Program-made: the position numbers and the translations under genes | The notes under the pieces: generated by a model | Databases searched by the model: none | What the model saw: the letters and a program-made list of their open reading frames with translations, nothing else | Told to the model about the DNA's origin: nothing | Shown here: one piece after another, positions 1-64,000 of the stretch | Position numbering within the stretch: the stretch's first letter is position 1 | Layout of the letters: every line of letters begins with the position of its first letter | From: Adhaeribacter swui | GTDB lineage: Bacteria > Bacteroidota > Bacteroidia > Cytophagales > Hymenobacteraceae | Assembly: GCF_014217805.1 (NCBI RefSeq) | Contig: NZ_CP055156.1 | Coordinates: forward strand, 1,488,001-1,552,000 | Direction: 5' to 3' | Length of the DNA stretch: 64,000 bases

Positions 1-315
1 TACCATTGCCGGCACACTCACGATTAAGGCTGTACGGGCGCCGTAAATTAAATTAGCCAACACATCTTGCCCTGTTCCATCGGTGCCCAGCCAATAAATA
101 CTGGAGTTATTACTACCCAAACCAGACGAAAAAATAAATGGCGGTTGACTAATCGGGCCCGGGTTTAAGTTTTCGTAAGGGTGCTGCACCATACCGGTAA
201 ATGGCAACATAAAAGCAACTATTAAAAATAACAGCAAATAACCGCCCGCCAGCCGCTCAGTCCACCGCCACTTGCCTGCTTTTTTTCGTCTGGAGTTATC
301 TGCTATTACATTCAT
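1..315 (-). CDS. ABC transporter permease, DppC/OppC type (partial)
   Basis: This is the N-terminal 105 codons of a second inner-membrane permease of a peptide/nickel-type ABC importer; the rest lies beyond the left edge. The start is an ATG at 315, and it overlaps the TGA stop of the upstream permease gene as ATGA, which implies translational coupling. The translation has a basic N-terminus, one membrane segment (about residues 20-38) and the family hallmark WLGTDGTGQDVLANLIYGAR, matching the usual WLGTDxxGRDVxxRLIYGAR of DppC proteins. Together with the permease and binding protein upstream it forms a binding-protein-dependent importer. The solute cannot be read from the sequence. No ATPase gene is visible in the window. 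Confidence 0.88.
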   Translation of the reverse strand, partial: MNVIADNSRRKKAGKWRWTERLAGGYLLLFLIVAFMLPFTGMVQHPYENLNPGPISQPPFIFSSGLGSNNSSIYWLGTDGTGQDVLANLIYGARTALIVSVPAMV

Positions 316-1703
316 GCTGGTACTTTAATGCGCGGATCGGCCAGGTAATACAAAATATCGGCTAAAACATGCGCTAAAATTTTAATTAAGCCCAGATAAA
401 GTACAATACCAATTAATACCGGAAAATCGCGCGCCAGAATGGTGTGGTACAATAACCTGCCCATACCCGGAATAGCAAAAATATTCTCGATAATTACCGC
501 TCCGGTTATAATTACGGGTAAAAATCCGGTAAATAATGTAATAAGGGTTAGCAAGGCATTTCGCCACACGTGGCGTCGTAAAACCAGTTGCTCCGGTAGG
601 CCTTTCGCTTTGGCCACCAATACAAACTCACGGGACAATAATTGCTGAATAGCCTGGTAAGTTTGGCCCGTAACGTAAGGTAAACCCGACAAGGTTAAAC
701 TAATTACCGGCAAAGCCAGATAAGGCAATTGGTACACCCAGGTTAAATAAGCCGGCACGCCCGGTACAGAATCCGGAGCAGAACCAAAAGCCGGGAAAAT
801 ATTGAAATAGCTGTTGCTGGCAAACAAAGTAATTAAGATTAAAGCCACAATAAACAACGGCACGCTATCGAGGGCATATAACAGACTAAGTATTGTTTGC
901 TTCCATTTGGCGCGACGGGCATTACTTAACCAAATACTCAGCTCCGAAGCCAGAATAAAAATTAACCCTAAACTCAAAACAGTAATTACAAATGTATTCG
1001 CAAATGCCTCGGCAATTACCTCATTCACAGGATCTTGGTTAAGGCAGGAAGTTCCTAAATTACCCTGAATAAAGTTGGTAAACCAAATATGGTATTCATT
1101 TGTAAAACCATACCAGGTAACCGCCGGCATTAATACATTTAAAATTTGCTTTTTTTTAAAAATTGCCTGGCATTGCTGCTGTGCCAACGTTACTTTTTCA
1201 CGGTAACTTACTGGGTACGACCGCGTGCTTACCTGATTTTTAATCCGGAGCAGAGCTTGTTCCAACTGGGTTTTATCGGCTAACGCAAAAATTAATTCTA
1301 ATTGATAACGTAACTGTTGCTTTTCACTGAGAGTAAGATTGGGTAGCTGCGCTGCACTTTTCTGTAAGTTTATTATTGTTTGATAAAAAGCCTGCACTGC
1401 CGCTCTATTGCCCGAGAGCAATATTAAATTTTTAAAAAATTGCTGATGCTGTTCGGGTTGCATCCGGTACAACGTATCGGGCACGGCCCTGGAATGCACC
1501 GAAAAGTAAAAAAGGGGGATTACGGGTTTGTTGCCGGATTGGCCGGTGGTTATTTTAGTGCTGTTAATAGTCTGGCCAAATTCGCCGAGTTGCCAATCGA
1601 GGCAGGTACCCGGTACGGCTTTACTTAAGAAAAAAACAAGTGAGCAAATTAGCCAAAGGGTAAAAATTAGCCATACCAAACGTTTTAGTACGTACCGTAC
1701 CAT
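312..1703 (-). CDS. ABC transporter permease, DppB/OppB type
   Basis: First permease of the peptide/nickel-type importer, 463 residues. The N-terminus (VRYVLKRLVWLIFTLWLICSL) is the typical DppB first membrane helix, and the C-terminal half carries the BPD_transp_1 domain with the EAA-like loop (FVLVAKAKGLPEQLVLRRHVWRN, about 360-385) and the closing GxGRLLYHTILARDFPVL motif. DppB proteins are usually 305-340 residues. Here about 140-160 extra residues lie between the first helix and the core (about 40-200), polar and probably periplasmic. The gene starts 3 bp after the binding-protein gene ends and overlaps the next permease gene by 4 bp, so all three are one operon. An insert of this kind may contact the binding protein, but that is inference. 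Confidence 0.9.
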   Translation of the reverse strand: MVRYVLKRLVWLIFTLWLICSLVFFLSKAVPGTCLDWQLGEFGQTINSTKITTGQSGNKPVIPLFYFSVHSRAVPDTLYRMQPEQHQQFFKNLILLSGNRAAVQAFYQTIINLQKSAAQLPNLTLSEKQQLRYQLELIFALADKTQLEQALLRIKNQVSTRSYPVSYREKVTLAQQQCQAIFKKKQILNVLMPAVTWYGFTNEYHIWFTNFIQGNLGTSCLNQDPVNEVIAEAFANTFVITVLSLGLIFILASELSIWLSNARRAKWKQTILSLLYALDSVPLFIVALILITLFASNSYFNIFPAFGSAPDSVPGVPAYLTWVYQLPYLALPVISLTLSGLPYVTGQTYQAIQQLLSREFVLVAKAKGLPEQLVLRRHVWRNALLTLITLFTGFLPVIITGAVIIENIFAIPGMGRLLYHTILARDFPVLIGIVLYLGLIKILAHVLADILYYLADPRIKVPA

Positions 1704-1706
1704 AGG

Positions 1707-3431
1707 CTAATTACTTTTTAACTTAAAAGAACTTATATCGTAGCCGGGCTTGGCCGCCGAAATTTTAAGATTGGTAAACCGTTTATGAATAGCAATGCGT
1801 TCGGTGTTGAAGTACAAAAAAAGCATATTGCTTTCGTCGTACATTACTTTTTGGAATTTACGCAATAAAGCAATGCGGTGCTGCTGATTGGTTGTTTCGC
1901 TAATTTCTTCGATTAACCGATCGCTTTGGGCAGTACCAAAACCGGTAAAATTTCCTTCGTCTGGGTCAGCGTTCTCGGTGTGCAGAATGGGCCGAAAATT
2001 AAAAATTCCCGGATTTCCGGATAAGTATCGAACAGTAACTTCAAAATCGTGCGCTTTTAGCCGTTTATTAAGCACATTGGCCTCTACGGGGTGCACATTT
2101 ACTGGTATTTTTAATTTAGCTGCCGCCTGCCGGAAAATAAAAGAAACATTTTCGAACTCGGTATTACCGGCCCTATAATCAAAATTAATCGTGAGGGGCA
2201 CTACCTGGCCATTTATTTGCTTTTGCCAGCCGGTCGCTGTTTCCAGCCAGCCGGCGGCTTTCAGCAGCCGTTTTGCCTCTGCTAAATTTAACGTATACGG
2301 CGAAATGCTATCGTTATAATAAATTTTATCGGCGGGGTTTACAATACCAACCGTGGGCACGGCAAAGCTTCCCAGCGCTACCCGGATCATTTGCGGAATG
2401 TCCAGCAAATGCCCGATGGCTTGACGCGTTCTTCTATCGGCAAACTTCTGGTTGCGGCCATTAATGCCGATGTAAGTAAAATCGTAAGTATTGGGGGTAA
2501 AAAGCGCGTAGTTTTTCTGAAAACCCGCATTTTTCTGCAATTGCACAAAGCTATTGGCGGGGATGCCGGCATACACATCCAGCTGCTCGTTATTTAAAGC
2601 CAGCAACGCCGTGGTATTTTCGGGAATAATCTGGAAATTTATTTGAGTGGGTTCGGCGGTAATGTAAGAAATAGCGGGCGTAAGCCGGGCAGCCCACCAA
2701 TTTTGCTTTTTCTTTACTTTTACGTATTGTCCAGTTTTCCAGTCGCTTAGCTCGTAGCCGCCACTCCCTTTTAAAAAAGTTTTGTTATTGGTAAACCGCG
2801 CACTGTTAAACCAATTGGCAAAAGCTTTTATTTGGGGGTGGTTTGCCAGCGAATCGTACTGGCTTTCCAGTTCCGGAATAGTAAACGCGGTTAATAATTG
2901 CTGCGGGTCAACAATGTGGGCCGGCAGAATGGCAAAATCGCCGGTTTCCCAGCTCATGTTAGGCGCATACTTACGGCACTCAATGGTAAACTTTTTAGGA
3001 TCGGCAGCATCTACCCGAATATCGTGCACATACTCTAAAACCGCCCGCAAATTATCGTTGCGTACCAGTGGCGCTTTAATTACTTTTAACGTAAACGCTA
3101 CATCCTGGGCCGTAATGGGCTGGTTATCGTCCCAAACGGCTTCCTCCCGCAAGCGGTACGTTATAAACGATTTATCTTCGGCCTGTACTACGGTAGGCAG
3201 TTGCTCGGCCAACAATGGTTTTAATTGCTGGTCCTGCAAATCAATCGTTAACAACGATTGATACAACAAAGCCACTATTTGAGCCGTGTTAGCCGTAGTA
3301 AAAGAAATAGGATTTAAAGATTCCGGATCGGCGGCAACCCGCACCACTACCTCTTCTTTGTTACCTGCAGGCCGGCAACCTTGTATAAATATGTGCAGCA
3401 GCAGAAAGAAGAAAAGTAATCTTACCCTCAT
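1707..3431 (-). CDS. ABC transporter substrate-binding lipoprotein (SBP family 5)
   Basis: A 574-residue extracytoplasmic solute-binding protein of the DppA/OppA family (SBP_bac_5). The signal sequence ends in a lipobox (IFIQGC, Cys19), so it should be lipid-anchored. The mature part shows family features in order: VRVAADPESLNPI near residue 32, the YRLREEAVWDDNQPITAQDV segment near 110, and a C-terminal part with RLIEEISETTNQQHRIALL and MYDESNMLFLYF. Length fits the family (500-600). It is the first gene of the operon with two permeases. Peptides are the commonest ligand of this family, but nickel, heme or sugars are also known, so the substrate is left open. Confidence 0.9.
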   Translation of the reverse strand: MRVRLLFFFLLLHIFIQGCRPAGNKEEVVVRVAADPESLNPISFTTANTAQIVALLYQSLLTIDLQDQQLKPLLAEQLPTVVQAEDKSFITYRLREEAVWDDNQPITAQDVAFTLKVIKAPLVRNDNLRAVLEYVHDIRVDAADPKKFTIECRKYAPNMSWETGDFAILPAHIVDPQQLLTAFTIPELESQYDSLANHPQIKAFANWFNSARFTNNKTFLKGSGGYELSDWKTGQYVKVKKKQNWWAARLTPAISYITAEPTQINFQIIPENTTALLALNNEQLDVYAGIPANSFVQLQKNAGFQKNYALFTPNTYDFTYIGINGRNQKFADRRTRQAIGHLLDIPQMIRVALGSFAVPTVGIVNPADKIYYNDSISPYTLNLAEAKRLLKAAGWLETATGWQKQINGQVVPLTINFDYRAGNTEFENVSFIFRQAAAKLKIPVNVHPVEANVLNKRLKAHDFEVTVRYLSGNPGIFNFRPILHTENADPDEGNFTGFGTAQSDRLIEEISETTNQQHRIALLRKFQKVMYDESNMLFLYFNTERIAIHKRFTNLKISAAKPGYDISSFKLKSN

Positions 3432-3565
3432 TATAGATTGCTATTAACTTAAGCGAAGTTTAACAAAACTAAAATAAGTTAACAACAAATCTAATACTCT
3501 GCCCAAAATATAACAACGCGTTTGCTTCGATACTAACCGGCAAACGTAGCTAAAATACTGATTTA

Positions 3566-3739
3566 TTAGTTTCTATCGTCCCAGCCAGAAGTACCAATGC
3601 TAGTAGTAGAAGTGGGTGCCGCAGCTGATGTTCTAACAGTAGTGGTAGTGGAAGTAGTGGCTGTAGTAGTTTTAACAGGAGCAGAACCACTGGTTAAAAC
3701 AGTTACTTGGATAAGTGTGGCTACGAGTAATTCTAACAT
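3566..3739 (-). CDS. Small Thr/Ser-rich ORF, unknown
   Basis: A 57-codon frame starting at ATG 3739 and ending with TAA at 3566. The first 15 residues are hydrophobic (MLELLVATLIQVTVL). The remainder is almost all Thr, Ser and Ala and ends in SIGTSGWDDRN. It stands alone in the 680-bp gap between the importer operon and the next gene. I do not recognise a family. The shape (short hydrophobic head, Thr/Ser-rich tail) could be a small secreted or modified peptide, but low-complexity DNA can also open such a frame by chance. No modification enzyme is next to it. Confidence 0.3.
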   Translation of the reverse strand: MLELLVATLIQVTVLTSGSAPVKTTTATTSTTTTVRTSAAAPTSTTSIGTSGWDDRN

Positions 3740-4112
3740 GATTTTATGGCTTTAAATTGTTTTCTGTTTGGTTATTTTGTTGAAACAAAGTTGGCACATA
3801 AAATAGGACTTAGAAAGGAAAAAGTGCCATTAAAGGTAACCATTAAAATTCCAAGGAGCCATAGTAATAAACACATATAATTATCTATATATCTTTGATT
3901 AAATTAAACAGAGCGCGGTTGCTATTCAAAGATATTGCTAATATTTTTACTTATAGTAACAAATAGATAAAAATACATATTACAAATATCTTAATAACTA
4001 TTTAACTTGGAAAGGAAAATTTGTTGCGAAAAGTAACACCGTTTTTTTTAACTGTATTAATCATTTCCAATTAAAGATTTCCTCTTATATCCAACTTTAA
4101 GCCGTTTTTTGC
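3740..4112. other. AT-rich intergenic region
   Basis: 373 bp before the plus-strand gene at 4113. It is very AT-rich. At 3890-3897 it carries TATCTTTG, which fits the Bacteroidota -7 promoter consensus TAnnTTTG on the plus strand, but I see no clear -33 TTG at the right distance. No gene, tRNA or strong hairpin is visible. Confidence 0.3.
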
Positions 4113-5597
4113 ATGAATGACCTGCGCGAATTAGTTAAAATAGTAACAACCAGAGGGCAAAAAAATTTCCCGCTGTTAGAGTTAAAAACTAAAAACCCGA
4201 ATAAGGAAGTAGATCTATTTCACTTAATCCGCACAGGCCAATGCGAAAGCGACCACCAGGCGGCGGCTTTAATGTACAAGACCCTACCCAACGACCCGCG
4301 CATTAAAATGCTGAAATCCAGGTTGCGTAAAAAGTTATTGAATCATTTGTTCTTTCTTGATTTCACGGATCAAAGCCTTAAGATTTCGCACCGCTACGAA
4401 CAAAAAAGCCTTGCTTTACTATTTCAGGCGCGCACTTTAATGAATGAGGGGGAAAGTACGATTTCGGCAAGTTTACTACGTACAGCCCTGGCATTGGCCG
4501 AAGAAGCCGAGTTTACGCAGATTATCATAGACTGCTACCAACTGCTCCTGGAAAACTACTCCCTGAGTAGTTCTTCTACCAACTTTTATAAAACCAAAAG
4601 CACTTTAGCCAAGTACCGGGCGCTGGCCGCTCTAGAGCAAGAAGCCGCCGATTTATATTATACTTCGCGTTTAGAATTAAATAAATCGGTAGTCGCCAAA
4701 AACAAATATTTAGAAAAATTAAAAAATGTAGTTCAAAAGCTGGAAGCGCTTTGGACAAAAACCAACTCGGCCAACATTTTTGATTTTTATTATAAGCTAA
4801 GCATTTCGCTGCACGAGCTCACCGGCAACTTTGACGAAATTTTAAAAACCACCGCTAACATTGAAAAGCTTTTACAAAAAGGTAAAATCAACAAAAAACG
4901 TTTTGACGAACGTTACAATAAGTTTATTAATGTGTATGCCTATTTGCGGGTAAAAGAATACGAAAAAGGCTTGGTAGCGGCGGCCTCGTACGTTCAGGTT
5001 TTTAACCGGTCTACGAACAATTGGTTTGCTTTTATGGAAAACTACTTTTTACTAGCCATGCACGCCGGGAAATACGACCAAGCAGCTAAATTGTACGGCG
5101 AGGTAATGCGTAATACCTCGTACAAAAAAATATCGCGTACGGCTCAGGAACGCTGGTCGTTATACGGCACCTATCTGTACTTTGTAAACCCTTCGGACGA
5201 GTTTATTAAACAATCTAATTACCGGAAGCTCATGGGTTCGGTGCCGGAGCACAGCAAAGATAAGCAAGGCTTTAATGTAGCTATTTTAATTTTGCAGTTT
5301 ATGTACTTTGTGCGGTCGCAGGATACGGATGCTTTAAATTACCGGATTGATTCGCTTAAGAAATACGCCGATCGCCACTTAAAACACCAGCTTAGCAAGC
5401 GCAATCTTTTATTTTTTAAATTATTGGTATTGCTGGTAAAAGAAAACCTAGATTATGATCAGGCTAAAAAGAAAGGCGAGCCGCTACTACACCGGTTAAA
5501 AAATACCCCCGTGCCCGGCGATGCTTACGCCGAAATAGAAATTATGCCCTACGAGCACCTTTGGACTTTAATTTTAAAAATGTTGAAAGATCAATAA
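4113..5597 (+). CDS. Hypothetical helical protein, 494 residues
   Basis: I do not recognise a named family. The protein is predicted mostly alpha-helical with no signal peptide or membrane segment, so it is probably cytoplasmic. The N-terminal 80 residues are basic and charged (LRKKLLNHLFFLDF). The middle contains TPR-like helical pairs, for example the segments around ARTLMNEGESTISASLLRTALALAEEAEF (about 104-132) and YDQAAKLYGEVM (about 328-340). The codon use and start (ATG at 4113, with a second ATG-like triplet out of frame next to it) look ordinary for the window. It converges on the protease gene with a 26-bp gap. A scaffold or protein-interaction role is the most that the helical-repeat look allows. 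Confidence 0.75.
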   Translation: MNDLRELVKIVTTRGQKNFPLLELKTKNPNKEVDLFHLIRTGQCESDHQAAALMYKTLPNDPRIKMLKSRLRKKLLNHLFFLDFTDQSLKISHRYEQKSLALLFQARTLMNEGESTISASLLRTALALAEEAEFTQIIIDCYQLLLENYSLSSSSTNFYKTKSTLAKYRALAALEQEAADLYYTSRLELNKSVVAKNKYLEKLKNVVQKLEALWTKTNSANIFDFYYKLSISLHELTGNFDEILKTTANIEKLLQKGKINKKRFDERYNKFINVYAYLRVKEYEKGLVAAASYVQVFNRSTNNWFAFMENYFLLAMHAGKYDQAAKLYGEVMRNTSYKKISRTAQERWSLYGTYLYFVNPSDEFIKQSNYRKLMGSVPEHSKDKQGFNVAILILQFMYFVRSQDTDALNYRIDSLKKYADRHLKHQLSKRNLLFFKLLVLLVKENLDYDQAKKKGEPLLHRLKNTPVPGDAYAEIEIMPYEHLWTLILKMLKDQ

Positions 5598-5623
5598 TTG
5601 AACAGGCCGTGTAATTTGCTATC

Positions 5624-7366
5624 TTAATTATTGTTCACCACCCGGTTGCCGGCATTTACCAAGGCATCCATTTTGGGTTTACCAATTACTTTATAGGGTC
5701 CGTGGCCTTTTAAAATGGCAACATATAAGTTTTTATCCGTAAGCACTTTAATGGCTTCTTTCACATCTGGGTCTGTCCGGAACGAAGCTTCGAGGCGGCC
5801 TTTTTGAAAATAATACCGCGATACAATTTCGCTTTCCAGCACTTCTTTAATTTCGTTCTGGCAGCGGCTTAAATCGTCTTTTTTATTCTGGGCCAGTTTG
5901 CTTTTTAAAGCACTGTATTCTTCTTTAATGTCGTCGAAGTATTTTTCTTTTTCAGCAATGGCTTTTAGCTCTTCCAGGTTCTTTTCGCTCTTCGTGGTAT
6001 AATCGTATTTTTTATCCGCTAAATATTTAATAAAATCCTGGTAGTCGGCATTACTTAAATTAAAGTTTCGGGCATCCGGAATAGTGGCATGGGTAGCCCG
6101 GTAACGCGTAGCGTAATCAAAATGCAATGATTTACTAATAATACTGTACGCAATATTATGGTAATTTTTTTCTTTGGTAATTAAGTCGGGGTAAATACCG
6201 CTGCCATCGTAAACCGAGCGGCCGTTAGCTGTTTTGTACTCTGCCATCAGTGAATCCGATATCCGCCGGACACTGCCATCCAGATTGCGATGCGTGTAAT
6301 CGAGGGCTTGAATACAGCGTCCGCTGGGTGTATAATATTTGGCTACGGTAACTTTTAATAAAGAATTATAAGGCAGGTTAATGGTTTGCTGCACTAATCC
6401 TTTGCCAAAGGTACGGTTACCAATAATGGTACCCCGGTCTAAATCCTGAATAGCGCCCGCCACAATCTCCGACGCCGAAGCCGAACCCCGGTCCACCAGA
6501 ACAACCAGCGGAATAAGCGGGTCTACTGCGGGCTGGGTCGCTTTATACACCACGTCTTTATCTTTTATTTTGGCTTTTTGGGTAACAATCTTCTTTCCTT
6601 TTTCTACGAACAGGTTTACAATATCTACGGATTCCTGCACAATGCCGCCGCCGTTACCGCGTAAATCCAACACCAGGGCATTTATATGGTGTTGTTGTTT
6701 TAAGTCGAGCAATGATTGTTTTACCTCTTGGGCCGAATTTTCTAAAAACTTATCGAGTTTAATGTAACCGATGTGGTCCTGCAGAATACCCGCGTAGGAA
6801 ACATTTTTAAAATTTATGATTTCCCGGAGTACGGTTTTCTCTAACACTTGCTTTTCGCCGAGCCGTTTAATGGTAAGTTTAACCGGGGTGTTTTTCTGAC
6901 CTTTTAGTAAGTCGCTTACGTTGCTGCTGTTTCGCCCACTCACCGAGATGTTGTTAATGGCAATAATTTCATCCCCCGCCCGGATATCGGCCCGTTGTGC
7001 CGAAAAGCCATCGAAAGGCTCCGAAACAATAATTTTATCTTTTCGGGTGAACAAAGAAATTCCAATGCCGGCGTATTGCTTACTTACATAATTCATTTTA
7101 AAATCTTCCATGTCCGACTCCGGAATGTATTCGGTGTAGGGATCCAGGGAAGAAAGCATGGCGTTGATGCCTTCGCGAACCAGGCTAGCGGGGTTTACCT
7201 CGTCTACGTAATTGCTGTTTAGCTGCCGGTAAATGGTCGCGAAAGTATCGAGGTTTTTAGCGATTTCGAAGTAGCGATCGGTAAAACCAAAAGATGCCCC
7301 TACAACCAACAGCAACAAACAACCATAAAAAGCCTTTTGGTACAAAGACGATGCATATTTTTTCAT
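5624..7366 (-). CDS. ctpA: C-terminal processing peptidase, S41 family
   Basis: A 580-residue tail-specific serine protease acting in the periplasm. An N-terminal hydrophobic segment (about 9-28) serves as signal or anchor. Next come the helical N-terminal part (ATIYRQLNSNYVDEVNP), a PDZ domain (about 85-165, FDGFSAQRADIRAGDEIIAI) and the S41 protease domain. The catalytic Ser lies in VDRGSASASEIVAGA and the general-base Lys in RTFGKGLVQ, the Ser/Lys dyad of the Ctp family. The C-terminal 200 residues are an extra helical region common in Bacteroidota members of the family. It reads alone, 307 bp upstream-spaced from the regulator pair and convergent with the gene at 4113. Family enzymes trim C-termini of envelope proteins; the target is unknown. 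Confidence 0.93.
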   Translation of the reverse strand: MKKYASSLYQKAFYGCLLLLVVGASFGFTDRYFEIAKNLDTFATIYRQLNSNYVDEVNPASLVREGINAMLSSLDPYTEYIPESDMEDFKMNYVSKQYAGIGISLFTRKDKIIVSEPFDGFSAQRADIRAGDEIIAINNISVSGRNSSNVSDLLKGQKNTPVKLTIKRLGEKQVLEKTVLREIINFKNVSYAGILQDHIGYIKLDKFLENSAQEVKQSLLDLKQQHHINALVLDLRGNGGGIVQESVDIVNLFVEKGKKIVTQKAKIKDKDVVYKATQPAVDPLIPLVVLVDRGSASASEIVAGAIQDLDRGTIIGNRTFGKGLVQQTINLPYNSLLKVTVAKYYTPSGRCIQALDYTHRNLDGSVRRISDSLMAEYKTANGRSVYDGSGIYPDLITKEKNYHNIAYSIISKSLHFDYATRYRATHATIPDARNFNLSNADYQDFIKYLADKKYDYTTKSEKNLEELKAIAEKEKYFDDIKEEYSALKSKLAQNKKDDLSRCQNEIKEVLESEIVSRYYFQKGRLEASFRTDPDVKEAIKVLTDKNLYVAILKGHGPYKVIGKPKMDALVNAGNRVVNNN

Positions 7367-7674
7367 AACCCCAATACACGCCGAAGCATTAAATCAATAG
7401 CTTTGGTACTAAACAAAACAAACTAAACTTTATCTCGCCGAAATTACAGCAATATAGGTTCAAATACATTTGAAAGTGTTTGTTTTACCATTATTTAATC
7501 GTTAAAGCATTTATTTATAAAGACACCTTTCCGGCTCTTTTATACTCTTGTTGCGGCATATTTTTTTAAAAATTTACCGGAACCAGTGCAAAAGGCTTCG
7601 ATAATGCGATTCTGTGCGCAATTAAATTAATACCAAAAAAGAACAATTTTAATGATATGTAGCGCAGATTACAC
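7367..7674. other. Intergenic region before ctpA
   Basis: A 308-bp AT-rich spacer between the response regulator and ctpA, both on the minus strand. It contains a TTTTTTTAAAAATTTA word near 7560-7576 of the kind found in many spacers here. I see no terminator, RNA gene or small coding frame. Confidence 0.3.
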
Positions 7675-8370
7675 CTAATTAGCTAACTCTTCCAGCTTAT
7701 AACCCACCCCGTGAATAGTAGCAATTTTTAAAGTAGAATCTGGCCGCAAATACTTTCGAAGTTTCGAGATAAACACATCCATGCTCCGGGCTACAAAATA
7801 ACCGTTGTCTTCCCATACGGCTTTTAAAATAACCTCCCGTTTAACAATGGTATTTAATTGTTGCCCCAACATCCGGAGCACATCGGCTTCTTTTTGGGTA
7901 AGTTGCAGTTTTTGTCCTTGCACCCACAACAATAAATTAGGATAATCGAGATGGCTTTTGCCGAAATACAATAAAGCGTTGTTTACGGGTTTACTTACTG
8001 CCGCTCCGGTTGTGCGTTTAAGAATCGCTTTTAAGCGTAGGTTTAATTCTTCCAGTCGGAAAGGTTTTGTCAGGTAATCATCAGCGCCTAATTGTAAACC
8101 ATAAATCCGGTCTTCGGGCTGCGCTTTGGCCGTTAAAAAAAGAAAGGGAATATGCTCGTTTAATTTCCGGATTTCCTGCGCCAGCGTAAAACCGTCTAAC
8201 AGCGGCAACATGACATCCAGAATACACAAATTAAAAGTTTGTTGCTGAAAAGCTTGTAACCCGCTAAAGCCATCGCGACATAGGTGCACTTTGTACCCTT
8301 GTTGTTCCAGGTTATCTTGCACCAGAAAACTTAGATTTTCGTCGTCCTCCACGAGTAGTAAACGCATCAT
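7675..8370 (-). CDS. OmpR-family response regulator
   Basis: DNA-binding response regulator of about 231 residues. The receiver domain begins MRLLLVEDDENLSFLV, with the acidic pair EDD, phospho-acceptor Asp in CILDVMLPLLDG, Thr in FLTAKA and the conserved Lys in YLTKPF. The C-terminal winged helix (about 135-228) ends IATIHGVGYKLEE, typical of OmpR/PhoB. The longer reading frame opens at a TTG (8424) that overlaps the kinase gene. The double ATG at 8370/8367 directly before the receiver motif is the better start and leaves a 25-bp gap. It is in one operon with the kinase gene upstream and should take phosphate from it. Targets are unknown. Confidence 0.93.
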   Translation of the reverse strand: MMRLLLVEDDENLSFLVQDNLEQQGYKVHLCRDGFSGLQAFQQQTFNLCILDVMLPLLDGFTLAQEIRKLNEHIPFLFLTAKAQPEDRIYGLQLGADDYLTKPFRLEELNLRLKAILKRTTGAAVSKPVNNALLYFGKSHLDYPNLLLWVQGQKLQLTQKEADVLRMLGQQLNTIVKREVILKAVWEDNGYFVARSMDVFISKLRKYLRPDSTLKIATIHGVGYKLEELAN

Positions 8371-8395
8371 TTTTAAAAATTTAGCATTTCTGCTA

Positions 8396-9670
8396 CTACG
8401 CCCGAAACGGCAAATACAACTCAAAGCAACTGCCCTGGTTTTCCTGGCTGTTTACCCAAATAGAACCTTGGTGGGCATGAATAATGGTTTTAACGTAACT
8501 CAACCCTAAGCCAAAACCCCGCACATTATGCACATTACCCGTCGACACCCGGTAAAAAGTATCGAAAATATAAGATTGTACTTCTTTGCGGATACCTAAA
8601 CCTTTATCGGCGATAGAAATTAAAATGCCTTTCTGGTAATTCCGGGTTGAAATTTGAATTTCCGGAGATTGGGGCGAATACTTTTCGGCATTATCGAGGA
8701 TGTTGTACAAGGCATTAGTTAAATGCATGCTATCGGCTTGGATGGTGAACTGGGAAGCTTGCAGGTGGCAGGAAACTTTACCGGCGCGTTTTTGTAACCG
8801 CAAGCTAAGCCGTTGTAAACTATCCTGCAGCAATTGGTGCACATTGGTTTGGGTTTTGGTAAGCGCCATTTCTTTTTTTTCCAGTTCGGCCATTTGCAAT
8901 ACGCGTTCTACCTGTTCTTTCAAACGCTCGTTCTCCTGAAAAATAATTTCGTGGTAACGTTGGGTTTTGGCGGAGGGTAAATTAGCTCCCGAATTTTTAA
9001 GTACTTCGCTGGCAATGGCAATATTGGTAATAGGGGTTTGGAGTTCGTGCGTCATGTTATTAATAAAGTCGGCTTTTAACTCCGATAAGCGCTTTTCTTG
9101 CAGAATAGAATACAAGGTGTATCCAAAAAAAACGATTACCACTAATAACACGATGGTGGACAAAATCCAGAACTGCATTTCGTTAAAGATGTGGGTATTT
9201 TTATCAGGAAAAACTACCACAAAGTTGTAATGCCCCGGCGGCGTGGTGGTAGTTAAATCAGCTTGATTTTCTAATAAATTTTGTTTTTTAAACGTGGCAG
9301 GCACGTAATTCCCAAACATCAGGGTATCATCTTCGGCGTTTAAAATGCCGTATTCGTACGGGATAGTAAGATGCCGGCGGCTAAATTCGTATTTTAACAA
9401 AGTATCCAGTTCCTGAGCTTTTACCGGGGCGTTTACTTCCGCGAGAAAAGAGCTGGAAGCGAGCTGCTTGATGGGTTTAGGTGTTGCTGTTAAATCTGCT
9501 TTTTCCAGTAAGTGCTGTACCGTATTGCTTAAAGCCACCTGCACCGAGAAGTTGAATTCTTTTTCTTCAGCCTTAAAAGCTTTGTTCAACCAAAAAAGCT
9601 GTACCGTTACTAATCCGCCCAGCGAAAAGGTAGCCAGTACAATTATCATTCTGATTTTCTTGCGGTTCAT
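8396..9670 (-). CDS. Sensor histidine kinase
   Basis: A 424-residue membrane-bound sensor kinase. Two membrane helices (about 7-28 and 168-192, LSTIVLLVVIVFFGYTLYSI) bracket a periplasmic sensor part of about 140 residues with no family I recognise. The HisKA domain carries the phospho-acceptor His in MTHELQTPITNIAIA, followed by HATPase_c with N box (NALYNILDNAEKYSP), G1 (ISIADKGLGI) and G2 (VRGFGLGLSYVK). An in-frame TTG lies upstream at 9700, but the ATG at 9670 directly precedes the first helix and is preferred. It is first in a two-gene operon with the OmpR regulator. The gene reads away from the DUF2723 gene, leaving a 148-bp shared promoter region. Confidence 0.93.
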   Translation of the reverse strand: MNRKKIRMIIVLATFSLGGLVTVQLFWLNKAFKAEEKEFNFSVQVALSNTVQHLLEKADLTATPKPIKQLASSSFLAEVNAPVKAQELDTLLKYEFSRRHLTIPYEYGILNAEDDTLMFGNYVPATFKKQNLLENQADLTTTTPPGHYNFVVVFPDKNTHIFNEMQFWILSTIVLLVVIVFFGYTLYSILQEKRLSELKADFINNMTHELQTPITNIAIASEVLKNSGANLPSAKTQRYHEIIFQENERLKEQVERVLQMAELEKKEMALTKTQTNVHQLLQDSLQRLSLRLQKRAGKVSCHLQASQFTIQADSMHLTNALYNILDNAEKYSPQSPEIQISTRNYQKGILISIADKGLGIRKEVQSYIFDTFYRVSTGNVHNVRGFGLGLSYVKTIIHAHQGSIWVNSQENQGSCFELYLPFRA

Positions 9671-9818
9671 GGCTCTAGCATTGTTCTTATTACTTATCAA
9701 AAATAAGCTACAAAATCACTTTTTTAAATTTTTTAACATTTCATTAACATCTTTTTACAACTCGTTAACCAGGTAGCAGTTATTTGCCCGGTATGTTTGC
9801 CTAAAACAGCAAACTGCC

Positions 9819-12800
9819 ATGCAAAAGCAACCCATTTCGGTATTCGGGAAAAGAAACTACCTGATTTTACTCGCCGGATTAATTACTTTATTTCTAGGCT
9901 TTATTATCATGGGCCTGGACGATCAGCCTTATGGTTTTGGCATTGTAGGCTTAACCATTGGACCTGGGTTAGTAATTCTGGGCCTGCTGATTCCTTTTAG
10001 GGCTATCTTCGCGGGTTTGGCCGGCAATAACCCCCAAACGGCTGATTTATTACCCCGGGTAAACCGCTGGGCAGGCTGGTTCATTTTTGCTTTAACGTTG
10101 GCCGTTTATTTACTTACCCTGGAACCAACTGCCAGTTTCTGGGATTGCGGGGAGTTTATTGCGGCGGCTTACAAATTACAGGTTCCGCATGCACCGGGAG
10201 CGCCTTTGTATTTACTGCTGGGCCGGCTTTTTTCTTTATTAGCTTTCGGCGAAGTTACCCGGGTAGCTTTTTATATAAACAGCATTTCGGCGCTGGCCAG
10301 CGCTTTTACCGTACTTTTTTTATTCTGGACCATTACCATACTGGCTAAACGCCTCTTAGTAAAACCAGCTACAGCGCCAACCAAGCTACAAGTATTTTTA
10401 ATTATTAGCAGCGGCGCAGTGGGAGCCTTCAGTTTTGCTTTTTCCGATTCTTTCTGGTTTTCGGCGGTAGAAGCCGAAGTGTATGCTTTGTCGTCGTTTT
10501 TTACGGCTTTTGTAGTTTGGGCCATGCTGCAATGGCAAGGCAGTAATAACCAGATGGTGGGTTACCGTTGGCTGTTGCTCATTGCTTACATGATGGGCCT
10601 CTCCATTGGAGTACACTTACTTAACTTACTGGCTATCCCGGCTATGGCCTTTATCTACTATTACCACCAGTATACTTTTACCTGGCGAGGCGCTTTACTT
10701 ACTTTTTTGCTTAGTTTAGCTTTAATCGGGATAATGATGAGCGGTATTATAACAGGCTTGCCCAGCGTAGCCGGAGCATTTGAGTTGTTTTTTGTAAATG
10801 CCGTTGGTTTGCCCTTCCGGAGCGGGTTGCTGCTTTTTGGGATCATCTTCATGGGGCTGTTAATTTTTGGCTTACGAAAATCTCACCAGAATCAAAAAAC
10901 GGGTGTTCAGCTTTTTCTGTTAAGCTTTGTTTTTATTGTAGTGGGGTATTCGTCTTATTTAATTATTCCGATCCGGTCTAATTACAACCCGCTGCTCGAC
11001 GAAAACAACCCGGAAGATGTACTTAGCTTTATTTCTTACCTTAAACGCGAACAATACGAACAGCGGCCTTTGCTCTACGGGCCGCAATACGCCACCGGGT
11101 TAATAGATCAAAAGCCGGGCAAACCCGAATACACCAAAGGAAAAGAAACTTACGAAATTGCTGATTACAAAATTGAACCGGTTTACGACCCGAAAGGCTT
11201 ACAACTTTTACCCCGGCTTTACAGCAGCGACCCGAACCATTTAACCGAGTACCAGAAATGGGTATCCATCGACCCAAGTAAATTACCAACTTTCGGACAA
11301 AACCTGCTGTATATGCTGCGCTACCAGTTAGGGCACATGTACGGGCGTTATTTTCTCTGGAATTTTGTGGGCCGCGACAGCGACGTGCAACATGCCGGCG
11401 TAAACTGGCCCAGGAATAATAATCAGGCTTTACCTTACAACGTAGCCACCAACAAAGCCCGTAATGCCTACTTTGCTTTGCCACTATTATTGGGCTTAAT
11501 GGGTTTATTTTATCAATACCGGCGCCAACAGAAAGATGCCATAGTAATTGGTTTATTGTTTGTATTTACCGGCGTAGCCATTGCGTTTTACCTCAATCAA
11601 CCGCCCATTGAACCGCGGGAACGGGATTACGCGTTTGTAGGGTCGTTTTATGCTTTTGCCATCTGGATTGGCTTAGGAATACCCGCCTTGGCTTTGGGAT
11701 TACAGAAAATTTTAAAAAAATGGTGGTTCCCGGTAATAACAGCTACAAGTTTTGGCTTGCTGGTAATAGCAATTATGCTGCAGCAAAACTGGGACGACCA
11801 TGACCGTTCGGAAAGGTACTTTGCTACCGATATGGCGCATAACATGCTGGCTTCTTGCGCTCCTAATGCTATTTTGTTTACCAACGGCGACAACGATACC
11901 TTCCCGTTGTGGTATGCGCAGGAAGTAGAAGGTTTTCGCAGGGATGTACGCGTGATTGTATCTACTTTTTTAAATACGGATTGGTACATCAATCAAATGA
12001 AGCGTCCGGCTTACGAATCGGCCCCGCTGCCTATCTCGTTGTCGCCGGAACATTACCAATTTAGCACCAACAGCTATCTGCCTTACGTAGCGCAACCCCA
12101 GGTAGCAACGGGCATGGATGTAACCCAGTTTATCTCGCTGGTTAAGCAAAACCATCCGGTATTACAGGTACAAGCGCAAGATGGGCGGATGTTTTTATCT
12201 TTTCCGACTAAGAAATTCTTTTTACCGGTTGATAAAGCCGCGGTTTTGCGCAGCCAAAGCGTACCCGCCGACCGGCAAAATCAAATTGTTGACCAGCTAA
12301 CCTGGGAGATTCCGCAAAAAGGCATGGAAAGAAAGCAGCTTATTCTCTTCGACATTCTAGCTACCAACAACTGGCAACGTCCGGTTTATTTTTCGTCCAC
12401 GTTAAACCAAAACGATTTTATGTACTTTAAACCTTATTTGCAGAACGAGGGCATGGCTTACCGTTTGCTACCGGTTAAAGAATTAAAAACCGGACCGGAG
12501 CCTTACGTGGCTAAAGAAATTATGTACCAAAACCTGATGCAACAATTCCGGTGGCGAAACTTACAAAACCCCGCTATTTATTACGACGAGACCTACCTGA
12601 ACACGCTTGTTACAAATTACCGGCAGCAGTTTTATGTTTTAGCCGAATCTTTTTACCAGGCCGGGAATACCCAAAAAGCCCGCGAAATTATTAATTACTG
12701 TTTAAAAGTATTACCGGATAAGTCTTTGCCTTACGATTATCAAACGGTACCCTTAGCGGAGCTGCTGGCAAAAACCGGAGACCAGCAGCAAAGCGAAGCT

Positions 12801-12998
12801 ATCCGGAATAAGATAACTGCCCGGGCAAACCAGGCGCTGCAGTATTACCTGGCCGGCAACAATGCTTTATTTACCCGCGAAATTCAGTTAAACTTACTTA
12901 CGCTGCAGCAATTAACGCTAACGGCCCAAAACCTGAACCAAACGCAAAAAGCCGCTGAGCTGGAAAATTTATTTTTAAATTTTTACAATCGGTTGTAA
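9819..12998 (+). CDS. DUF2723 multi-pass membrane protein with DUF3098-like N-terminus
   Basis: A 1059-residue inner-membrane protein. After an N-terminal pair of helices (about 11-60, FGKRNYLILLAGLITLFLGF) that resembles the small Bacteroidota membrane family DUF3098, the DUF2723 core begins near residue 85 (FIFALTLAVYLLTLEPTASFWDCGEF). Eight or more membrane helices follow up to about 660, then a large soluble C-terminal part. The acidic D/E-rich loop after the first core helix (DCGEFI) and the loop near RERDYAFVGSFYAFA resemble the GT-C type membrane glycosyltransferases; eukaryotic TMEM260 shares the DUF2723 domain and is an O-mannosyltransferase. A protein-glycosylation role is therefore plausible but inferred. 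It is divergent from the kinase gene and converges on the OmpA-like gene with a 24-bp gap. Confidence 0.88.
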   Translation: MQKQPISVFGKRNYLILLAGLITLFLGFIIMGLDDQPYGFGIVGLTIGPGLVILGLLIPFRAIFAGLAGNNPQTADLLPRVNRWAGWFIFALTLAVYLLTLEPTASFWDCGEFIAAAYKLQVPHAPGAPLYLLLGRLFSLLAFGEVTRVAFYINSISALASAFTVLFLFWTITILAKRLLVKPATAPTKLQVFLIISSGAVGAFSFAFSDSFWFSAVEAEVYALSSFFTAFVVWAMLQWQGSNNQMVGYRWLLLIAYMMGLSIGVHLLNLLAIPAMAFIYYYHQYTFTWRGALLTFLLSLALIGIMMSGIITGLPSVAGAFELFFVNAVGLPFRSGLLLFGIIFMGLLIFGLRKSHQNQKTGVQLFLLSFVFIVVGYSSYLIIPIRSNYNPLLDENNPEDVLSFISYLKREQYEQRPLLYGPQYATGLIDQKPGKPEYTKGKETYEIADYKIEPVYDPKGLQLLPRLYSSDPNHLTEYQKWVSIDPSKLPTFGQNLLYMLRYQLGHMYGRYFLWNFVGRDSDVQHAGVNWPRNNNQALPYNVATNKARNAYFALPLLLGLMGLFYQYRRQQKDAIVIGLLFVFTGVAIAFYLNQPPIEPRERDYAFVGSFYAFAIWIGLGIPALALGLQKILKKWWFPVITATSFGLLVIAIMLQQNWDDHDRSERYFATDMAHNMLASCAPNAILFTNGDNDTFPLWYAQEVEGFRRDVRVIVSTFLNTDWYINQMKRPAYESAPLPISLSPEHYQFSTNSYLPYVAQPQVATGMDVTQFISLVKQNHPVLQVQAQDGRMFLSFPTKKFFLPVDKAAVLRSQSVPADRQNQIVDQLTWEIPQKGMERKQLILFDILATNNWQRPVYFSSTLNQNDFMYFKPYLQNEGMAYRLLPVKELKTGPEPYVAKEIMYQNLMQQFRWRNLQNPAIYYDETYLNTLVTNYRQQFYVLAESFYQAGNTQKAREIINYCLKVLPDKSLPYDYQTVPLAELLAKTGDQQQSEAIRNKITARANQALQYYLAGNNALFTREIQLNLLTLQQLTLTAQNLNQTQKAAELENLFLNFYNRL

Positions 12999-13022
12999 TG
13001 CAAAAAGTTCGTTAACTTTCCC

Positions 13023-15011
13023 TTACTGGCTTAAAATTCTAACTACCGTGCGGCGATTGATTTGGTGCTCTAATTCGGAGCAAGTAACCCCATCTTTGCA
13101 ATCGTTCAGCAACTGGGTTTCGCCGTAGCCTTTCGCAATTAACCGCTCGGGGGCAATGCCCCGCGAGATGATATAATTAACCGCTGCTTCGGCTCGTAAC
13201 TGCGATAATCTTTGGTTGTAAGCTGCGGTCTGGCGACTATCGGTGTGCGAACCTAATTCAATCCGGATAGTAGGATTATCTTGTAAAATCCGGACGAGTT
13301 TATCTAATTCCGGCATAGCCTCGGGGCGAATATCAAATTTATCGAAATCGTAATAAATATTTTCGAGCACAATGGTATTATTCAGCGCATTCCGGTTTAA
13401 AACAATACTTACCGGAAATACCTCTACTTCGCCGCCACATGTGGGAGTAATTTCAGTGGAGTTAAGCAGATAACCTTGTTTACTTGCTTTAATGGTGTAG
13501 GTAGCGCCGGATTTAACCGGGAACGTGAAATTACCCTGCGCATCGGAATAGGTAGTTAATGCAGTAGTGTCGCCGGCAGCATAAAACCGGATTAAAACCT
13601 GAGTTACTGGTTTATCAGTAAAGGTTCCTTTAGTTCCCGGAATGTGTTCTACTACCTTGCCAGCCAAAGTACACCGCGTTTGAACCAGTTTAAAAGCGTA
13701 AATATCGTCGGTACCCTCGGCGCTGTTGCGGTTCGAAACTAGAAAGCCGCCTTCACTGGTTTCGTCGAAAGTTATTCCAAAATCATCGGCGGGTGAGTTT
13801 AACGGAAATTTTAAATTTTTTAAATTTTTCCAATTTGCCTTTGCTCCTTCGGCCTCAAAAATATCCAGCCCACCCATGCCCGGGTGCCCTTCAGACGCAA
13901 AGTATAATTTGCCCGTGGGGCTAACTACCGGAAAAGATTCTTTGCCGCTGGTGTTAATTACTTTACCGGCATTTACCGGCTTGCTCCACCTATTACCAGC
14001 CTGGCGCGTGCAATAATAAATATCCGTCTGGCCAAATCCTCCCGGCATATCCGAAACAAAATAAAGCGTTTCGCCATCCGGCGAAAGCGCCGGGTGCCCC
14101 ACCGAATAAACTTCCGGATTATTATAAGGAAAAGGTTCCGGCTCGCTCCAACCTTGATTAGTTTTCCGGGAAACAAAAATTTCTAAGCGGTTTATATACG
14201 TATCTTCATTGGCTTCAAACTTTACCCAGCTAAACGGGTCGGTGTTGGTTTTTACGGCGCCCCCTTTTTGCTGATCAATGCGGGTGAAATACATGGTTTG
14301 GCTATCCGGCGAAAACGTAGCCGAACCATTGTGGTATTTGTTATTAATATTTTTATCGAAAGGCACTGGCGCTTCGTACTGCCCGTCGTTTTTTTTAATG
14401 GACAGGTAAAGCTTCGGAAACGGTTTGCCCGTCCAGCCGGAAGTATTTTTCTTTTTACTGGTACCAAACGGCCGGTCGGAAGTAAATACCAGATTGTTTT
14501 GAAAAATAACTGGGCTAAAATCGGCATTGGTAGAGTTAATGCCTTTGGGCTTTTGCAGCTCATAGGGTTGCGGTTGCGCCAGCCATAGCTGGGCACTGTC
14601 GCAGATAGCGGCCAATTGGTTGGCAAGCCCAGCCTGATCCGGCACGCGCTGCCCGTATTGGAGGTATTGCTGCTTAGCTTTTTCGTAATGGCTGTTTTTC
14701 CGGGCGGCATCGGCGGCGTATTTTAAAGCTTCCGGGGCAGCATCCGGAAATTGCAGCACCCGGTTATACCAGATCTCGGTTTCTTTGGCCTGATTTAATT
14801 GGCGGTAACATTCGGCAATTTGCCGGGTTAGGTATAAAGTTGGTTTTTGATTTTTTAATAATTGCTGGTAGGCGGGCAAAGCCAAGGCGTACTGAAAACG
14901 CTTAAATAAAGCATCGGCTTCTTTCAAAGTTATTTTTTGCGCTATCACGGGTTTGCTGGCCAAAGCCAGCAGGATAAGAGCAAAAACAATAAATTTGAAC
15001 TTAAACTTCAT
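13023..15011 (-). CDS. OmpA-family protein with TPR and WD40-like propeller (PorE-like)
   Basis: A 662-residue envelope protein. Domains in order: signal peptide (1-24, ending VIAQ), TPR-like helices (about 28-140), a PD40/WD40-like beta-propeller (about 165-445, with repeats such as SPDSQTMYFTR and SPDGETLYFVSDM), a carboxypeptidase-regulatory-like beta-sandwich (about 450-535), and a C-terminal OmpA peptidoglycan-binding domain (about 548-662, IYYDFDKFDIRPEA and GSHTDSR). This order matches PorE-type proteins of the type IX secretion system and their relatives beside SprF genes. It is last in a three-gene minus-strand set with a PorP/SprF gene (31 bp upstream) and the large adhesin. A likely job is linking the outer-membrane secretion partner to peptidoglycan. 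Confidence 0.9.
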   Translation of the reverse strand: MKFKFKFIVFALILLALASKPVIAQKITLKEADALFKRFQYALALPAYQQLLKNQKPTLYLTRQIAECYRQLNQAKETEIWYNRVLQFPDAAPEALKYAADAARKNSHYEKAKQQYLQYGQRVPDQAGLANQLAAICDSAQLWLAQPQPYELQKPKGINSTNADFSPVIFQNNLVFTSDRPFGTSKKKNTSGWTGKPFPKLYLSIKKNDGQYEAPVPFDKNINNKYHNGSATFSPDSQTMYFTRIDQQKGGAVKTNTDPFSWVKFEANEDTYINRLEIFVSRKTNQGWSEPEPFPYNNPEVYSVGHPALSPDGETLYFVSDMPGGFGQTDIYYCTRQAGNRWSKPVNAGKVINTSGKESFPVVSPTGKLYFASEGHPGMGGLDIFEAEGAKANWKNLKNLKFPLNSPADDFGITFDETSEGGFLVSNRNSAEGTDDIYAFKLVQTRCTLAGKVVEHIPGTKGTFTDKPVTQVLIRFYAAGDTTALTTYSDAQGNFTFPVKSGATYTIKASKQGYLLNSTEITPTCGGEVEVFPVSIVLNRNALNNTIVLENIYYDFDKFDIRPEAMPELDKLVRILQDNPTIRIELGSHTDSRQTAAYNQRLSQLRAEAAVNYIISRGIAPERLIAKGYGETQLLNDCKDGVTCSELEHQINRRTVVRILSQ

Positions 15012-15042
15012 AAAGTTTAGCAGCCCCGGAAGCTGGTTTTTT

Positions 15043-15984
15043 TTAAAAATAACGAATACTTAACGTCCGGCTTTCTTCTTTCCGAAAAAAGTAAAAGCCT
15101 AAAGATAGTTCATGCCCGGCATATTCCCGCAGGCTGGTTAAGGTAAAATCGTGAGCGTAACCTACCTTTACTTTTTCGCTCAGGTAAATTTCGGTGGCCA
15201 ACGCCCAGGCATTCGATACATCTAAATCCTGATCATTGTTTTTAAAAGTTTTCGTGCCGGTCCGGTAAGAGCCACCCAACCAAACCCGGTCACCGATCAG
15301 CATAAAAGCGTTTACATCAATATTCGTGGGACTTTTAAAATCTTCTTTAATTAAAAAACTAGGCTTAAAGGTGAGCCAATCGTTTAACGGAATAATATAC
15401 CCCGATGTCAGATAAAAATGGCGGGCCGGGGTTGCCACAAACTTATTTTTAAAATTTATTAAATTAGAAGCCGACAGGCCCACGTACAAACGTTCGGTAT
15501 TAAAAAACAACCCTGCTTTTGTATCAGGTAATAAGGTGCTTATTTTGGTAGTAGGTATGGTTGGGTCGTAGGTTGGGTTGTTGGTATTTAACAAAGTACC
15601 ATCGGTGTAGTACTGCGAAATGCCTGCTGCAATTCCTAGGGCAAGCCGGGCATTTTCGGCTACATTTATCCGGAAAGCGGTATTGGTTAGTACACTTTTT
15701 TGTCCTTGGGCACCAATCCGATCGTTAATTATCAGCAAGCCCAAACCTATTTTCTGTTTCGCTATGGCACCATCTACACTAATGGTTTGCGTAGTAGGAG
15801 CCCCTTCTAAACCTACCCATTGCGTGCGGTAAATCCCGTTTACGTTAATAATACCTTTACTACCGGCATAGGCCGGGTTAATGCCTAAACCATTGAATAT
15901 ATATTGCGTGTACTGCGCATTTTGCTGCGCCCAGCCATTCAGGCTCAGCAACGCACCCATTATTACCAGTAAAACTTTTTGCAT
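15043..15984 (-). CDS. PorP/SprF family type IX secretion protein
   Basis: About 313 residues with a signal peptide (MQKVLLVIMGALLSLNGWAQ) and the PorP/SprF outer-membrane beta-barrel fold. Hallmarks are QYTQYIFNGLGINPAYAGS at the mature N-terminus, YRTQWVGLEGAPTTQ, repeated barrel strands, and a C-terminal part ending in an aromatic residue (SIRYF). A start 27 bp earlier (ATG at 16011) is possible, but the ATG at 15984 puts the signal peptide at the N-terminus. In Flavobacterium johnsoniae SprF is needed to move the adhesin SprB, a cargo with a type-B C-terminal domain, to the cell surface. The neighbouring adhesin has that kind of domain, so this is probably its dedicated partner. Confidence 0.92.
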   Translation of the reverse strand: MQKVLLVIMGALLSLNGWAQQNAQYTQYIFNGLGINPAYAGSKGIINVNGIYRTQWVGLEGAPTTQTISVDGAIAKQKIGLGLLIINDRIGAQGQKSVLTNTAFRINVAENARLALGIAAGISQYYTDGTLLNTNNPTYDPTIPTTKISTLLPDTKAGLFFNTERLYVGLSASNLINFKNKFVATPARHFYLTSGYIIPLNDWLTFKPSFLIKEDFKSPTNIDVNAFMLIGDRVWLGGSYRTGTKTFKNNDQDLDVSNAWALATEIYLSEKVKVGYAHDFTLTSLREYAGHELSLGFYFFRKEESRTLSIRYF

Positions 15985-16071
15985 ATATCCGGTATTTTGC
16001 ACTAACCGCATGATAGCTGTTAGGTAATTTTTTAAATTTTTAAAATTTAGAGGTAACTGTTGCCCTTTATT

Positions 16072-19000
16072 TTACCGCATTATCATAACATAGCCCTTCT
16101 GGGTTCTGTACGTTCCGTCGCAAACTTTTACCCGTAATACGTAGTAATAAGTGCCATCGGTCAGGTTGTTGCCCGTCCAGTTGTTTTTATACGACTTAGC
16201 TTTGTACACTTCACTTCCCCAACGGTTTATCAGCACCACTTCGTTATCCGGATAATTCTGAATATTTGTAATCGTCCAGGTATCGTTCACGCCATCGCCG
16301 TTTGGCGAAAACACATTGGCTACCTGCAGGTTGCCAGAACCAATACTCGGATCTACGGTTAACGAAGTGGCGGCGCTGCTGCAACTGCCCGTTTGCGTAG
16401 TTACCCGGATTATTCCTTCTCTACTGTTTTCCGGAGCAGCCACCCGAATTAAGGTTGATCCTTGTCCATCAATTATCCGCCATCCTTTTGGTACCAACCA
16501 GTTGTAACTCGCTGCGCCCGGTACGGCATCTACGGTGTAAACCAGGCCAATACAAGCGGAGCTTTCGTCTTTTATTTGCAAAGGAGCTACCGGCGCCGGA
16601 TTAAGTGTTACAGATAAAGTTGCCGGATTGCTGGTAATACAAGAATTAAAGGCAACCACGGATATTTCACCGGATTGGGAACCCGCAGTTACGATAATTT
16701 TATTAGTGTTCTCGCCGGAAGTAATTTTCCAGGTAGGCGGCAAACTCCATTTGTATCCGGTAGCGCCTCCCACCGGTGCAATGGAATAAGTTAGTTCTGT
16801 TTGGTTCGAACAAGTATTGCCTGGTCCGGTGATAGCGCCAATATTAATCTCGGCAGCACTGCCGGGAACTGCATCTACAGTAGAAACATCGCTGATACCA
16901 CAGCCACTAATGGCACGCACCGAAATAGTAGCCGGTTGCGATCCGGCTGTTACCTGAATTTGAGTAGTACCTTGACCCGAAGTAATAACCCAACCCGCTG
17001 ATGGTGTTAATTCCCAGCAGTAAGCTGTCGCCCCGGGTACTGGTTCAATCGAATACGTTATACCGGTTTGATTACTGCAAATCAACGAATTACTATCGCC
17101 GCCAATAGGTCCTGGCGTAGTAATGGCATCTACCGACGATACTACGGCTAAAGTACCCGTAATACTAGCGGAACAAGCCGCAGTAGCTATTACTTGTACT
17201 GTACCCAGCGTTTCTCCGACTGTTACCCGAATGGCGGGAGTTCCCTGCCCTCCTTCGATTACCCAATCCGGGGGTACTTGCCAGGTATAGGTTACAGCAC
17301 CCGGTATAGCGGCAATCTGGTATACTTGCTCGGTACTGCCAGCGCATTGTTCTTTAGTACCTATAATCTGAATTGGCCCGGTTGGTAACACCGATACATT
17401 TACAGCGAAGGTACTTGCCGGCCCGGGCCCACAATCCCCAATAGCTTTTACACGAACAGCCCCGTTTTGAACTCCGGCCCGTACAGTAATGGAAGTAGTA
17501 CCCTGCCCCGAAACAATCTGCCAACCAGTTGCTTCCGGAACTTCCCATAGATAACCGGAAGCGCCATTTACCTCGGCAATAGTATACGTTAAATTGGTTT
17601 CGCTGCCACAAACCTGGTTTTTACCGGTAATAGCGCCAGGCGTTAACGCTACTTCTTCCGAAACACTTACCGGTAAACTGCTGGGGCTAGCAGCTACTCC
17701 ACAGCCATTTTTTGCTAATACTGAAATAATACCGGCATTATTAGCGGCCAATACTTTAATACTCGGAGTGCCTTGCCCCGAAGTAATAGACCAGCCCGGA
17801 GGTACGGACCAGGTATAGTTGGATACATCTGCATTAGGAGTTACTTGATACGTAATCTCGGATTGGCTGCGGCATACGATGCTGCTACCGGTAATCGGCC
17901 CTAAAGTGGCGGGTTCGGTGGTGCTGGTTTTCACCGCTAAAGTAGTAGCATCACTCTCAAAACAAGCATTTTTGGCTCTTACCGAAATAGTGCCGGCAGC
18001 ATCGGTAGCCGCAACGGTAATTTCTGAAGTTCCTGCCCCAGCCGTAATCGTCCAGCCGGTGGGCAAGCTCCATACATAGCTGGTGGCTCCTGGCATATTC
18101 GGTACTTTATACTTATTACCTACGCTGCCGCTGCAAGCAATAGTTTCGCCCGAAATGGCCACCGGAGCAGTTGGTTTATCATTAACCGCAACTGCCAGAG
18201 GGGTACTACTTTTTCCGGGTCCGCAATTGTTATAAGCTACCACATACACCGATCCGCCGGTACTGCCGGCAGTAACAGTAATGCTGTTAGTAGTTTGTCC
18301 GGAAGTAATGGCCCAGCCTTCGGGTACAGTCCAAGCGTACAAGGAAACCCCAGGTATAGCCGGAACAGTAAAAGTTACATTTGGCTCATTGATACAAACC
18401 GAAGTTTTACTCGCCACAATAGCTCCGGGAGTTGGTGGCTTGGCAGTAGAAGGAACAATGGCTTTTTGACTGGCCACGGCACTTTCGCCGCAAATATTTT
18501 TAGATCGCACGGTAATGAAGCCTTCGGTAGCACCCGCTTTCACTAAAATCTGGGTTGTTCCCTGGCCCGAAACAATGGCCCAGCCACTGCCGGTTGGTAT
18601 TGTCCAGGTATAAGAAGTTGCCCCTGGCACCGGCTTAATAGAATACCGCAGATTGGTATTGCCCGCGCAAACATTGGCATTGCCCGTAATAGTACCTGGC
18701 ACTGGTGGTGGCGATTTAACGGGAGTTGCCGTTAATGTTTGCGCGGTACTGGCGCCGCAGTTGCTTAATGCCGAAACCGAAATAATGGCGGGTTCGCTGC
18801 CGGCAGTTACAGTAATTGTTCTCTGATCGGGGCTGGTAGCCGTTATTCGCCAGCCGGCCGCCGGTTTACCGTCAGCTCCGGTAATTTTCCAGGCATAGCC
18901 ACTGGCGCCGCTTACTTCGGCTACCGAGTACACCAGCCCAGTTGTGCCGGTGCAAAATACAGCCGTAGCTGCCTGAATGCTTGCCGGGGTACTTATTGGT

Positions 19001-21201
19001 ACCGGGGGCGTAATTACTACCGATTGCTTCTGGTTAGCGCCACAATCATTTTTTAAAATTACACTTAAGGTTCCTCCTCCCGGCTTTATTATCACCGAAA
19101 CAGAATCAGCGGTTGTGCTTCCAACCAATTCTAAATTACCTGATGCCTGCCAGGTAAAAGATGTTGCCCCTAATGCCTGAACCCGGTAAACAACAGTAGC
19201 GTTAACGCACGGAGTAACGGAACCCGAAGAAATAGATACAGCCGTAATAGTATTAACTGCCGTTACCGAAATGGCTACTGCTTCGGATGTGCCGCAATTA
19301 TTAGCTGCAGCTACAGTTATAGTACCCGTAGTATTAGCCGCCGAAACAGGCGCCGTTACGCTAATTTGGTTTGTTCCTTGCCCGGTTAAAGACCAACCGG
19401 ATGGTACTGTCCAGATGTAGCGGGTACCCGGTTGGTTAGTTACCGTAAACACTCCGCTTGGAGAGCCCACGCACACGGCAGTAGGCCCGGTTATAGCAGT
19501 AGGTTTGGTTGGATTGGTCACGGAAGGAGTAACACGAATAAAACTGGCAGGACTTGGCCCGCAAATATTGATTGCTTTTACCCAAATAAACACTTCTTTT
19601 TGGCCGGCTTTTACTCTAATTTGTGTGGTATTTTGCCCCGAAACTATTTGCCAGCCACCTTTATCTGTTGAATCGGCGGGCGTTCCGATCACCCACTCGT
19701 AGCCGGTTACATTTGGCACCTCGTCTATTCGATAAGTAAAATAAGTATCGCTCGTCCGGATACAGGGGTTTAACCCGTCTGGGTCGGTAGTAGTAATAGG
19801 GCCGGGAGGCGCTGTAATTAGATTAGAAGCGGTAACCTCCAGAACGGCAGGATCGCTATCGCCGCAGCCATTGTTTACCGTAACAGAAACAATGCCTTCG
19901 GCGGCTACTGGTTCCCCCGACGTACTCTCAGGCACTTCTACGGTAATGGTATTACTCGGCGGTTCTCCGTTAACGTTCGGAATTATTCTCCAGCCACTTG
20001 GCACAACCCAAGTGTATGATTGCACTCCCGAAATTGCAGCTACACTAAACACGTTGGTATTGCTTCCGAAACAAACCGCCGTTGGACCAGTAAGTGTTCC
20101 CGGATCCGGAATTTTAGCGCAAATAGCCGGTACTATACTGGCCGAGTTATTATCGAAATTATCGTCGGTAACAGTACCCAGAATAGTAGCCGTATTGCCT
20201 ATCCCACCCGAGTTTTTAATTTTAACTTTTATGGTAAGAGTAACTGTTTCCCCATTCCGGAACTCGGCACCGATCCATTGAAAAACGCGGGAATCTCTAT
20301 TGTACGAAAACGTATTTACCTGTTTACCCGGAATAGAACTTTGGGCAGTAGCTCCCAGGTACTCCAAATCGATATCTAACTGGTCTACAATTTTAACATT
20401 ATAGTCGTTAATGGGGCCGTAATTGCGGGCAACAATCGTAAAAGTAACTTCTTCGCCTACAGAGTACGGGTTTACGCCATTAGCCCCTAAACTTTTGGTT
20501 TTAGTAATTCCCAGATCGGTAGAGGTAGTAACCGGATTATTTTTATTTAATACTACTTTATTACTCAACGATAACAAACGTCCTCCGTTTATTACGGCTT
20601 CTTTACCCAATCGAATAGAATTTTTTGCCAGAATGCTACCAGCCATATTGGCGCGAGCACCAATATTTACAGTATCGGTTACCTGCCAGAAAATATTCAT
20701 TCGCCGGGCGTTATTTAACAAACGGATGGTAGTATTGGCCGCCGTAATTAAACCTCCTTTTACCTGAAAAATAAAAATAGCATTAGGATCGTTGGCCGCA
20801 TCCAGGCTAATGGTGCCGCTTAGTGTGGTAGTATTATCAAAAGTATAAATTCCCGGCCCTAAAATCTGGCCATTAATAGAAGTACCGGTTAAGTTTTTGC
20901 CCGGAGTAGTTGTTAAACCGTTAATAGAATTATAAGCTGCTTCTAAATCGGCTTGGGCTTTTTGCGCCGCAGCATCTCCCAGGTAAGTAGTTCCATTAAT
21001 CATACCGGCTGTAAATCCTTGCAGCACGTTACCTGGCCAAACCCCTAAATTGCCACTTACTCTGGTAACATCTTTGTTATAAATACCGGTAGCCGCCAAA
21101 ATAGTAAAATCGGCAGCAGTACCTAAAGATGGCCTTACTTGACTAAACCCACCAATTGAAAAACCAACAAACGCAACAACCAGAAGTATAATTTTTTTCA
21201 T
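16072..21201 (-). CDS. Giant secreted adhesin: DUF3494, DUF11, PKD-like repeats, gliding-motility C-terminal domain
   Basis: A 1709-residue type IX secretion cargo. Signal peptide 1-20 (GFSQ). A DUF3494 ice-binding-like domain (about 24-225) has LGTAADFTILAATGI and FIFQVKGGLITAANTTI. A DUF11 beta domain follows (about 228-358, LGITKTKSLGANGVNPYSVG). About 14 PKD-like repeats of 80-95 residues come next (about 365-1620), each with a pattern like PGxITGxxxVC, YxWxVPxGWxIxSGQGTxxIxV and NxCG. The C-terminal 85 residues (VANVFSPNGDGVNDTWTI to QKGYVMIMR) are the gliding-motility-associated type-B sorting domain. The paired Cys per repeat may form disulfides. It heads the operon with PorP/SprF and the OmpA-like protein. 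Surface attachment is the likely role. DUF3494 proteins include true ice-binding proteins, but many members are adhesins, and ice binding cannot be claimed here. Confidence 0.92.
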   Translation of the reverse strand: MKKIILLVVAFVGFSIGGFSQVRPSLGTAADFTILAATGIYNKDVTRVSGNLGVWPGNVLQGFTAGMINGTTYLGDAAAQKAQADLEAAYNSINGLTTTPGKNLTGTSINGQILGPGIYTFDNTTTLSGTISLDAANDPNAIFIFQVKGGLITAANTTIRLLNNARRMNIFWQVTDTVNIGARANMAGSILAKNSIRLGKEAVINGGRLLSLSNKVVLNKNNPVTTSTDLGITKTKSLGANGVNPYSVGEEVTFTIVARNYGPINDYNVKIVDQLDIDLEYLGATAQSSIPGKQVNTFSYNRDSRVFQWIGAEFRNGETVTLTIKVKIKNSGGIGNTATILGTVTDDNFDNNSASIVPAICAKIPDPGTLTGPTAVCFGSNTNVFSVAAISGVQSYTWVVPSGWRIIPNVNGEPPSNTITVEVPESTSGEPVAAEGIVSVTVNNGCGDSDPAVLEVTASNLITAPPGPITTTDPDGLNPCIRTSDTYFTYRIDEVPNVTGYEWVIGTPADSTDKGGWQIVSGQNTTQIRVKAGQKEVFIWVKAINICGPSPASFIRVTPSVTNPTKPTAITGPTAVCVGSPSGVFTVTNQPGTRYIWTVPSGWSLTGQGTNQISVTAPVSAANTTGTITVAAANNCGTSEAVAISVTAVNTITAVSISSGSVTPCVNATVVYRVQALGATSFTWQASGNLELVGSTTADSVSVIIKPGGGTLSVILKNDCGANQKQSVVITPPVPISTPASIQAATAVFCTGTTGLVYSVAEVSGASGYAWKITGADGKPAAGWRITATSPDQRTITVTAGSEPAIISVSALSNCGASTAQTLTATPVKSPPPVPGTITGNANVCAGNTNLRYSIKPVPGATSYTWTIPTGSGWAIVSGQGTTQILVKAGATEGFITVRSKNICGESAVASQKAIVPSTAKPPTPGAIVASKTSVCINEPNVTFTVPAIPGVSLYAWTVPEGWAITSGQTTNSITVTAGSTGGSVYVVAYNNCGPGKSSTPLAVAVNDKPTAPVAISGETIACSGSVGNKYKVPNMPGATSYVWSLPTGWTITAGAGTSEITVAATDAAGTISVRAKNACFESDATTLAVKTSTTEPATLGPITGSSIVCRSQSEITYQVTPNADVSNYTWSVPPGWSITSGQGTPSIKVLAANNAGIISVLAKNGCGVAASPSSLPVSVSEEVALTPGAITGKNQVCGSETNLTYTIAEVNGASGYLWEVPEATGWQIVSGQGTTSITVRAGVQNGAVRVKAIGDCGPGPASTFAVNVSVLPTGPIQIIGTKEQCAGSTEQVYQIAAIPGAVTYTWQVPPDWVIEGGQGTPAIRVTVGETLGTVQVIATAACSASITGTLAVVSSVDAITTPGPIGGDSNSLICSNQTGITYSIEPVPGATAYCWELTPSAGWVITSGQGTTQIQVTAGSQPATISVRAISGCGISDVSTVDAVPGSAAEINIGAITGPGNTCSNQTELTYSIAPVGGATGYKWSLPPTWKITSGENTNKIIVTAGSQSGEISVVAFNSCITSNPATLSVTLNPAPVAPLQIKDESSACIGLVYTVDAVPGAASYNWLVPKGWRIIDGQGSTLIRVAAPENSREGIIRVTTQTGSCSSAATSLTVDPSIGSGNLQVANVFSPNGDGVNDTWTITNIQNYPDNEVVLINRWGSEVYKAKSYKNNWTGNNLTDGTYYYVLRVKVCDGTYRTQKGYVMIMR

Positions 21202-21952
21202 TTAACCCACTACGCAGTATAATTTAATCCGCATCAGTTAAAAATTTAGAAGCAATAATAAATGCAATTTACATCTAAGCAAATTTATTTAAATAGTTTA
21301 TTTATTACTAACAAGTTCTTAATAAAAAAACTGGCTATTAATACAATATAGGCATTAAACTCTAAAACCAGACCATTATACCATTTATAAATCTTAATAT
21401 CCGAATTATCAATCTCACCTGCATAATACAACCAGTAAAAACTTAAGCCAGCTAAAGCTAAAAGATAGACATAATATAATTATTTAAATATTAAACTAAA
21501 CAATCCCATTAATTTATAACAATATCCCGATTAGTAGTACGTATTAAATGCTAAAAAAATTTTAGCACGTGCATAATAGTTTGCAGAAAGGCAGAAATTT
21601 TAAAATTTGAAGTTGTTTAGCATTCTAAAATTGAACAATTAAAGCTACCAGCTAGAGGCAAATAGTATTTTGTGGAACTATCCCGTTTTGGTAGTGCAGA
21701 CACCCCCAAAGGCGAATATTACCTCTATTTCTATAAAGGCTATACAGCTTCATTTTGTTATTGATTTACACCTCAACTCCAGTAAGAACTTTTTTAAAAA
21801 ATTACAGATTTACAATCCGTCAATATATAGACAGAAGTAAGTAGTTAAGTAAAAGATGTTTATCCAGCAAATTTGCAGCCGGGCGGCAAAAACTAAGAAA
21901 GCTCAAACAGGCCGCTCTTTGTTACATTTTGCGGCAATCTTAAAAAATAACC
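21202..21952. other. Intergenic region between adhesin and rnd
   Basis: 751 bp of AT-rich DNA. It contains the dispersed hairpin repeat listed at 21679-21751. The rest shows no coding frame, RNA gene or clear terminator. The part next to 21201 should hold the promoter of the adhesin operon, but I cannot point to a convincing one. Confidence 0.35.
21679..21751 (+). repeat. Dispersed hairpin-forming repeat, copy A
   Basis: A segment that closely matches 60284-60358: both share TATCCCGTTTTGGT, a CCCCAAA-GCGAA block, CCTCTA, TATAAA and ACAGCTTC in the same order, roughly three quarters identical by eye. The first half (CCCGTTTTGGT) and second half (CCCCAAAGGCG) are partly complementary, so it can fold as an imperfect hairpin. 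It lies downstream of a minus-strand gene (rnd), as the other copy does. Confidence 0.6.
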
Positions 21953-23101
21953 TTATAAAGTGATATGTAAGTCTGCGGCGGTTTGCTCAATTACTTGGCG
22001 GGCATACTCTTTCTTATATTCCAGGGGCTTACCTTCGGCATACTCGTTAATCATGGCAGCGGGCAAAATCATATTTACTACATTATCTCCTACTGCTTGT
22101 GCAATATGACTTTGCACAACCTGGATTTTCTGCCGCCGCACCACTGATTCGTCGTTGCTTATTAGTGGCTCCGGCCGGCGGGGCCGGAAAGGTCGCTGAT
22201 GGGTTAATTGCAGGTCTTCGGCTTCTTGTTCGGCAGCATCTAATACCTGCCGGTACTCCCGGAAGGTTTGATTCTCTTTTAACTGCCCCATTAAGCCTTT
22301 AGTAGCCTGCCAACTTCTAAAATCCGAAACTGGCTGCAGAGCCAATGCCACCAGCGTTTCGTTGGCAATTACCATGGCCGGGGGGCGGTTCGTTTTCTGA
22401 GCCAGTTGGTTACGGAAAAGGAAAAGTTGCTTTAATAAGTGTTGCTGGAAGTACGTTAGCCGCTCCGAACCTTTTAATTTTAAATGCCGGTCAGACTGTT
22501 CTTTTATTTCTAAATCTTCTAATAGCCGGCATTCTTCGGCGAGCCATTCCTGGCGCTCTAAGTTTAAAAGTTCTTGCCAAAGCACGTCTTTTAACTCGTG
22601 CAAATGCAACACATCTGTAGCGGCATAAGCCAGTTGGGCATCAGATAAGGGGCGGGTATTCCAGTTACTTACCTGGTTGGTTTTATCTACTTCAATGTTA
22701 AAAAGGACTTGCAGAATATTAGCGTAAGAGGTACGCTGGTAATTTAACAAGCGAGCCGCAATTTCGGTATCAAAAACACCCCGCGGGCGACAACCTAATT
22801 TTTTTAAAAGAAGAATATCATTCGTAGACGAATGAATAATTTTAATTATAGCCGGATTATCAATTAACTCCCAAAGTGGTTCCAGGTTTTTAATCGTAAA
22901 CGGATCTATCAGGAAGCATTGCTGACGGGTAGCCACCTGCACTAAACATAAATTTAACCCGTAAGTGTACCGGTTATCGTCAAATTCTAAATCCAATGCC
23001 AGTTCCGGTGCGTTGGCTAATTGCGGAATAGCCGCCAGAAAATCAACCTCGGATGAAATATAAGAATAAAAACGACCGGTAAGCCGCAACCCTTGACCCA
23101 T
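21953..23101 (-). CDS. rnd: Ribonuclease D
   Basis: A 382-residue 3'-5' exoribonuclease of the DEDD superfamily that acts in tRNA 3'-end trimming and related RNA processing. The exonuclease domain (about 12-190) shows Exo I LALDLEFDD (Asp/Glu), Exo II in IIHSSTNDILLL (Asp), and Exo III YAATDVLHL with the Tyr-x3-Asp spacing of the DEDDy class. The HRDC RNA-binding domain follows (about 205-295, RNQLAQKTNRPPAMVIANETL). The C-terminal 85 residues are basic and variable. It stands alone, transcribed in the same direction as the adhesin operon but 750 bp away. Confidence 0.93.
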   Translation of the reverse strand: MGQGLRLTGRFYSYISSEVDFLAAIPQLANAPELALDLEFDDNRYTYGLNLCLVQVATRQQCFLIDPFTIKNLEPLWELIDNPAIIKIIHSSTNDILLLKKLGCRPRGVFDTEIAARLLNYQRTSYANILQVLFNIEVDKTNQVSNWNTRPLSDAQLAYAATDVLHLHELKDVLWQELLNLERQEWLAEECRLLEDLEIKEQSDRHLKLKGSERLTYFQQHLLKQLFLFRNQLAQKTNRPPAMVIANETLVALALQPVSDFRSWQATKGLMGQLKENQTFREYRQVLDAAEQEAEDLQLTHQRPFRPRRPEPLISNDESVVRRQKIQVVQSHIAQAVGDNVVNMILPAAMINEYAEGKPLEYKKEYARQVIEQTAADLHITL

Positions 23102-23171
23102 ACTTACGTGTTTAGCGCAACAAGCAGCAATTTACAATTATAATGTTTAAAGCAAATACTTTAGCTGCTTT

Positions 23172-23855
23172 TTACAATACCTCTTTTAAAACTTCCCAGG
23201 TGTTTTTCGCCAATATTTCCTGACCTTTAGCCGTTGGATGCACGCCGTCGCCTTGGTTTAAACTACGTTCTCCGGCTACTCCTTCGAGCAAAAACGGAAT
23301 AAAAGCTATGTTATTTTTTTCGGCTAGTTGCCTAAATACTACCCGGAACTGCGCGGCGTAAGCACCGCCCATACTGGGTGGAATCTCCATGCCCGCGAGC
23401 ACAATTTTAACCTCCGGGTACTTGGCTTTAACTTTATCAATAATGGCCTGCAAATTATCTTTCGTAGATTGAGGCGGAATACCCCGTAAACCATCGTTAG
23501 CACCCAATTCCAGCACAAATACGTCTACAGGTTGTTTTAAAAGCCAATCAATCCGGCTCTTACCACCCGCCGAGGTTTCGCCGCTTAAGCCCGCATTTAT
23601 TACCTTATAAGGCAGGTTTAATGAATCTATTTTTTTTTGAATCAAGGCCGGGAAAGCTTCGGAAGGCTGCAAGCCGTAACCAGCTGTTAAACTATTACCA
23701 AAAAATAAAATACTTTTCATAACTACAGGTTTCTTCTTTTCAGCAGGTACCGACTGCCCGGCCACAGCACTTTTTTCTTCGGAGTTGCCGTTATTACAGC
23801 CAGAAGCCAGTAGTACGAAAAAAGACGCAAAAAGAAGGTTTAAATAAGTACGCAC
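23172..23855 (-). CDS. SGNH/GDSL arylesterase-type lipoprotein (TesA-like)
   Basis: A 227-residue esterase/lysophospholipase L1-like enzyme. The start is GTG at 23855 (no in-frame ATG precedes the signal sequence). The signal ends in a lipobox (LLASGC, Cys20), so it should be a lipoprotein in the envelope. SGNH blocks: block I FFGNSLTAGYG with catalytic Ser (the usual GDSL Asp is Asn here, a common variant), block II with Gly in INAGLSGETSAGG, block III LGANDGLRG with the Asn, and block V GDGVHPTAKG with the catalytic Asp and His. It is divergent from the ABC exporter genes, the same layout as tesA with ybbA-ybbP in E. coli. Confidence 0.9.
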   Translation of the reverse strand: MRTYLNLLFASFFVLLASGCNNGNSEEKSAVAGQSVPAEKKKPVVMKSILFFGNSLTAGYGLQPSEAFPALIQKKIDSLNLPYKVINAGLSGETSAGGKSRIDWLLKQPVDVFVLELGANDGLRGIPPQSTKDNLQAIIDKVKAKYPEVKIVLAGMEIPPSMGGAYAAQFRVVFRQLAEKNNIAFIPFLLEGVAGERSLNQGDGVHPTAKGQEILAKNTWEVLKEVL

Positions 23856-24090
23856 AGGTATTAATTTTTAAATTTTTATTAAAATACAAAAACATGTAGA
23901 ACAACCTGTTGGTTTTCTAGCTGCAAGTTTAAAGTTTAAACTTTGTTTTAGTACGCGCAAAATATTTTACCGGTTAGCTTTATTTCCGAGATACGCGTAA
24001 GTACCAATTTTAATTAATTCCGGAAATCTATATGCAAACAGATTTCTAAAACGTTTGAAGATATAATTACCTAACCAGAAATTCAGCACT

Positions 24091-24771
24091 GTGGCAATAC
24101 TACGCGTGGAGCAGCTCGGTAAATCGTACCGGAGCGGCGGCAAAGAGCTTCCTGTTTTACAAAATATTTCTTTTTCCCTGAACGCCGGCGATACCTTTGC
24201 TATTGTAGGCCCATCCGGAAGCGGCAAAACGACTTTACTTGGTTTATGCGCCGGTTTAGATGCCGCCACTACCGGTTCCGTGGAATTAAACGGCATCCGA
24301 TTAGAACAGCTCTCGGAAGATGAACGGGCCCAGGTCCGGAACCAACACGTAGGTTTTATTTTTCAGAATTTTCAATTAATACCCACGCTTACGGCCTTAG
24401 AAAATGTAATGGTGCCGTTGGAATTACGCGGCGAAAAAAATGTTGGAAAAAGAGCTTTGGAGTTACTCGAACGGGTAGGTTTGCACAACCGCCATCATCA
24501 TTACCCTACGCAACTTTCTGGTGGCGAGCAACAGCGGGTAGCTTTAGCCCGTGCTTTTTCTAACCAGCCCAAAATTTTATTTGCCGATGAGCCTACCGGA
24601 AACCTGGATGCCGAAACCAGCGAAAAAGTAGTAAATCTGCTTTTTGAACTAAACCGCGAGCAAGGCACAACCTTGGTTTTAGTTACCCACGACATGGAAC
24701 TGGCCGGCAAAACGCAACGACTCATCCGGGTAAAAGGCGGTCAAGTTATTTCGGATTCGGTAATGGCTTAA
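24091..24771 (+). CDS. ABC transporter ATP-binding protein (YbbA/LolD type)
   Basis: A 226-residue ATPase. The start is a GTG at 24091: a stop lies in frame 27 bp upstream with no ATG between. Motifs: Walker A GPSGSGKTTLL (about 47-57), Q-loop FIFQNFQLIP, signature LSGGEQQRVALARA, Walker B ILFADEPTGN and H-loop VTHDME. The sequence class is LolD/MacB/YbbA, partners of FtsX-like permeases. The permease gene follows 166 bp downstream on the same strand. Exporters of this class often drive mechanical work or lipoprotein/toxic-compound release rather than classical import. The pairing with an SGNH esterase gene is conserved in E. coli, but its biological purpose remains poorly defined. Confidence 0.92.
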   Translation: MAILRVEQLGKSYRSGGKELPVLQNISFSLNAGDTFAIVGPSGSGKTTLLGLCAGLDAATTGSVELNGIRLEQLSEDERAQVRNQHVGFIFQNFQLIPTLTALENVMVPLELRGEKNVGKRALELLERVGLHNRHHHYPTQLSGGEQQRVALARAFSNQPKILFADEPTGNLDAETSEKVVNLLFELNREQGTTLVLVTHDMELAGKTQRLIRVKGGQVISDSVMA

Positions 24772-24786
24772 AATGGTAGCAAGTAG

Positions 24787-24924
24787 TAAGTATCAGGAAT
24801 CAGGACAGGGTTTAATCACTCGTTCTTTAATAAAACAGGTGCAACCTAATAGTAAAAGACTTCCGCTTAATTTCCTCTATTTTAGTATTAAGGCAAGTCC
24901 TGCTTACTTGTGTCTTGATACTTA
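24787..24924. repeat. Imperfect inverted-repeat spacer element
   Basis: The gap between the ATPase and permease genes has perfect outer arms TAAGTATCA (24787-24795) and TGATACTTA (24916-24924), and inner arms CAGGAC (24801-24806) and GTCCTG (24897-24902). The arms enclose about 90 bp without a coding frame. The layout resembles the other spacer elements at 30628, 31857, 40438 and 43103, but the sequence differs. Confidence 0.5.
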
Positions 24925-24937
24925 TGTCTAAAAAGAA

Positions 24938-27496
24938 ATGGATAGAATATTAATTAAACCAACATTACAACCAGCCTGGCTTTTAAAAATGGCTTGGCGC
25001 GATAGCCGCCGAAATCGTTCGCGCTTGCTGCTGTTTGTTTCTTCCATCATCTTAGGAATTGCGGCTTTGGTTGCCATTCAATCTTTTAGCGATAACCTAC
25101 GCGACGACATTGATGACCAGGCTAAAACTTTACTGGGGGCAGATTTAGGCATTTACACAAACAAGGCCGTCGAGAAACCCATGCAGAAGCTCCTGCGCGA
25201 TTTAGGAGGCAAACAAGCTCAGGAAAATTATTTTGCTTCCATGATTTTGTTTCCAAAAAATGGCGGTAGCCGATTGGTACAAATCCGGGCTCTTCAGGGT
25301 AATTATCCCTTTTATGGCGCTATTGAAACTACCCCAGCTACCGCCAGTCGTACTTTCCGGAATGGCCAGAACGCTTTGGTAGATAAAACGGTGCTATTGC
25401 AATTCAATGCCCGGCCCGGCGACTCTGTAAAAATCGGTAATCTTACTTTTAAGATTGTTGGGGAATTAAACAAAATACCCGGCCAGGCGGGTATTACTAC
25501 TACCATGGCTCCGGCCGTTTACATCCCGATGGAATATTTAGACCAAACGGGTTTAATGCAAAAAGGCAGCCGGATTAACTATCGGTTTTACTACCAGTTT
25601 CCGCCTGGCACCAACGTAGAAAAACTGGTAAAACAAATAGAGCCAAAGCTCGAAAAAGATGGGCTTAATTACGAAACGGTAAAATCTAAAAAAGAGAATA
25701 CCGGAAAAGCATTTGGCGATTTAACGCGATTTTTAACTTTAGTTGGCTTTATTGCCTTATTGTTGGGCTGCGTGGGAGTAGCTAGCGCGGTACATATTTA
25801 CATTAAAGAAAAAATTCAGACTATTGCTATTCTCCGTTGCTTGGGCACGCAAAGCAAACAAGCTTTTTTTATTTATTTAATTCAAATCCTAGTAATGGGG
25901 TTTATAGGCTCGGTAATTGGGGCAGGCTTAGGCACTTTAGTACAACGGGTTTTGCCCGTAATTTTAGCCGACTTTTTACCGGTAGCCATTACAGTAAGTG
26001 TTTCCTGGAAAGCGGTATTGCTGGGCATTAGTACCGGCATTTTTATTTCTTTTTTGTTCGCCTTGCTGCCCTTAGTTTCCATCAGAAATATATCGCCGCT
26101 TAATACGCTACGCGCTTCCTTCGAAACCGAAAATCTACGGCCGGATTCCTGGCGCTGGGGAGTGTATGGCTTAATTATTCTATTTGTATTGGGCTTTGCC
26201 GCCTTGCAGATGGATACTTTGTTACAAGCTGTCTATTTTACCGGCGCTCTAATTTTGGCATTTCTGGTGTTAGCGGGTATGGCTACTTTACTGGTGTGGC
26301 TGGTCCGGAAATTCTTTCCGGTATCCTGGAGTTATTTATGGCGGCAAAGTATCGCCAACCTGTACCGGCCCAATAACCAAACCCTTATTTTAATTGTGGC
26401 CATTGGCTTGGGTACCGGTTTAATTGCTACTCTGTTTTTTATTCAGAGTTTACTTATTGGGCGGGTAACTTTATCGGCGAGCGGCAACCAACCCAATATG
26501 GTATTATTTGATATCCAAACCGCGCAGAAAGAACAAGTGGCGTCCTTAGCGCAGCAGTATAAATTGCCCTTAATGCAGCAAGTGCCCATTGTTACCATGC
26601 GCCTCGAAAAAATAAATAACTTAACTGATGCCGAATACCGAAAAGACAGCACACTCGGAGTACCGGACTGGGCCTTTACCCGCGAATACCGGGTTACTTA
26701 CCGCGATAGCCTGATTAGCTCAGAAAAAATTACCCAAGGGAAATGGCACGGTACCGCCACCGGTTTAGATGATACAATTTACGTATCGCTAGATGAGAGT
26801 TTTGCCGAAAGAATGAAAGTAAAATTAGGCGATACGTTATTATTTAATGTGCAGGGAGCTCCGGTTCAAACTATAGTGGGAAGCTTCCGGAAGGTAGATT
26901 GGAACCGCATTCAAAGCAATTTTCTGGTACTTTTCCCAAAAGGTATTCTGGAAGAAGCACCCCAGTTTCACGTAATTGCCACCCAAGTAAGTTCTAATAA
27001 AAATTCTGCTGATTTTCAGCGAGCTTTAGTTACCCGGTTCCCGAACGTTTCGGTTATTGATTTAGCGCTTATTTTAACAACCCTGGACGAGATTTTAAGT
27101 AAAATTGCGTTTGTTATCCGGTTTATGGCTGGGTTTAGCATTGCCACTGGTATTTTAGTGCTTATTGGCTCCGTGTTAATCAGCAAATTTCAACGGGTGC
27201 AAGAAAGCGTACTCCTCCGAACCTTAGGGGCCAGCCGCCGGCAAATACTTATTATTACTGCTCTGGAGTACTTTTTTTTAGGTGCTTTAGCAGCAGCAAC
27301 CGGTTTAATTCTGGCTTTAGGAGGCAGTTGGGCTCTTGCTCATTTTTCGTTCGAAATTGCTTTTACCCCCAACTGGACGCCTATTGTTGTGTTATTTTTA
27401 CTGGTTACCTTATTAACCGTGGTAATTGGTTTATTTAACAGCCGGAGCATACTAAATCGTCCCCCTTTAGAGGTTTTACGGAGCGAAATAGCTTAA
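24938..27496 (+). CDS. FtsX-family ABC permease (YbbP type)
   Basis: An 852-residue inner-membrane permease with two FtsX/MacB-type modules. One helix near 30-50 (RLLLFVSSIILGIAALVAIQ) is followed by a large periplasmic domain (about 55-255), then three helices (about 265-290, 310-340, 355-385). Four more helices follow in the middle (about 405-505), a second periplasmic domain (about 510-725), and three closing helices (about 735-845). The C-terminal tail NRPPLEVLRSE is the usual FtsX-family ending. It should work with the ATPase upstream, which lacks its own membrane part. It converges on the receiver-protein gene with an 8-bp gap. Confidence 0.92.
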   Translation: MDRILIKPTLQPAWLLKMAWRDSRRNRSRLLLFVSSIILGIAALVAIQSFSDNLRDDIDDQAKTLLGADLGIYTNKAVEKPMQKLLRDLGGKQAQENYFASMILFPKNGGSRLVQIRALQGNYPFYGAIETTPATASRTFRNGQNALVDKTVLLQFNARPGDSVKIGNLTFKIVGELNKIPGQAGITTTMAPAVYIPMEYLDQTGLMQKGSRINYRFYYQFPPGTNVEKLVKQIEPKLEKDGLNYETVKSKKENTGKAFGDLTRFLTLVGFIALLLGCVGVASAVHIYIKEKIQTIAILRCLGTQSKQAFFIYLIQILVMGFIGSVIGAGLGTLVQRVLPVILADFLPVAITVSVSWKAVLLGISTGIFISFLFALLPLVSIRNISPLNTLRASFETENLRPDSWRWGVYGLIILFVLGFAALQMDTLLQAVYFTGALILAFLVLAGMATLLVWLVRKFFPVSWSYLWRQSIANLYRPNNQTLILIVAIGLGTGLIATLFFIQSLLIGRVTLSASGNQPNMVLFDIQTAQKEQVASLAQQYKLPLMQQVPIVTMRLEKINNLTDAEYRKDSTLGVPDWAFTREYRVTYRDSLISSEKITQGKWHGTATGLDDTIYVSLDESFAERMKVKLGDTLLFNVQGAPVQTIVGSFRKVDWNRIQSNFLVLFPKGILEEAPQFHVIATQVSSNKNSADFQRALVTRFPNVSVIDLALILTTLDEILSKIAFVIRFMAGFSIATGILVLIGSVLISKFQRVQESVLLRTLGASRRQILIITALEYFFLGALAAATGLILALGGSWALAHFSFEIAFTPNWTPIVVLFLLVTLLTVVIGLFNSRSILNRPPLEVLRSEIA

Positions 27497-27504
27497 TTTT
27501 TAAA

Positions 27505-27894
27505 TTAATTCCAGACCGGATTTTTTATAACCAACGTCGTTATCTCGGTAAATAATTCTTCCGGATCAATAGGTTTAGAAATAAAAGTATTTGCTCCCAA
27601 TAACAACGAATTAATATGCTCGAGCCGGTCGCTGGGGCTTGTAACCACAATTATTGGAATATTACTTTTTGCGCCCATATTTTCCCGGATGTATTTGGTG
27701 GCAGTATATCCATCCATTTCGGGCATGTGCACATCCATTAAAATAAGATCATAATGTTGGTTAGCGAGTTTCTCTACTGCTGCTTTGCCAGTCTCCACTA
27801 TATCTAAAGCAAAGCCAAAATCCTCTAACACCTTCTTGATCATCAATTGGTTAAGCTTATTATCTTCAGCTAAAAGAATTTGTAATTCTCCCAT
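27505..27894 (-). CDS. Single-domain response regulator (CheY-like receiver)
   Basis: A 129-residue stand-alone receiver domain. Acidic pair E-D in ILLAEDNKLN (about 7-11), phospho-acceptor Asp in DLILMDVHMPEMDG (about 54), Thr/Ser in VVTSPS, and Lys in FISKPIDPEE. There is no output domain, so it must act by protein contact or phosphotransfer. The NKLNQLMIKK motif after the acidic pair resembles receiver domains of hybrid kinases. No kinase gene is adjacent, so its partner is elsewhere in the genome. Confidence 0.92.
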   Translation of the reverse strand: MGELQILLAEDNKLNQLMIKKVLEDFGFALDIVETGKAAVEKLANQHYDLILMDVHMPEMDGYTATKYIRENMGAKSNIPIIVVTSPSDRLEHINSLLLGANTFISKPIDPEELFTEITTLVIKNPVWN

Positions 27895-28198
27895 CAGTAC
27901 TAATTTTTTCTATCTTATATTGTAATTGATTGTAAAGATAAATAATTAATTAATCGCTGATTTTGAATTAAATAAATATAAAGACTCTTAAAAATTGCAT
28001 CCAATTATTATCTAGTAAATATCCAAAAAATTCAAAAATAAGCCCTTCTACGAACGCCCACTGGTTTCTAGTGCCTTTTTACTTTGGCAACGTTACCGGC
28101 AATATTTGATTTAGAATACCTTGCAACTAATTAAACAACCTCTTACTTTAGGTAACTTACAAGCGTTTAAAAAGCCTTTAATCCAGTAATTTTATACC
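27895..28198. other. Divergent promoter region
   Basis: 304 bp between the receiver gene (minus) and the isomerase-like gene (plus). It is AT-rich and should hold two divergent promoters. I see no hairpin, repeat or small gene that I can defend. Confidence 0.3.
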
Positions 28199-29041
28199 AT
28201 GAAGTATACCCGTAATGATTTCCTGAAAACGGCCGGCATTGGTTTTGCCGCTAGTTTAACTCCTTTTAATATAACAAATTTGGCGGCTCAAACGCCGGCT
28301 ACGTCTAAACCTGAACGCCTGAAACTAGGCCTGGCATCTTACACTTTACATAAGTTTAACTTAGACGAAACCATTAGCATTTTACAACGCCTGGAGTTAA
28401 AGCAAGTATCGCTGAAGGATATGCATTTGCCCATGATGGCAAGCCCCGCCGAGTTACAGGCCATGACCGATAAAGTACGGAAAGCGGGCATTAATTTATA
28501 TGGTGTTGGGGTAATTTACATGAAATCAGAGCAGGAGGTAGACCGGGCTTTTGCTTACGCCAAAAACGCCGGCGTAAGTATGATTGTGGGCGTACCCAAT
28601 CATGAACTGTTGCCCTACACCGAAAAAAAGGTAAAAGAATATAATATGCGCTTAGCCATCCATAACCATGGCCCCGGCGATAAAGTATACCCCAGCCCCG
28701 AAACAGTTTATGAAAAAATTAAAAATTTAGATAAACGCATTGGCCTGTGCATTGATATTGGTCACACGCAACGGATTGGTTTAGACCCGGTAAAAGATAC
28801 CTTGCGCTTTGCCGATCGCCTTTATGATGTGCATATTAAAGATGTAACCGGTAATACCGAAAAAGATACTCCCACCGAAATTGGTCGCGGCGTAATTGAT
28901 ATTCCTGGTTTTTTGAAGGCTTTGTTAAAAATTAAATATACCGGCAGTGTTTCCATGGAATACGAGAAAAATGCCACCGATCCGGTACCTGGTTTAGCCG
29001 AATCAGTAGGTTATACCCGGGGCGTTATGCGCTTAATCTAA
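28199..29041 (+). CDS. Sugar phosphate isomerase/epimerase family protein (secreted)
   Basis: A 280-residue xylose-isomerase-like TIM-barrel protein (AP_endonuc_2 clan). It starts with a Tat-like export signal (YTRNDFLKTAGIGFAASL), in which the second Arg of the twin-Arg pair is Asn, so Sec export is also possible. The barrel runs from LKLGLASYTLHKF (about 41) to the C-terminus, with metal-ligand-type residues in MRLAIHNHGPGDK (His), IGLCIDIGHTQRIG (Asp/His), VHIKDV (His) and VSMEYE (Glu). Such exported proteins are common in Bacteroidota; the substrate is probably a sugar or polyol, but it is not known. It appears to be monocistronic. Confidence 0.88.
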   Translation: MKYTRNDFLKTAGIGFAASLTPFNITNLAAQTPATSKPERLKLGLASYTLHKFNLDETISILQRLELKQVSLKDMHLPMMASPAELQAMTDKVRKAGINLYGVGVIYMKSEQEVDRAFAYAKNAGVSMIVGVPNHELLPYTEKKVKEYNMRLAIHNHGPGDKVYPSPETVYEKIKNLDKRIGLCIDIGHTQRIGLDPVKDTLRFADRLYDVHIKDVTGNTEKDTPTEIGRGVIDIPGFLKALLKIKYTGSVSMEYEKNATDPVPGLAESVGYTRGVMRLI

Positions 29042-29068
29042 ATTTTTAAAATTTTAAATTATTACGAG

Positions 29069-29094
29069 TATCCGCCAGCTTAAGCTGGTGGATA
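29069..29094. repeat. Near-perfect palindrome, possible solo REP-like unit
   Basis: A 26-bp palindrome, TATCCGCCAGCTT followed by AAGCTGGTGGATA, with one G/T mismatch. It resembles the hairpins near the transposase remnant at 46.8-46.9 kb in size and in its AGCT-type core, but its head differs (ATCC rather than ATTGCC). It lies just after the isomerase-like gene. Confidence 0.45.
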
Positions 29095-29252
29095 TGCAAG
29101 TCCGGTAAGTTTTATACATTATTCCTGCTTCGGACAACTTCAGTATTTTCACCAGCAAGCTTTCGGTTAGCAAGCTTGCTTCTCCGTGAATGGTAAACCT
29201 AGTACCCCAGCAACTGACTTTGTTTTTAAGCCAAACACGAAACAGCTTCAAT

Positions 29253-29289
29253 AAAAAAGCTTTAGCGCTGCCGGCACTAAAGCTTTTTT
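29253..29289. terminator. Bidirectional intrinsic terminator
   Basis: A 13-bp stem AAAAAAGCTTTAG / CTAAAGCTTTTTT with an 11-nt loop. It sits between converging genes (isomerase-like on plus, ilvA on minus) and gives a U-run in both directions. Confidence 0.85.
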
Positions 29290-29331
29290 AAATTTTTTAA
29301 TTTCTTACGCTGTAGTTTTTACGCAGTACTA

Positions 29332-30609
29332 TCAAATAATAAAGTGGTAAAACTCTGGCCGGTTGTTAATGTATTGGCAATTAAAATTACGTTCGGCCAT
29401 CCGTTGTACTAATCCGTCAAAATCGGCGCGGTTTTTTAATTCTATACCTACCAAGGCCGGACCTTTTTCGCGGCTATTCTTTTTGGTATACTCAAAATGC
29501 GTGATATCGTCAGTGGGCCCTAAAATATCATTTACAAATTCTTTTAAAGCGCCGGCCCGTTGCGGGAAATTAACGATAAAATAGTGCTTCAAGCCCTCGT
29601 AAAGTAGCGAACGCTCTTTTATTTCTTCGGTGCGGGTAATATCGTTGTTGCCGCCGCTAACTACGCACACTACGGTTTTACCAACAATTTGGTCTTGTAC
29701 AAAATCTAAAGCCGCAATACTAAGGGCGCCGGCGGGTTCTACCACCATAGCTTCTTCGTTGTAAAGCTGCAGAATAGTAGAGCACACTTTACCTTCGGGC
29801 ACAGTAATTACTTCATCCAGGTTTTCCCGGCAGATCTGTAAGGTTAATTCGCCCACAGATTTTACCGCGGCCCCATCCACAAACTTATCAATGTGGTCCA
29901 GTGTTATTTTTTCGCCGGCTTCAATGGAGTTTTTCATGGCCGGGGCACCTTCCGGCTCCACACCAATAATGGCAGTTTGCGGGCTTTCTTCCCGGAAATA
30001 ACTAGAAACTCCAGCCGCTAAACCACCTCCCCCAACGGGTAATAACAGTAAATCTACTGGCTCCGGAATAGAATCTAATATCTCTAAGCCAACCGTACCC
30101 TGGCCCGCAATTACCTGCGGATCATCAAAGGGGTGAATAAAAACTTTATTATTTTGATTCGAGAAGGTTAAAGCCTGGAAGTACGAATCGTCGAAGGTAT
30201 CGCCGGTAAGTACTATTTCTACGTGCTCTTTGCCGAATAATTGTACTTGCTTTAGTTTTTGCTGCGGGGTAGTTACAGGCATAAAAATGTGGCCTTTAAT
30301 CCCGAGCTTATGGCAAGAGTAAGCCACGCCTTGAGCGTGATTTCCCGCACTGGCGCAAACGATCCCGTTTTTTAATTGTTCAGGAGCTAAACTGCTAATT
30401 TTATTGTAAGCTCCACGCAATTTATACGACCGCACTACCTGTAAATCTTCCCGTTTCAGGTAAATATTGGCCTGGTACTTTTCTGAGAGGTTAACACTGC
30501 GCAGTAAGGGGGTATGGTTTACTACCTGTTGCAAACGGGTAGCGGCAAGTTTTACATCTTCGGCTCGCACCAGCGTGGCCTTTTCCACCGCAACTTCTTC
30601 TTCCGACAT
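29332..30609 (-). CDS. ilvA: Threonine ammonia-lyase (threonine deaminase), biosynthetic
   Basis: A 425-residue PLP enzyme turning threonine into 2-oxobutanoate, the first committed step to isoleucine. The catalytic fold-type II domain (about 1-330) carries the PLP Lys in VVRSYKLRGAYNKI (about 57), the phosphate-binding glycine loop LPVGGGGLAAG (about 190), and the SAGNHAQGVA motif. The C-terminal ACT-like regulatory segment (about 335-425, KHYFIVNFPQRAGALKEFV) is a single unit, the short form found in many Gram-positives and Bacteroidota, as opposed to the two-unit E. coli form. It is last in the ilv operon. The upstream thr genes on the other strand supply its substrate. Confidence 0.95.
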   Translation of the reverse strand: MSEEEVAVEKATLVRAEDVKLAATRLQQVVNHTPLLRSVNLSEKYQANIYLKREDLQVVRSYKLRGAYNKISSLAPEQLKNGIVCASAGNHAQGVAYSCHKLGIKGHIFMPVTTPQQKLKQVQLFGKEHVEIVLTGDTFDDSYFQALTFSNQNNKVFIHPFDDPQVIAGQGTVGLEILDSIPEPVDLLLLPVGGGGLAAGVSSYFREESPQTAIIGVEPEGAPAMKNSIEAGEKITLDHIDKFVDGAAVKSVGELTLQICRENLDEVITVPEGKVCSTILQLYNEEAMVVEPAGALSIAALDFVQDQIVGKTVVCVVSGGNNDITRTEEIKERSLLYEGLKHYFIVNFPQRAGALKEFVNDILGPTDDITHFEYTKKNSREKGPALVGIELKNRADFDGLVQRMAERNFNCQYINNRPEFYHFII

Positions 30610-30627
30610 GATATTATTTCGTTATTC

Positions 30628-30753
30628 GTTGTTAGTTGCTCGTTGTTCGCTAAAAATCCGGATGCGAAACTGATTGAACTAAAACTCAAAGTATAATCTG
30701 AATTAAAGTTTTTCTTTGCTCGCTCGAATAACGAACAACGAGTAACTAACAAC
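30628..30753. repeat. Inverted-repeat spacer element between ilvC and ilvA
   Basis: Arms of 22 bp, 30628-30649 (GTTGTTAGTTGCTCGTTGTTCG) read here in part as GTTGTTAGTTGCTCG, and 30732-30753, are complementary with one mismatch. About 80 bp lie between them. The flanking sequence extends the similarity with further words such as GTTATTCG/CGAATAAC. The element fills nearly the whole gap between ilvC and ilvA and would form a large hairpin in the operon mRNA. Confidence 0.6.
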
Positions 30754-30758
30754 TAATA

Positions 30759-31805
30759 TTAATTATTTTGAGGGCGTAGCTTGCGCACCTGAGCGCCGGC
30801 TTGCCACATTTCTGAATTGCGCAGTTCTGCTAATTCTGCATCTAGTTTTTCGCGGTAATCGGGTTGGCTGTTGGTATCAATAGAGCGTTGTGCTTCGTTA
30901 CCGGTTGCTACGCTTTCGTATAAGTCTTCAAACACCGGAGCAACTGCATCCCGGAATTTGTTTTTCCAGTCTAAAGCACCACGTTGCGCAGTGGTAGAGC
31001 AGTTAGCGTACATCCAATCCATGCCATTTTCGGCTACTAACAAAATTAAGCTTTCAGTTAATTCTTCTACGGTCTCGTTGAACGACTCCGAAGGAGAATG
31101 GCCTTTTTTGCGTAACAGATTGTACTGTGCTTCCAAAATACCCGCTAAAGCGCCCATTAAAGTACCGCGCTCACCGGTTAAGTCAGAATATACTTCTTTT
31201 TTGAAATCAGTTTCGAATAAGTAACCAGAACCTACGCCAATACCCAAGGCAATTACTTTTTCACGAGCTTTACCAGAAGCATCCTGGAAAATAGCAAAGC
31301 TAGAGTTCAAACCTTTACCTTCCAGGAACATGCGGCGCAAGCTGGTACCAGAACCTTTAGGAGCTACCAGAATTACATCTACATCGGCCGGAGGAACAAT
31401 ACCGGTACGCTCTTTAAAGGTAACGCCGAAACCATGCGAGAAATACAAGGTTTTGCCTGGTTTTAAATGGCTTTTTACCATCGGCCAAGCTGCAATCTGG
31501 CCAGCGTCTGATAGTAAGAATTGCAAAATAGTACCGCGCTCGCAGGCTTCTTCTAATTCAAATAAAGTTTCACCGGGTACCCAGCCATCGTTTACGGCTT
31601 TCTCCCAGGTTTTTGAATCTTTCCGCTGCCCAACAATTACATTAAAGCCATTGTCGCGCAGGTTTAATGCCTGGCCGGGACCTTGCACGCCGTAACCGAG
31701 TACCGCAATTGTTTCATTTTTTAAAACTTCTCTTGCTTGCTCCAAAGGGAATTCTTCCCGGGTTACAACACTTTCTTCAGTTCCGCCAAAGTTGATTTTT
31801 GCCAT
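30759..31805 (-). CDS. ilvC: Ketol-acid reductoisomerase (NADP+)
   Basis: A 348-residue class I enzyme that isomerises and reduces acetolactate and acetohydroxybutyrate in valine and isoleucine synthesis. The N-terminal Rossmann domain has the dinucleotide motif VLGYGVQGPGQALNLRDNG (about 34-52), followed by VGQRKDS, where the Arg and Ser side chains of the beta2-alphaB loop suggest NADPH preference. The knotted C-terminal domain carries the metal-binding acidic residues in DLTGERGTLMGALAG (about 208-222) and the Glu-rich helix FNETVEELTESL. Length fits the single-knot class I form. Third biosynthetic step gene in the operon after ilvN. Confidence 0.96.
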   Translation of the reverse strand: MAKINFGGTEESVVTREEFPLEQAREVLKNETIAVLGYGVQGPGQALNLRDNGFNVIVGQRKDSKTWEKAVNDGWVPGETLFELEEACERGTILQFLLSDAGQIAAWPMVKSHLKPGKTLYFSHGFGVTFKERTGIVPPADVDVILVAPKGSGTSLRRMFLEGKGLNSSFAIFQDASGKAREKVIALGIGVGSGYLFETDFKKEVYSDLTGERGTLMGALAGILEAQYNLLRKKGHSPSESFNETVEELTESLILLVAENGMDWMYANCSTTAQRGALDWKNKFRDAVAPVFEDLYESVATGNEAQRSIDTNSQPDYREKLDAELAELRNSEMWQAGAQVRKLRPQNN

Positions 31806-31856
31806 TGTTTTTAAATAGTTTATAGATTATTATAATAGGTTTCTTTTTGGATATTG

Positions 31857-31914
31857 GATGTTCGAATTTTAACCGAATAATTTTAAAAAATAGAAAATCA
31901 AACAATCGAACATC
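31857..31914. repeat. Inverted-repeat spacer element between ilvN and ilvC
   Basis: Arms GATGTTCGA (31857-31865) and TCGAACATC (31906-31914) are perfect 9-bp complements around 40 bp of AT-rich DNA. It lies in the 113-bp gap inside the ilv operon and has the same design as the element at 30628, but different sequence. Confidence 0.45.
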
Positions 31915-31918
31915 TAAA

Positions 31919-32482
31919 TTACAAATAAGCTTCTTCCTGTTCGCGCAGGTACGTGCTTAAATCTTTCATGTGCTTGGTAATAGCCACCCGGCCGCTGCGC
32001 ACAAATTGTAGAATACCAAACGGTGATAACTTCTCGAATAATTCGCGGGTTTCTTCGATGTGCCCCGTTTTCTCGATAATGATGTATTGCGGATCTACCG
32101 TTAAAATACGGGCGTAGCTGTCGCGTACAATTTGTTCTACCTGGCTGCCATTAATCATAGAGCTCATCGGAATTTTATACATCGCAATTTCCTGAAAGAT
32201 AGTTTCTTCTTCGGGATAAAAAGAAGCCCGCAGGACATCCACTTGCTTGGCAATTTGTTTTACCAGTTTTTCTACCTGGGCATAGGTAGTTTTAACAATA
32301 ATAGTATAGCGATATACATTTTGTACTTCCGACTCGGAGACCGTAATACTTTCGATGTTAATGTGCCGCCGGGTAAATACGATGGTAATGCGGTTAAGCA
32401 GACCAACTTTGTTTTCGGTAAACGCAAATATGGTGTAAGTTTTTTCCTCGCCCGAATCTATCTGATAATCATCAATCGCCAT
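31919..32482 (-). CDS. ilvN: Acetolactate synthase small (regulatory) subunit
   Basis: A 187-residue regulatory subunit. The N-terminal ACT domain (about 14-88, YTIFAFTENKVGLLNRITIVF) is where valine binds in family members. The C-terminal ALS_ss_C domain follows (about 95-175, QEIAMYKIPM and VDPQYIIIEKTGHIEE). It joins the large subunit encoded 150 bp upstream to give the complete acetohydroxyacid synthase and its feedback control. Confidence 0.95.
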   Translation of the reverse strand: MAIDDYQIDSGEEKTYTIFAFTENKVGLLNRITIVFTRRHINIESITVSESEVQNVYRYTIIVKTTYAQVEKLVKQIAKQVDVLRASFYPEEETIFQEIAMYKIPMSSMINGSQVEQIVRDSYARILTVDPQYIIIEKTGHIEETRELFEKLSPFGILQFVRSGRVAITKHMKDLSTYLREQEEAYL

Positions 32483-32588
32483 GGCTTTTTATAAATACGA
32501 TGTGCTTTTTTTAAATTTATTATTAACTGGTGGTATAAACGCCGACCCAAATTTCCTTCTTAAAAGGAAAATTTTAAAATTTTGTTAG

Positions 32589-32618
32589 GGTTCCTTCCTC
32601 TCCTAAGAAGAAGGAACC
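32589..32618 (-). other. Intercistronic hairpin between ilvB and ilvN
   Basis: A 9-bp perfect stem GGTTCCTTC / GAAGGAACC with a 12-nt loop in the 150-bp gap after ilvB. On the minus-strand RNA it is not followed by a clean U-run, so it may be an mRNA-stability or partial-termination element rather than a full terminator. Confidence 0.5.
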
Positions 32619-32632
32619 TTATTTATAGTATT

Positions 32633-34399
32633 TTAAGATAACCGAATGTTAGCTACAGAATCCCCGGCTGGTACCATCGGGAACACGTTGTCTTCTTTCT
32701 CTACTACTACTTCTAACACGTAAGGTCCTTGGTGATCGAGCATAGTTTGGATAGCTTCTTGCAGGTTGTCCCGCTCGGTTACTTTATTGCCAGAAATACC
32801 ATAAGCTTTGGCAATGCCAACGAAATCCGGGTTTACCATCTCGGTAAATGAGTAGCGTTTCTGATGAAATAATTGCTGCCACTGCCGTACCATTCCCAGG
32901 AAGTTGTTGTTCAGGATCAACACTTTCACACCAATCTGATATTGAAAAATACAGCCTAGTTCCTGCAACGTCATCTGGAAGCCACCATCCCCAATTACGG
33001 CAATTACCTGACGATCTGGGGCACCCACCTTCGCGCCCATGGCTGCGGGTAAGCAAAAACCCATGGTGCCTAAACCTCCAGAAGTAATGTTACTGCGGCG
33101 CATATCTTTAAATCTATAGTACCGCATTGCTGTCATCTGGTGCTGCCCTACGTCAGTAACAATTACCGCTTTACCTTCTGATAACTCCGAAACCTGATGA
33201 ATAACTTCCGCCATTTTTACTTTTCCGGTTGTTGGCGCAATCTCAGGTGCCATTACTTTGGTGTACTCAATTTGGGCACACTCATTAAATTTTTGTAACC
33301 AGGCTTCGTGCTTGTTCTCGTTAATTAAAGGCAATAAGGCTTGCAAAGCAGCTTTCGCATCGGCGTTAACGGCTACATCTACCCGTACGTTCTTATTAAT
33401 TTCGGCCGGGTCTATTTCAATATGAATAATTTTAGCTTGCCGGGCATATCGTTTTAAATCGCCGGTTACCCGGTCATCGAAGCGCATCCCAATGGCAATC
33501 ATTACATCGCACTCGTTAGTTAATAAGTTAGGCCCATAATTACCGTGCATGCCCAGCATACCCACATTTAAGGGATGATCGGTGGGCAAACCCGCTAAGC
33601 CCATAATGGTCCAGGCTGCCGGTATACCTGCTTTTTCGATAAAAGCTTTTAAATCTTCCTGGGCGTGAGATAATATAACGCCTTGCCCCCATAATACATA
33701 AGGTTTCTGGGCATTATTAATTAATTCAGCGGCTTCCGCAATAGCCTTTTCGTTTAACTTGGGCACCGGGTAATAGCTAGAAATGCGTTTGCATTTTTTA
33801 TAACTATACTCAAAGGTAGCGTTTTGGGCATCCTTGGTTATATCCACCAAAACCGGACCCGGACGGCCAGAAGTAGCAATGTAAAAGGCTTTAGCAACCG
33901 CATCCGGAATATCTTCGGCGCGGGTTACCTGTATGTTCCATTTGGTTACCGGCATGGTAACGCCTAATACATCTGTTTCCTGAAAAGCGTCGGTACCCAG
34001 CAAATGCGAAAACACCTGCCCTGTAATGCATACTAAAGGAGTAGAATCAATCTGGGCATCGGCAATACCCGTAATTAAATTAGTAGCGCCTGGTCCGGAA
34101 GTAGCAAAACAAACCCCTGGTTTACCGGTGATACGGGCATAACCCTGAGCCGCATGCGCCCCGCCTTGCTCGTGGCGTACCAGATAGTGGTTTAGCTGAT
34201 CTTTGAAATCATACAAGGCATCGTAAATGGGCATAATAGCTCCTCCCGGATAGCCAAAAATAGTGTCGACGCCTTCTTCCAGTAATGCTAGCAAGAGCCC
34301 CTGAGCGCCTGTTACCATTCTTGTTTCTGTTATTGCTTGCTCTTCCTTTTCGGTGATTTCTGCTACTGCTGCGTTCATAACATTTTGTATTTGTTCCAC
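32633..34399 (-). CDS. ilvB: Acetolactate synthase large (catalytic) subunit
   Basis: A 588-residue thiamine-diphosphate enzyme condensing pyruvate with pyruvate or 2-oxobutanoate. The N-terminal TPP-binding domain contains the catalytic Glu in VRHEQGGAHAAQGYAR (about 78). A central domain (about 210-350, including MIAIGMRFDDRVTG) follows. The C-terminal domain has the TPP-Mg motif VIGDGGFQMTLQELG...LNNNFLGMVRQWQ (GDG-x about 26-NN). The first 20 residues are acidic and variable. It sits between a methyltransferase gene and ilvN in the ilv operon. Confidence 0.96.
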   Translation of the reverse strand: MEQIQNVMNAAVAEITEKEEQAITETRMVTGAQGLLLALLEEGVDTIFGYPGGAIMPIYDALYDFKDQLNHYLVRHEQGGAHAAQGYARITGKPGVCFATSGPGATNLITGIADAQIDSTPLVCITGQVFSHLLGTDAFQETDVLGVTMPVTKWNIQVTRAEDIPDAVAKAFYIATSGRPGPVLVDITKDAQNATFEYSYKKCKRISSYYPVPKLNEKAIAEAAELINNAQKPYVLWGQGVILSHAQEDLKAFIEKAGIPAAWTIMGLAGLPTDHPLNVGMLGMHGNYGPNLLTNECDVMIAIGMRFDDRVTGDLKRYARQAKIIHIEIDPAEINKNVRVDVAVNADAKAALQALLPLINENKHEAWLQKFNECAQIEYTKVMAPEIAPTTGKVKMAEVIHQVSELSEGKAVIVTDVGQHQMTAMRYYRFKDMRRSNITSGGLGTMGFCLPAAMGAKVGAPDRQVIAVIGDGGFQMTLQELGCIFQYQIGVKVLILNNNFLGMVRQWQQLFHQKRYSFTEMVNPDFVGIAKAYGISGNKVTERDNLQEAIQTMLDHQGPYVLEVVVEKEDNVFPMVPAGDSVANIRLS

Positions 34400-34510
34400 T
34401 CCTGGCCCGTTTGCGGAGTAGAGATATTTAATTATTTTTTAAATTAATTAGAAACACTCCTTAGATATTAACTAATTATATCTCAGTAGAATTCATCTAT
34501 TTAAGTATTT

Positions 34511-35089
34511 TTATTTTTTTACTGCTATTACAATGCCGGTTGCCCAGACTTGCTTTGTCAGTACTAAATCGTTTCGCTGGTCTAAAACCTGAAGAAGCTT
34601 GGTTGCTTTTTGGGCATGACCATCCGGCCAATTAGGCTGGGGCAGCATATCATCAATAATATACAACCCGCTGGTATTCAGCATTTCCAGCACTTCATCT
34701 AACAACAAGTATTTCCCGTGCCAGGTATCGGCAAAAATATAATCGAACTTTTGATTCTTATTCTGTGCTACCCAATCGCCGCCGTCGGAGCAAATAAGCT
34801 GTAGGCGTTCGTCGTGGCCCAGAAAATCTTGCGTAATTTTTAAAAAATCGGCACTGTTATCCACCGAAACCAAGGTAGAATCTTTGTCCATCCCGTCCAG
34901 AATCCAGGCAGTAGAAAGACCGGTTCCGGTTCCGAGTTCCAGAAACTTAGCCGCCGGTTTAGTAGCCGCCAAGGTGCGCAGCAAAGAACAAGTGAGTACA
35001 TCCGAAGCCATGGTAAAACCCGAAGCCTGCGTAGCTTCGTTTATTGCCGCGTAATAGGTCGGCAAAGGTTGGTTTATTTCTTCGGTCAT
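34511..35089 (-). CDS. O-methyltransferase-like SAM-dependent methyltransferase
   Basis: A 192-residue class I methyltransferase resembling the O-methyltransferase/caffeoyl-CoA family. SAM-binding motif I FLELGTGTGLSTAWIL (about 49-64), acidic motif II VSVDNSADFL (Asp about 80), and motif DYIFADTWHGKY (about 118) are visible, followed by GLYIIDDMLPQPNW. There is no signal peptide, so it is cytoplasmic. It lies between ilvD and ilvB in the same direction, with gaps of 144 and 111 bp. It has no known role in branched-chain amino acid synthesis, so the substrate is unknown and its membership may be simple co-transcription. Confidence 0.87.
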   Translation of the reverse strand: MTEEINQPLPTYYAAINEATQASGFTMASDVLTCSLLRTLAATKPAAKFLELGTGTGLSTAWILDGMDKDSTLVSVDNSADFLKITQDFLGHDERLQLICSDGGDWVAQNKNQKFDYIFADTWHGKYLLLDEVLEMLNTSGLYIIDDMLPQPNWPDGHAQKATKLLQVLDQRNDLVLTKQVWATGIVIAVKK

Positions 35090-35233
35090 TTGTACTGGCT
35101 CTTTGCTTATTTTTTAAAATTTTATTTTTCTGAACTGCTCTTATTATTTATAAGGAGTAAAACCGGCTATTTACCTGTTTTCTTTACAACTTAGGTTCCT
35201 TAATAAAAGCAACTTAGGTCTGTTTATTTAAAG

Positions 35234-36937
35234 TTATCTATCTGTTACACAGCCTTCGGAGGCTGAGGAAACCGATTTAGCGTACTTATATAAAATACCC
35301 GAATTTTTGCGCAATGGCCGGGGCTGCCAGGCAGCACGGCGTTTCGCAATTTCTTCTTCGCTCAGGTCTACTTCTAAGCGGTTGTTCACGGCATCAATGG
35401 TAATTTTATCGCCATTCTGGAGTAGACCAATCATTCCGCCTATATGCGCTTCCGGGGTAATGTGGCCTACCACAAAACCGTGCGTACCACCCGAGAAACG
35501 GCCATCGGTAATTAAAGCTACCGATTTACCTAAGCCCGCTCCCATAATTAAAGAAGTAGGTTTCAGCATTTCAGGCATACCCGGTCCTCCTTGCGGACCT
35601 TCGTACCGGATTACCAACACATCGCCTTCTTTTACCTTACCCGACAAAATACCCTCGTTGGCTTCAAACTCGCCGTCGAATACCACCGCAGTACCGGTGA
35701 ATAACTCACCTTCTTTACCGGTTATTTTAGCAACCCCACCTTGCTCGGCTAAATTACCATACAGAATGCGGATGTGGCCCGTTTCTTTTATCGGCTGATC
35801 CAGTGGCATAATTACATCTTGCCCTTCGGCCAAGTCGGGTACATTCTCTAAATTTTCGGCAACGGTTTTACCGGTAACGGTTAAACAATCACCGTGTAAC
35901 AAACCAGCTTTCAGTAACATTTTCATAACAGCCGGAATACCACCAATTTTATGAACGGCTTCCATGTGGTATTTGCCACTAGGCTTCATATCGGCTAGAA
36001 GCGGGGTTTTATCGCTAATGCGTTGGAAATCATCGATGGTTAAATCTACTCCGGCAGTTTTGGCAATCGCTAATAAGTGTAATACTGCATTGGTAGAACC
36101 ACCTAAAACGGTCAGCACCACCATGGCATTTTCAAAAGCCTTTTTGGTCATGATATCCAAAGGCTTAATATCTTTAGCCAGAAGCTCCCGGATGGCAATA
36201 CCAGCCTGTACCGATTCTTCGGCTTTTTCCGGGCTAATAGCCGGGTTAGAAGAATTATAAGGTAAGGTCATTCCCATGGCTTCGGCGGCAGACGCCATAG
36301 TATTGGCAGTATACATCCCACCGCAGGCACCAGCCCCGGGGCAAGCATGTTCTATTACCCCTTTAAAATCTTCCGGTGAAATAGTACCGGCGTATTTTTC
36401 ACCCAACGCTTCAAACGCCGAAACAATATCTAATTTTTTACCAGTAAATTTTCCGGCCGCATCGCAGTAGTTACCGGGCTCAATAGTCCCCCCGTATACC
36501 ATAATTGCAGGCCGGTTTAAACGGGCAAAGCTGATAAGAGCTCCTGGCATATTCTTGTCGCAACCTACCACCGCTACTACGCCATCGTAGCTTTGGGCAT
36601 TTACCACTGTTTCAATTGAATCTGCAATTAGATCGCGCGAGGGCAAGGAATAACGCATACCCGGCGTTCCCATCGAAATACCATCACTTACTCCAATGGT
36701 ATGGAACACTAAACCAAGTACATCCTCTGTGGTATTCACCCCATTTTTAACCAGTTTAGCTAAATCATTCAGGTGCATGTTGCAGGGGTTGCCATCGAAC
36801 CCGGTACTCACCACTCCTACCTGTGCTTTTTTCAGGTCGTCGTTGCTTAAGCCAATAGCGTGCAACATAGCCTGGGCGGCCGGATTGGTTTCTTCCTGGG
36901 TAACGAGGTAACTGTAACGGTTTAATGTAGTACTCAT
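35234..36937 (-). CDS. ilvD: Dihydroxy-acid dehydratase
   Basis: A 567-residue iron-sulfur dehydratase making the 2-oxo acids of valine and isoleucine. The three cluster-ligand cysteines are recognisable in [10 protein letters not shown] (about 53), [13 protein letters not shown] (about 124) and [16 protein letters not shown] (about 194-201), and the [14 protein letters not shown] segment (about 278) is diagnostic for IlvD/Edd. Length is standard. It is the first structural gene of the operon; the leader peptide and attenuator described at 37056-37187 lie 119-250 bp upstream, so the whole set is likely controlled by supply of charged branched-chain tRNAs. Confidence 0.96.
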
Positions 36938-37055
36938 TTTTGTTCCTTTATTTTAAAGCTTTTAAGGTTATTTAATTGCCTTATTTTTAAATCTTAGACT
37001 CTGCTATAACTAAAACTTATTAGCTTGTCATGCCTTTAATTAAAACTATTATGGT

Positions 37056-37090
37056 AAAAAAAAGCGCCACTCTGTTGAAGGAATGGCGCC
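37056..37090 (-). terminator. ilv attenuator terminator
   Basis: On the minus strand, a 9-bp stem GCGCCATTC / GAGTGGCGC (one U-G pair) with loop CTTCAACA is followed directly by eight U. It lies 23 nt after the stop codon of the ilv leader peptide and 119 bp before ilvD, with no gene end upstream that would need a terminator there. It is therefore an attenuator rather than an ordinary gene-end signal. Confidence 0.85.
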
Positions 37091-37150
37091 GATTATATTT
37101 TATCAAAATAGATTACACCATCCATCGTTTAGCGTCGATAATGACGCTAA
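37080..37150 (-). promoter_or_regulatory. ilv leader pause hairpin and antiterminator segments
   Basis: In the minus-strand leader RNA, a perfect 8-bp hairpin TTAGCGTC / GACGCTAA (37150-37129) lies inside the Ile/Val-rich part of the leader peptide gene. Further on, GGATGGTG (37123-37116, the last codons of the peptide) can pair with CGCCATTCC (37088-37080), the left arm of the terminator, in eight pairs with one bulge. A ribosome stalled on the Ile codons would leave GGATGGTG free (antiterminator). One at the stop codon would cover it (terminator forms). This is my reading of base pairing, not a folding calculation. Confidence 0.7.
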
Positions 37151-37187
37151 GAATAATTCGGTTCAGGACAGATGAAGTAAACAGCAT
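37113..37187 (-). CDS. ilvL: ilv operon leader peptide
   Basis: A 24-codon frame from ATG 37187 to TAA 37113, upstream of ilvD. Ten of 24 residues are Ile, Leu or Val, including the run IILSVII (residues 11-17), and it ends WMV. This is the composition expected of a leader peptide that senses isoleucine, leucine and valine, comparable to the E. coli ilv leader. The hairpin 37150-37129 is within it, and the U-tailed terminator starts 23 nt after its stop. The frame is too short for ordinary gene callers. The name is used by analogy with position and composition, since no sequence homology to the E. coli peptide is claimed. Confidence 0.78.
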   Translation of the reverse strand: MLFTSSVLNRIILSVIIDAKRWMV

Positions 37188-37190
37188 GAA

Positions 37191-37931
37191 ATCTTGTTTT
37201 GCTTATTTTGTTTGTTAAAGCGTCGCTAATGTAAAAACAATTTTTAAAAACCAAAAATTAAGATTTTAATTTTTATTCTATTTTTTTGATTTCAGTCCGA
37301 TATTCATCAACTCTAAATTTAGTTTTATTTAAAATTTTACAACAGAAAAATCATTTAAAGGAGTACGTTATGAAATTTTAAAATTTTATGCTCTCATTTT
37401 TATAAAATGATGAAAATTACAAAAATCATCTTTTAAACCAAACAACTACTCCCTGATAATCAAGCAAAAACATTAAGTTTTCACTATTTATTTTTCTTCA
37501 ATGCCCCTACATTTCTCCATCCATAAGAAAGTCAGCTTTATCTAATTTATTTAAAGTCCTGCCTCATAAAAGAATTTCTTAGTTTGGCCTAATCAATTTA
37601 TTATCTCTATTGTAGCACGCTGCTTTACTTCAGCAAATTTTTAAAAATTTGTATTTCCCGGATTTTAGCTGCCCCATTTATTCCAATTATTTATTAACGG
37701 AAACAATTAAACTACTGCAGTAAATTAGTCCGGCATATTCCCTTTTTTGCTTTTAGCCAGGGGCATTTTATAACAAATCACTTTTTGTTGTTAGACACAA
37801 CGTAATAAATTAAGTAACTGACTGAAAGTTTTGTTTACTTTGTTTTGAGATTTTGAAAATTATCGAGTTTCTTTCGCCTCGCAAAAAAATTCAGGTTTTT
37901 AAATCTGGTAAAATCAACATTATTCTATTGT
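37191..37931. other. Divergent intergenic region between ilv and thr operons
   Basis: About 740 bp of AT-rich DNA that must hold the promoters for both the leftward ilv operon and the rightward thr operon. At 37219-37228 the sequence AGCGTCGCTAA partly repeats the leader hairpin arm GACGCTAA and could compete with it. I find no gene, tRNA or repeat in the rest. The -7 consensus TAnnTTTG is matched only loosely in several places. Confidence 0.4.
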
Positions 37932-37969
37932 ACTTTAACGATGTAGAGAGCATCGCTAAAGTTTTTTTT
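37932..37969 (+). terminator. Terminator hairpin immediately upstream of thrA
   Basis: Plus strand stem ACTTTA-a-CGATG / CATCG-c-TAAAGT (6 plus 5 pairs with one mismatch), loop TAGAGAG, followed by eight U. It ends 20 bp before the thrA ATG, so it cannot end an upstream gene (the upstream gene is divergent). A role as an attenuator of thrABC is likely. No ATG-started leader peptide rich in Thr/Ile was found. Confidence 0.75.
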
Positions 37970-37988
37970 AGTTTTTATAAACGTTCGC

Positions 37989-40433
37989 ATGATAGTTTTA
38001 AAATTTGGCGGTTCTTCGGTGAGTACCCCGGAGAATATCTTAAAAGTGCTGGGAGTGGTAAAATCACACTCCTCGGTGCATGAGTTAGCAGTAGTAGTTT
38101 CGGCGTTTGGTGGAGTTACGGACAGCTTAATTAATATTAGCCGGTTAGCCGAAAAAGGCGACCTGACTTATAAGCAAGAGCTTAAAAAGATTGAAGAGCG
38201 CCACCTGGCCACGGTTAAAGAACTCATTCATGCTACGCGCCAAAGTGCTATTATTGCCAACGTAAAATTCTTACTCAACGAACTCGAAGATATATTACAG
38301 GGCGTTTTTCTGGTGAAAGAACTTAGCCTGAAAACCCTGGATTTCATTCAAAGCTTTGGGGAGCGTTTATCGTCGTACCTGGTAGCCGAAGCTTTTAAAG
38401 AAAACGGTTTGCCTGCTTTTGCCGCCGATTACCGCCAGCTTATTGTAAGCGACCGGACCTACGGCAATGCGAAAGTAAATTTTGAGTTAACTAATACCCG
38501 TATTAAACAATACTTAAGCGGAACCGAGGAGTTACCGGTAGTTCCGGGCTTTGTGGCCACCACCGAACACGGCGAAACTACCACTTTGGGCCGGGGTGGC
38601 TCCGATTATACGGCGGCTATTGTGGCTGCTGCTTTAGATTCGGCTAGTTTGGAAATCTGGACGGATGTAAGTGGTATGATGACCGCCGACCCGCGCCGGG
38701 TAAAAAATGCTATTCCAATTGAAGAATTATCGTACGAAGAGGCCCTGGAGCTTTCTTATTTCGGAGCCAAGATTATTTATCCGCCTACCATTCAGCCAGC
38801 ACTGAGTAAGAAAATTCCGATTAGGTTAAAAAACACTTTCGAGCCAGATGCACCTGGCACCCAAATAACCCATAATCCGCGCCAAAGCGAAGCGCCGGTG
38901 AAAGGTATTGCGTCCATCGAAAACATAGCTTTACTTACTATTTCGGGCAGCGGCATGGTAGGTGCCAGCGGTATTGCCATGCGCTTTTTTGGCGCTTTAG
39001 CTACTCAAAAAGTAAACGTTATTTTAATTACCCAAGCCTCTTCGGAGCACTCCATTAGCGTAGGTATTAATCAACGCGATTCTATCCGGGCACAACGCGC
39101 TATTGAGCAAGAGTTTCAACTGGAAATTCAGGCAGGCATTGTAGATAAAGTAAATATTCAAAACGATTTGGCCATTGTGGCCTTGGTTGGTTCGAATATG
39201 CGTAATACACCGGGTATTGCCGGGAAACTGTTCAGTTCGTTAGGCCGCAACGGTATAAACATAATAGCCATAGCCCAGGGTACTTCGGAGCTCAATATTT
39301 CCTGCGTTATCCAGAAGAAAGACGAAGAAAAAGCTTTAAATACCATTCACGAAGCGTTCTTCCTTTCGGATGTAAAAACCCTGCATTTATTTGTGGTAGG
39401 TACCGGTACGGTAGGCGCTACTTTATTAAAGCAGATTAAAAACCAGGCGCCTAATCTGTACAAAACTTTAGCGATTGATATAAAGCTGATTGGCATAACT
39501 AACAGCAAAAAAGCGGTATTTAACGAAACTGGTATTCCGTGGCAAAGTTGGGAAGAAGCTTTGGAGAATGATGGACAGGAATCGAACATTGAGGTATTTG
39601 TAGACCGGATAGCCGAGTTAAATTTAGCGAATGCCATTTTCGTAGATTGTACCGCTAACTCCGAAGTAGCTGCTACTTATAAGTTTTTGCTGGAAAGAAG
39701 CATTTCCATTGTAACACCTAACAAAATTGCGGCTTCCAGCAACTACCACACGTACAAAGAATTAAAAAGCCTGGCTGCCAAGCGGGGCGTAAAATACTTA
39801 TACGAAACCAACGTAGGTGCCGGCTTACCTATAATTAGTACCTTAACTGATTTAATCCGGAGCGGCGATACCGTATTGAAGATTGAAGGTATTTTCTCGG
39901 GCACTATGAATTACTTGTTTAACACCGTAAGCGCCGATAAAAAACTAAGTACCGTAGTGCAGGAAGCCATGGATTTAGGTTACGCCGAACCAGATCCCCG
40001 CATTGACTTGAGCGGCAAAGACGTAGCCCGAAAAATTATGATTCTGGCCCGCGAAACCGGTGACAATCTGGAACTAGAAGATGTGCATATTAAGCCGTTT
40101 TTACCGGCCAACTGCTTACAGGATTCCCCGATGGATGAGTTCTGGCAAAACCTGCGGACTTACGAAGATACGTTTGAAGCCCAGCGCGCCGAAGTAGAAA
40201 AACAAGGCAAAGGCTACCGTTTAGTAGCATCCTGGGAAGATGGCAAAGCACGCATTGAATTACGCGAAGTAGAGAAAAGCCATCCGTTTTATTCGGTTTC
40301 CGGTTCCGATAATATTATTTTGTTCACTACGGAGCGTTACAAGGTGCAACCGCTTATTGTGAAAGGGTCCGGTGCCGGAGCAGAAGTAACCGCGGCTGGC
40401 GTATTCGCCGATATTATCCGGATTGCGAATTAA
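37989..40433 (+). CDS. thrA: Bifunctional aspartate kinase / homoserine dehydrogenase
   Basis: An 814-residue fusion enzyme catalysing the first and third steps from aspartate to threonine. The aspartate kinase domain (about 1-290) begins VLKFGGSSVSTPEN and has the LGRGGSDYTAAIVAAAL motif. Two ACT-type regulatory units follow (about 305-460, LLTISGSGMVGASGIAMRFFGAL and VALVGSNMRNTPGIAGKLFSSLG), the site of threonine feedback in relatives. The homoserine dehydrogenase domain (about 465-814) has the NAD(P) motif VVGTGTVGATLL, VDCTANSEVA, and the catalytic region FSGTMNYLFN and DPRIDLSGKDVARK. It heads the thrABC set, preceded by a terminator-like hairpin. Confidence 0.96.
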   Translation: MIVLKFGGSSVSTPENILKVLGVVKSHSSVHELAVVVSAFGGVTDSLINISRLAEKGDLTYKQELKKIEERHLATVKELIHATRQSAIIANVKFLLNELEDILQGVFLVKELSLKTLDFIQSFGERLSSYLVAEAFKENGLPAFAADYRQLIVSDRTYGNAKVNFELTNTRIKQYLSGTEELPVVPGFVATTEHGETTTLGRGGSDYTAAIVAAALDSASLEIWTDVSGMMTADPRRVKNAIPIEELSYEEALELSYFGAKIIYPPTIQPALSKKIPIRLKNTFEPDAPGTQITHNPRQSEAPVKGIASIENIALLTISGSGMVGASGIAMRFFGALATQKVNVILITQASSEHSISVGINQRDSIRAQRAIEQEFQLEIQAGIVDKVNIQNDLAIVALVGSNMRNTPGIAGKLFSSLGRNGINIIAIAQGTSELNISCVIQKKDEEKALNTIHEAFFLSDVKTLHLFVVGTGTVGATLLKQIKNQAPNLYKTLAIDIKLIGITNSKKAVFNETGIPWQSWEEALENDGQESNIEVFVDRIAELNLANAIFVDCTANSEVAATYKFLLERSISIVTPNKIAASSNYHTYKELKSLAAKRGVKYLYETNVGAGLPIISTLTDLIRSGDTVLKIEGIFSGTMNYLFNTVSADKKLSTVVQEAMDLGYAEPDPRIDLSGKDVARKIMILARETGDNLELEDVHIKPFLPANCLQDSPMDEFWQNLRTYEDTFEAQRAEVEKQGKGYRLVASWEDGKARIELREVEKSHPFYSVSGSDNIILFTTERYKVQPLIVKGSGAGAEVTAAGVFADIIRIAN

Positions 40434-40437
40434 AAAA

Positions 40438-40513
40438 TAGTCCATGGTCCATAGTCGCTGGACATCATCAAGGATTTAAAGAAAAGATATTACCATGGAC
40501 TATCGTCTATGGG
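40438..40513. repeat. Inverted-repeat spacer element between thrA and thrB
   Basis: Arms TAGTCCATGG (40438-40447) and CCATGGACTA (40493-40502) are perfect 10-bp complements. Next to each arm lies a second, diverged copy: CCATAGTCG at 40449-40457 and CGTCTATGG at 40504-40512 (complementary with one mismatch). The element fills most of the 95-bp gap. Confidence 0.55.
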
Positions 40514-40528
40514 CTATCGACTAAAAAA

Positions 40529-41461
40529 ATGAAAGATAGTAACAGTATAAAAATATTCTCGCCGGCTACCGTTGCAAACGTGGCCTGCGGGTTCGATATA
40601 TTAGGGTTTGCGCTAGACAATCCGGGCGATGAAATCCAAGTAAGTTTAAAAGACAGCCCGGGTATTTCGGTCCTGAATCAAACCCAAGACACCGTTTTTC
40701 CAGCGGATGTAAACAAAAATACCGCTGTGGTTTCGTTGCAGGCATATTTATCGCACCTGGGTTCCGACCAAGGGTTTGAAATAACTTTTACTAAAAAAAT
40801 TAAACCCGGCAGCGGTATTGGGTCCAGTTCGGCAAGTGCGGCTGCCAGTGTTTTTGCCGCTAACGAATTATTAGGTAATCCCATCAGCAAAGAGAATCTG
40901 GTACAATTTGCCATGCAGGGCGAAAAAGCCGCTTGTGGCGTAGCCCATGCCGACAATGTAGCGCCTGCCCTCTTAGGTGGTTTTGTTTTGGTTCGGTCTT
41001 ACGATCCACTGGATATTATCTCTATTCCCTACCCCGAAGAATTATACTGTACCATTATTCACCCGCAGATTGAGGTAAAAACCGAAGATGCCCGCAAAAT
41101 TTTACGCCAAGGCATTTCGCTGAAAGACGCCGTGAAACAATGGGGCAACGTAGGCGGTTTAATTGCTGGTTTAATGAAAGGCGATTATGGACTTATTGGC
41201 CGGTCGCTGGAAGATGCCATTATCGAACCTATCCGCTCTATTCTGATTCCGGGGTACGATGCCGTAAAAGAAGCCGCCTTAGAAGCCGGTGCCCTGGGTT
41301 GCTGTATTTCTGGCTCCGGCCCCAGCATGTTTGCCTTAAGCCGCTCGCAGGAAGAAGCTACCCAAATTGCCGCCGCCATGAAAAAAGCTTTTACCCACTA
41401 CGAAATTGATAATATTGATTACGTATCCCGGGTAAATAATCAAGGGCCAAAAGTGATTTAA
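40529..41461 (+). CDS. thrB: Homoserine kinase
   Basis: A 310-residue GHMP kinase that phosphorylates homoserine. The start has ATVANVACGFDILGFALD (family N-terminal motif), the ATP-binding glycine loop PGSGIGSSSASAAASVFAAN (about 91-110), and the C-terminal motif GCCISGSGPSMFALS. It lies between thrA and thrC with the same orientation. Length is standard. Confidence 0.96.
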   Translation: MKDSNSIKIFSPATVANVACGFDILGFALDNPGDEIQVSLKDSPGISVLNQTQDTVFPADVNKNTAVVSLQAYLSHLGSDQGFEITFTKKIKPGSGIGSSSASAAASVFAANELLGNPISKENLVQFAMQGEKAACGVAHADNVAPALLGGFVLVRSYDPLDIISIPYPEELYCTIIHPQIEVKTEDARKILRQGISLKDAVKQWGNVGGLIAGLMKGDYGLIGRSLEDAIIEPIRSILIPGYDAVKEAALEAGALGCCISGSGPSMFALSRSQEEATQIAAAMKKAFTHYEIDNIDYVSRVNNQGPKVI

Positions 41462-41637
41462 ACATTACTACACAACTAAGCTAAACTCCCATCAGGATAA
41501 TCAGGAGCTTGTTATTTCGTGTTTGTAATTTTTAAATTTTTAAAAAATTCAGGTTAAGTGGCATGTAAGTGATAACCTTTAAAGCATCCATTATTCTGGT
41601 AGCCTTTTAATAATTAGTAATTTAACAATTTACATAA

Positions 41638-42939
41638 ATGTCGTTTTACAGTACCAATCAGCAAACCCCGCACGTAAGTTTGCGCGAGGCCGTAACCAAA
41701 GGCTTAGCCGATGATAACGGCTTGTTTATGCCTTTAGAAATTCCGGAGTTACCGCACAGTTATTTCGAGATTATTCAGGAAAAATCTTTACCCGAAATTG
41801 CCCTTGATGTAGCTTCTACCCTGTTACGGGGTCAGATTGAAAGAGGCGTTTTGCAGGAGATTGTGGAGGAAAGCTTAAACTTTCCTATTCCGGTAGTGCC
41901 GGTACATGGCCGTATCCATACCCTGGAATTATTTCACGGGCCAACCTCGGCATTTAAAGATGTAGGTGCCCGCTTCATGGCCCGTTTGCTGGCGCATTTT
42001 GTAAAAGGTAACGATAAAGAATTAACCATTCTGGTAGCCACTTCCGGCGATACTGGTAGCGCGGTAGCTAATGGATTTTTAGGCGTGCCCGGCATTAACG
42101 TTGTTATTTTATACCCACATGGCAAAGTAAGCGACATCCAGGAAAAGCAATTAACTACGCTGGGCGAGAACATCACGGCTTTAGAAATTGATGGTACTTT
42201 CGACGATTGCCAATGGCTGGTAAAACAAGCTTTCCTGGATCAGGAACTGAACCAGCGCATGCAATTAACTTCGGCTAACTCCATAAACATTGCCCGGCTT
42301 ATTCCGCAATCGTTCTATTATTTTCATGCGTATGCCCAGGTAAAACATTTAAGTGAGCGGGTAGTATTTGCTACGCCCAGCGGCAATTTTGGCAACTTAA
42401 CCGGTGGTTTATTGGCCAAACGTATGGGTTTACCGGTAGCTAAGTTTATTGCTGCTACTAATATTAACGACATTGTACCGGAGTTTTTAACGAGCGGCAT
42501 TTTTAACCCCCGGGCATCTACACAAACCATTTCCAACGCCATGGATGTGGGTAACCCCAGCAATTTTGTGCGGCTCATGGATTTATATAAACAATCGGGC
42601 GATGCTTTACGCGAAGATGTAATTGGCTACCGGTTTACCGATGAGCAAACTAAAATGTTGATGCGCGAAGTTTACGAAAACCACGGCTATATTCTGGACC
42701 CGCACGGCGCGATTGGCTACGGGGCTATCCGCGATTATTTGGCTACCGATCCGGAAGCCATTGGTATATTTCTGGAAACGGCTCATCCGGCCAAATTTAT
42801 GGATGTGGTAGAAGACGTTATCGGCCAAAAAGTAAATATTCCGGAAAACCTGCAAATGGTAATGCAAAAAACCAAGCAATCCATTCGCATGAGCCATAAC
42901 TACGATGATTTAAAGGCCTGGCTATTAGCCCGCGCTTAG
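41638..42939 (+). CDS. thrC: Threonine synthase
   Basis: A 433-residue PLP enzyme converting phosphohomoserine to threonine. The N-terminal domain has YSTNQQTPHVSLREAV and GLFMP. The PLP Lys lies in HGPTSAFKDVGARFMA (about 103), and the phosphate-binding loop region is VATSGDTGSAVANGF. SANSINIARLIPQ is also typical of the family. It is the last gene of thrABC, with a strong terminator at 42995. Its product feeds the ilvA enzyme encoded in the divergent operon. Confidence 0.96.
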   Translation: MSFYSTNQQTPHVSLREAVTKGLADDNGLFMPLEIPELPHSYFEIIQEKSLPEIALDVASTLLRGQIERGVLQEIVEESLNFPIPVVPVHGRIHTLELFHGPTSAFKDVGARFMARLLAHFVKGNDKELTILVATSGDTGSAVANGFLGVPGINVVILYPHGKVSDIQEKQLTTLGENITALEIDGTFDDCQWLVKQAFLDQELNQRMQLTSANSINIARLIPQSFYYFHAYAQVKHLSERVVFATPSGNFGNLTGGLLAKRMGLPVAKFIAATNINDIVPEFLTSGIFNPRASTQTISNAMDVGNPSNFVRLMDLYKQSGDALREDVIGYRFTDEQTKMLMREVYENHGYILDPHGAIGYGAIRDYLATDPEAIGIFLETAHPAKFMDVVEDVIGQKVNIPENLQMVMQKTKQSIRMSHNYDDLKAWLLARA

Positions 42940-42994
42940 TTTTTTTTAAACTTATTGCTAAGTCTTTATTTGATTTGGCGTTACAAATAACCTG

Positions 42995-43025
42995 GCCAGT
43001 GTCTTAACCTGACACTGGCTTTTTT
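42995..43025 (+). terminator. Intrinsic terminator after thrC
   Basis: A 9-bp perfect stem GCCAGTGTC / GACACTGGC with a 7-nt loop TTAACCT, followed by six U. It lies 56 bp after the thrC stop. Confidence 0.9.
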
Positions 43026-43102
43026 CTAAACCAACTTGCCAAAACTTAGCTGCACAGATCTTAAAACCTTTGCACCTTATTATAAAATTGCTTGTTATAG
43101 CA

Positions 43103-43247
43103 CCTAAGTATTAAAACGTTTGCCCATTTTGATTATAGTTGTTGTGTTATAGGACTTGTTTACCTTTTGAAAATATCGCAATAAACAAGACCTTAGATTT
43201 AAAATTTTCAACGGTAAACGGGCTCAAAATTATTTTTAATACTTAGG
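43103..43247. repeat. 145-bp inverted-repeat element upstream of leuA
   Basis: Perfect outer arms CCTAAGTATTAAAA (43103-43116) and TTTTAATACTTAGG (43234-43247). Internal complementary words include GTTTACC (43159-43165) with GGTAAAC (43213-43219), and CTTGTTTA (43155-43162) with TAAACAAG (43182-43189). It has no coding frame. The terminal palindromes and small size look like a MITE or a fold-back element; target-site duplication is not clear. Confidence 0.55.
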
Positions 43248-43424
43248 CTTGGATATTTTTAAATAATTTCTGCATCTTTATTGAACGGCTTTATTTTTTA
43301 AATTTCTGCGATTTTAGAAGAATAAAGTAGCGTAATTAAATTTGGCGGAAAACTTAAAGTAGATTTTATTTTGTTTTCTGTGAAGTAAATTCCTGACGTA
43401 GCCGGGTTTTCCGGATCGAAGGGT

Positions 43425-43449
43425 AGAAACTGGCAACGTGCCGGTTTCT
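43425..43449 (+). promoter_or_regulatory. Hairpin in leuA leader
   Basis: A 10-bp stem AGAAACTGGC / GCCGGTTTCT (one G-U pair) with loop AACGT, 31 bp upstream of the leuA ATG. It is not followed by a U-run, so it is not a plain terminator. It could affect translation start or mRNA stability. Confidence 0.45.
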
Positions 43450-43480
43450 GTTATTTGAATATATTTAATCATTTTCTACC

Positions 43481-44665
43481 ATGAGCGACAAGGTCCATAT
43501 TTTTGACACGACGTTACGCGACGGCGAGCAGGTGCCCGGCTGCCAATTAAACACCAAAGAAAAAATTGAAGTAGCCAAAGCCCTGGAAGAACTAGGCGTA
43601 GATATCATCGAAGCGGGTTTTCCAATCTCCAGTCCCGGCGATTTTACTTCTATCATTGAAATATCAAAGGCAGTTTCGGAGCCGGTAATCTGCGCGCTAA
43701 CCCGGGCTAAAAAAGAAGATATTGATTGCGCCGTAGAATCGTTGAAGCACGCCAAACGCAAACGCATCCATACGGGTATTGGCGCTTCGGATATGCACAT
43801 TCAGTACAAATTTAATTCTACCCGCGAAGATGTACTGGCACGAGGCGTTTATGCCGTAAAATATGCGAAGCAATTTGTAGAAGATATTGAGTTTTACGCC
43901 GAAGATGCCGGCCGGGCCGATTTGCCTTTCCTGGCTAAAATGATTGAAGAAGTAATTGCGGCTGGTGCCACCGTCGTAAACATCCCCGATACTACCGGCT
44001 ACTGCTTGCCTTGGGAGTACGGCGCCAAAATTAAATATTTAAAAGAAAACGTTAAGAATATAGATAAGGCCATTATCTCGGTGCATTGCCACAACGATTT
44101 AGGCTTGGCTACCGCTAACTCCATTGCCGGCGTTATTAACGGTGCCCGCCAAATTGAGTGTACCATTAACGGTATTGGCGAACGCGCTGGTAATACCTCC
44201 TTAGAGGAAGTGGTGATGATTATGAAAAGCCACAAAGAATTAGAATTATTAAACCGGATTAACACGCCACGGATTTATCCTACCAGCCGTTTGGTATCGC
44301 GGTTAATGCGCATGCGCGTGCAGCCCAACAAAGCCATTGTGGGCGATAATGCTTTTGCGCACTCTTCTGGTATTCACCAGGACGGCTTCCTGAAACACCG
44401 CGAAACGTACGAAGTAATTGATCCGCACGATGTAGGGGTGGCTGATTCTTCGATTGTGTTAACGGCCCGTAGCGGCCGGGCGGCTTTGAAACACCGCCTG
44501 GAAAGCTTAGGCTACTTTGTTACCAAAGAAGATATCGACGAAATTTACCCGGAATATCTGGTAATGGCCGATGAGCTAAAAGTTATTCAAGACGAGCATT
44601 TAACGGTGCTTTTTCAAAAATTAGAAACTAAACGGGAGCAAGCCGCTGTTAAAACCAACAGCTAA
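43481..44665 (+). CDS. leuA: 2-isopropylmalate synthase (short form)
   Basis: A 394-residue enzyme condensing 2-oxoisovalerate with acetyl-CoA, the first leucine step. The HMGL-like barrel shows [15 protein letters not shown] (about 8-22), the His-x-His metal motif in [16 protein letters not shown], and the [15 protein letters not shown] motif, all family-defining. The C-terminal helical subdomain follows ([20 protein letters not shown]). It ends near residue 394 and lacks the roughly 120-residue allosteric LeuA dimer domain of the 510-residue E. coli form, so leucine feedback of the usual kind is not expected. Related homocitrate or citramalate synthases share this shape, but the adjacent leuCD genes favour leuA. 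Confidence 0.92.
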
Positions 44666-44673
44666 TTTTACAA

Positions 44674-46086
44674 ATGAGTAGTTCCGATAAAAAAACATTA
44701 TTTCAAAAAATCTGGGATGCCCACGTGGTAACCAGCATTCCGGACGGCCCGGATGTGTTATATATAGATCGGCACCTGGTGCACGAAGTAACTAGCCCAC
44801 AAGCTTTTGCCGGTCTCGAAAAAAGAGGTATTGGGGTATTCCGGACACAGAATACCGTGGCTACTGCTGACCATAACGTACCTACTATTAATCAGCATTT
44901 ACCTATTTCGGAGCCGCTGAGCCGGTTCCAAGTAGATAAACTCACCGAAAATTGCCGAAAATTTGGCGTGAATCTGTACGGTTTAGGCCATCCTTTCCAG
45001 GGCATTGTGCACGTAATCGGGCCCGAGTTAGGCATTACCTTACCCGGCATGACCATGGTATGCGGCGACAGCCATACTTCTACGCACGGTGCATTTGGTA
45101 CTATTGCTTTTGGTATTGGTACCAGCGAGGTAGAACAAGTACTGGCAACGCAATGCCTCATGCAGAACAAGCCTAAAACCATGCGCATTAACATCGAAGG
45201 AGAACTGGCGAACGGCGTATTGTCGAAAGACATTATTCTGTACATCATCTCTAAACTCACGATGGGTGGCGCTACTGGTTATTTTGTAGAATATGCTGGT
45301 TCGGCTATTCGCAGCTTAAGTATGGAAGCCCGCATGACTATCTGCAATATGAGTATTGAGATGGGTGCCCGCGGTGGCTTAATTGCTCCCGATGATATTA
45401 CGTTTGAATACATCCAAGGCCGTCGGTTTGCGCCACAAGGCGAAAAATTTGAGGAAGCAGTTGCCTACTGGCGTACACTCTTCACCGACGAAGGCGCTGC
45501 TTTTGATGTAGAATATACTTTTGATGCCGCTGATATTGCTCCCATGATTACTTATGGCACCAATCCAGGCATGGGCATTAAAATCGATGAAACGGTACCA
45601 AGCTTAGCCGATATCAAAGAAGAAAGCAACAAAGCTTCTTTCGATAAATCATTGGCCTATATGGGTCTGCATCCGGGTGAACAATTATTAGGGAAAGAAA
45701 TCAATTACGTGTTTATTGGTTCCTGCACTAACTCCCGCATCGAGGACTTACGCTTGGTAGCTCAATTTGTAAAAGGCAAACACAAAGCACCAAACATTAA
45801 CGCTTTAATTGTACCGGGTTCTAAACAAGTAGAACAACAAGCCCGTGAAGAAGGCATCGACCAGATTTTCCGCGAAGCCGGATTTGAATTACGGGAACCC
45901 GGTTGCTCCGCTTGCCTGGGCATGAACGAAGATAAAGTACCGAAAGGCGAATACTGCATCTCTACGTCTAACCGGAATTTTGAAGGCCGCCAGGGACCTG
46001 GTGCCCGTACTTTGTTGGCTAGTCCGTTAACTGCGGCAGCTACCGCTATTGCGGGTAAAATAACGGATGTTCGGGAGTTAATCTAA
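44674..46086 (+). CDS. leuC: 3-isopropylmalate dehydratase large subunit
   Basis: A 470-residue aconitase-family subunit that isomerises isopropylmalate with LeuD. The [4Fe-4S] ligands are in [13 protein letters not shown] (Cys about 350) and [14 protein letters not shown] (Cys about 410 and 413). The start region [22 protein letters not shown] and the block [15 protein letters not shown] are typical of LeuC. It follows leuA by 8 bp and precedes leuD by 10 bp, one operon. Confidence 0.96.
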
Positions 46087-46096
46087 GTGTACCAAA

Positions 46097-46723
46097 ATGG
46101 AAAAATTTAAAAAAATAACATCTACTGCGGTTCCTTTACCGATTGAAGACATTGATACCGATCAGATTATTCCGGCCCGTTTCCTGAAAGCAACTACCCG
46201 CGAAGGTTTTGGCGACAACTTATTCCGCGATTGGCGTTACAATAACCAGAATAACCCAAAACCGGAGTTTGTACTGAACAATCCGCAATACAGCGGTCAG
46301 GTTTTGGTAGCCGGTAAAAACTTTGGTTGCGGTTCCAGTCGCGAACATGCCGCTTGGGCGATTAACGACTATGGCTTTAAAGTAGTTATTTCGAGCTTCT
46401 TTGCCGATATATTTAAAGGAAACGCCCTAAATAATGGCTTGTTACCGGTGCAGGTTTCGGAAGAATTTTTAGCTACCGTTTTTGCGCATATTTTTGCTGA
46501 TAGAAACACTGAGTTGGAAGTTAACCTGGAAGAACAAACCGTACGCATTACCGGCACCGACTTAGTAGAAAAGTTTGATATTAACCAATACAAAAAAACC
46601 TGCTTAATCAACGGCTACGACGATATTGATTACTTACTCAGCCTGAAAGACAAAATCGAAGCTTACGAGAAAACCAGCAAATACTTGAGCCTGGTAGATT
46701 TAAAGCAAGAAGTAGAAGCGTAA
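46097..46723 (+). CDS. leuD: 3-isopropylmalate dehydratase small subunit
   Basis: A 208-residue small subunit that completes the LeuCD enzyme. [14 protein letters not shown] (about 18-31) and the swivelling-domain motif [14 protein letters not shown] (about 77-90) are diagnostic. A strong terminator follows at 46743, so the leu operon ends here and leuB, at 52919, is transcribed separately. Confidence 0.96.
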
Positions 46724-46742
46724 TTTAAATTATTCAATAGTG

Positions 46743-46772
46743 AAAAGCCAGTTCAAATGAACTGGCTTTTTT
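46743..46772 (+). terminator. Intrinsic terminator after leuD
   Basis: A 12-bp stem AAAAGCCAGTTC / GAACTGGCTTTT with loop AAAT, followed by a U-run. It lies 20 bp after the leuD stop. Confidence 0.9.
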
Positions 46773-46775
46773 GTT

Positions 46776-46793
46776 CACTAGCTGAAGCTAGTG
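46776..46793 (-). repeat. REP-like hairpin 1
   Basis: A perfect palindrome, arms CACTAGCT and AGCTAGTG around GA. Read on the minus strand it is preceded by ATTGCC, as the two hairpins nearer the transposase are on the plus strand, so the units face each other. Confidence 0.6.
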
Positions 46794-46854
46794 GCAATTC
46801 AAAAAAATCTATTTTAAAAATAATTTAATCCTGCATCCAATGCTCTCTGAATTG

Positions 46855-46874
46855 CCTCCATCTTCAGATGGAGG
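46855..46874 (+). repeat. REP-like hairpin 2
   Basis: A perfect 9-bp stem CCTCCATCT / AGATGGAGG with loop TC, preceded by ATTG so that the unit reads ATTGCC at its left edge. It has the same head and the same loop position as the neighbouring hairpins, but different stem bases, as expected of REP elements whose stems covary. Confidence 0.65.
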
Positions 46875-46888
46875 ATTTATATGCATTG

Positions 46889-46908
46889 CCGCTATCTTTA
46901 GATAGCGG
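46889..46908 (+). repeat. REP-like hairpin 3, abutting the transposase
   Basis: A perfect 9-bp stem CCGCTATCT / AGATAGCGG with loop TT, again preceded by ATTG to give ATTGCC. It ends 2 bp before the stop codon of the transposase remnant, which suggests it marks one end of the element. Confidence 0.65.
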
Positions 46909-46910
46909 CT

Positions 46911-47330
46911 TTAAAAACCATACAAGCGTTTAAAATCTTCTTGCTCTTCTTGGTAAGATTTTAACTGATGATGAGCCTCCTGACTTTTGATATACTCCCG
47001 CACCTTGTTTACCATTGATTCACTGACGGATACTGCAAAATATTCATCCTGCCATTCGAATTTACCGGGGCAAAGATTATTCTGATTAATCCAAAAAGCA
47101 GATTCGCCTTTGATGAGCTGCATCACTTTAGCTACATTTTGATTCAACCCCAAGGAAACCAAACAATGGACATGATCAATATGCCCATTGATCATGTAAA
47201 CGTAAATACCTTTTTCTTGGGCGTTTTCTCTGATATGCCGAAATACCTGGGTCCTGATTTCTTTTGTTAAGTAGGGCTCCCGGTTTTTAGTAGATCATAC
47301 AAAATGAATTCAAACTTTTACATAAGGCAT
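46911..47330 (-). pseudogene. IS200-like / REP-associated tyrosine transposase, two nonsense codons
   Basis: Read from ATG 47330, the frame begins MPYVKV, then a TGA (47312-47310), IHFV, a second TGA (47297-47295), and STKNREPYLTKEIRTQVF through to the C-terminus at 46911, 137 codons in all. Both TGA codons sit where Y1 transposases of this family have Trp (pattern V-W-IHFV-W-STKNREP). The catalytic parts are otherwise intact: HUH motif GHIDHVHCLVSL and the Tyr in REYIKSQEAHH. A shorter frame from an internal ATG at 47195 lacks the first beta-strand. It sits beside three REP-like hairpins, so it is probably a RAYT or IS200 copy inactivated by two G-to-A type changes. Confidence 0.85.
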
Positions 47331-47379
47331 AGGCTAATTAGTAAGCTACAGAGTTAGGAGTTTATCCCGGTTTTATCAT

Positions 47380-47733
47380 TTACCTGACTATCTTAGAAAT
47401 CTTTAATTTTTTTTCTGTTTTAATAAACATGTTTATTACCTGTTGCCGACTTCTCCAATTAAATTTCTCTCTATACTCTTGATATTGTTGAGAACTTAAT
47501 TTCTTTAACACAAGCTCTTCTTCAACTTTAAGTTCTCCTCGTCTTTTACCAAAATCTAAGTTTGAATTCATTACTGAATAGAGGAAAACAATAGCCTTAT
47601 TTCTAATTTGCACAACATTTATCTTAACTATTTTCTTATCAGGAGTAAGAACGATATCTCCTATTTGTATTGGATAACTTTCTAAAAGCTGCTTTTGTTT
47701 ACTGCTTACTTCCTCAAAGTACCCAATCTTCAC
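47380..47733 (-). CDS. Hypothetical protein, 117 residues
   Basis: I recognise no family. The start is GTG at 47733, since no in-frame ATG precedes it before a stop. The protein is basic at its C-terminus (INMFIKTEKKLKISKIVR) and has a small beta-rich middle (IGDIVLTPDKKIVKINVVQIRNKAIVFLY). It has no signal or membrane segment. It follows the 250-residue gene by 25 bp and probably forms one operon with it. Base use is more AT-rich than in the neighbouring leu genes, suggesting acquisition by transfer. Confidence 0.6.
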   Translation of the reverse strand: MKIGYFEEVSSKQKQLLESYPIQIGDIVLTPDKKIVKINVVQIRNKAIVFLYSVMNSNLDFGKRRGELKVEEELVLKKLSSQQYQEYREKFNWRSRQQVINMFIKTEKKLKISKIVR

Positions 47734-47758
47734 ATCTATTAAGTACTGAATTATGTTT

Positions 47759-48511
47759 TCAGATATTGCTCTCTACTAGTTCAGGTAATTTGCCGATGAT
47801 ACTTTTTAAGGTATTTCCTTCTATCAAAACTTTATTAATGGTTCTATAACCTTTTATCTTTATAGGAACTTGGTGTTGGATTACAAAACTTCTTACATCA
47901 GCTCTACTTCCTTTAAAGTAACGATGTATTTGTTTATCTGTTAACCAACAGCTTTTGCTTAAAGTCTTAATAAACTCTTTTGAATCTTGAGCAAGTTTAT
48001 GAAGTGAAAGGAATTGATAAGAATCAACATTTAAATCTGTTTTGTACAGCTGCTCATAAGCACTTGGCGAGAAATCATTATCATTCCAAAATCTGTGTAC
48101 ATAATTTAATTCCGGGAAATTATCAGGACTTTCAATTTGGATAGAAATCGTATCCGAAAAGGTAGCATCTAAGAATTTAATTAAGAAAGTAGTTAAAGTA
48201 TTGTACAAATCATAAAATTCTTTTAATCGCTTTAGATGGTCTCTATAAGACTTATATCCACCTTCCTTTATAAGAAAAGAAACATACTTATCTACAAAGT
48301 ATTTATCAATTTGTACTAAATCATCTACGGGCATCAAATCAAAATTTTCTTCATTAAGAATTACATTAAAATGAATCCTAAAACTATCGTATCCATAATA
48401 CTCGACTCTTTCTATAAATATTTTTATATCTCTAATTAGGTGTTTATACCTAATTAGCCCTCGAATTCTAAGATGAAAATAATCTATAACCTCTGTATTA
48501 GCTGCGCCCAC
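47759..48511 (-). CDS. Hypothetical protein, 250 residues
   Basis: No recognised family. The start is GTG at 48511, as an upstream ATG is immediately followed by TAG. The protein is mostly helical, rich in Tyr, Phe, Lys and Asp, with no signal or membrane segment. The C-terminal 60 residues (KSCWLTDKQIHRYFKGSRADVRSFVI) look like a helix-turn-helix module followed by IKIKGYRTINKVLIEG, so DNA or RNA binding is conceivable. It is the first gene of a two-gene AT-rich unit, divergent from the winged-helix gene at 48884. Island or defence-type function is a guess only. Confidence 0.65.
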   Translation of the reverse strand: MGAANTEVIDYFHLRIRGLIRYKHLIRDIKIFIERVEYYGYDSFRIHFNVILNEENFDLMPVDDLVQIDKYFVDKYVSFLIKEGGYKSYRDHLKRLKEFYDLYNTLTTFLIKFLDATFSDTISIQIESPDNFPELNYVHRFWNDNDFSPSAYEQLYKTDLNVDSYQFLSLHKLAQDSKEFIKTLSKSCWLTDKQIHRYFKGSRADVRSFVIQHQVPIKIKGYRTINKVLIEGNTLKSIIGKLPELVESNI

Positions 48512-48657
48512 CTTTCTACATGTTTTTTATTATATAATACGTTTATAATTAGCAACTTATAAAAGACGCATAAACTCTACAATACTTTTAACGGCAGCAA
48601 TTTAGTAAGCTTAAAATTATAAATCATTTCAAGTAGCTGTAAGTCAAATTAATAAAA

Positions 48658-48816
48658 TTAATAAACAATTTTTAAATGTATTCGAACCTCTATTGTATTT
48701 TTTAAAATTGTTAACTTATCCTTAATTTTTTTGAGAAGCCAAATACTTCCTGCACAAATAGCTGTTTCAATTAAATCTTCTGCAACAGAGGACAAAAGGT
48801 TAAGTAATTCTTGCAT
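48658..48816 (-). CDS. Small hydrophobic/basic ORF, 52 residues
   Basis: A frame from ATG 48816 to TAA 48658 in the divergent gap. The N-terminal half is acidic-amphipathic (MQELLNLLSSVAEDLIETAI), the centre is CAGSIWLLKK, and the C-terminal half is basic and helical (IKDKLTILKNTIEVRIHLKI). The hydrophobic-then-basic layout resembles small membrane-active peptides such as type I toxins, but the AT-rich DNA makes chance frames common. Family unknown. Confidence 0.35.
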   Translation of the reverse strand: MQELLNLLSSVAEDLIETAICAGSIWLLKKIKDKLTILKNTIEVRIHLKIVY

Positions 48817-48883
48817 GATATAATGGTTTAGTACTAAAGTAAATATAGCAAATTGCGAGCATTATTTATATAGTAATAAAGTT

Positions 48884-49528
48884 ATGTACGACATAAATAA
48901 TCAGATAGTAGGTTACCCAATTCAGGAAATCCGAAAGATATTCAAAGTTGGTCAAAAACGTTTTGTCAGTAAATCTACAGTTAGAAGTATTTTGAAAATA
49001 CAAAATACTGAAGCTACAAATATTCTTAAACGGCTGGTACAGGAAGGTTACTTGGAAAAAGTAGAAGAGTTAAATGTATGGCGTAATTCAATAAGAGGTG
49101 AAGTATTAGCTAGTACTACCCTTTCACGCCCTATCTCACGAGGCAAGGTTAACAAAATAATTGAAGCACTTCTAGAGCGGGTTATCAAAGTAAATTCCGA
49201 CCCATATTATTTATACAAAGTTTTAGATGTGCATGTGTTCGGCAATTATCTAAATAATTCTTTAGCAACATTACACTCCATAAAGTTGATTGTAAACTTA
49301 GAGGCAAAAGAGAAAAATCGGGATAGGTATATAGAATTACTACATGAAAGAAGTCGAAATGTTAAAAGGAATTTTTCAAACTATTCTCAGTATTTAGGCT
49401 ACCCACGTGTAGAAGTTTTTGAATACCTTAAATCACGAGTACATCATTTAGAAATTCATGATATTCAGCACTCCAGAGTTAAAGAAAAATTAAGAGGTAG
49501 TAAGTTAATTTACCAGAGTCAACCCTAA
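48884..49528 (+). CDS. Winged-helix protein with degenerate nucleotidyltransferase-like domain
   Basis: A 214-residue protein. Residues 1-75 look like a winged-helix DNA-binding unit (STVRSILKIQNTEATNILKRLVQEGYLEKV). Residues 95-140 resemble the minimal nucleotidyltransferase (MNT) pattern (KVLDVHVFGNYLNNSL...IKLIVNL), in which the usual GS...DxD is replaced by GN and His/Lys, so the metal-binding aspartates are missing. The C-terminal part (FSNYSQYLGYPRVEVFEYLKSR) is charged. I recall similar two-domain proteins with intact MNT motifs but cannot verify this here. A regulatory or pseudo-enzyme role is inferred. It is divergent from the AT-rich pair. Confidence 0.6.
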   Translation: MYDINNQIVGYPIQEIRKIFKVGQKRFVSKSTVRSILKIQNTEATNILKRLVQEGYLEKVEELNVWRNSIRGEVLASTTLSRPISRGKVNKIIEALLERVIKVNSDPYYLYKVLDVHVFGNYLNNSLATLHSIKLIVNLEAKEKNRDRYIELLHERSRNVKRNFSNYSQYLGYPRVEVFEYLKSRVHHLEIHDIQHSRVKEKLRGSKLIYQSQP

Positions 49529-49626
49529 CTACATCATCATGTCATTATTTATAAATAATTAGATGTTGGCTATAACTCTGGCCAATCACAAATTGAACAT
49601 CTTAAAACTTTAGATTCAGAAGCCGG

Positions 49627-49675
49627 AAGTAAACCCAAAAGCCCGGTTTAGATAACCGGGCTCTTGGGTTTACTT
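49627..49675. repeat. Long perfect-type hairpin (22-bp arms)
   Basis: Arms 49627-49648 and 49654-49675 are complementary in 21 of 22 positions with a 5-nt loop TAGAT. The stem core is AAACCCAAAAGCCCGG against CCGGGCTCTTGGGTTT. There is no U-run on either strand, so it is unlikely to be a simple terminator. It lies at the end of the hydrolase remnant and 100 bp after the winged-helix gene. Confidence 0.6.
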
Positions 49676-49864
49676 CTTACACAAAGATATCGGGTAATTA
49701 GGTGGCAGTTCCGGATTGTTCAGGTCAGGCATGTAAAAAGTAGCTAAAGTTTTTGCCAGATAAGGATGGAAACCACGTTAGTTGGTGAGCACAATAAAAG
49801 TAAGTTTTTGGTCATCAAACCGCACGTAATCGGCTAACGCGGACCCGCCACTGTGACCAGATAA
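49670..49864 (-). pseudogene. Remnant of a beta-lactamase-family serine hydrolase
   Basis: The minus strand reads LSGHSGGSALADYVRFDDQK, then LTFIVLTN, a TAA (49780-49778), RGFHPYLAKTLATFYMPDLN and on to a stop at 49670. The GHSGG motif and the VLTN(Q) ending match the C-terminal HxGG part of class C beta-lactamase-like esterases. A second stop (49867-49865) closes the frame just upstream, and no N-terminal part with the SxxK motif is found. It is a decayed C-terminal fragment. Confidence 0.65.
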
Positions 49865-50093
49865 TTATATGGCCTTGGTACATGCTAACACCGGCAAACC
49901 ATCTCTTTAGCTAATTCGTTTATTCTATTACTAGCATTTATCTGTGCGACTAGATTTAAAATCAAAGAATACGCCTTTATTTTAAACGTGCCGCCACAGG
50001 AACGGCGGCTACCTTGGGCCAAATAACCTAGCGTTACCTGCGTTTCAAAATGACTGTGCTTGAACAAAATTTTTAAATTTTCACCCAAATGCC

Positions 50094-51305
50094 ATGAAGC
50101 AGTTGCGTCTACTTTTCAGCTTGGTTTTATTTATATTTATAACTGGTTGCGACAAACAAAAATTAGATGATAACACTACTCCCACTCCTGACCCGAACGT
50201 AAACCCTCCGGCTGTTACCGATTATACGCTTACCGAAGCTTTTCCTGCTTTAAAATTTGATAAACCAGTAGAGCTAACCAGCCCGAACGATGGTACTAAC
50301 CGGATTTTTGTGGTATCGCAGAACGGTAAAATTCACGTATTTCCGAACTTAACTGCGGCATCAGAGGCGCCGGTATTTCTGGACTTAAGTTCCAAAGTGG
50401 CTACGGGTGGTGAACTGGGCTTATTGGGTTTAGCTTTTCATCCGAATTATAAAACCAACGGTTATTTTTACGTGAACTACACCCGAGGTAATCCGTTAAC
50501 AACGGTTATTTCGCGGTTTAAAGTAAGCGCTGCCGATGCAAATGTAGCCGACCCCAACAGCGAGCAGGTATTGCTAACCTACGCCCAACCGTATAGCAAC
50601 CATAATGGCGGCAAGCTGGATTTTGGCAACGATGGATATTTGTACATCTCCTCCGGCGACGGTGGCAGCGGCGGCGACCCGCAAAACAACGCCCAGAACC
50701 GACAAAAACTATTGGGTAAAATCCTGCGCATCGACGTAAATGCTCCATCGGGTAATTTGCCTTATACAATCCCGGCAGATAATCCTTACAAAAACAACAC
50801 CGAGGGTTTCCGGGAAGAAATTTATGCCTATGGCTTGCGAAATCCCTGGCGCTTTAGCTTCGATCGGCCAACGGGCACCTTGTGGGCCGGCGACGTGGGT
50901 CAGGGCAACGTAGAAGAAATTTCTATTATTAAAAAAGGCGGTAATTACGGCTGGAAAATCCGGGAAGGAAACACGTGTTACGGGGCAGCTAATTGCGATG
51001 TAACTGGCCTGGAAGAACCCATCTGGACGTATCCGCTGAATGCCGAGAACGGCCGGTCAGTAACGGGTGGTTATGTTTGCCACGATAAAAATCTGCCGGG
51101 GCTGGAAGGTAAGTATATTTTCGGCGATTACATTTCGGGCAACGTTTGGGCTTTAACTTTTAACGGCACCCAGGCGGTAAAAAACGAATTAATAACGAAG
51201 TTATCCAACGATAATATTTCTTCGTTTGGCCAAGATAGTCAGCAGCGACTTTACGTTTTAGGTTACTCAAGCGGTAAAATATATAAGTTTACGCCGAAGC
51301 AGTAG
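50094..51305 (+). CDS. PQQ-dependent sugar dehydrogenase-like lipoprotein (GSDH family)
   Basis: A 403-residue protein with a lipoprotein signal (FIFITGC, Cys19) and the six-bladed glucose/sorbosone dehydrogenase propeller (about 45-400). Family features: ELTSPNDGTNRIFVVSQNGKI, GELGLLGLAFHPNYKTNGYF with the catalytic-type His, YSNHNGGKLDFGNDGYLYIS (His/Asp of the active site), and YAYGLRNPWRFSFDRPTGTLWAGDVGQ. It acts outside the cytoplasm and would need PQQ, whose synthesis genes are not in the window. It appears monocistronic and may belong to the flanking accessory stretch. Confidence 0.88.
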   Translation: MKQLRLLFSLVLFIFITGCDKQKLDDNTTPTPDPNVNPPAVTDYTLTEAFPALKFDKPVELTSPNDGTNRIFVVSQNGKIHVFPNLTAASEAPVFLDLSSKVATGGELGLLGLAFHPNYKTNGYFYVNYTRGNPLTTVISRFKVSAADANVADPNSEQVLLTYAQPYSNHNGGKLDFGNDGYLYISSGDGGSGGDPQNNAQNRQKLLGKILRIDVNAPSGNLPYTIPADNPYKNNTEGFREEIYAYGLRNPWRFSFDRPTGTLWAGDVGQGNVEEISIIKKGGNYGWKIREGNTCYGAANCDVTGLEEPIWTYPLNAENGRSVTGGYVCHDKNLPGLEGKYIFGDYISGNVWALTFNGTQAVKNELITKLSNDNISSFGQDSQQRLYVLGYSSGKIYKFTPKQ

Positions 51306-51368
51306 AATTTAATCTCCGTATCTGCTAGCCGCAATAGATTGGTGCAGTACCCTTAAAAGTATCAGAAC

Positions 51369-51400
51369 AAAATCAACTTACTACACCACAGGTTGATTTT
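51369..51400 (+). terminator. Possible terminator after the sugar dehydrogenase
   Basis: A 9-bp stem AAAATCAAC / GTTGATTTT with a 14-nt loop. The U-run is short (four U), so termination may be weak. Confidence 0.45.
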
Positions 51401-51630
51401 ATTGTAATCTATTGTTGATGTACAATTATAGAATTACCCAGAAATCTAAAACCTTGATACGAGTGTCTCTTACTTTATTAAGTTTAGAAATTTTAAAAAA
51501 ATTAAATTTCTGACTTGTATCCCCAAGGAAGTTCGCTAATAATGGTGTGCAAAAATTTCACTCTCCGCTGCCAAGTCATTGGGTTCTGGTAATAACTTCT
51601 GCGCTATAATCAACTGATGTTATTTGAAAT

Positions 51631-51662
51631 AAAAAGGCAGCCTGGTGATAAGCTGCCTTTTT
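51631..51662. terminator. Bidirectional terminator near the Thr/Gly gene end
   Basis: An 11-bp stem AAAAAGGCAGC / GCTGCCTTTTT with a 10-nt loop, giving U-runs in both directions. It lies just downstream of the Thr/Gly lipoprotein gene (minus strand). Confidence 0.85.
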
Positions 51663-51676
51663 TAAAATTTTTATAT

Positions 51677-52456
51677 TTAAGCTCCCCCACCTGTGGAGCC
51701 ACCTCCACCGCCAGTCGTTCCGCCACCAGTAGATCCTCCCGTAGTAGTTCCCGCGGTTGTTCCTCCAGTAGTTGTTCCCCCAGTAGTTCCAGTCGTACCT
51801 CCGGTAGTGGATCCACCAGTTGTGGTTCCGGTAGTACCGCCCGTAGTTGTGCCTCCGGTAGTTCCAGTAGTTCCACCTGTTGTTGACCCTCCTGTTGTAG
51901 TACCACCAGTAGTTCCGCCTGTCGTTGAGCCGCCCGTTGTTGTACCGGTCGTTCCGCCAGTAGTTGTACCACCAGTGGTTCCTGTGGTACTACCACCCGT
52001 TGTACCTGTTGTGCCACCTGTAGTTGTTCCGCCTGTGGTAGTACCAGTGGTTCCACCTGTAGTGCCTGTGGTACCGCCAGTAGTTCCGGCTGTTGTTCCA
52101 GTTGTACCTCCCGTTGTTGTACCAGCAGTAGTGCCGGTGGTTGTTCCCGCAGTAGTTCCGCTAGTCGTAGTTCCTGCAGTAGTGCCGCCGGTTGTAGTGC
52201 CAGTTGTGGTTCCTGCAGTAGTACCGGTTGTTCCTGTAGTTGTGCCAGTTGTGGTTGTACCGGCAGTAGTGGTACCTGTAGTTGTACCGCCGGTGGTCGT
52301 TCCACCTGTAGTTGTACCACCAGTAGTTGTAGTTCCGGATGTGGTATCTGCTGGCACACCGTCAAACTTTCCATCATCATCATCATTACATGCCACAATA
52401 GTCATCCCTGAAAGCAACGTAGCTGCAACTGTAACAGTTAACCAATTCTTTTTCAT
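51677..52456 (-). CDS. Thr/Gly-repeat surface lipoprotein
   Basis: A 259-residue protein. Residues 1-23 are a lipoprotein signal ending TIVAC, and the mature N-terminus CNDDDDGKFDG fits the acidic export signal that sends Bacteroidota lipoproteins to the outer face of the outer membrane. From residue 37 on, about 220 residues are almost only Thr and Gly with a few Ala and Ser, in units such as GTTGTTGG and GGTTTGG. A Thr-rich stalk of this kind could be heavily O-glycosylated; PADTT fits the D-S/T-x glycosylation motif. No folded domain follows. I know of no family. The DNA is a short-period repeat, so length variation between strains is likely. Confidence 0.75.
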   Translation of the reverse strand: MKKNWLTVTVAATLLSGMTIVACNDDDDGKFDGVPADTTSGTTTTGGTTTGGTTTGGTTTGTTTAGTTTTGTTTGTTGTTAGTTTGTTTGGTTAGTTTSGTTAGTTTGTTAGTTTGGTTGTTAGTTGGTTGTTGGTTGTTTGGTTTGGTTGTTGGSTTGTTGGTTTGGTTGTTTGGSTTGGTTGGTTTGGSTTGGTTGTTGGTTTGGTTGTTTGGSTTGGTTGTTGGTTTGGTTAGTTTGGSTGGGTTGGGGGSTGGGA

Positions 52457-52918
52457 AAATAATACTTTTTTTATTCCGTACTCAAAAACAATAGTTCCAT
52501 TTACGGGCTAAAAAAGGAGAAGGGCAAGTTATACTAAAAATATAAACACGTATTTTTGGCCGTATTTACCGTATTTAGTAGCAACTTTTACTTAAATTCA
52601 AAAAAGGTTACTTTATTCAGGTAAAAAAACCAAATTTTAAAATATAATTTTTTAAATACGACCCTATATAATCTTATTTAATAGATGTAAAATACATTAT
52701 TTTGATTTAATCTGGCTAACAGCCTTTTACTTAATACAAATTACTTTCCGCATCAGGTAAGGTTATTTCTCATTAAAAACCGGAGAAATGATTTGGGTCA
52801 TTCGTAATCAGGTTGTAAGAGTTAAGTTACAGCAGGGTAACAAGCATAAATTTTTAAAAAACTATAACATCCTTCCAGAAACTTTTTACTTTTGGCCTCC
52901 ACAAAATTTGCCTGTTAC
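52457..52918. other. Intergenic region between Thr/Gly gene and leuB
   Basis: 462 bp, AT-rich, divergent between the Thr/Gly gene and leuB, so it should hold both promoters. I see no hairpin, repeat or small gene that stands out. Confidence 0.35.
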
Positions 52919-53974
52919 ATGAATAAGAAAATAGCCGTTTTGCCCGGCGATGGGATTGGTCCCGAAGTAACTGCCGTAGCGGTTAACGCTCTGCAAAAAG
53001 TTGCCGAAAAATTTAATCATACTTTTACGTTTGAAGAAGGGCTGGTAGGGGCTTGCGCCATTGATGCTACCGGTAATCCGTTCCCGGATGAGACATTGCA
53101 ACTGTGCCAATCCGCGGATGCTATTTTATTTGGTGCCATTGGCCACCCGAAATACGACAACGACCCTACTGCCCCGGTTCGTCCGGAACAAGGCCTGTTG
53201 GCCATGCGCAAAGCCTTAGGCTTATTTGCTAATATCCGGCCGGTAAATACTTTTAAAGTGTTGGCTGATGCCTCTCCTTTAAAGCGCGAAATAGTAGAAG
53301 GCGTAGACTTTGTGGTGTTCCGGGAGTTAACCGGTGGTTCTTATTTTGGCGCCAAAGGCCGCTCCGAAGACAGAAATAGTGCCTACGATACTTGCACCTA
53401 CACCCGCGACGAAATTTCCCGGATAACTGAACTGGCTTTTACGGCAGCTGCCAAACGCCGCAAAAAAGTAACGCTAGTAGATAAAGCCAACGTAATGGAA
53501 ACCTCCCGGTTATGGCGCGAAGTAGTACAGCAATACGCCAGTAATTTCCCGGATATTGAGCTGGAATTAATGTTTGTGGACAATGCGGCCATGGCTTTAA
53601 TTCAGAACCCGCGCCGTTTTGATGTAATTTTAACCGAAAACATGTTCGGCGATATTCTTACCGACGAAGCTTCGGTAATTACCGGTTCGCTGGGTATGTT
53701 GCCTTCGGCTTCTGTGGGCAGCAAAGTAGCTTTGTACGAACCTATTCATGGCTCTTATCCGCAGGCGGCCGGTAAAAATATTGCGAACCCCATGGCCGCA
53801 GTTTTATCAGCGGCTACGCTCCTGGAAACTTCCTTTGATTTAATGGAAGAAGGCCGGGCTTTGCGTAACGCCGTAGAAGAAACGTTAAACAACGGTTTTG
53901 TTACCGTAGATATTAACCCAACCAATAACCTGGGTACCCGCGAAGTAGGCGAAAAAATCTGCAGCTTTATTTAA
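52919..53974 (+). CDS. leuB: 3-isopropylmalate dehydrogenase
   Basis: A 351-residue NAD-dependent enzyme, third step of leucine synthesis. The ATG at 52919 (MNKKIAVLPGDGIGPEV) is the start; an in-frame TTG 27 bp upstream only adds an odd segment. Diagnostic parts are the substrate-binding Arg residues in LRKALGLFANIRPV-type segment (AMRKALGLFANIRPV), VFRELTGGSYFG with the catalytic Tyr region (YDTCTYTRDEI), DKANVMETSRLWRE (Lys), and the Asp-rich DVILTENMFGDILTDEA. It is separated from leuACD by a 6-kb accessory segment and has its own terminator. Confidence 0.96.
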   Translation: MNKKIAVLPGDGIGPEVTAVAVNALQKVAEKFNHTFTFEEGLVGACAIDATGNPFPDETLQLCQSADAILFGAIGHPKYDNDPTAPVRPEQGLLAMRKALGLFANIRPVNTFKVLADASPLKREIVEGVDFVVFRELTGGSYFGAKGRSEDRNSAYDTCTYTRDEISRITELAFTAAAKRRKKVTLVDKANVMETSRLWREVVQQYASNFPDIELELMFVDNAAMALIQNPRRFDVILTENMFGDILTDEASVITGSLGMLPSASVGSKVALYEPIHGSYPQAAGKNIANPMAAVLSAATLLETSFDLMEEGRALRNAVEETLNNGFVTVDINPTNNLGTREVGEKICSFI

Positions 53975-54145
53975 GGTGAAGTAGTGCGTTTTAAGTTTTA
54001 GGTAATACGTTTTAAAAACTTGTTTGTGAAGACACAAATGGTGGCGTTAGGCTTTATTTAAGCGCAAAAAAATAAAAATTTTGGTTAAGACCGAAGCAAT
54101 AAGTCAAAGCTTGCTATAGCAAGTATTTTGAGGAAATGATTTAAA

Positions 54146-54183
54146 CAAAAAGACCGCTCAATTAAAGAGCGGTCTTTTTGTTG
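54146..54183 (+). terminator. Intrinsic terminator after leuB
   Basis: A 14-bp stem CAAAAAGACCGCTC / GAGCGGTCTTTTTG with a 7-nt loop. It is strong and can act in both directions. Confidence 0.88.
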
Positions 54184-54294
54184 TACATAAGATCAAGAAA
54201 AGACTTTTTTAAAATTTTTACTTTCTGGCTTTACCTACCACCGGTTTTTGCGTACACAAACTTCAGCACCAACCTTTTTTATCTTTAATTTTTT

Positions 54295-54513
54295 ATGACT
54301 TCAATGCAGTACATCAATACCACTTGCGGTAAACAATTTGACCTCGACAGTACCGAGAAAGTTATCGAAAAATCAAATAGTCTGTTCTCCTACAACATTC
54401 ATAAATTAAAAACCGGAGAATACATTATTGCCGAAAAATTCTTTGCTAACCCGTACAACAACCGTTACATCCTGCTCAACGACGAACAAATCGAAGCGCT
54501 TAAAGACAGTTAA
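54295..54513 (+). CDS. Small hypothetical protein, 72 residues
   Basis: A compact soluble protein (MTSMQYINTTCGKQFDLDST) with a charged helical middle (VIEKSNSLFSYNIHKLK), a beta-like part (GEYIIAEKFF) and a C-terminal NRYILLNDEQIEALKDS. A second ATG three codons in is also possible. It has an intrinsic terminator of its own directly after the stop, which supports a real gene. No family recognised. Confidence 0.7.
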   Translation: MTSMQYINTTCGKQFDLDSTEKVIEKSNSLFSYNIHKLKTGEYIIAEKFFANPYNNRYILLNDEQIEALKDS

Positions 54514-54518
54514 TCTTT

Positions 54519-54538
54519 GCTGGAAATCCAGCTTTTTT
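54519..54538 (+). terminator. Terminator after the 72-residue gene
   Basis: A 5-bp stem GCTGG / CCAGC with loop AAAT and six U, 6 bp after the stop codon. Confidence 0.7.
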
Positions 54539-54551
54539 CTTATGGCCTAGT

Positions 54552-56504
54552 TTACTTTACCCGGGTTAGTTCCACGTTATGGATGGGATTAATCACCAAC
54601 GGCACTTTTTCTATTTTCACGGAACTGGTATCCAGGCCAAACCACTTATCTTCGGAAGCGGTAAATTCTTTTATGTGGTAATACGCCTGCATAATCAGTT
54701 TTTCGTCCCAAGGCAGATCGTTTTCCAGAGATAAATATTTTTCGAGTACCACAAACCGGAAATCGCCGATTACGTTCTGACGGCTTAAGGATTCGTAGCG
54801 ACTGGTAATATCTACTTCTTTATTAGCTACCAAATTTTCTACCACTTTCCGGAAGTAGAGGTTAATGCGCTGTTCCACGCGGAACCCCAGGTTAAAATCG
54901 ACCCGGATAATATCGTTTTCGGCAATGTGGTGCACCTGGTACTCCATGGTGTACGGATCGTCGGTGGTATTCACGTGCAGGAACCAGTAAATATCCGCCC
55001 GCTTCGGCCGTTTTTGAAAAATTGAGTAAATTATCTTAGATTCAATTTCGGACTTGCGCTCGGCGCTGGTCATGTAAATTAAATGCGTGGAGTACTTCGG
55101 AATGGTTTCGTCTTCGCTCAAATCTTTCAGCGGCCCGATGTATTTATCCAGGCGTACTTCTTCGGTTAAGCGCCGTTTAATGTAGTACGACCTAATCCAG
55201 GTGTACATTACGGTAATCAGCATTAACCCAATGGCCACTGATACCCAACCGCCGTGCGGGAATTTAACCAAATTAGCCACCAGAAAAGACAACTCGATGG
55301 TTAAGTAAACGCCCAGAAACAACCAAATAACAATCCGGGAGAATTTCCGGAGGTACAGGTAATAACTCATTAAAATAGTAGTGGCCAGCATGGTTACCGT
55401 AATGGATAAACCGTAAGCAGCTTCCATATTCGTCGACTCCTGGAAGTATAACACCACGGCCACGCAGCCTGCCCAAAGCAATTTATTTACGCTGGGTACA
55501 AACAACTGGCCTTTCACGTTGGTGGGGTAAATCAGACGTACTTTGGGCCACAAGTTCAGTCGAATAGCTTCGCCGATTAAAGTAAAGGACCCGGTAATTA
55601 AAGCCTGGCTGGCAATAATGGCCGCGATAGTAGCAATTACAATCCCGATGAGCAAAAACCATTCGGGCATCACGCCATAGAACGGGTTCTGGTTTTCGTC
55701 GAGTTTTTGGTTAAAGTGCTGCGTTAACCAGGCCGCCTGGCCAAAATAGTTTAACAGTAAACAGGTTTTTACAAAAATCCAGCTAATCCGGATGTTTTCG
55801 CGGCCGCAATGGCCTAAATCGGAGTACAAGGCTTCGGCTCCGGTAGTACACAAAAATACCGCTCCCAGCAACCAGAAACCGCCGGGATACAGTACCAGCA
55901 AGCGGTACGCATAATACGGGTTAATGGCTTTTAATACCTCCGGGTGACCCAAAATGTTCGTGATACCCAATACGGCCAGCATGGTAAACCAAATAAACAT
56001 AATCGGGCCGAAAGCTTTACCCACTATTTGAGTACCAAAACTTTGCGCGATAAACAGCACCGTTAAAATAGCCAGAACAATAGGCACGGTGGGCAAATCG
56101 GGGTTAATAATGCGTAAACCTTCTATCGCAGACGAAACCGATATAGGTGGCGTAATAATACCATCAGCGAGTAAAGCGCTCCCCCCAATAATGGCCGGAA
56201 TCATGAGCCATTTGGCCCGGCGTCGGACCAGGGTATACAACGAAAAAATACCACCTTCCCCGTTGTTATCGGCCCGTAAAGTAAGCACCACGTATTTAAG
56301 GGTGGTTTGTAAAGTTATCGTCCAGAAAACGCAGGAAACACCCCCATATACTAATTCCGGGTTAACTACACTGCCGCCAGTTAAAATAATGGCTTTCATT
56401 ACGTACAACGGCGAGGTACCAATATCGCCGTAAATAATACCCAGGGCAATCAATAAACCGCCCGTAGAAAGCCGGTTATGCGAATGGTTATGTTCTTTTG
56501 ACAT
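54552..56504 (-). CDS. kup: Kup potassium uptake transporter
   Basis: A 650-residue K+ uptake permease. The family motif GIIYGDIGTSPLYVMKAI (about 18-35) is at the N-terminus, about twelve membrane helices run to residue 460, and a cytoplasmic C-terminal domain of about 190 residues follows. Conserved segments include LSLYTLVRRRAKW-like FSLYTLVRRR, IDPYYAYR-like INPYYAYR, and TGAEALYSDLGHCGRENI with acidic residues in the transport path. It is read alone on the minus strand. Confidence 0.95.
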   Translation of the reverse strand: MSKEHNHSHNRLSTGGLLIALGIIYGDIGTSPLYVMKAIILTGGSVVNPELVYGGVSCVFWTITLQTTLKYVVLTLRADNNGEGGIFSLYTLVRRRAKWLMIPAIIGGSALLADGIITPPISVSSAIEGLRIINPDLPTVPIVLAILTVLFIAQSFGTQIVGKAFGPIMFIWFTMLAVLGITNILGHPEVLKAINPYYAYRLLVLYPGGFWLLGAVFLCTTGAEALYSDLGHCGRENIRISWIFVKTCLLLNYFGQAAWLTQHFNQKLDENQNPFYGVMPEWFLLIGIVIATIAAIIASQALITGSFTLIGEAIRLNLWPKVRLIYPTNVKGQLFVPSVNKLLWAGCVAVVLYFQESTNMEAAYGLSITVTMLATTILMSYYLYLRKFSRIVIWLFLGVYLTIELSFLVANLVKFPHGGWVSVAIGLMLITVMYTWIRSYYIKRRLTEEVRLDKYIGPLKDLSEDETIPKYSTHLIYMTSAERKSEIESKIIYSIFQKRPKRADIYWFLHVNTTDDPYTMEYQVHHIAENDIIRVDFNLGFRVEQRINLYFRKVVENLVANKEVDITSRYESLSRQNVIGDFRFVVLEKYLSLENDLPWDEKLIMQAYYHIKEFTASEDKWFGLDTSSVKIEKVPLVINPIHNVELTRVK

Positions 56505-56881
56505 GTTTAATAGCGATCAACATATAATACTACCTTTCTCGGTTTACAACTTGGTTAAGGCCTGCGCGAGAAAGGTGTTTCATTTTAAATAAGAAAATTC
56601 CATTACTTATTTAGCTCCTTTGTTTTCTGGCTAACAAGCGCTGTTTTTTCAGAACCAATTTTCTGAAAGGCAATGTTAGAATATAGAGCTGGCTGTAACA
56701 AGTTAGAATGATGAGAAAGGAGAAAGATACAAGTTAAGTTCAGGTTATTTTTGCAGTAAGTATCTAAATAAAATCGGTCATCATGTTTTGCACAAAGGTA
56801 ATTACTAATTTAATTAATTAGCACGCTCCGGCTCCCGAATTTAAAAATTATGCCTGCCCGAAATGCTAAAATTTTAAAAAT
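56505..56881. other. Intergenic region before kup
   Basis: 377 bp between the APC permease and kup, both minus strand. It should contain the kup promoter. No hairpin, RNA or gene stands out; the end near 56862-56885 carries TTTAAA-rich words. Confidence 0.3.
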
Positions 56882-58654
56882 TTAAATGACCAACCGCACC
56901 CCGCCCAGTTCCTGCAGGCCATAATGAAAACGCTGACCAGGCGAACCAATAAACATAAAGTTTTTGGGTATATTCCACTTCCGCGAAAGCTCATCGATGA
57001 GTTGCGGCCCGAAATGGCCTTTAATCACAATAAAATCCACGTCTAAATCCGGATAAGCCCGATCGAGCACGTCTACTTCGTGCATGAGTTTTTTAGGCGG
57101 ATGTTCGTTATCGCCGAGTACGTTTACTATTTTAATGCGGTTGGTGTGTTCGTTATCTTCGATGTAGCGCATTACCTGGTTAATGTTGGCAATGTTATCG
57201 CCACGAGTAAAAAACACGAATTGCTGCGAGTTTATTTCGGTAATTAAACGTTTTAGCCGAAACGAGGTAAAAGGTAAAAATTTAGCAAAAGTGCCTTCGA
57301 ATTGTTTTACCAGATAAGTAAACAAGCGCAGCAAGGTGGTGCGGTACAACATAAAAAACACAAGAGCCACAGTAGGTATAAAATATTTTAAAAATACAAA
57401 CAAGTAAGAAGGGTTTAAAATGGCATTGCCCACCAAGGCTGTAAGCACCGCCCCAATAGCCACAAACAAAGCCCACCCCGAGGCGCGTACTGGCCGGGGC
57501 AACTGACCCCGCCGCAGCTTGAGCAAGATATTCCCCACGCCAAACAAAGTCATCACCGACAAAAAAGAAATGGTATATACCCCAGCCAAAGCCCCTAAAT
57601 CGCCTTCGGTAATTATTAAAATAGAAACACAGAGCAGGAAAAAAGCCACCATAATTAAGTAAGCCGTACCGCGCTTATTCGTAATTAACAGAAACTGAGG
57701 CAAGCAACGATCCAGGGTCATGCGGTGCACCAAGCCGGTTACCCCCACGTACGAGGTTAAAACAGCACCACTCAGTACCATGGCAGCATTTATTGAAATT
57801 AATATCGCCAGCCATTTACCACCGGCTACATCGCCTACGTAAGCCAATAAGGCATCGCGGTGTTCGGGCACTTCGCTCATGGGAATTATGGCCAAAACCA
57901 GAAAAGCCGTGAGGGGATTAAAAATGGTAACGGCCAGCCACATATTGCGCAAGGTTTTCGGAAAAACGCCCCGTTCCTGTTCTTCCACGAAATTGGCCGA
58001 ACTCTCGAACCCCGAAATACCCAGCATAGCCGCTGCAAAGCCAAAAAACAAAGCCCGCCAAATACTACCGCCCGGCAACGGCTGCGTAAAGTTAATTTGA
58101 AACGTATCGAACCCGTGGTTAAATAAAAATACCACACCCACGATAATTAATAAGGTAAGGGTACTGATATGGGTAATAAAAATAATAATGGCCACCATAG
58201 AAGATTCGCCGATACCCATGATGGTTAAACCCATAAAAATAGCCAGTAACCCAATAGTGGCGTACATAACCGGAAAGTGTTCCCAGAGATGGTGCACGTA
58301 ATGCATGGCCTCGCTCGCCGAGATAACGGCCGTAGCCATATAAGAAAGTAAAGTAAGACAAGCAGCCAGCGAAGCGGTTCGTTTACTGGTGGTATTTAGC
58401 AGCGCGTTGTAAGCCCCGCCGTTCAGGGGTAAAGCGCCCACTACTTCGCCGTAAATTTTCCGGAATAAAAACAACACGGCGCCCACCATTAACAAAGCAA
58501 TCCAGGCATATTGCCCGGCATAAATAATAGCCAAAGCCGATACGTATAAACAAGAAGAAGTAATATCGTTGCCGCAAATAGCGGTGGCGGGCAGTTCTTT
58601 TAATTTAGGCGCATGCGCCGGCGCAATGGCATGCGTTAAGTCTCCGGTATCCAT
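56882..58654 (-). CDS. APC family amino-acid permease
   Basis: A 590-residue secondary transporter. About twelve membrane helices (about 20-440) with the first-helix unwound region CGNDITSSCLYVSALA and a KIYGEVVGALPLNGGAYNALLN loop (about 67-86), both typical of the APC superfamily. A cytoplasmic C-terminal domain of about 150 residues follows (residues 440-590), with a beta-alpha pattern (KIVNVLGDNEHP and VDFIVIKGHFGPQLIDEL) that may be a USP-like or other regulatory unit. The substrate cannot be predicted. Confidence 0.88.
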   Translation of the reverse strand: MDTGDLTHAIAPAHAPKLKELPATAICGNDITSSCLYVSALAIIYAGQYAWIALLMVGAVLFLFRKIYGEVVGALPLNGGAYNALLNTTSKRTASLAACLTLLSYMATAVISASEAMHYVHHLWEHFPVMYATIGLLAIFMGLTIMGIGESSMVAIIIFITHISTLTLLIIVGVVFLFNHGFDTFQINFTQPLPGGSIWRALFFGFAAAMLGISGFESSANFVEEQERGVFPKTLRNMWLAVTIFNPLTAFLVLAIIPMSEVPEHRDALLAYVGDVAGGKWLAILISINAAMVLSGAVLTSYVGVTGLVHRMTLDRCLPQFLLITNKRGTAYLIMVAFFLLCVSILIITEGDLGALAGVYTISFLSVMTLFGVGNILLKLRRGQLPRPVRASGWALFVAIGAVLTALVGNAILNPSYLFVFLKYFIPTVALVFFMLYRTTLLRLFTYLVKQFEGTFAKFLPFTSFRLKRLITEINSQQFVFFTRGDNIANINQVMRYIEDNEHTNRIKIVNVLGDNEHPPKKLMHEVDVLDRAYPDLDVDFIVIKGHFGPQLIDELSRKWNIPKNFMFIGSPGQRFHYGLQELGGVRLVI

Positions 58655-59039
58655 GTAAACATTTTCAAAAAAATCAGGCCGTTATGTTATTAATTATGGG
58701 CTAAACAAATAACCTGCACTAGTTACGTAGTACTCCTGTTTGTTGTTCTGATTGTTTGGTTTACTTACCCGGAATGATCCTATTTAGCTGAGAATTAAAT
58801 TAGTTTGTCCATTTTTTAAATTTTTAAATTTACCAGCTTATTAAATTAAACGTAGCGCCTTTATGCAGCGCGCTTTTTATCTAATAAAAGCCCTCCTTAT
58901 TTGATAAAACCAGGTACTGCGAGTACCCTGAAAAAAAATTAAAATTTTTAAAATCTCCAAAATAGGACTGCCATACGGTTGTCAGTGAGGTAGTGTAGCT
59001 TTGCTCTATATCATCTGTTTCACCCCAAAAACATAAGCT
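58655..59039. other. Divergent intergenic region
   Basis: 385 bp between the APC permease (minus) and the DinB gene (plus), AT-rich with TTTAAA words near 58812-58830 and 58936-58950. It should hold both promoters. Nothing else stands out. Confidence 0.3.
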
Positions 59040-59534
59040 ATGGAGCAAACATTAGAAAAAAACCAGACCGCTACCTTTATTACTTCCGCCAACTTATTGG
59101 AACACTGGCAAGGACACCGGGGCTTAACCCGCCGGGTAATAGAAGCTTTTCCGGAAAAAGAATTCTTTGAATATTCGATAGGTGGCATGCGTCCGTTTGC
59201 CGCGATGGTGCAGGAATTATTGGCTATTGCTGCTCCCGGACTCCGGGAAATTGTGGGGGGAAATACCGAAGATTTAAACGAACACCTGGAACACCAAAAC
59301 AGCAAAGCTTATTTACTAGAATCCTGGGATCAAGCCACCGCAGAAATTAATCAGTTGTGGGCCCAGATTCCGGAAGAAAAATTTACGGAGACCATTCTGG
59401 CTTTCGGGCAATACGAAGGTACAGTGTGGTCTACCATTTTATATTTCATCGATAATGAAATTCACCACCGAGCGCAGGGCTTTGTTTTTTTGCGTTCGTT
59501 GGGCATCGAACCGCCTTATTTTTGGCAAAGATAA
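59040..59534 (+). CDS. DinB family protein
   Basis: A 164-residue four-helix-bundle protein of the DinB/YfiT clan. Features include the N-terminal LLEHWQGHRGLTRRVI and the C-terminal NEIHHRAQGFVFLRSLGIEPPYFW, with His residues that commonly bind a metal. Members are putative metal-dependent hydrolases or thiol-dependent transferases; the role here is unknown. A small gene of similar style follows 14 bp downstream. Confidence 0.88.
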   Translation: MEQTLEKNQTATFITSANLLEHWQGHRGLTRRVIEAFPEKEFFEYSIGGMRPFAAMVQELLAIAAPGLREIVGGNTEDLNEHLEHQNSKAYLLESWDQATAEINQLWAQIPEEKFTETILAFGQYEGTVWSTILYFIDNEIHHRAQGFVFLRSLGIEPPYFWQR

Positions 59535-59548
59535 CCGGAAGAACTTGT

Positions 59549-59770
59549 ATGAGAGAGGTACTGGTATTTCAAACATCAATAACTAACCAGTGGCGGGTTA
59601 TTCAGGTAAAACCAATATTGGATAACCTGATGCACTCCGGCGAAAAATGGAATTTTGACTTGGAGGATTGCGACCACATCCTTCGGGTCGAAGCTATTCG
59701 GATTCAAGCCCCTGTCATTATCCAAAGTTTAAACAGAGCCGGATTTATTTGCCGCGAACTGGAAGACTGA
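59549..59770 (+). CDS. Small ferredoxin-fold-like protein, 73 residues
   Basis: A beta-alpha-beta pattern (VLVFQTSI, RVIQVKPILDNLM, WNFDLEDCDHILRVEA, VIIQSLNRAGFICREL) resembling heavy-metal-associated domains, but without the CxxC metal site. The ATG at 59549 is favoured over an upstream frame start that overlaps the DinB gene. It is co-directional with the DinB gene and probably shares its transcript. Function unknown. Confidence 0.7.
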   Translation: MREVLVFQTSITNQWRVIQVKPILDNLMHSGEKWNFDLEDCDHILRVEAIRIQAPVIIQSLNRAGFICRELED

Positions 59771-60283
59771 TTTTTTAAAATTTTACGCTTACTACATTTT
59801 AAAAATTTTAAAAACTGATAGGCGCTTTATACCTATGGCACGGAAGTTACTTCCGTGCTTTTTTTATAGCAGAAAAAGTAGATGCTATTAGAGCGCTACA
59901 GACGTTCCTAATTACCACAAGAACCGGTTCTACTTTTACCAAGTCATTTATTAAGCCGGTATTCTTTTAAATCATAGCATTCTTTACCATCAACCACTCC
60001 AACTTTTAACCTGCTATAGCACTGATCAAGCACCTGACACAGTAGAATACTACTATAATAAAGCCATTCTGCTGTGTAATGAAATACTTCTTTACTGAAT
60101 AACACCGTGGATAGAATTTTAAAATTTTGCTGGTTTACTAGGTAACAAGTAGCGCAAGCCAGGTGCAGGATTTAACACTCAACTGTTCTGTTGTTCAGCG
60201 ATTTTTTAGTGTTAGAATATAGCATCCAGAATAACCGCATCTCCTTCCCTGTTTTTAGGGAAGTGCCATAGGCAGAAGGGTAT
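59771..60283. other. Intergenic region with terminator
   Basis: 513 bp between the small protein gene and the dispersed repeat copy B. It holds the terminator at 59838-59865. At 60244-60263 a short hairpin CTTCCCT / AGGGAAG is visible. No gene or RNA is recognised. Confidence 0.35.
59838..59865 (+). terminator. Intrinsic terminator after the DinB operon
   Basis: A 9-bp stem GCACGGAAG / CTTCCGTGC with a 3-nt loop and seven U. It ends the DinB/small protein transcript. Confidence 0.88.
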
Positions 60284-60358
60284 TATCCCGTTTTGGTGGT
60301 GGTGGAGCTACCCCAAAAGCGAAGGTCGCCTCTAATTTTATAAATACTAAACAGCTTC
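60284..60358 (+). repeat. Dispersed hairpin-forming repeat, copy B
   Basis: Matches copy A at 21679-21751 over about 75 bp. It ends directly at the stop codon of the formylglycine-generating-enzyme gene. CCCGTTTTGGTGGT and ACCCCAAAAGCG are partly complementary, so a hairpin is possible. Like copy A it lies downstream of a minus-strand gene. Confidence 0.6.
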
Positions 60359-61432
60359 CTAATTTACCTTATCCTTTACACAACGGAAACCTAAATTATC
60401 GGAGCTGCTGGTTACTTCGCCTTTGCCGCGGCTACCAGCTTTGTACCGGATGCAATACTGGTCGCTGCACAAAAAAGAACCGCCGCGCTGCACCCGTTTC
60501 TCTACATTAGGTTCATCTGGGTCGTAACTATCGGCTGGCCCTTGTGGGTTTTTAGCGGGACTTTGGCTGTAATAATCTGGCCGGTAAAAGTCGCTGCACC
60601 ATTCCCACACGTTGCATTCCATATCGTACAAACCATAAGCGTTAGGCGGAAACGATTTTACCGGGGCCACACCCAGAAAACCATCTTCTCCGGTGTTTTT
60701 ATCCGGGAAACTACCCTGGTAAATATTGGCCACCCATCTATTACCCGGCTTTAATTCGCTGCCCCAGTAGTATTTTTGTTTTTCTTTGCCGCCCCGGGCC
60801 GCGTATTCCCATTCGGCTTCGGTGGGCAAACGTTTACCGGCCCAGCGGGCATAAGCCAACGCATCTTCATAAGACACCTGCACCACCGGCGAATTTTTTA
60901 AATTTTTTAGTTGCGTAGCCTGTCCCTGGGGCTGAAACCAGTTAGCGCCCGGCACATATTGCCACCACTGCAAAGGATTATCCAGAGAAACGGCCTGCGC
61001 GGGAGCAGAAAAAACCGCCGAACCAGGCACCAGCTTATCAACAGGTACCCCCGGATAATCGGCCGGATCTAGAGCTCTTTCGGCTACCGTTTTGTAGCCG
61101 CTTGCTTTTACAAACGCAGCGTATTGCCCGTAAGTAACTTCGTGCTCATCCATCCAAAACCCATCTACCGTTACGGCATGCACGGGTTGCGCATCCGGAA
61201 ACTCCAACTCATCCGAACCCATTTGAAAAGTACCGCCTGCTATCCAAACCATTTTAGTTTTAGTGGTATCGGCCATCTGGTTTACATTAACGGGTACTTT
61301 TGGCACAATTACTTTTTCCGGCGTTTTGGTTTCCTGCGCCGTTTTGTTCTGGCAACCTGAAAAAATAAAAAGAAACAAGCAGAGAAAAATAAAGCCGGCT
61401 TTTAGCATTAAATAAGATTTTTTAAAATTCAT
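60359..61432 (-). CDS. Formylglycine-generating enzyme-family lipoprotein
   Basis: A 357-residue SUMF1/FGE-sulfatase domain protein. The signal ends in a lipobox (FIFSGC, Cys26), so it is a lipoprotein outside the cytoplasm. The domain runs from WIAGGTFQMGSDELEFPDAQ (about 63) to FRCVKD. The pair CSDQYC near the end keeps the two Cys with the spacing that coordinates copper in active FGEs, next to RGGSF and GFRC. WMDEHEVTYGQYAAF and RLPTEAEWEYAARGG are family-wide. Most bacterial homologues lack the Cys pair, so this one may be active on sulfatases, but no sulfatase gene is in the window. GldK-type relatives of the gliding machinery lack the pair. Confidence 0.88.
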   Translation of the reverse strand: MNFKKSYLMLKAGFIFLCLFLFIFSGCQNKTAQETKTPEKVIVPKVPVNVNQMADTTKTKMVWIAGGTFQMGSDELEFPDAQPVHAVTVDGFWMDEHEVTYGQYAAFVKASGYKTVAERALDPADYPGVPVDKLVPGSAVFSAPAQAVSLDNPLQWWQYVPGANWFQPQGQATQLKNLKNSPVVQVSYEDALAYARWAGKRLPTEAEWEYAARGGKEKQKYYWGSELKPGNRWVANIYQGSFPDKNTGEDGFLGVAPVKSFPPNAYGLYDMECNVWEWCSDFYRPDYYSQSPAKNPQGPADSYDPDEPNVEKRVQRGGSFLCSDQYCIRYKAGSRGKGEVTSSSDNLGFRCVKDKVN

Positions 61433-62070
61433 AGATAAGAAAAACAGGCCCTTGCAAGTTTGCCCGCTACTTTAAAATTACGTTGTTTTAGTTTTTTCTC
61501 CAATTAAAGGGTTAAAACACCACCTACTCTGCCGGGGCAAATTTATAATGAGTCTGGTTAAAGAACCAGCTATCCGGGCAAAACGCACCTGAGGCAAACG
61601 CACTGTACTTACAGATAAGTTATTTTTAAATTTAAGAGAATTAGAACAGCTAAAACTTTGTTTACAATCTAAAATTGCACCCGCCACAACCACCCCAAAA
61701 CAGATAGCTTAACTCTTTATTTACAAGCTTTTTACAACAATAAGACCCTGCCAAATACTCCTTAAATTAACTACGCTACAGGCAACATTTAATTCCTTTA
61801 GCAAGTAAGAATACAGGTAACAATCTAATCTTTCCGTTAATTTAAATCCATAACTTATGAGAAAACTATTAGCCGGATTATTCTGCTGCCTGCTCCCCTC
61901 TGGGTTAAATAATTCAGGTTATAAACCATATTATTAGCTTAATTTGCCTTTTTTAATTTTGCCTCTTTTTTAATGGTAAAAGCCAATAAACCAAATCCTT
62001 TCTGCTACTTCCACTAAATGGAATAAATTTTTACTTATTTCATTTGGCCACCAACCCTACATTAAATTCA
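61433..62070. other. Intergenic region before the large repeat protein
   Basis: 638 bp between the FGE gene (minus) and the secreted repeat protein (plus). A 71-codon minus-strand frame within it (61478-61693) looks like chance. An 18-codon frame at 61857 is too short to support. Otherwise AT-rich and unremarkable. Confidence 0.35.
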
Positions 62071-64000
62071 ATGAAAACAAACTTTACCTGTTATATTCTT
62101 CCCTTATCGCTCCAGAAGCAAAAGTGTTTTACTATTTGGTTACTAGGATTTCTGCTTTTGTACCAGTCTGCCCAGGCACGAGTATCTTTAAATGAAAATA
62201 ATTTAAAAAAAGCCGCGACTACCAATTATTCTGTTGCCTTTGCTGATTCTTGTGCGCTACTAAGTACTTTGCCTTGCTCTAAGTTGCAGGTGGGTTTGCC
62301 GTTTAGCTTAAATTTTAACGCGCCGGTAGCTAAAACGCTTCCCGACCCGAACAAAGCCGGCACGGGCTTTACTTTAGCCTTACCTTACTCTGGCCTGCGC
62401 TTACCCGAAGATAGTGCAGTTAGCATGGCTAAAGTACCGGGCTACGAGCCTACGAAACTAGTACTGGTTAATGGCGCGTTGCAAATCACAACCAACAAAG
62501 GAGCGGCTGTTACTACCCAAAACAATCAAATTAATGCCTTAGGTGTGCAGGTAGATAGCCGCAATAAACTGCAAATAGAAACTACCCTGATTAACCCCTA
62601 CAACGGTTTAGACTCGCAGCAAGCCGGCGTCTGGATTGGCTTATCCGATAAAATGTACGTGCAACTGGTAGTTTCGGGTAATCGCGTAGAGCTGCGCCGC
62701 GAAGTAAACGATGTGTCTACCCAGGAAGACCGCCGAATGACGGAGGTAATCCCGGGTTTAGATACCCAGAAAGTACGTTTGCGGCTAGTAATTGACCCAG
62801 CTACCAATACCGCTGAAGCTTTTTACTCGACCGATAGTCTTACTTATTTTAACGTAGGCGAAACTTACCCTACCAAAACTTTAAGCATTGCCAACATGGG
62901 CCTGAACGCGAGCCGGGTTTACACAGGTATTCTGGCTTCACACCGAAATGGGGCTACACCGGTTACTTACGCTTTCGATGATTTTACAATTAAATTACCC
63001 GGCACCCCGTTAATCGTACAAGCCCCGGTAGATCAAGTATTTCCGGGCGATAGTACCGTCAGTTTTTCGGCGGGCCAGTACACTGATCCCGATGGGCAAC
63101 CTTTAACCTACACGGCTACCTTACTAGATGGCAGCCCCTTACCGGGGTGGCTTTCTTTTGCCAGCACCACCCAAACGCTCAGCGGCAAAACACCCGGCAC
63201 CGGCGCCGACTTAACCATTAAAATTACCGCCATCGATCCGTCCAACCTTTTTACAACGGCTACTTTTAAAGTTACGGTTCCACCCATCCCCTGTCCACCT
63301 TTTAGCCTGCTGCCTTGTTCCCGGTTAGCGATGGCTTTGCCTTTTTCTTTAAAATTTGATAATCCTAAGGCGAATACTTTATTAGAGCAAAGCGGGGTGG
63401 GTTCGGGCTTTACGATGGCGTTGCCGTATTCCGGTGCCCGCTGGTCAGAAGATAGCACCGCCAGCAATCCGGAAGCGCCAGGCTACGAACCCAGCAAATT
63501 ACTTTTAACCAACAGCGCTTTACAAGTTACTACTTATAAAGGCTCTGCTGTAACTACCCAAAACAACCAGGTAAACACCATGGGAGTTGGGGTAAACGGC
63601 CGCAATAAATTACAAATAGAAACTACCCTGATTAACCCCTACAACGGTTTAGACTCGCAGCAAGCCGGCGTCTGGATTGGCTTATCCGATAAAATGTACG
63701 TGCAACTGGTAGTTTCAGGTAATCGCGTAGAGCTGCGCCGCGAAGTAAACGATGTGTCTACCCAGGAAGACCTCCGTACTACTGCGGTAATTCCGGGTTT
63801 AGACACCCAGAAAGTACGTTTGCGGTTAGTAATTGACCCAGCTACCAATACCGCCGAAGCTTTTTACTCGACCGATAGTCTTACTTATTTTAACGTGGGT
63901 GAAGCTTACCCTACCAAAAATTTAAGTATTGCCAATATGGGCCTGAACGCGAGCCGGGTTTATACGGGTATTCTGGCATCGCACCGAAATGGGACTACGC
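62071..64000 (+). CDS. Large secreted repeat protein, putative Ig/lectin-like (partial)
   Basis: Open from ATG 62071 to the window edge, at least 643 codons. A signal segment (FTIWLLGFLLLYQSAQA, about residues 18-34) is followed by a unit that begins CALLSTLPCSKLQVGLPF and contains a concanavalin-like lectin-type domain (QIETTLINPYNGLDSQQAG, LSDKMYVQLVVSGNRVELRR, SIANMGLNASRVYTGILAS). An Ig/cadherin-like segment comes next (YTDPDGQPLTYTATLLDGSP). The unit then restarts at CPPFSLLPCSRLAMALPF near residue 411, 347 codons later. Such tandem sets are common in type IX-secreted Bacteroidota proteins; the end with the expected sorting domain is outside the window. Confidence 0.85.
   Translation, partial: MKTNFTCYILPLSLQKQKCFTIWLLGFLLLYQSAQARVSLNENNLKKAATTNYSVAFADSCALLSTLPCSKLQVGLPFSLNFNAPVAKTLPDPNKAGTGFTLALPYSGLRLPEDSAVSMAKVPGYEPTKLVLVNGALQITTNKGAAVTTQNNQINALGVQVDSRNKLQIETTLINPYNGLDSQQAGVWIGLSDKMYVQLVVSGNRVELRREVNDVSTQEDRRMTEVIPGLDTQKVRLRLVIDPATNTAEAFYSTDSLTYFNVGETYPTKTLSIANMGLNASRVYTGILASHRNGATPVTYAFDDFTIKLPGTPLIVQAPVDQVFPGDSTVSFSAGQYTDPDGQPLTYTATLLDGSPLPGWLSFASTTQTLSGKTPGTGADLTIKITAIDPSNLFTTATFKVTVPPIPCPPFSLLPCSRLAMALPFSLKFDNPKANTLLEQSGVGSGFTMALPYSGARWSEDSTASNPEAPGYEPSKLLLTNSALQVTTYKGSAVTTQNNQVNTMGVGVNGRNKLQIETTLINPYNGLDSQQAGVWIGLSDKMYVQLVVSGNRVELRREVNDVSTQEDLRTTAVIPGLDTQKVRLRLVIDPATNTAEAFYSTDSLTYFNVGEAYPTKNLSIANMGLNASRVYTGILASHRNGTT
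62581..62965 (+). repeat. Near-identical internal repeat, unit 1
   Basis: This stretch is nearly identical at DNA level to 63622-64000, offset by exactly 1041 bp (347 codons). By eye about 95 percent of bases match, whereas the flanking parts of the two units are clearly more diverged. Confidence 0.85.
63622..64000 (+). repeat. Near-identical internal repeat, unit 2 (to window edge)
   Basis: Second copy of the lectin-like segment, 1041 bp after the first. Differences cluster in a few spots such as the codons after CAGGAAGAC; most others are synonymous. The copy continues past the end of the window. Confidence 0.85.

Follow-up and report, generated by a model that had tools for sequence, protein, structure and literature searches.

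How is transcription of the ilv genes of Adhaeribacter swui matched to the supply of the amino acids that they make, and does the short leader in front of ilvD do the matching? The locus lies in a window of 64,000 nucleotides (the whole stretch of DNA that was analysed), where ilvD, a methyltransferase-like gene (MT), ilvB, ilvN, ilvC and ilvA follow one another (Table 1). Because these genes share order and strand, we regard ilvD-(MT)-ilvB-ilvN-ilvC-ilvA as a presumptive single operon that is probably co-transcribed; the genes downstream of the leader make Ile and Val. The methyltransferase-like gene had no NCBIfam match at an E value of 1e-10. On the other side of the leader, thrA is divergent, so that no identified gene reads into the terminator from behind.

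Table 1 Features of the ilv leader and of the presumed ilv operon in the window.
Feature	Coordinates	Strand	Evidence
Promoter-like block, TTTG-N18-TACATTAG (putative)	37226..37255	-	consensus match
Leader peptide ORF MLFTSSVLNRIILSVIIDAKRWMV, 24 codons plus stop	37187-37113	-	10 of 24 residues Ile, Leu or Val
Region 1, codons 2-8, protector (potential partner of region 2)	37166..37183	-	1:2 energy relative to shuffles
Hairpin AGCGTC-ATTATC-GACGCT over codons 14-19, amid the control codons	37148-37131	-	fold and consensus
Region 2, GGATGGTG, 5' half of antiterminator, final leader codons	37123-37116	-	pairs with region 3
Region 3, CGCCATTCC, 3' half of antiterminator, overlaps 5' arm of terminator	37088-37080	-	
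Intrinsic terminator, stem 37090-37081 / 37072-37063 plus U8 (T8 37063-37056)	37056..37090	-	present in 8/8 genus genomes
ilvD, first gene of presumed operon (start 36937)	35234..36937	-	TIGR00110, 741 bits, above cut-off
Methyltransferase-like gene between ilvD and ilvB	34511..35089	-	Pfam Methyltransf_24, above cut-off
ilvB, acetolactate synthase large subunit	32633..34399	-	TIGR00118, above cut-off
ilvN, acetolactate synthase small subunit	31919..32482	-	TIGR00119, above cut-off
ilvC, ketol-acid reductoisomerase	30759..31805	-	TIGR00465, above cut-off
ilvA, threonine ammonia-lyase	29332..30609	-	TIGR02079, above cut-off

An earlier note on this DNA had described, ahead of ilvD, a 24-codon leader with ten Ile, Leu or Val residues, a hairpin, an antiterminator and a terminator ending in U8. 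All of these elements were found at the places and in the order claimed: on the minus strand between 37187 and 37056, the leader ORF is followed by the hairpin, the antiterminator pairing and the U8 terminator, with ilvD lying beyond. The antiterminator (2:3) and the terminator (3:4) are mutually exclusive, region 3 being common to both. The 171-nt region folds with an energy of -43.5 kcal/mol, compared with -28.6 ± 3.6 kcal/mol for shuffled sequences (z = -4.1), and none of 200 shuffles folded as well; the 2:3 pairing on its own has a p value of 0.007 relative to shuffles. The hairpin that lies amid the control codons may play a pause-type role. Upstream of the leader, the putative promoter block resembles TTTG / TANNTTTG, which we take to be the Bacteroidota-type promoter consensus. 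The position of the stem also bears on the idea that control is exerted through initiation of ilvD translation or through RNA decay instead of termination. A strong stem followed immediately by U8 and lying 118 nt upstream of ilvD resembles a terminator, not a structure at a start codon, and that idea can hardly be credited.

Known RNA families offered no other description of the element. No Rfam family, including the amino-acid leader families (Leu, His, Thr and Trp leaders) and Bacteroid-trp, matched the 64-kb window at its gathering score, and at E ≤ 10 just unrelated weak matches appeared; a riboswitch or other known RNA family was therefore discarded as a candidate. Likewise, the leader peptide matched none of the Pfam or NCBIfam leader-peptide profiles at E ≤ 10.

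All eight genomes that were searched in the genus were examined, and the attenuator is kept in every one. The leader ORF is 75 nt long, with 24 codons, in 8/8 genomes, has no indels and ends in TAA or TGA. Residues Ile11, Ile12, Val15, Ile16 and Ile17 are invariant, Leu13 is replaced by Phe in 6/8 leaders, and the Leu8 codon varies among CTA, CTG, TTA and TTG; codons 3, 8, 17, 18, 20 and 21 show only synonymous changes. The constant length, the choice of stop codons and the codons with synonymous changes only point to coding selection on the leader. From the leader stop to the terminator the distance is exactly 23 nt in 8/8 genomes. Invariant alignment columns number 47/75 in the ORF, 6/23 in the spacer and 23/31 in the terminator; the corresponding figures are 40/110 for the 100 nt upstream of the leader and 102/150 for the start of ilvD. 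A short ORF rich in Ile, Leu and Val with a terminator was called in 8/8 genus loci, compared with 2 of 800 dinucleotide shuffles. The alignment of relatives' ilvD upstream regions that the earlier note had proposed thus bears out its expectation that peptide composition and stems are retained.

Support for the individual pairings differs. Relative to shuffles, the p value of 2:3 ranges from 0.007 to 0.06 across the eight genomes and exceeds 0.05 in two. For the protector pairing 1:2 it ranges from 0.014 to 0.17 and falls below 0.05 in four of the eight; the sequence of region 1 differs between species, and the evidence for this pairing is moderate. The helices are nearly invariant in the genus alignment, with compensatory changes in 0 of 23 predicted pairs. 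Covariation was rejected as proof of the helices because the alignment is too uniform, and the pairs of the 37148-37131 hairpin are near-invariant as well. In the 100 nt upstream of the leader, a promoter-like match, TTTG-N18/19-TACATTAG or TTACTTAG, lies at a distance of 62-70 nt from the leader ATG in seven of the eight genomes, with one or two mismatches; in the eighth the best match is placed elsewhere. Within 20 nt upstream of the ATG, none of GGAG, GAGG and AGGA is present in 7/8 genomes, and GGAG occurs in one.

Two other explanations of the conserved element were weighed against these data. First, the leader ORF and terminator might be a small gene or small RNA in their own right, and the ilvD promoter might lie downstream of 37056. 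There is room for such a promoter in the gap of 66-144 nt between terminator and ilvD (measured from the fourth U, eight genomes), and promoter-like matches do occur there, with one mismatch in one genome, two in three and three in four. However, this stretch is unconserved (4/149 columns invariant), and both the exclusive 2:3 / 3:4 pairing and the Ile and Val codons suit the function of the downstream genes; we consider this explanation unlikely. Second, control of the terminator might lie with an RNA-binding protein or with an RNA that binds a metabolite, the ORF being incidental. The strong sequence conservation of hairpin and terminator would suit such control, but the frame, length and Ile/Val codons of the ORF are kept in 8/8 genomes and no Rfam family reaches its gathering score, which makes it very unlikely.

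Ribosome-mediated attenuation makes a prediction about folding, namely that the position of the ribosome on the leader decides which structure forms. We folded the growing transcript, with its 5' end set at 37230, with the ribosome represented by a mask reaching 17 nt upstream and 12 nt downstream of the A-site codon. With the ribosome at Ile11, Ile12, Val15, Ile16 or Ile17, the probability of the 2:3 pairing is 0.89-0.99 just past region 3 and 0.99 just before region 4; stalls at codons 7, 8 and 13 have the same outcome as the Ile/Val stalls. For the Ile codons alone, the antiterminator probability before the 3' arm of the terminator exists spans 0.92-0.99. With the ribosome at the stop codon, the probability of 2:3 is 0.00 before region 4 is made. 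In the full-length RNA at equilibrium, however, the terminator is favored in all ribosome states tested, with probabilities of 0.53-0.78 for 3:4 and at most 0.32 for 2:3. The claim that a ribosome stalled at Ile16/17 would leave region 2 free and one at the stop would cover it is thus borne out by the predicted folds of the growing transcript (0.99 compared with 0.00) and does not carry over to the full-length equilibrium, so the switch would have to be kinetic, decided as the RNA emerges. In the model without a ribosome, 2:3 is dominant before region 4, with a probability of 0.98, and termination enforced by the 1:2 pairing is therefore not predicted.

Together, the anatomy, the conservation in the genus and the masked folding support the reading that a classical ribosome-mediated transcription attenuator controls ilvD-(MT)-ilvB-ilvN-ilvC-ilvA, to which we assign a probability of about 0.9; the earlier note's proposal of ribosome-dependent attenuation agrees with all three. 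Transcription would start near 37220, and ribosomes would translate the 24-codon leader in the wake of RNA polymerase. A shortage of Ile- or Val-tRNA would halt the ribosome at Ile11/12, Val15 or Ile16/17 and leave region 2 (37123-37116) free to pair with region 3 (37088-37080). Once 2:3 has formed, no terminator is expected to arise before polymerase has passed, and the operon would be read. With ample Ile and Val, the ribosome would reach the stop codon and cover region 2, regions 3 and 4 would form the U8 terminator, and transcription is predicted to end near 37056. The ilv genes would thus very probably be switched on only when Ile or Val runs short; termination and the response in vivo are presumed on the basis of this model.

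The same design recurs before ilvD in other Bacteroidota. We searched upstream regions for an ATG ORF of 8-40 codons with at least five Ile, Leu or Val residues in one window of eight and a terminator 0-60 nt past the stop. The detector made calls in 48 of 169 ilvD upstream regions, i.e., in the 8/8 of the genus and in 40 of 161 others: 28/79 best ilvD matches on genome contigs (Saprospiraceae, Aquimarina and other Flavobacteriaceae; the best 80 matches less L022, which has 34 nt upstream), 4/22 further loci of the same family (from the best 30 loci, 8 of them of the genus, among 126 genomes with a match) and 8/60 loci of the order (chosen mostly one per genus among 124 genomes with a match). 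In a follow-up across the phylum, which comprised 29 loci and 40 of the remaining 52 places, 14 of 69 further ilvD loci were positive. Calls on the controls were rare, with 1/169 reverse strands and 3/1690 shuffles for the first set and 0/69 and 0/690 for the second, or one reverse strand among 238 regions and 3/2380 shuffles when pooled. Eight other three-residue sets gave 0-4 calls in 169. Earlier settings of the detector had yielded 34/102 calls (the 102 including L022, too short to score) compared with 2/1010 shuffles, and stricter settings 7/60 order loci compared with 1/1200 shuffles. A screen for the ORF only was not used for counts, as it called 39/101 loci but also 216/2020 shuffles.

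The 2:3 pairing reached p < 0.05 relative to shuffles in 26 of the 40 positives outside the genus and in 11 of the 14 later ones. Region 2 begins a median of 11 nt past the last Ile/Val cluster codon in the 48 positives, a spacing that fits a ribosome footprint, with nearness to the stop partly built in because the search for region 2 was confined to the stretch between 30 nt upstream of the stop and the terminator. The recurrence upstream of ilvD in other families argues further against an independent small gene, and the variation of the peptide in these families, with Ile/Val richness maintained, argues against a terminator governed by a metabolite or protein over an incidental ORF. The attenuator was not called in 121/161 and 55/69 of the other loci, 18 of the 22 same-family loci among them. 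The device is thus patchy across the Bacteroidota in this sample, which was chosen non-randomly, so that the fractions are not estimates of prevalence; the combined Fisher value from the first survey takes no account of common descent. Some positives are near relatives (the leader is identical in L215 and L219, for example), three are doubtful (L075, L147 and L253), and one place, G217:C1, is present in both surveys and negative in each. Ten of the 14 later positives come from 11 loci of one family, several of them of one genus. These ten (L202, L205, L206, L208, L214, L215, L216, L218, L219 and L221) have a recognizable common ilv leader, e.g., MLSIILSLVIIQIIGIPYRTGKVL, and a terminator of the GCCTTCCC type, and would be well suited to building a covariance model.

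Which amino acids are read can be judged from the leaders themselves. Among the 814 residues of the 40 leaders outside the genus there are 217 Ile, 107 Val and 63 Leu, and the detector restricted to Ile and Val still called 43/169 regions, compared with 0/169 when restricted to Leu. These raw counts plainly indicate Ile and Val rather than Leu. The view that the A. swui peptide senses Ile, Leu and Val alike accordingly needs narrowing: it holds for Ile and Val, and codon content suggests that Leu has a minor part, the amino acids sensed being mainly the first two.

Other amino acid genes in and beyond the window were inspected for comparable leaders. The stretch 29332-46723 is a divergent amino-acid cluster, with ilvD-(MT)-ilvBNCA on the minus strand and thrABC and a leuA-like gene on the plus strand. 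The leuA-like gene is HMGL-like and scores below the leuA_bact cut-off; it is followed, also on the plus strand, by leuC and leuD, which were named by eye from their translations. Just upstream of thrA (37989), a terminator-like hairpin with T8 lies at 37932-37971 (plus strand) in A. swui. In the corresponding region of the other seven genus genomes, a different hairpin was called in one and none in six. A threonine leader at thrA was rejected, as the hairpin comes without a leader ORF rich in Thr or Ile. Leucine leaders were likewise dismissed: of nine leuA-like loci, L183 has its upstream region cut off by a contig end, and the eight with a visible upstream region contained no clear Leu leader with a terminator. 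A terminator-like hairpin was seen at L186, and a short ORF rich in Ile and Leu at L188, where one genome has its second leuA-like gene. Elsewhere in the window, a highly repetitive ORF rich in Thr and Gly occupies 51677-52456 on the minus strand, with long ORFs in other frames of the same stretch.

Upstream of hisG, an ATG ORF with a run of His codons (e.g., HFHHYHH or FHHHHSSH) is present in 8/8 genus genomes (L172-L179, with L176 from A. swui), its peptide reading, for example, ...AVHFHHYHHSSRGE or ...FHHHHSSHEE. Such ORFs occurred in 0/8 reverse strands and 2/800 shuffles. No terminator was called near this leader in the eight genus loci, and the three loci tested had no Rfam match there.

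Beyond the genus, we lean slightly towards the wider view that ribosome-mediated attenuation is a general and repeatedly reshaped means of controlling Ile and Val synthesis in Bacteroidota, one that reads Ile and Val over Leu from leaders mostly without a Shine-Dalgarno sequence. If that view is true, tight coupling of transcription and translation in Bacteroidota would be implied. If the attenuator at this locus works, it would already be indirect evidence for such coupling and for ribosomes starting effectively on short leaders that lack a Shine-Dalgarno sequence; it would also provide a ready control element responsive to Ile and Val.

The Bacteroid-trp RNA contains Trp codons and acts as an attenuator of trp genes, and the abstract of the 2004 attenuation survey by Vitreschak et al. 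reportedly mentions some attenuators in Bacteroidetes/Chlorobi. The earlier note had known of no description for ilv genes in this phylum. That statement holds for ilv: no ilv attenuator in Bacteroidota is named in the titles, abstract openings and passages covered, and the portions consulted of PMC4833913, PMC2494555, PMC1262725, PMC6429828, PMC13009471 and PMC3733652 contain no ilv case for the phylum. Attenuation as such has precedents there. For Flavobacterium psychrophilum, one study reports "strong clues" that operons for amino-acid synthesis are attenuated through leader peptides, and names conserved 5' elements at pheA, hisG and others (PMC9723704, passages); phylum and class of operon are the same as here, and ilv is mentioned nowhere in the main text. 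Bacteroid-trp (RF01692) is entered in a table as a cis-regulatory RNA of Bacteroidetes (PMC2864571, that entry), as the present element would be, but it belongs to a different gene and has no match in the 64-kb window. Long 5' UTRs with short ORFs reminiscent of attenuation leaders are mentioned for B. thetaiotaomicron (PMC7366714, in part), and amino-acid attenuator motifs have been suggested to derive from gammaproteobacteria (PMC3766115, in part).

The locus adds a well-defined and conserved candidate ilv attenuator to a phylum with few documented cases of leader-peptide attenuation, and the survey points to many others. The ilvGMEDA and ilvBN operons of gammaproteobacteria have leader-peptide attenuators. 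Unlike these, the A. swui element has no Pfam, NCBIfam or Rfam match, Leu has a small part in the Bacteroidota leaders, and 7/8 genus leaders lack GGAG, GAGG and AGGA. Like them, it combines a leader ORF rich in Ile and Val, mutually exclusive antiterminator and terminator structures, and a terminator placed before the first ilv gene. The comparison places the locus among the classical ribosome-mediated attenuators, as a new example rather than a novel mechanism.
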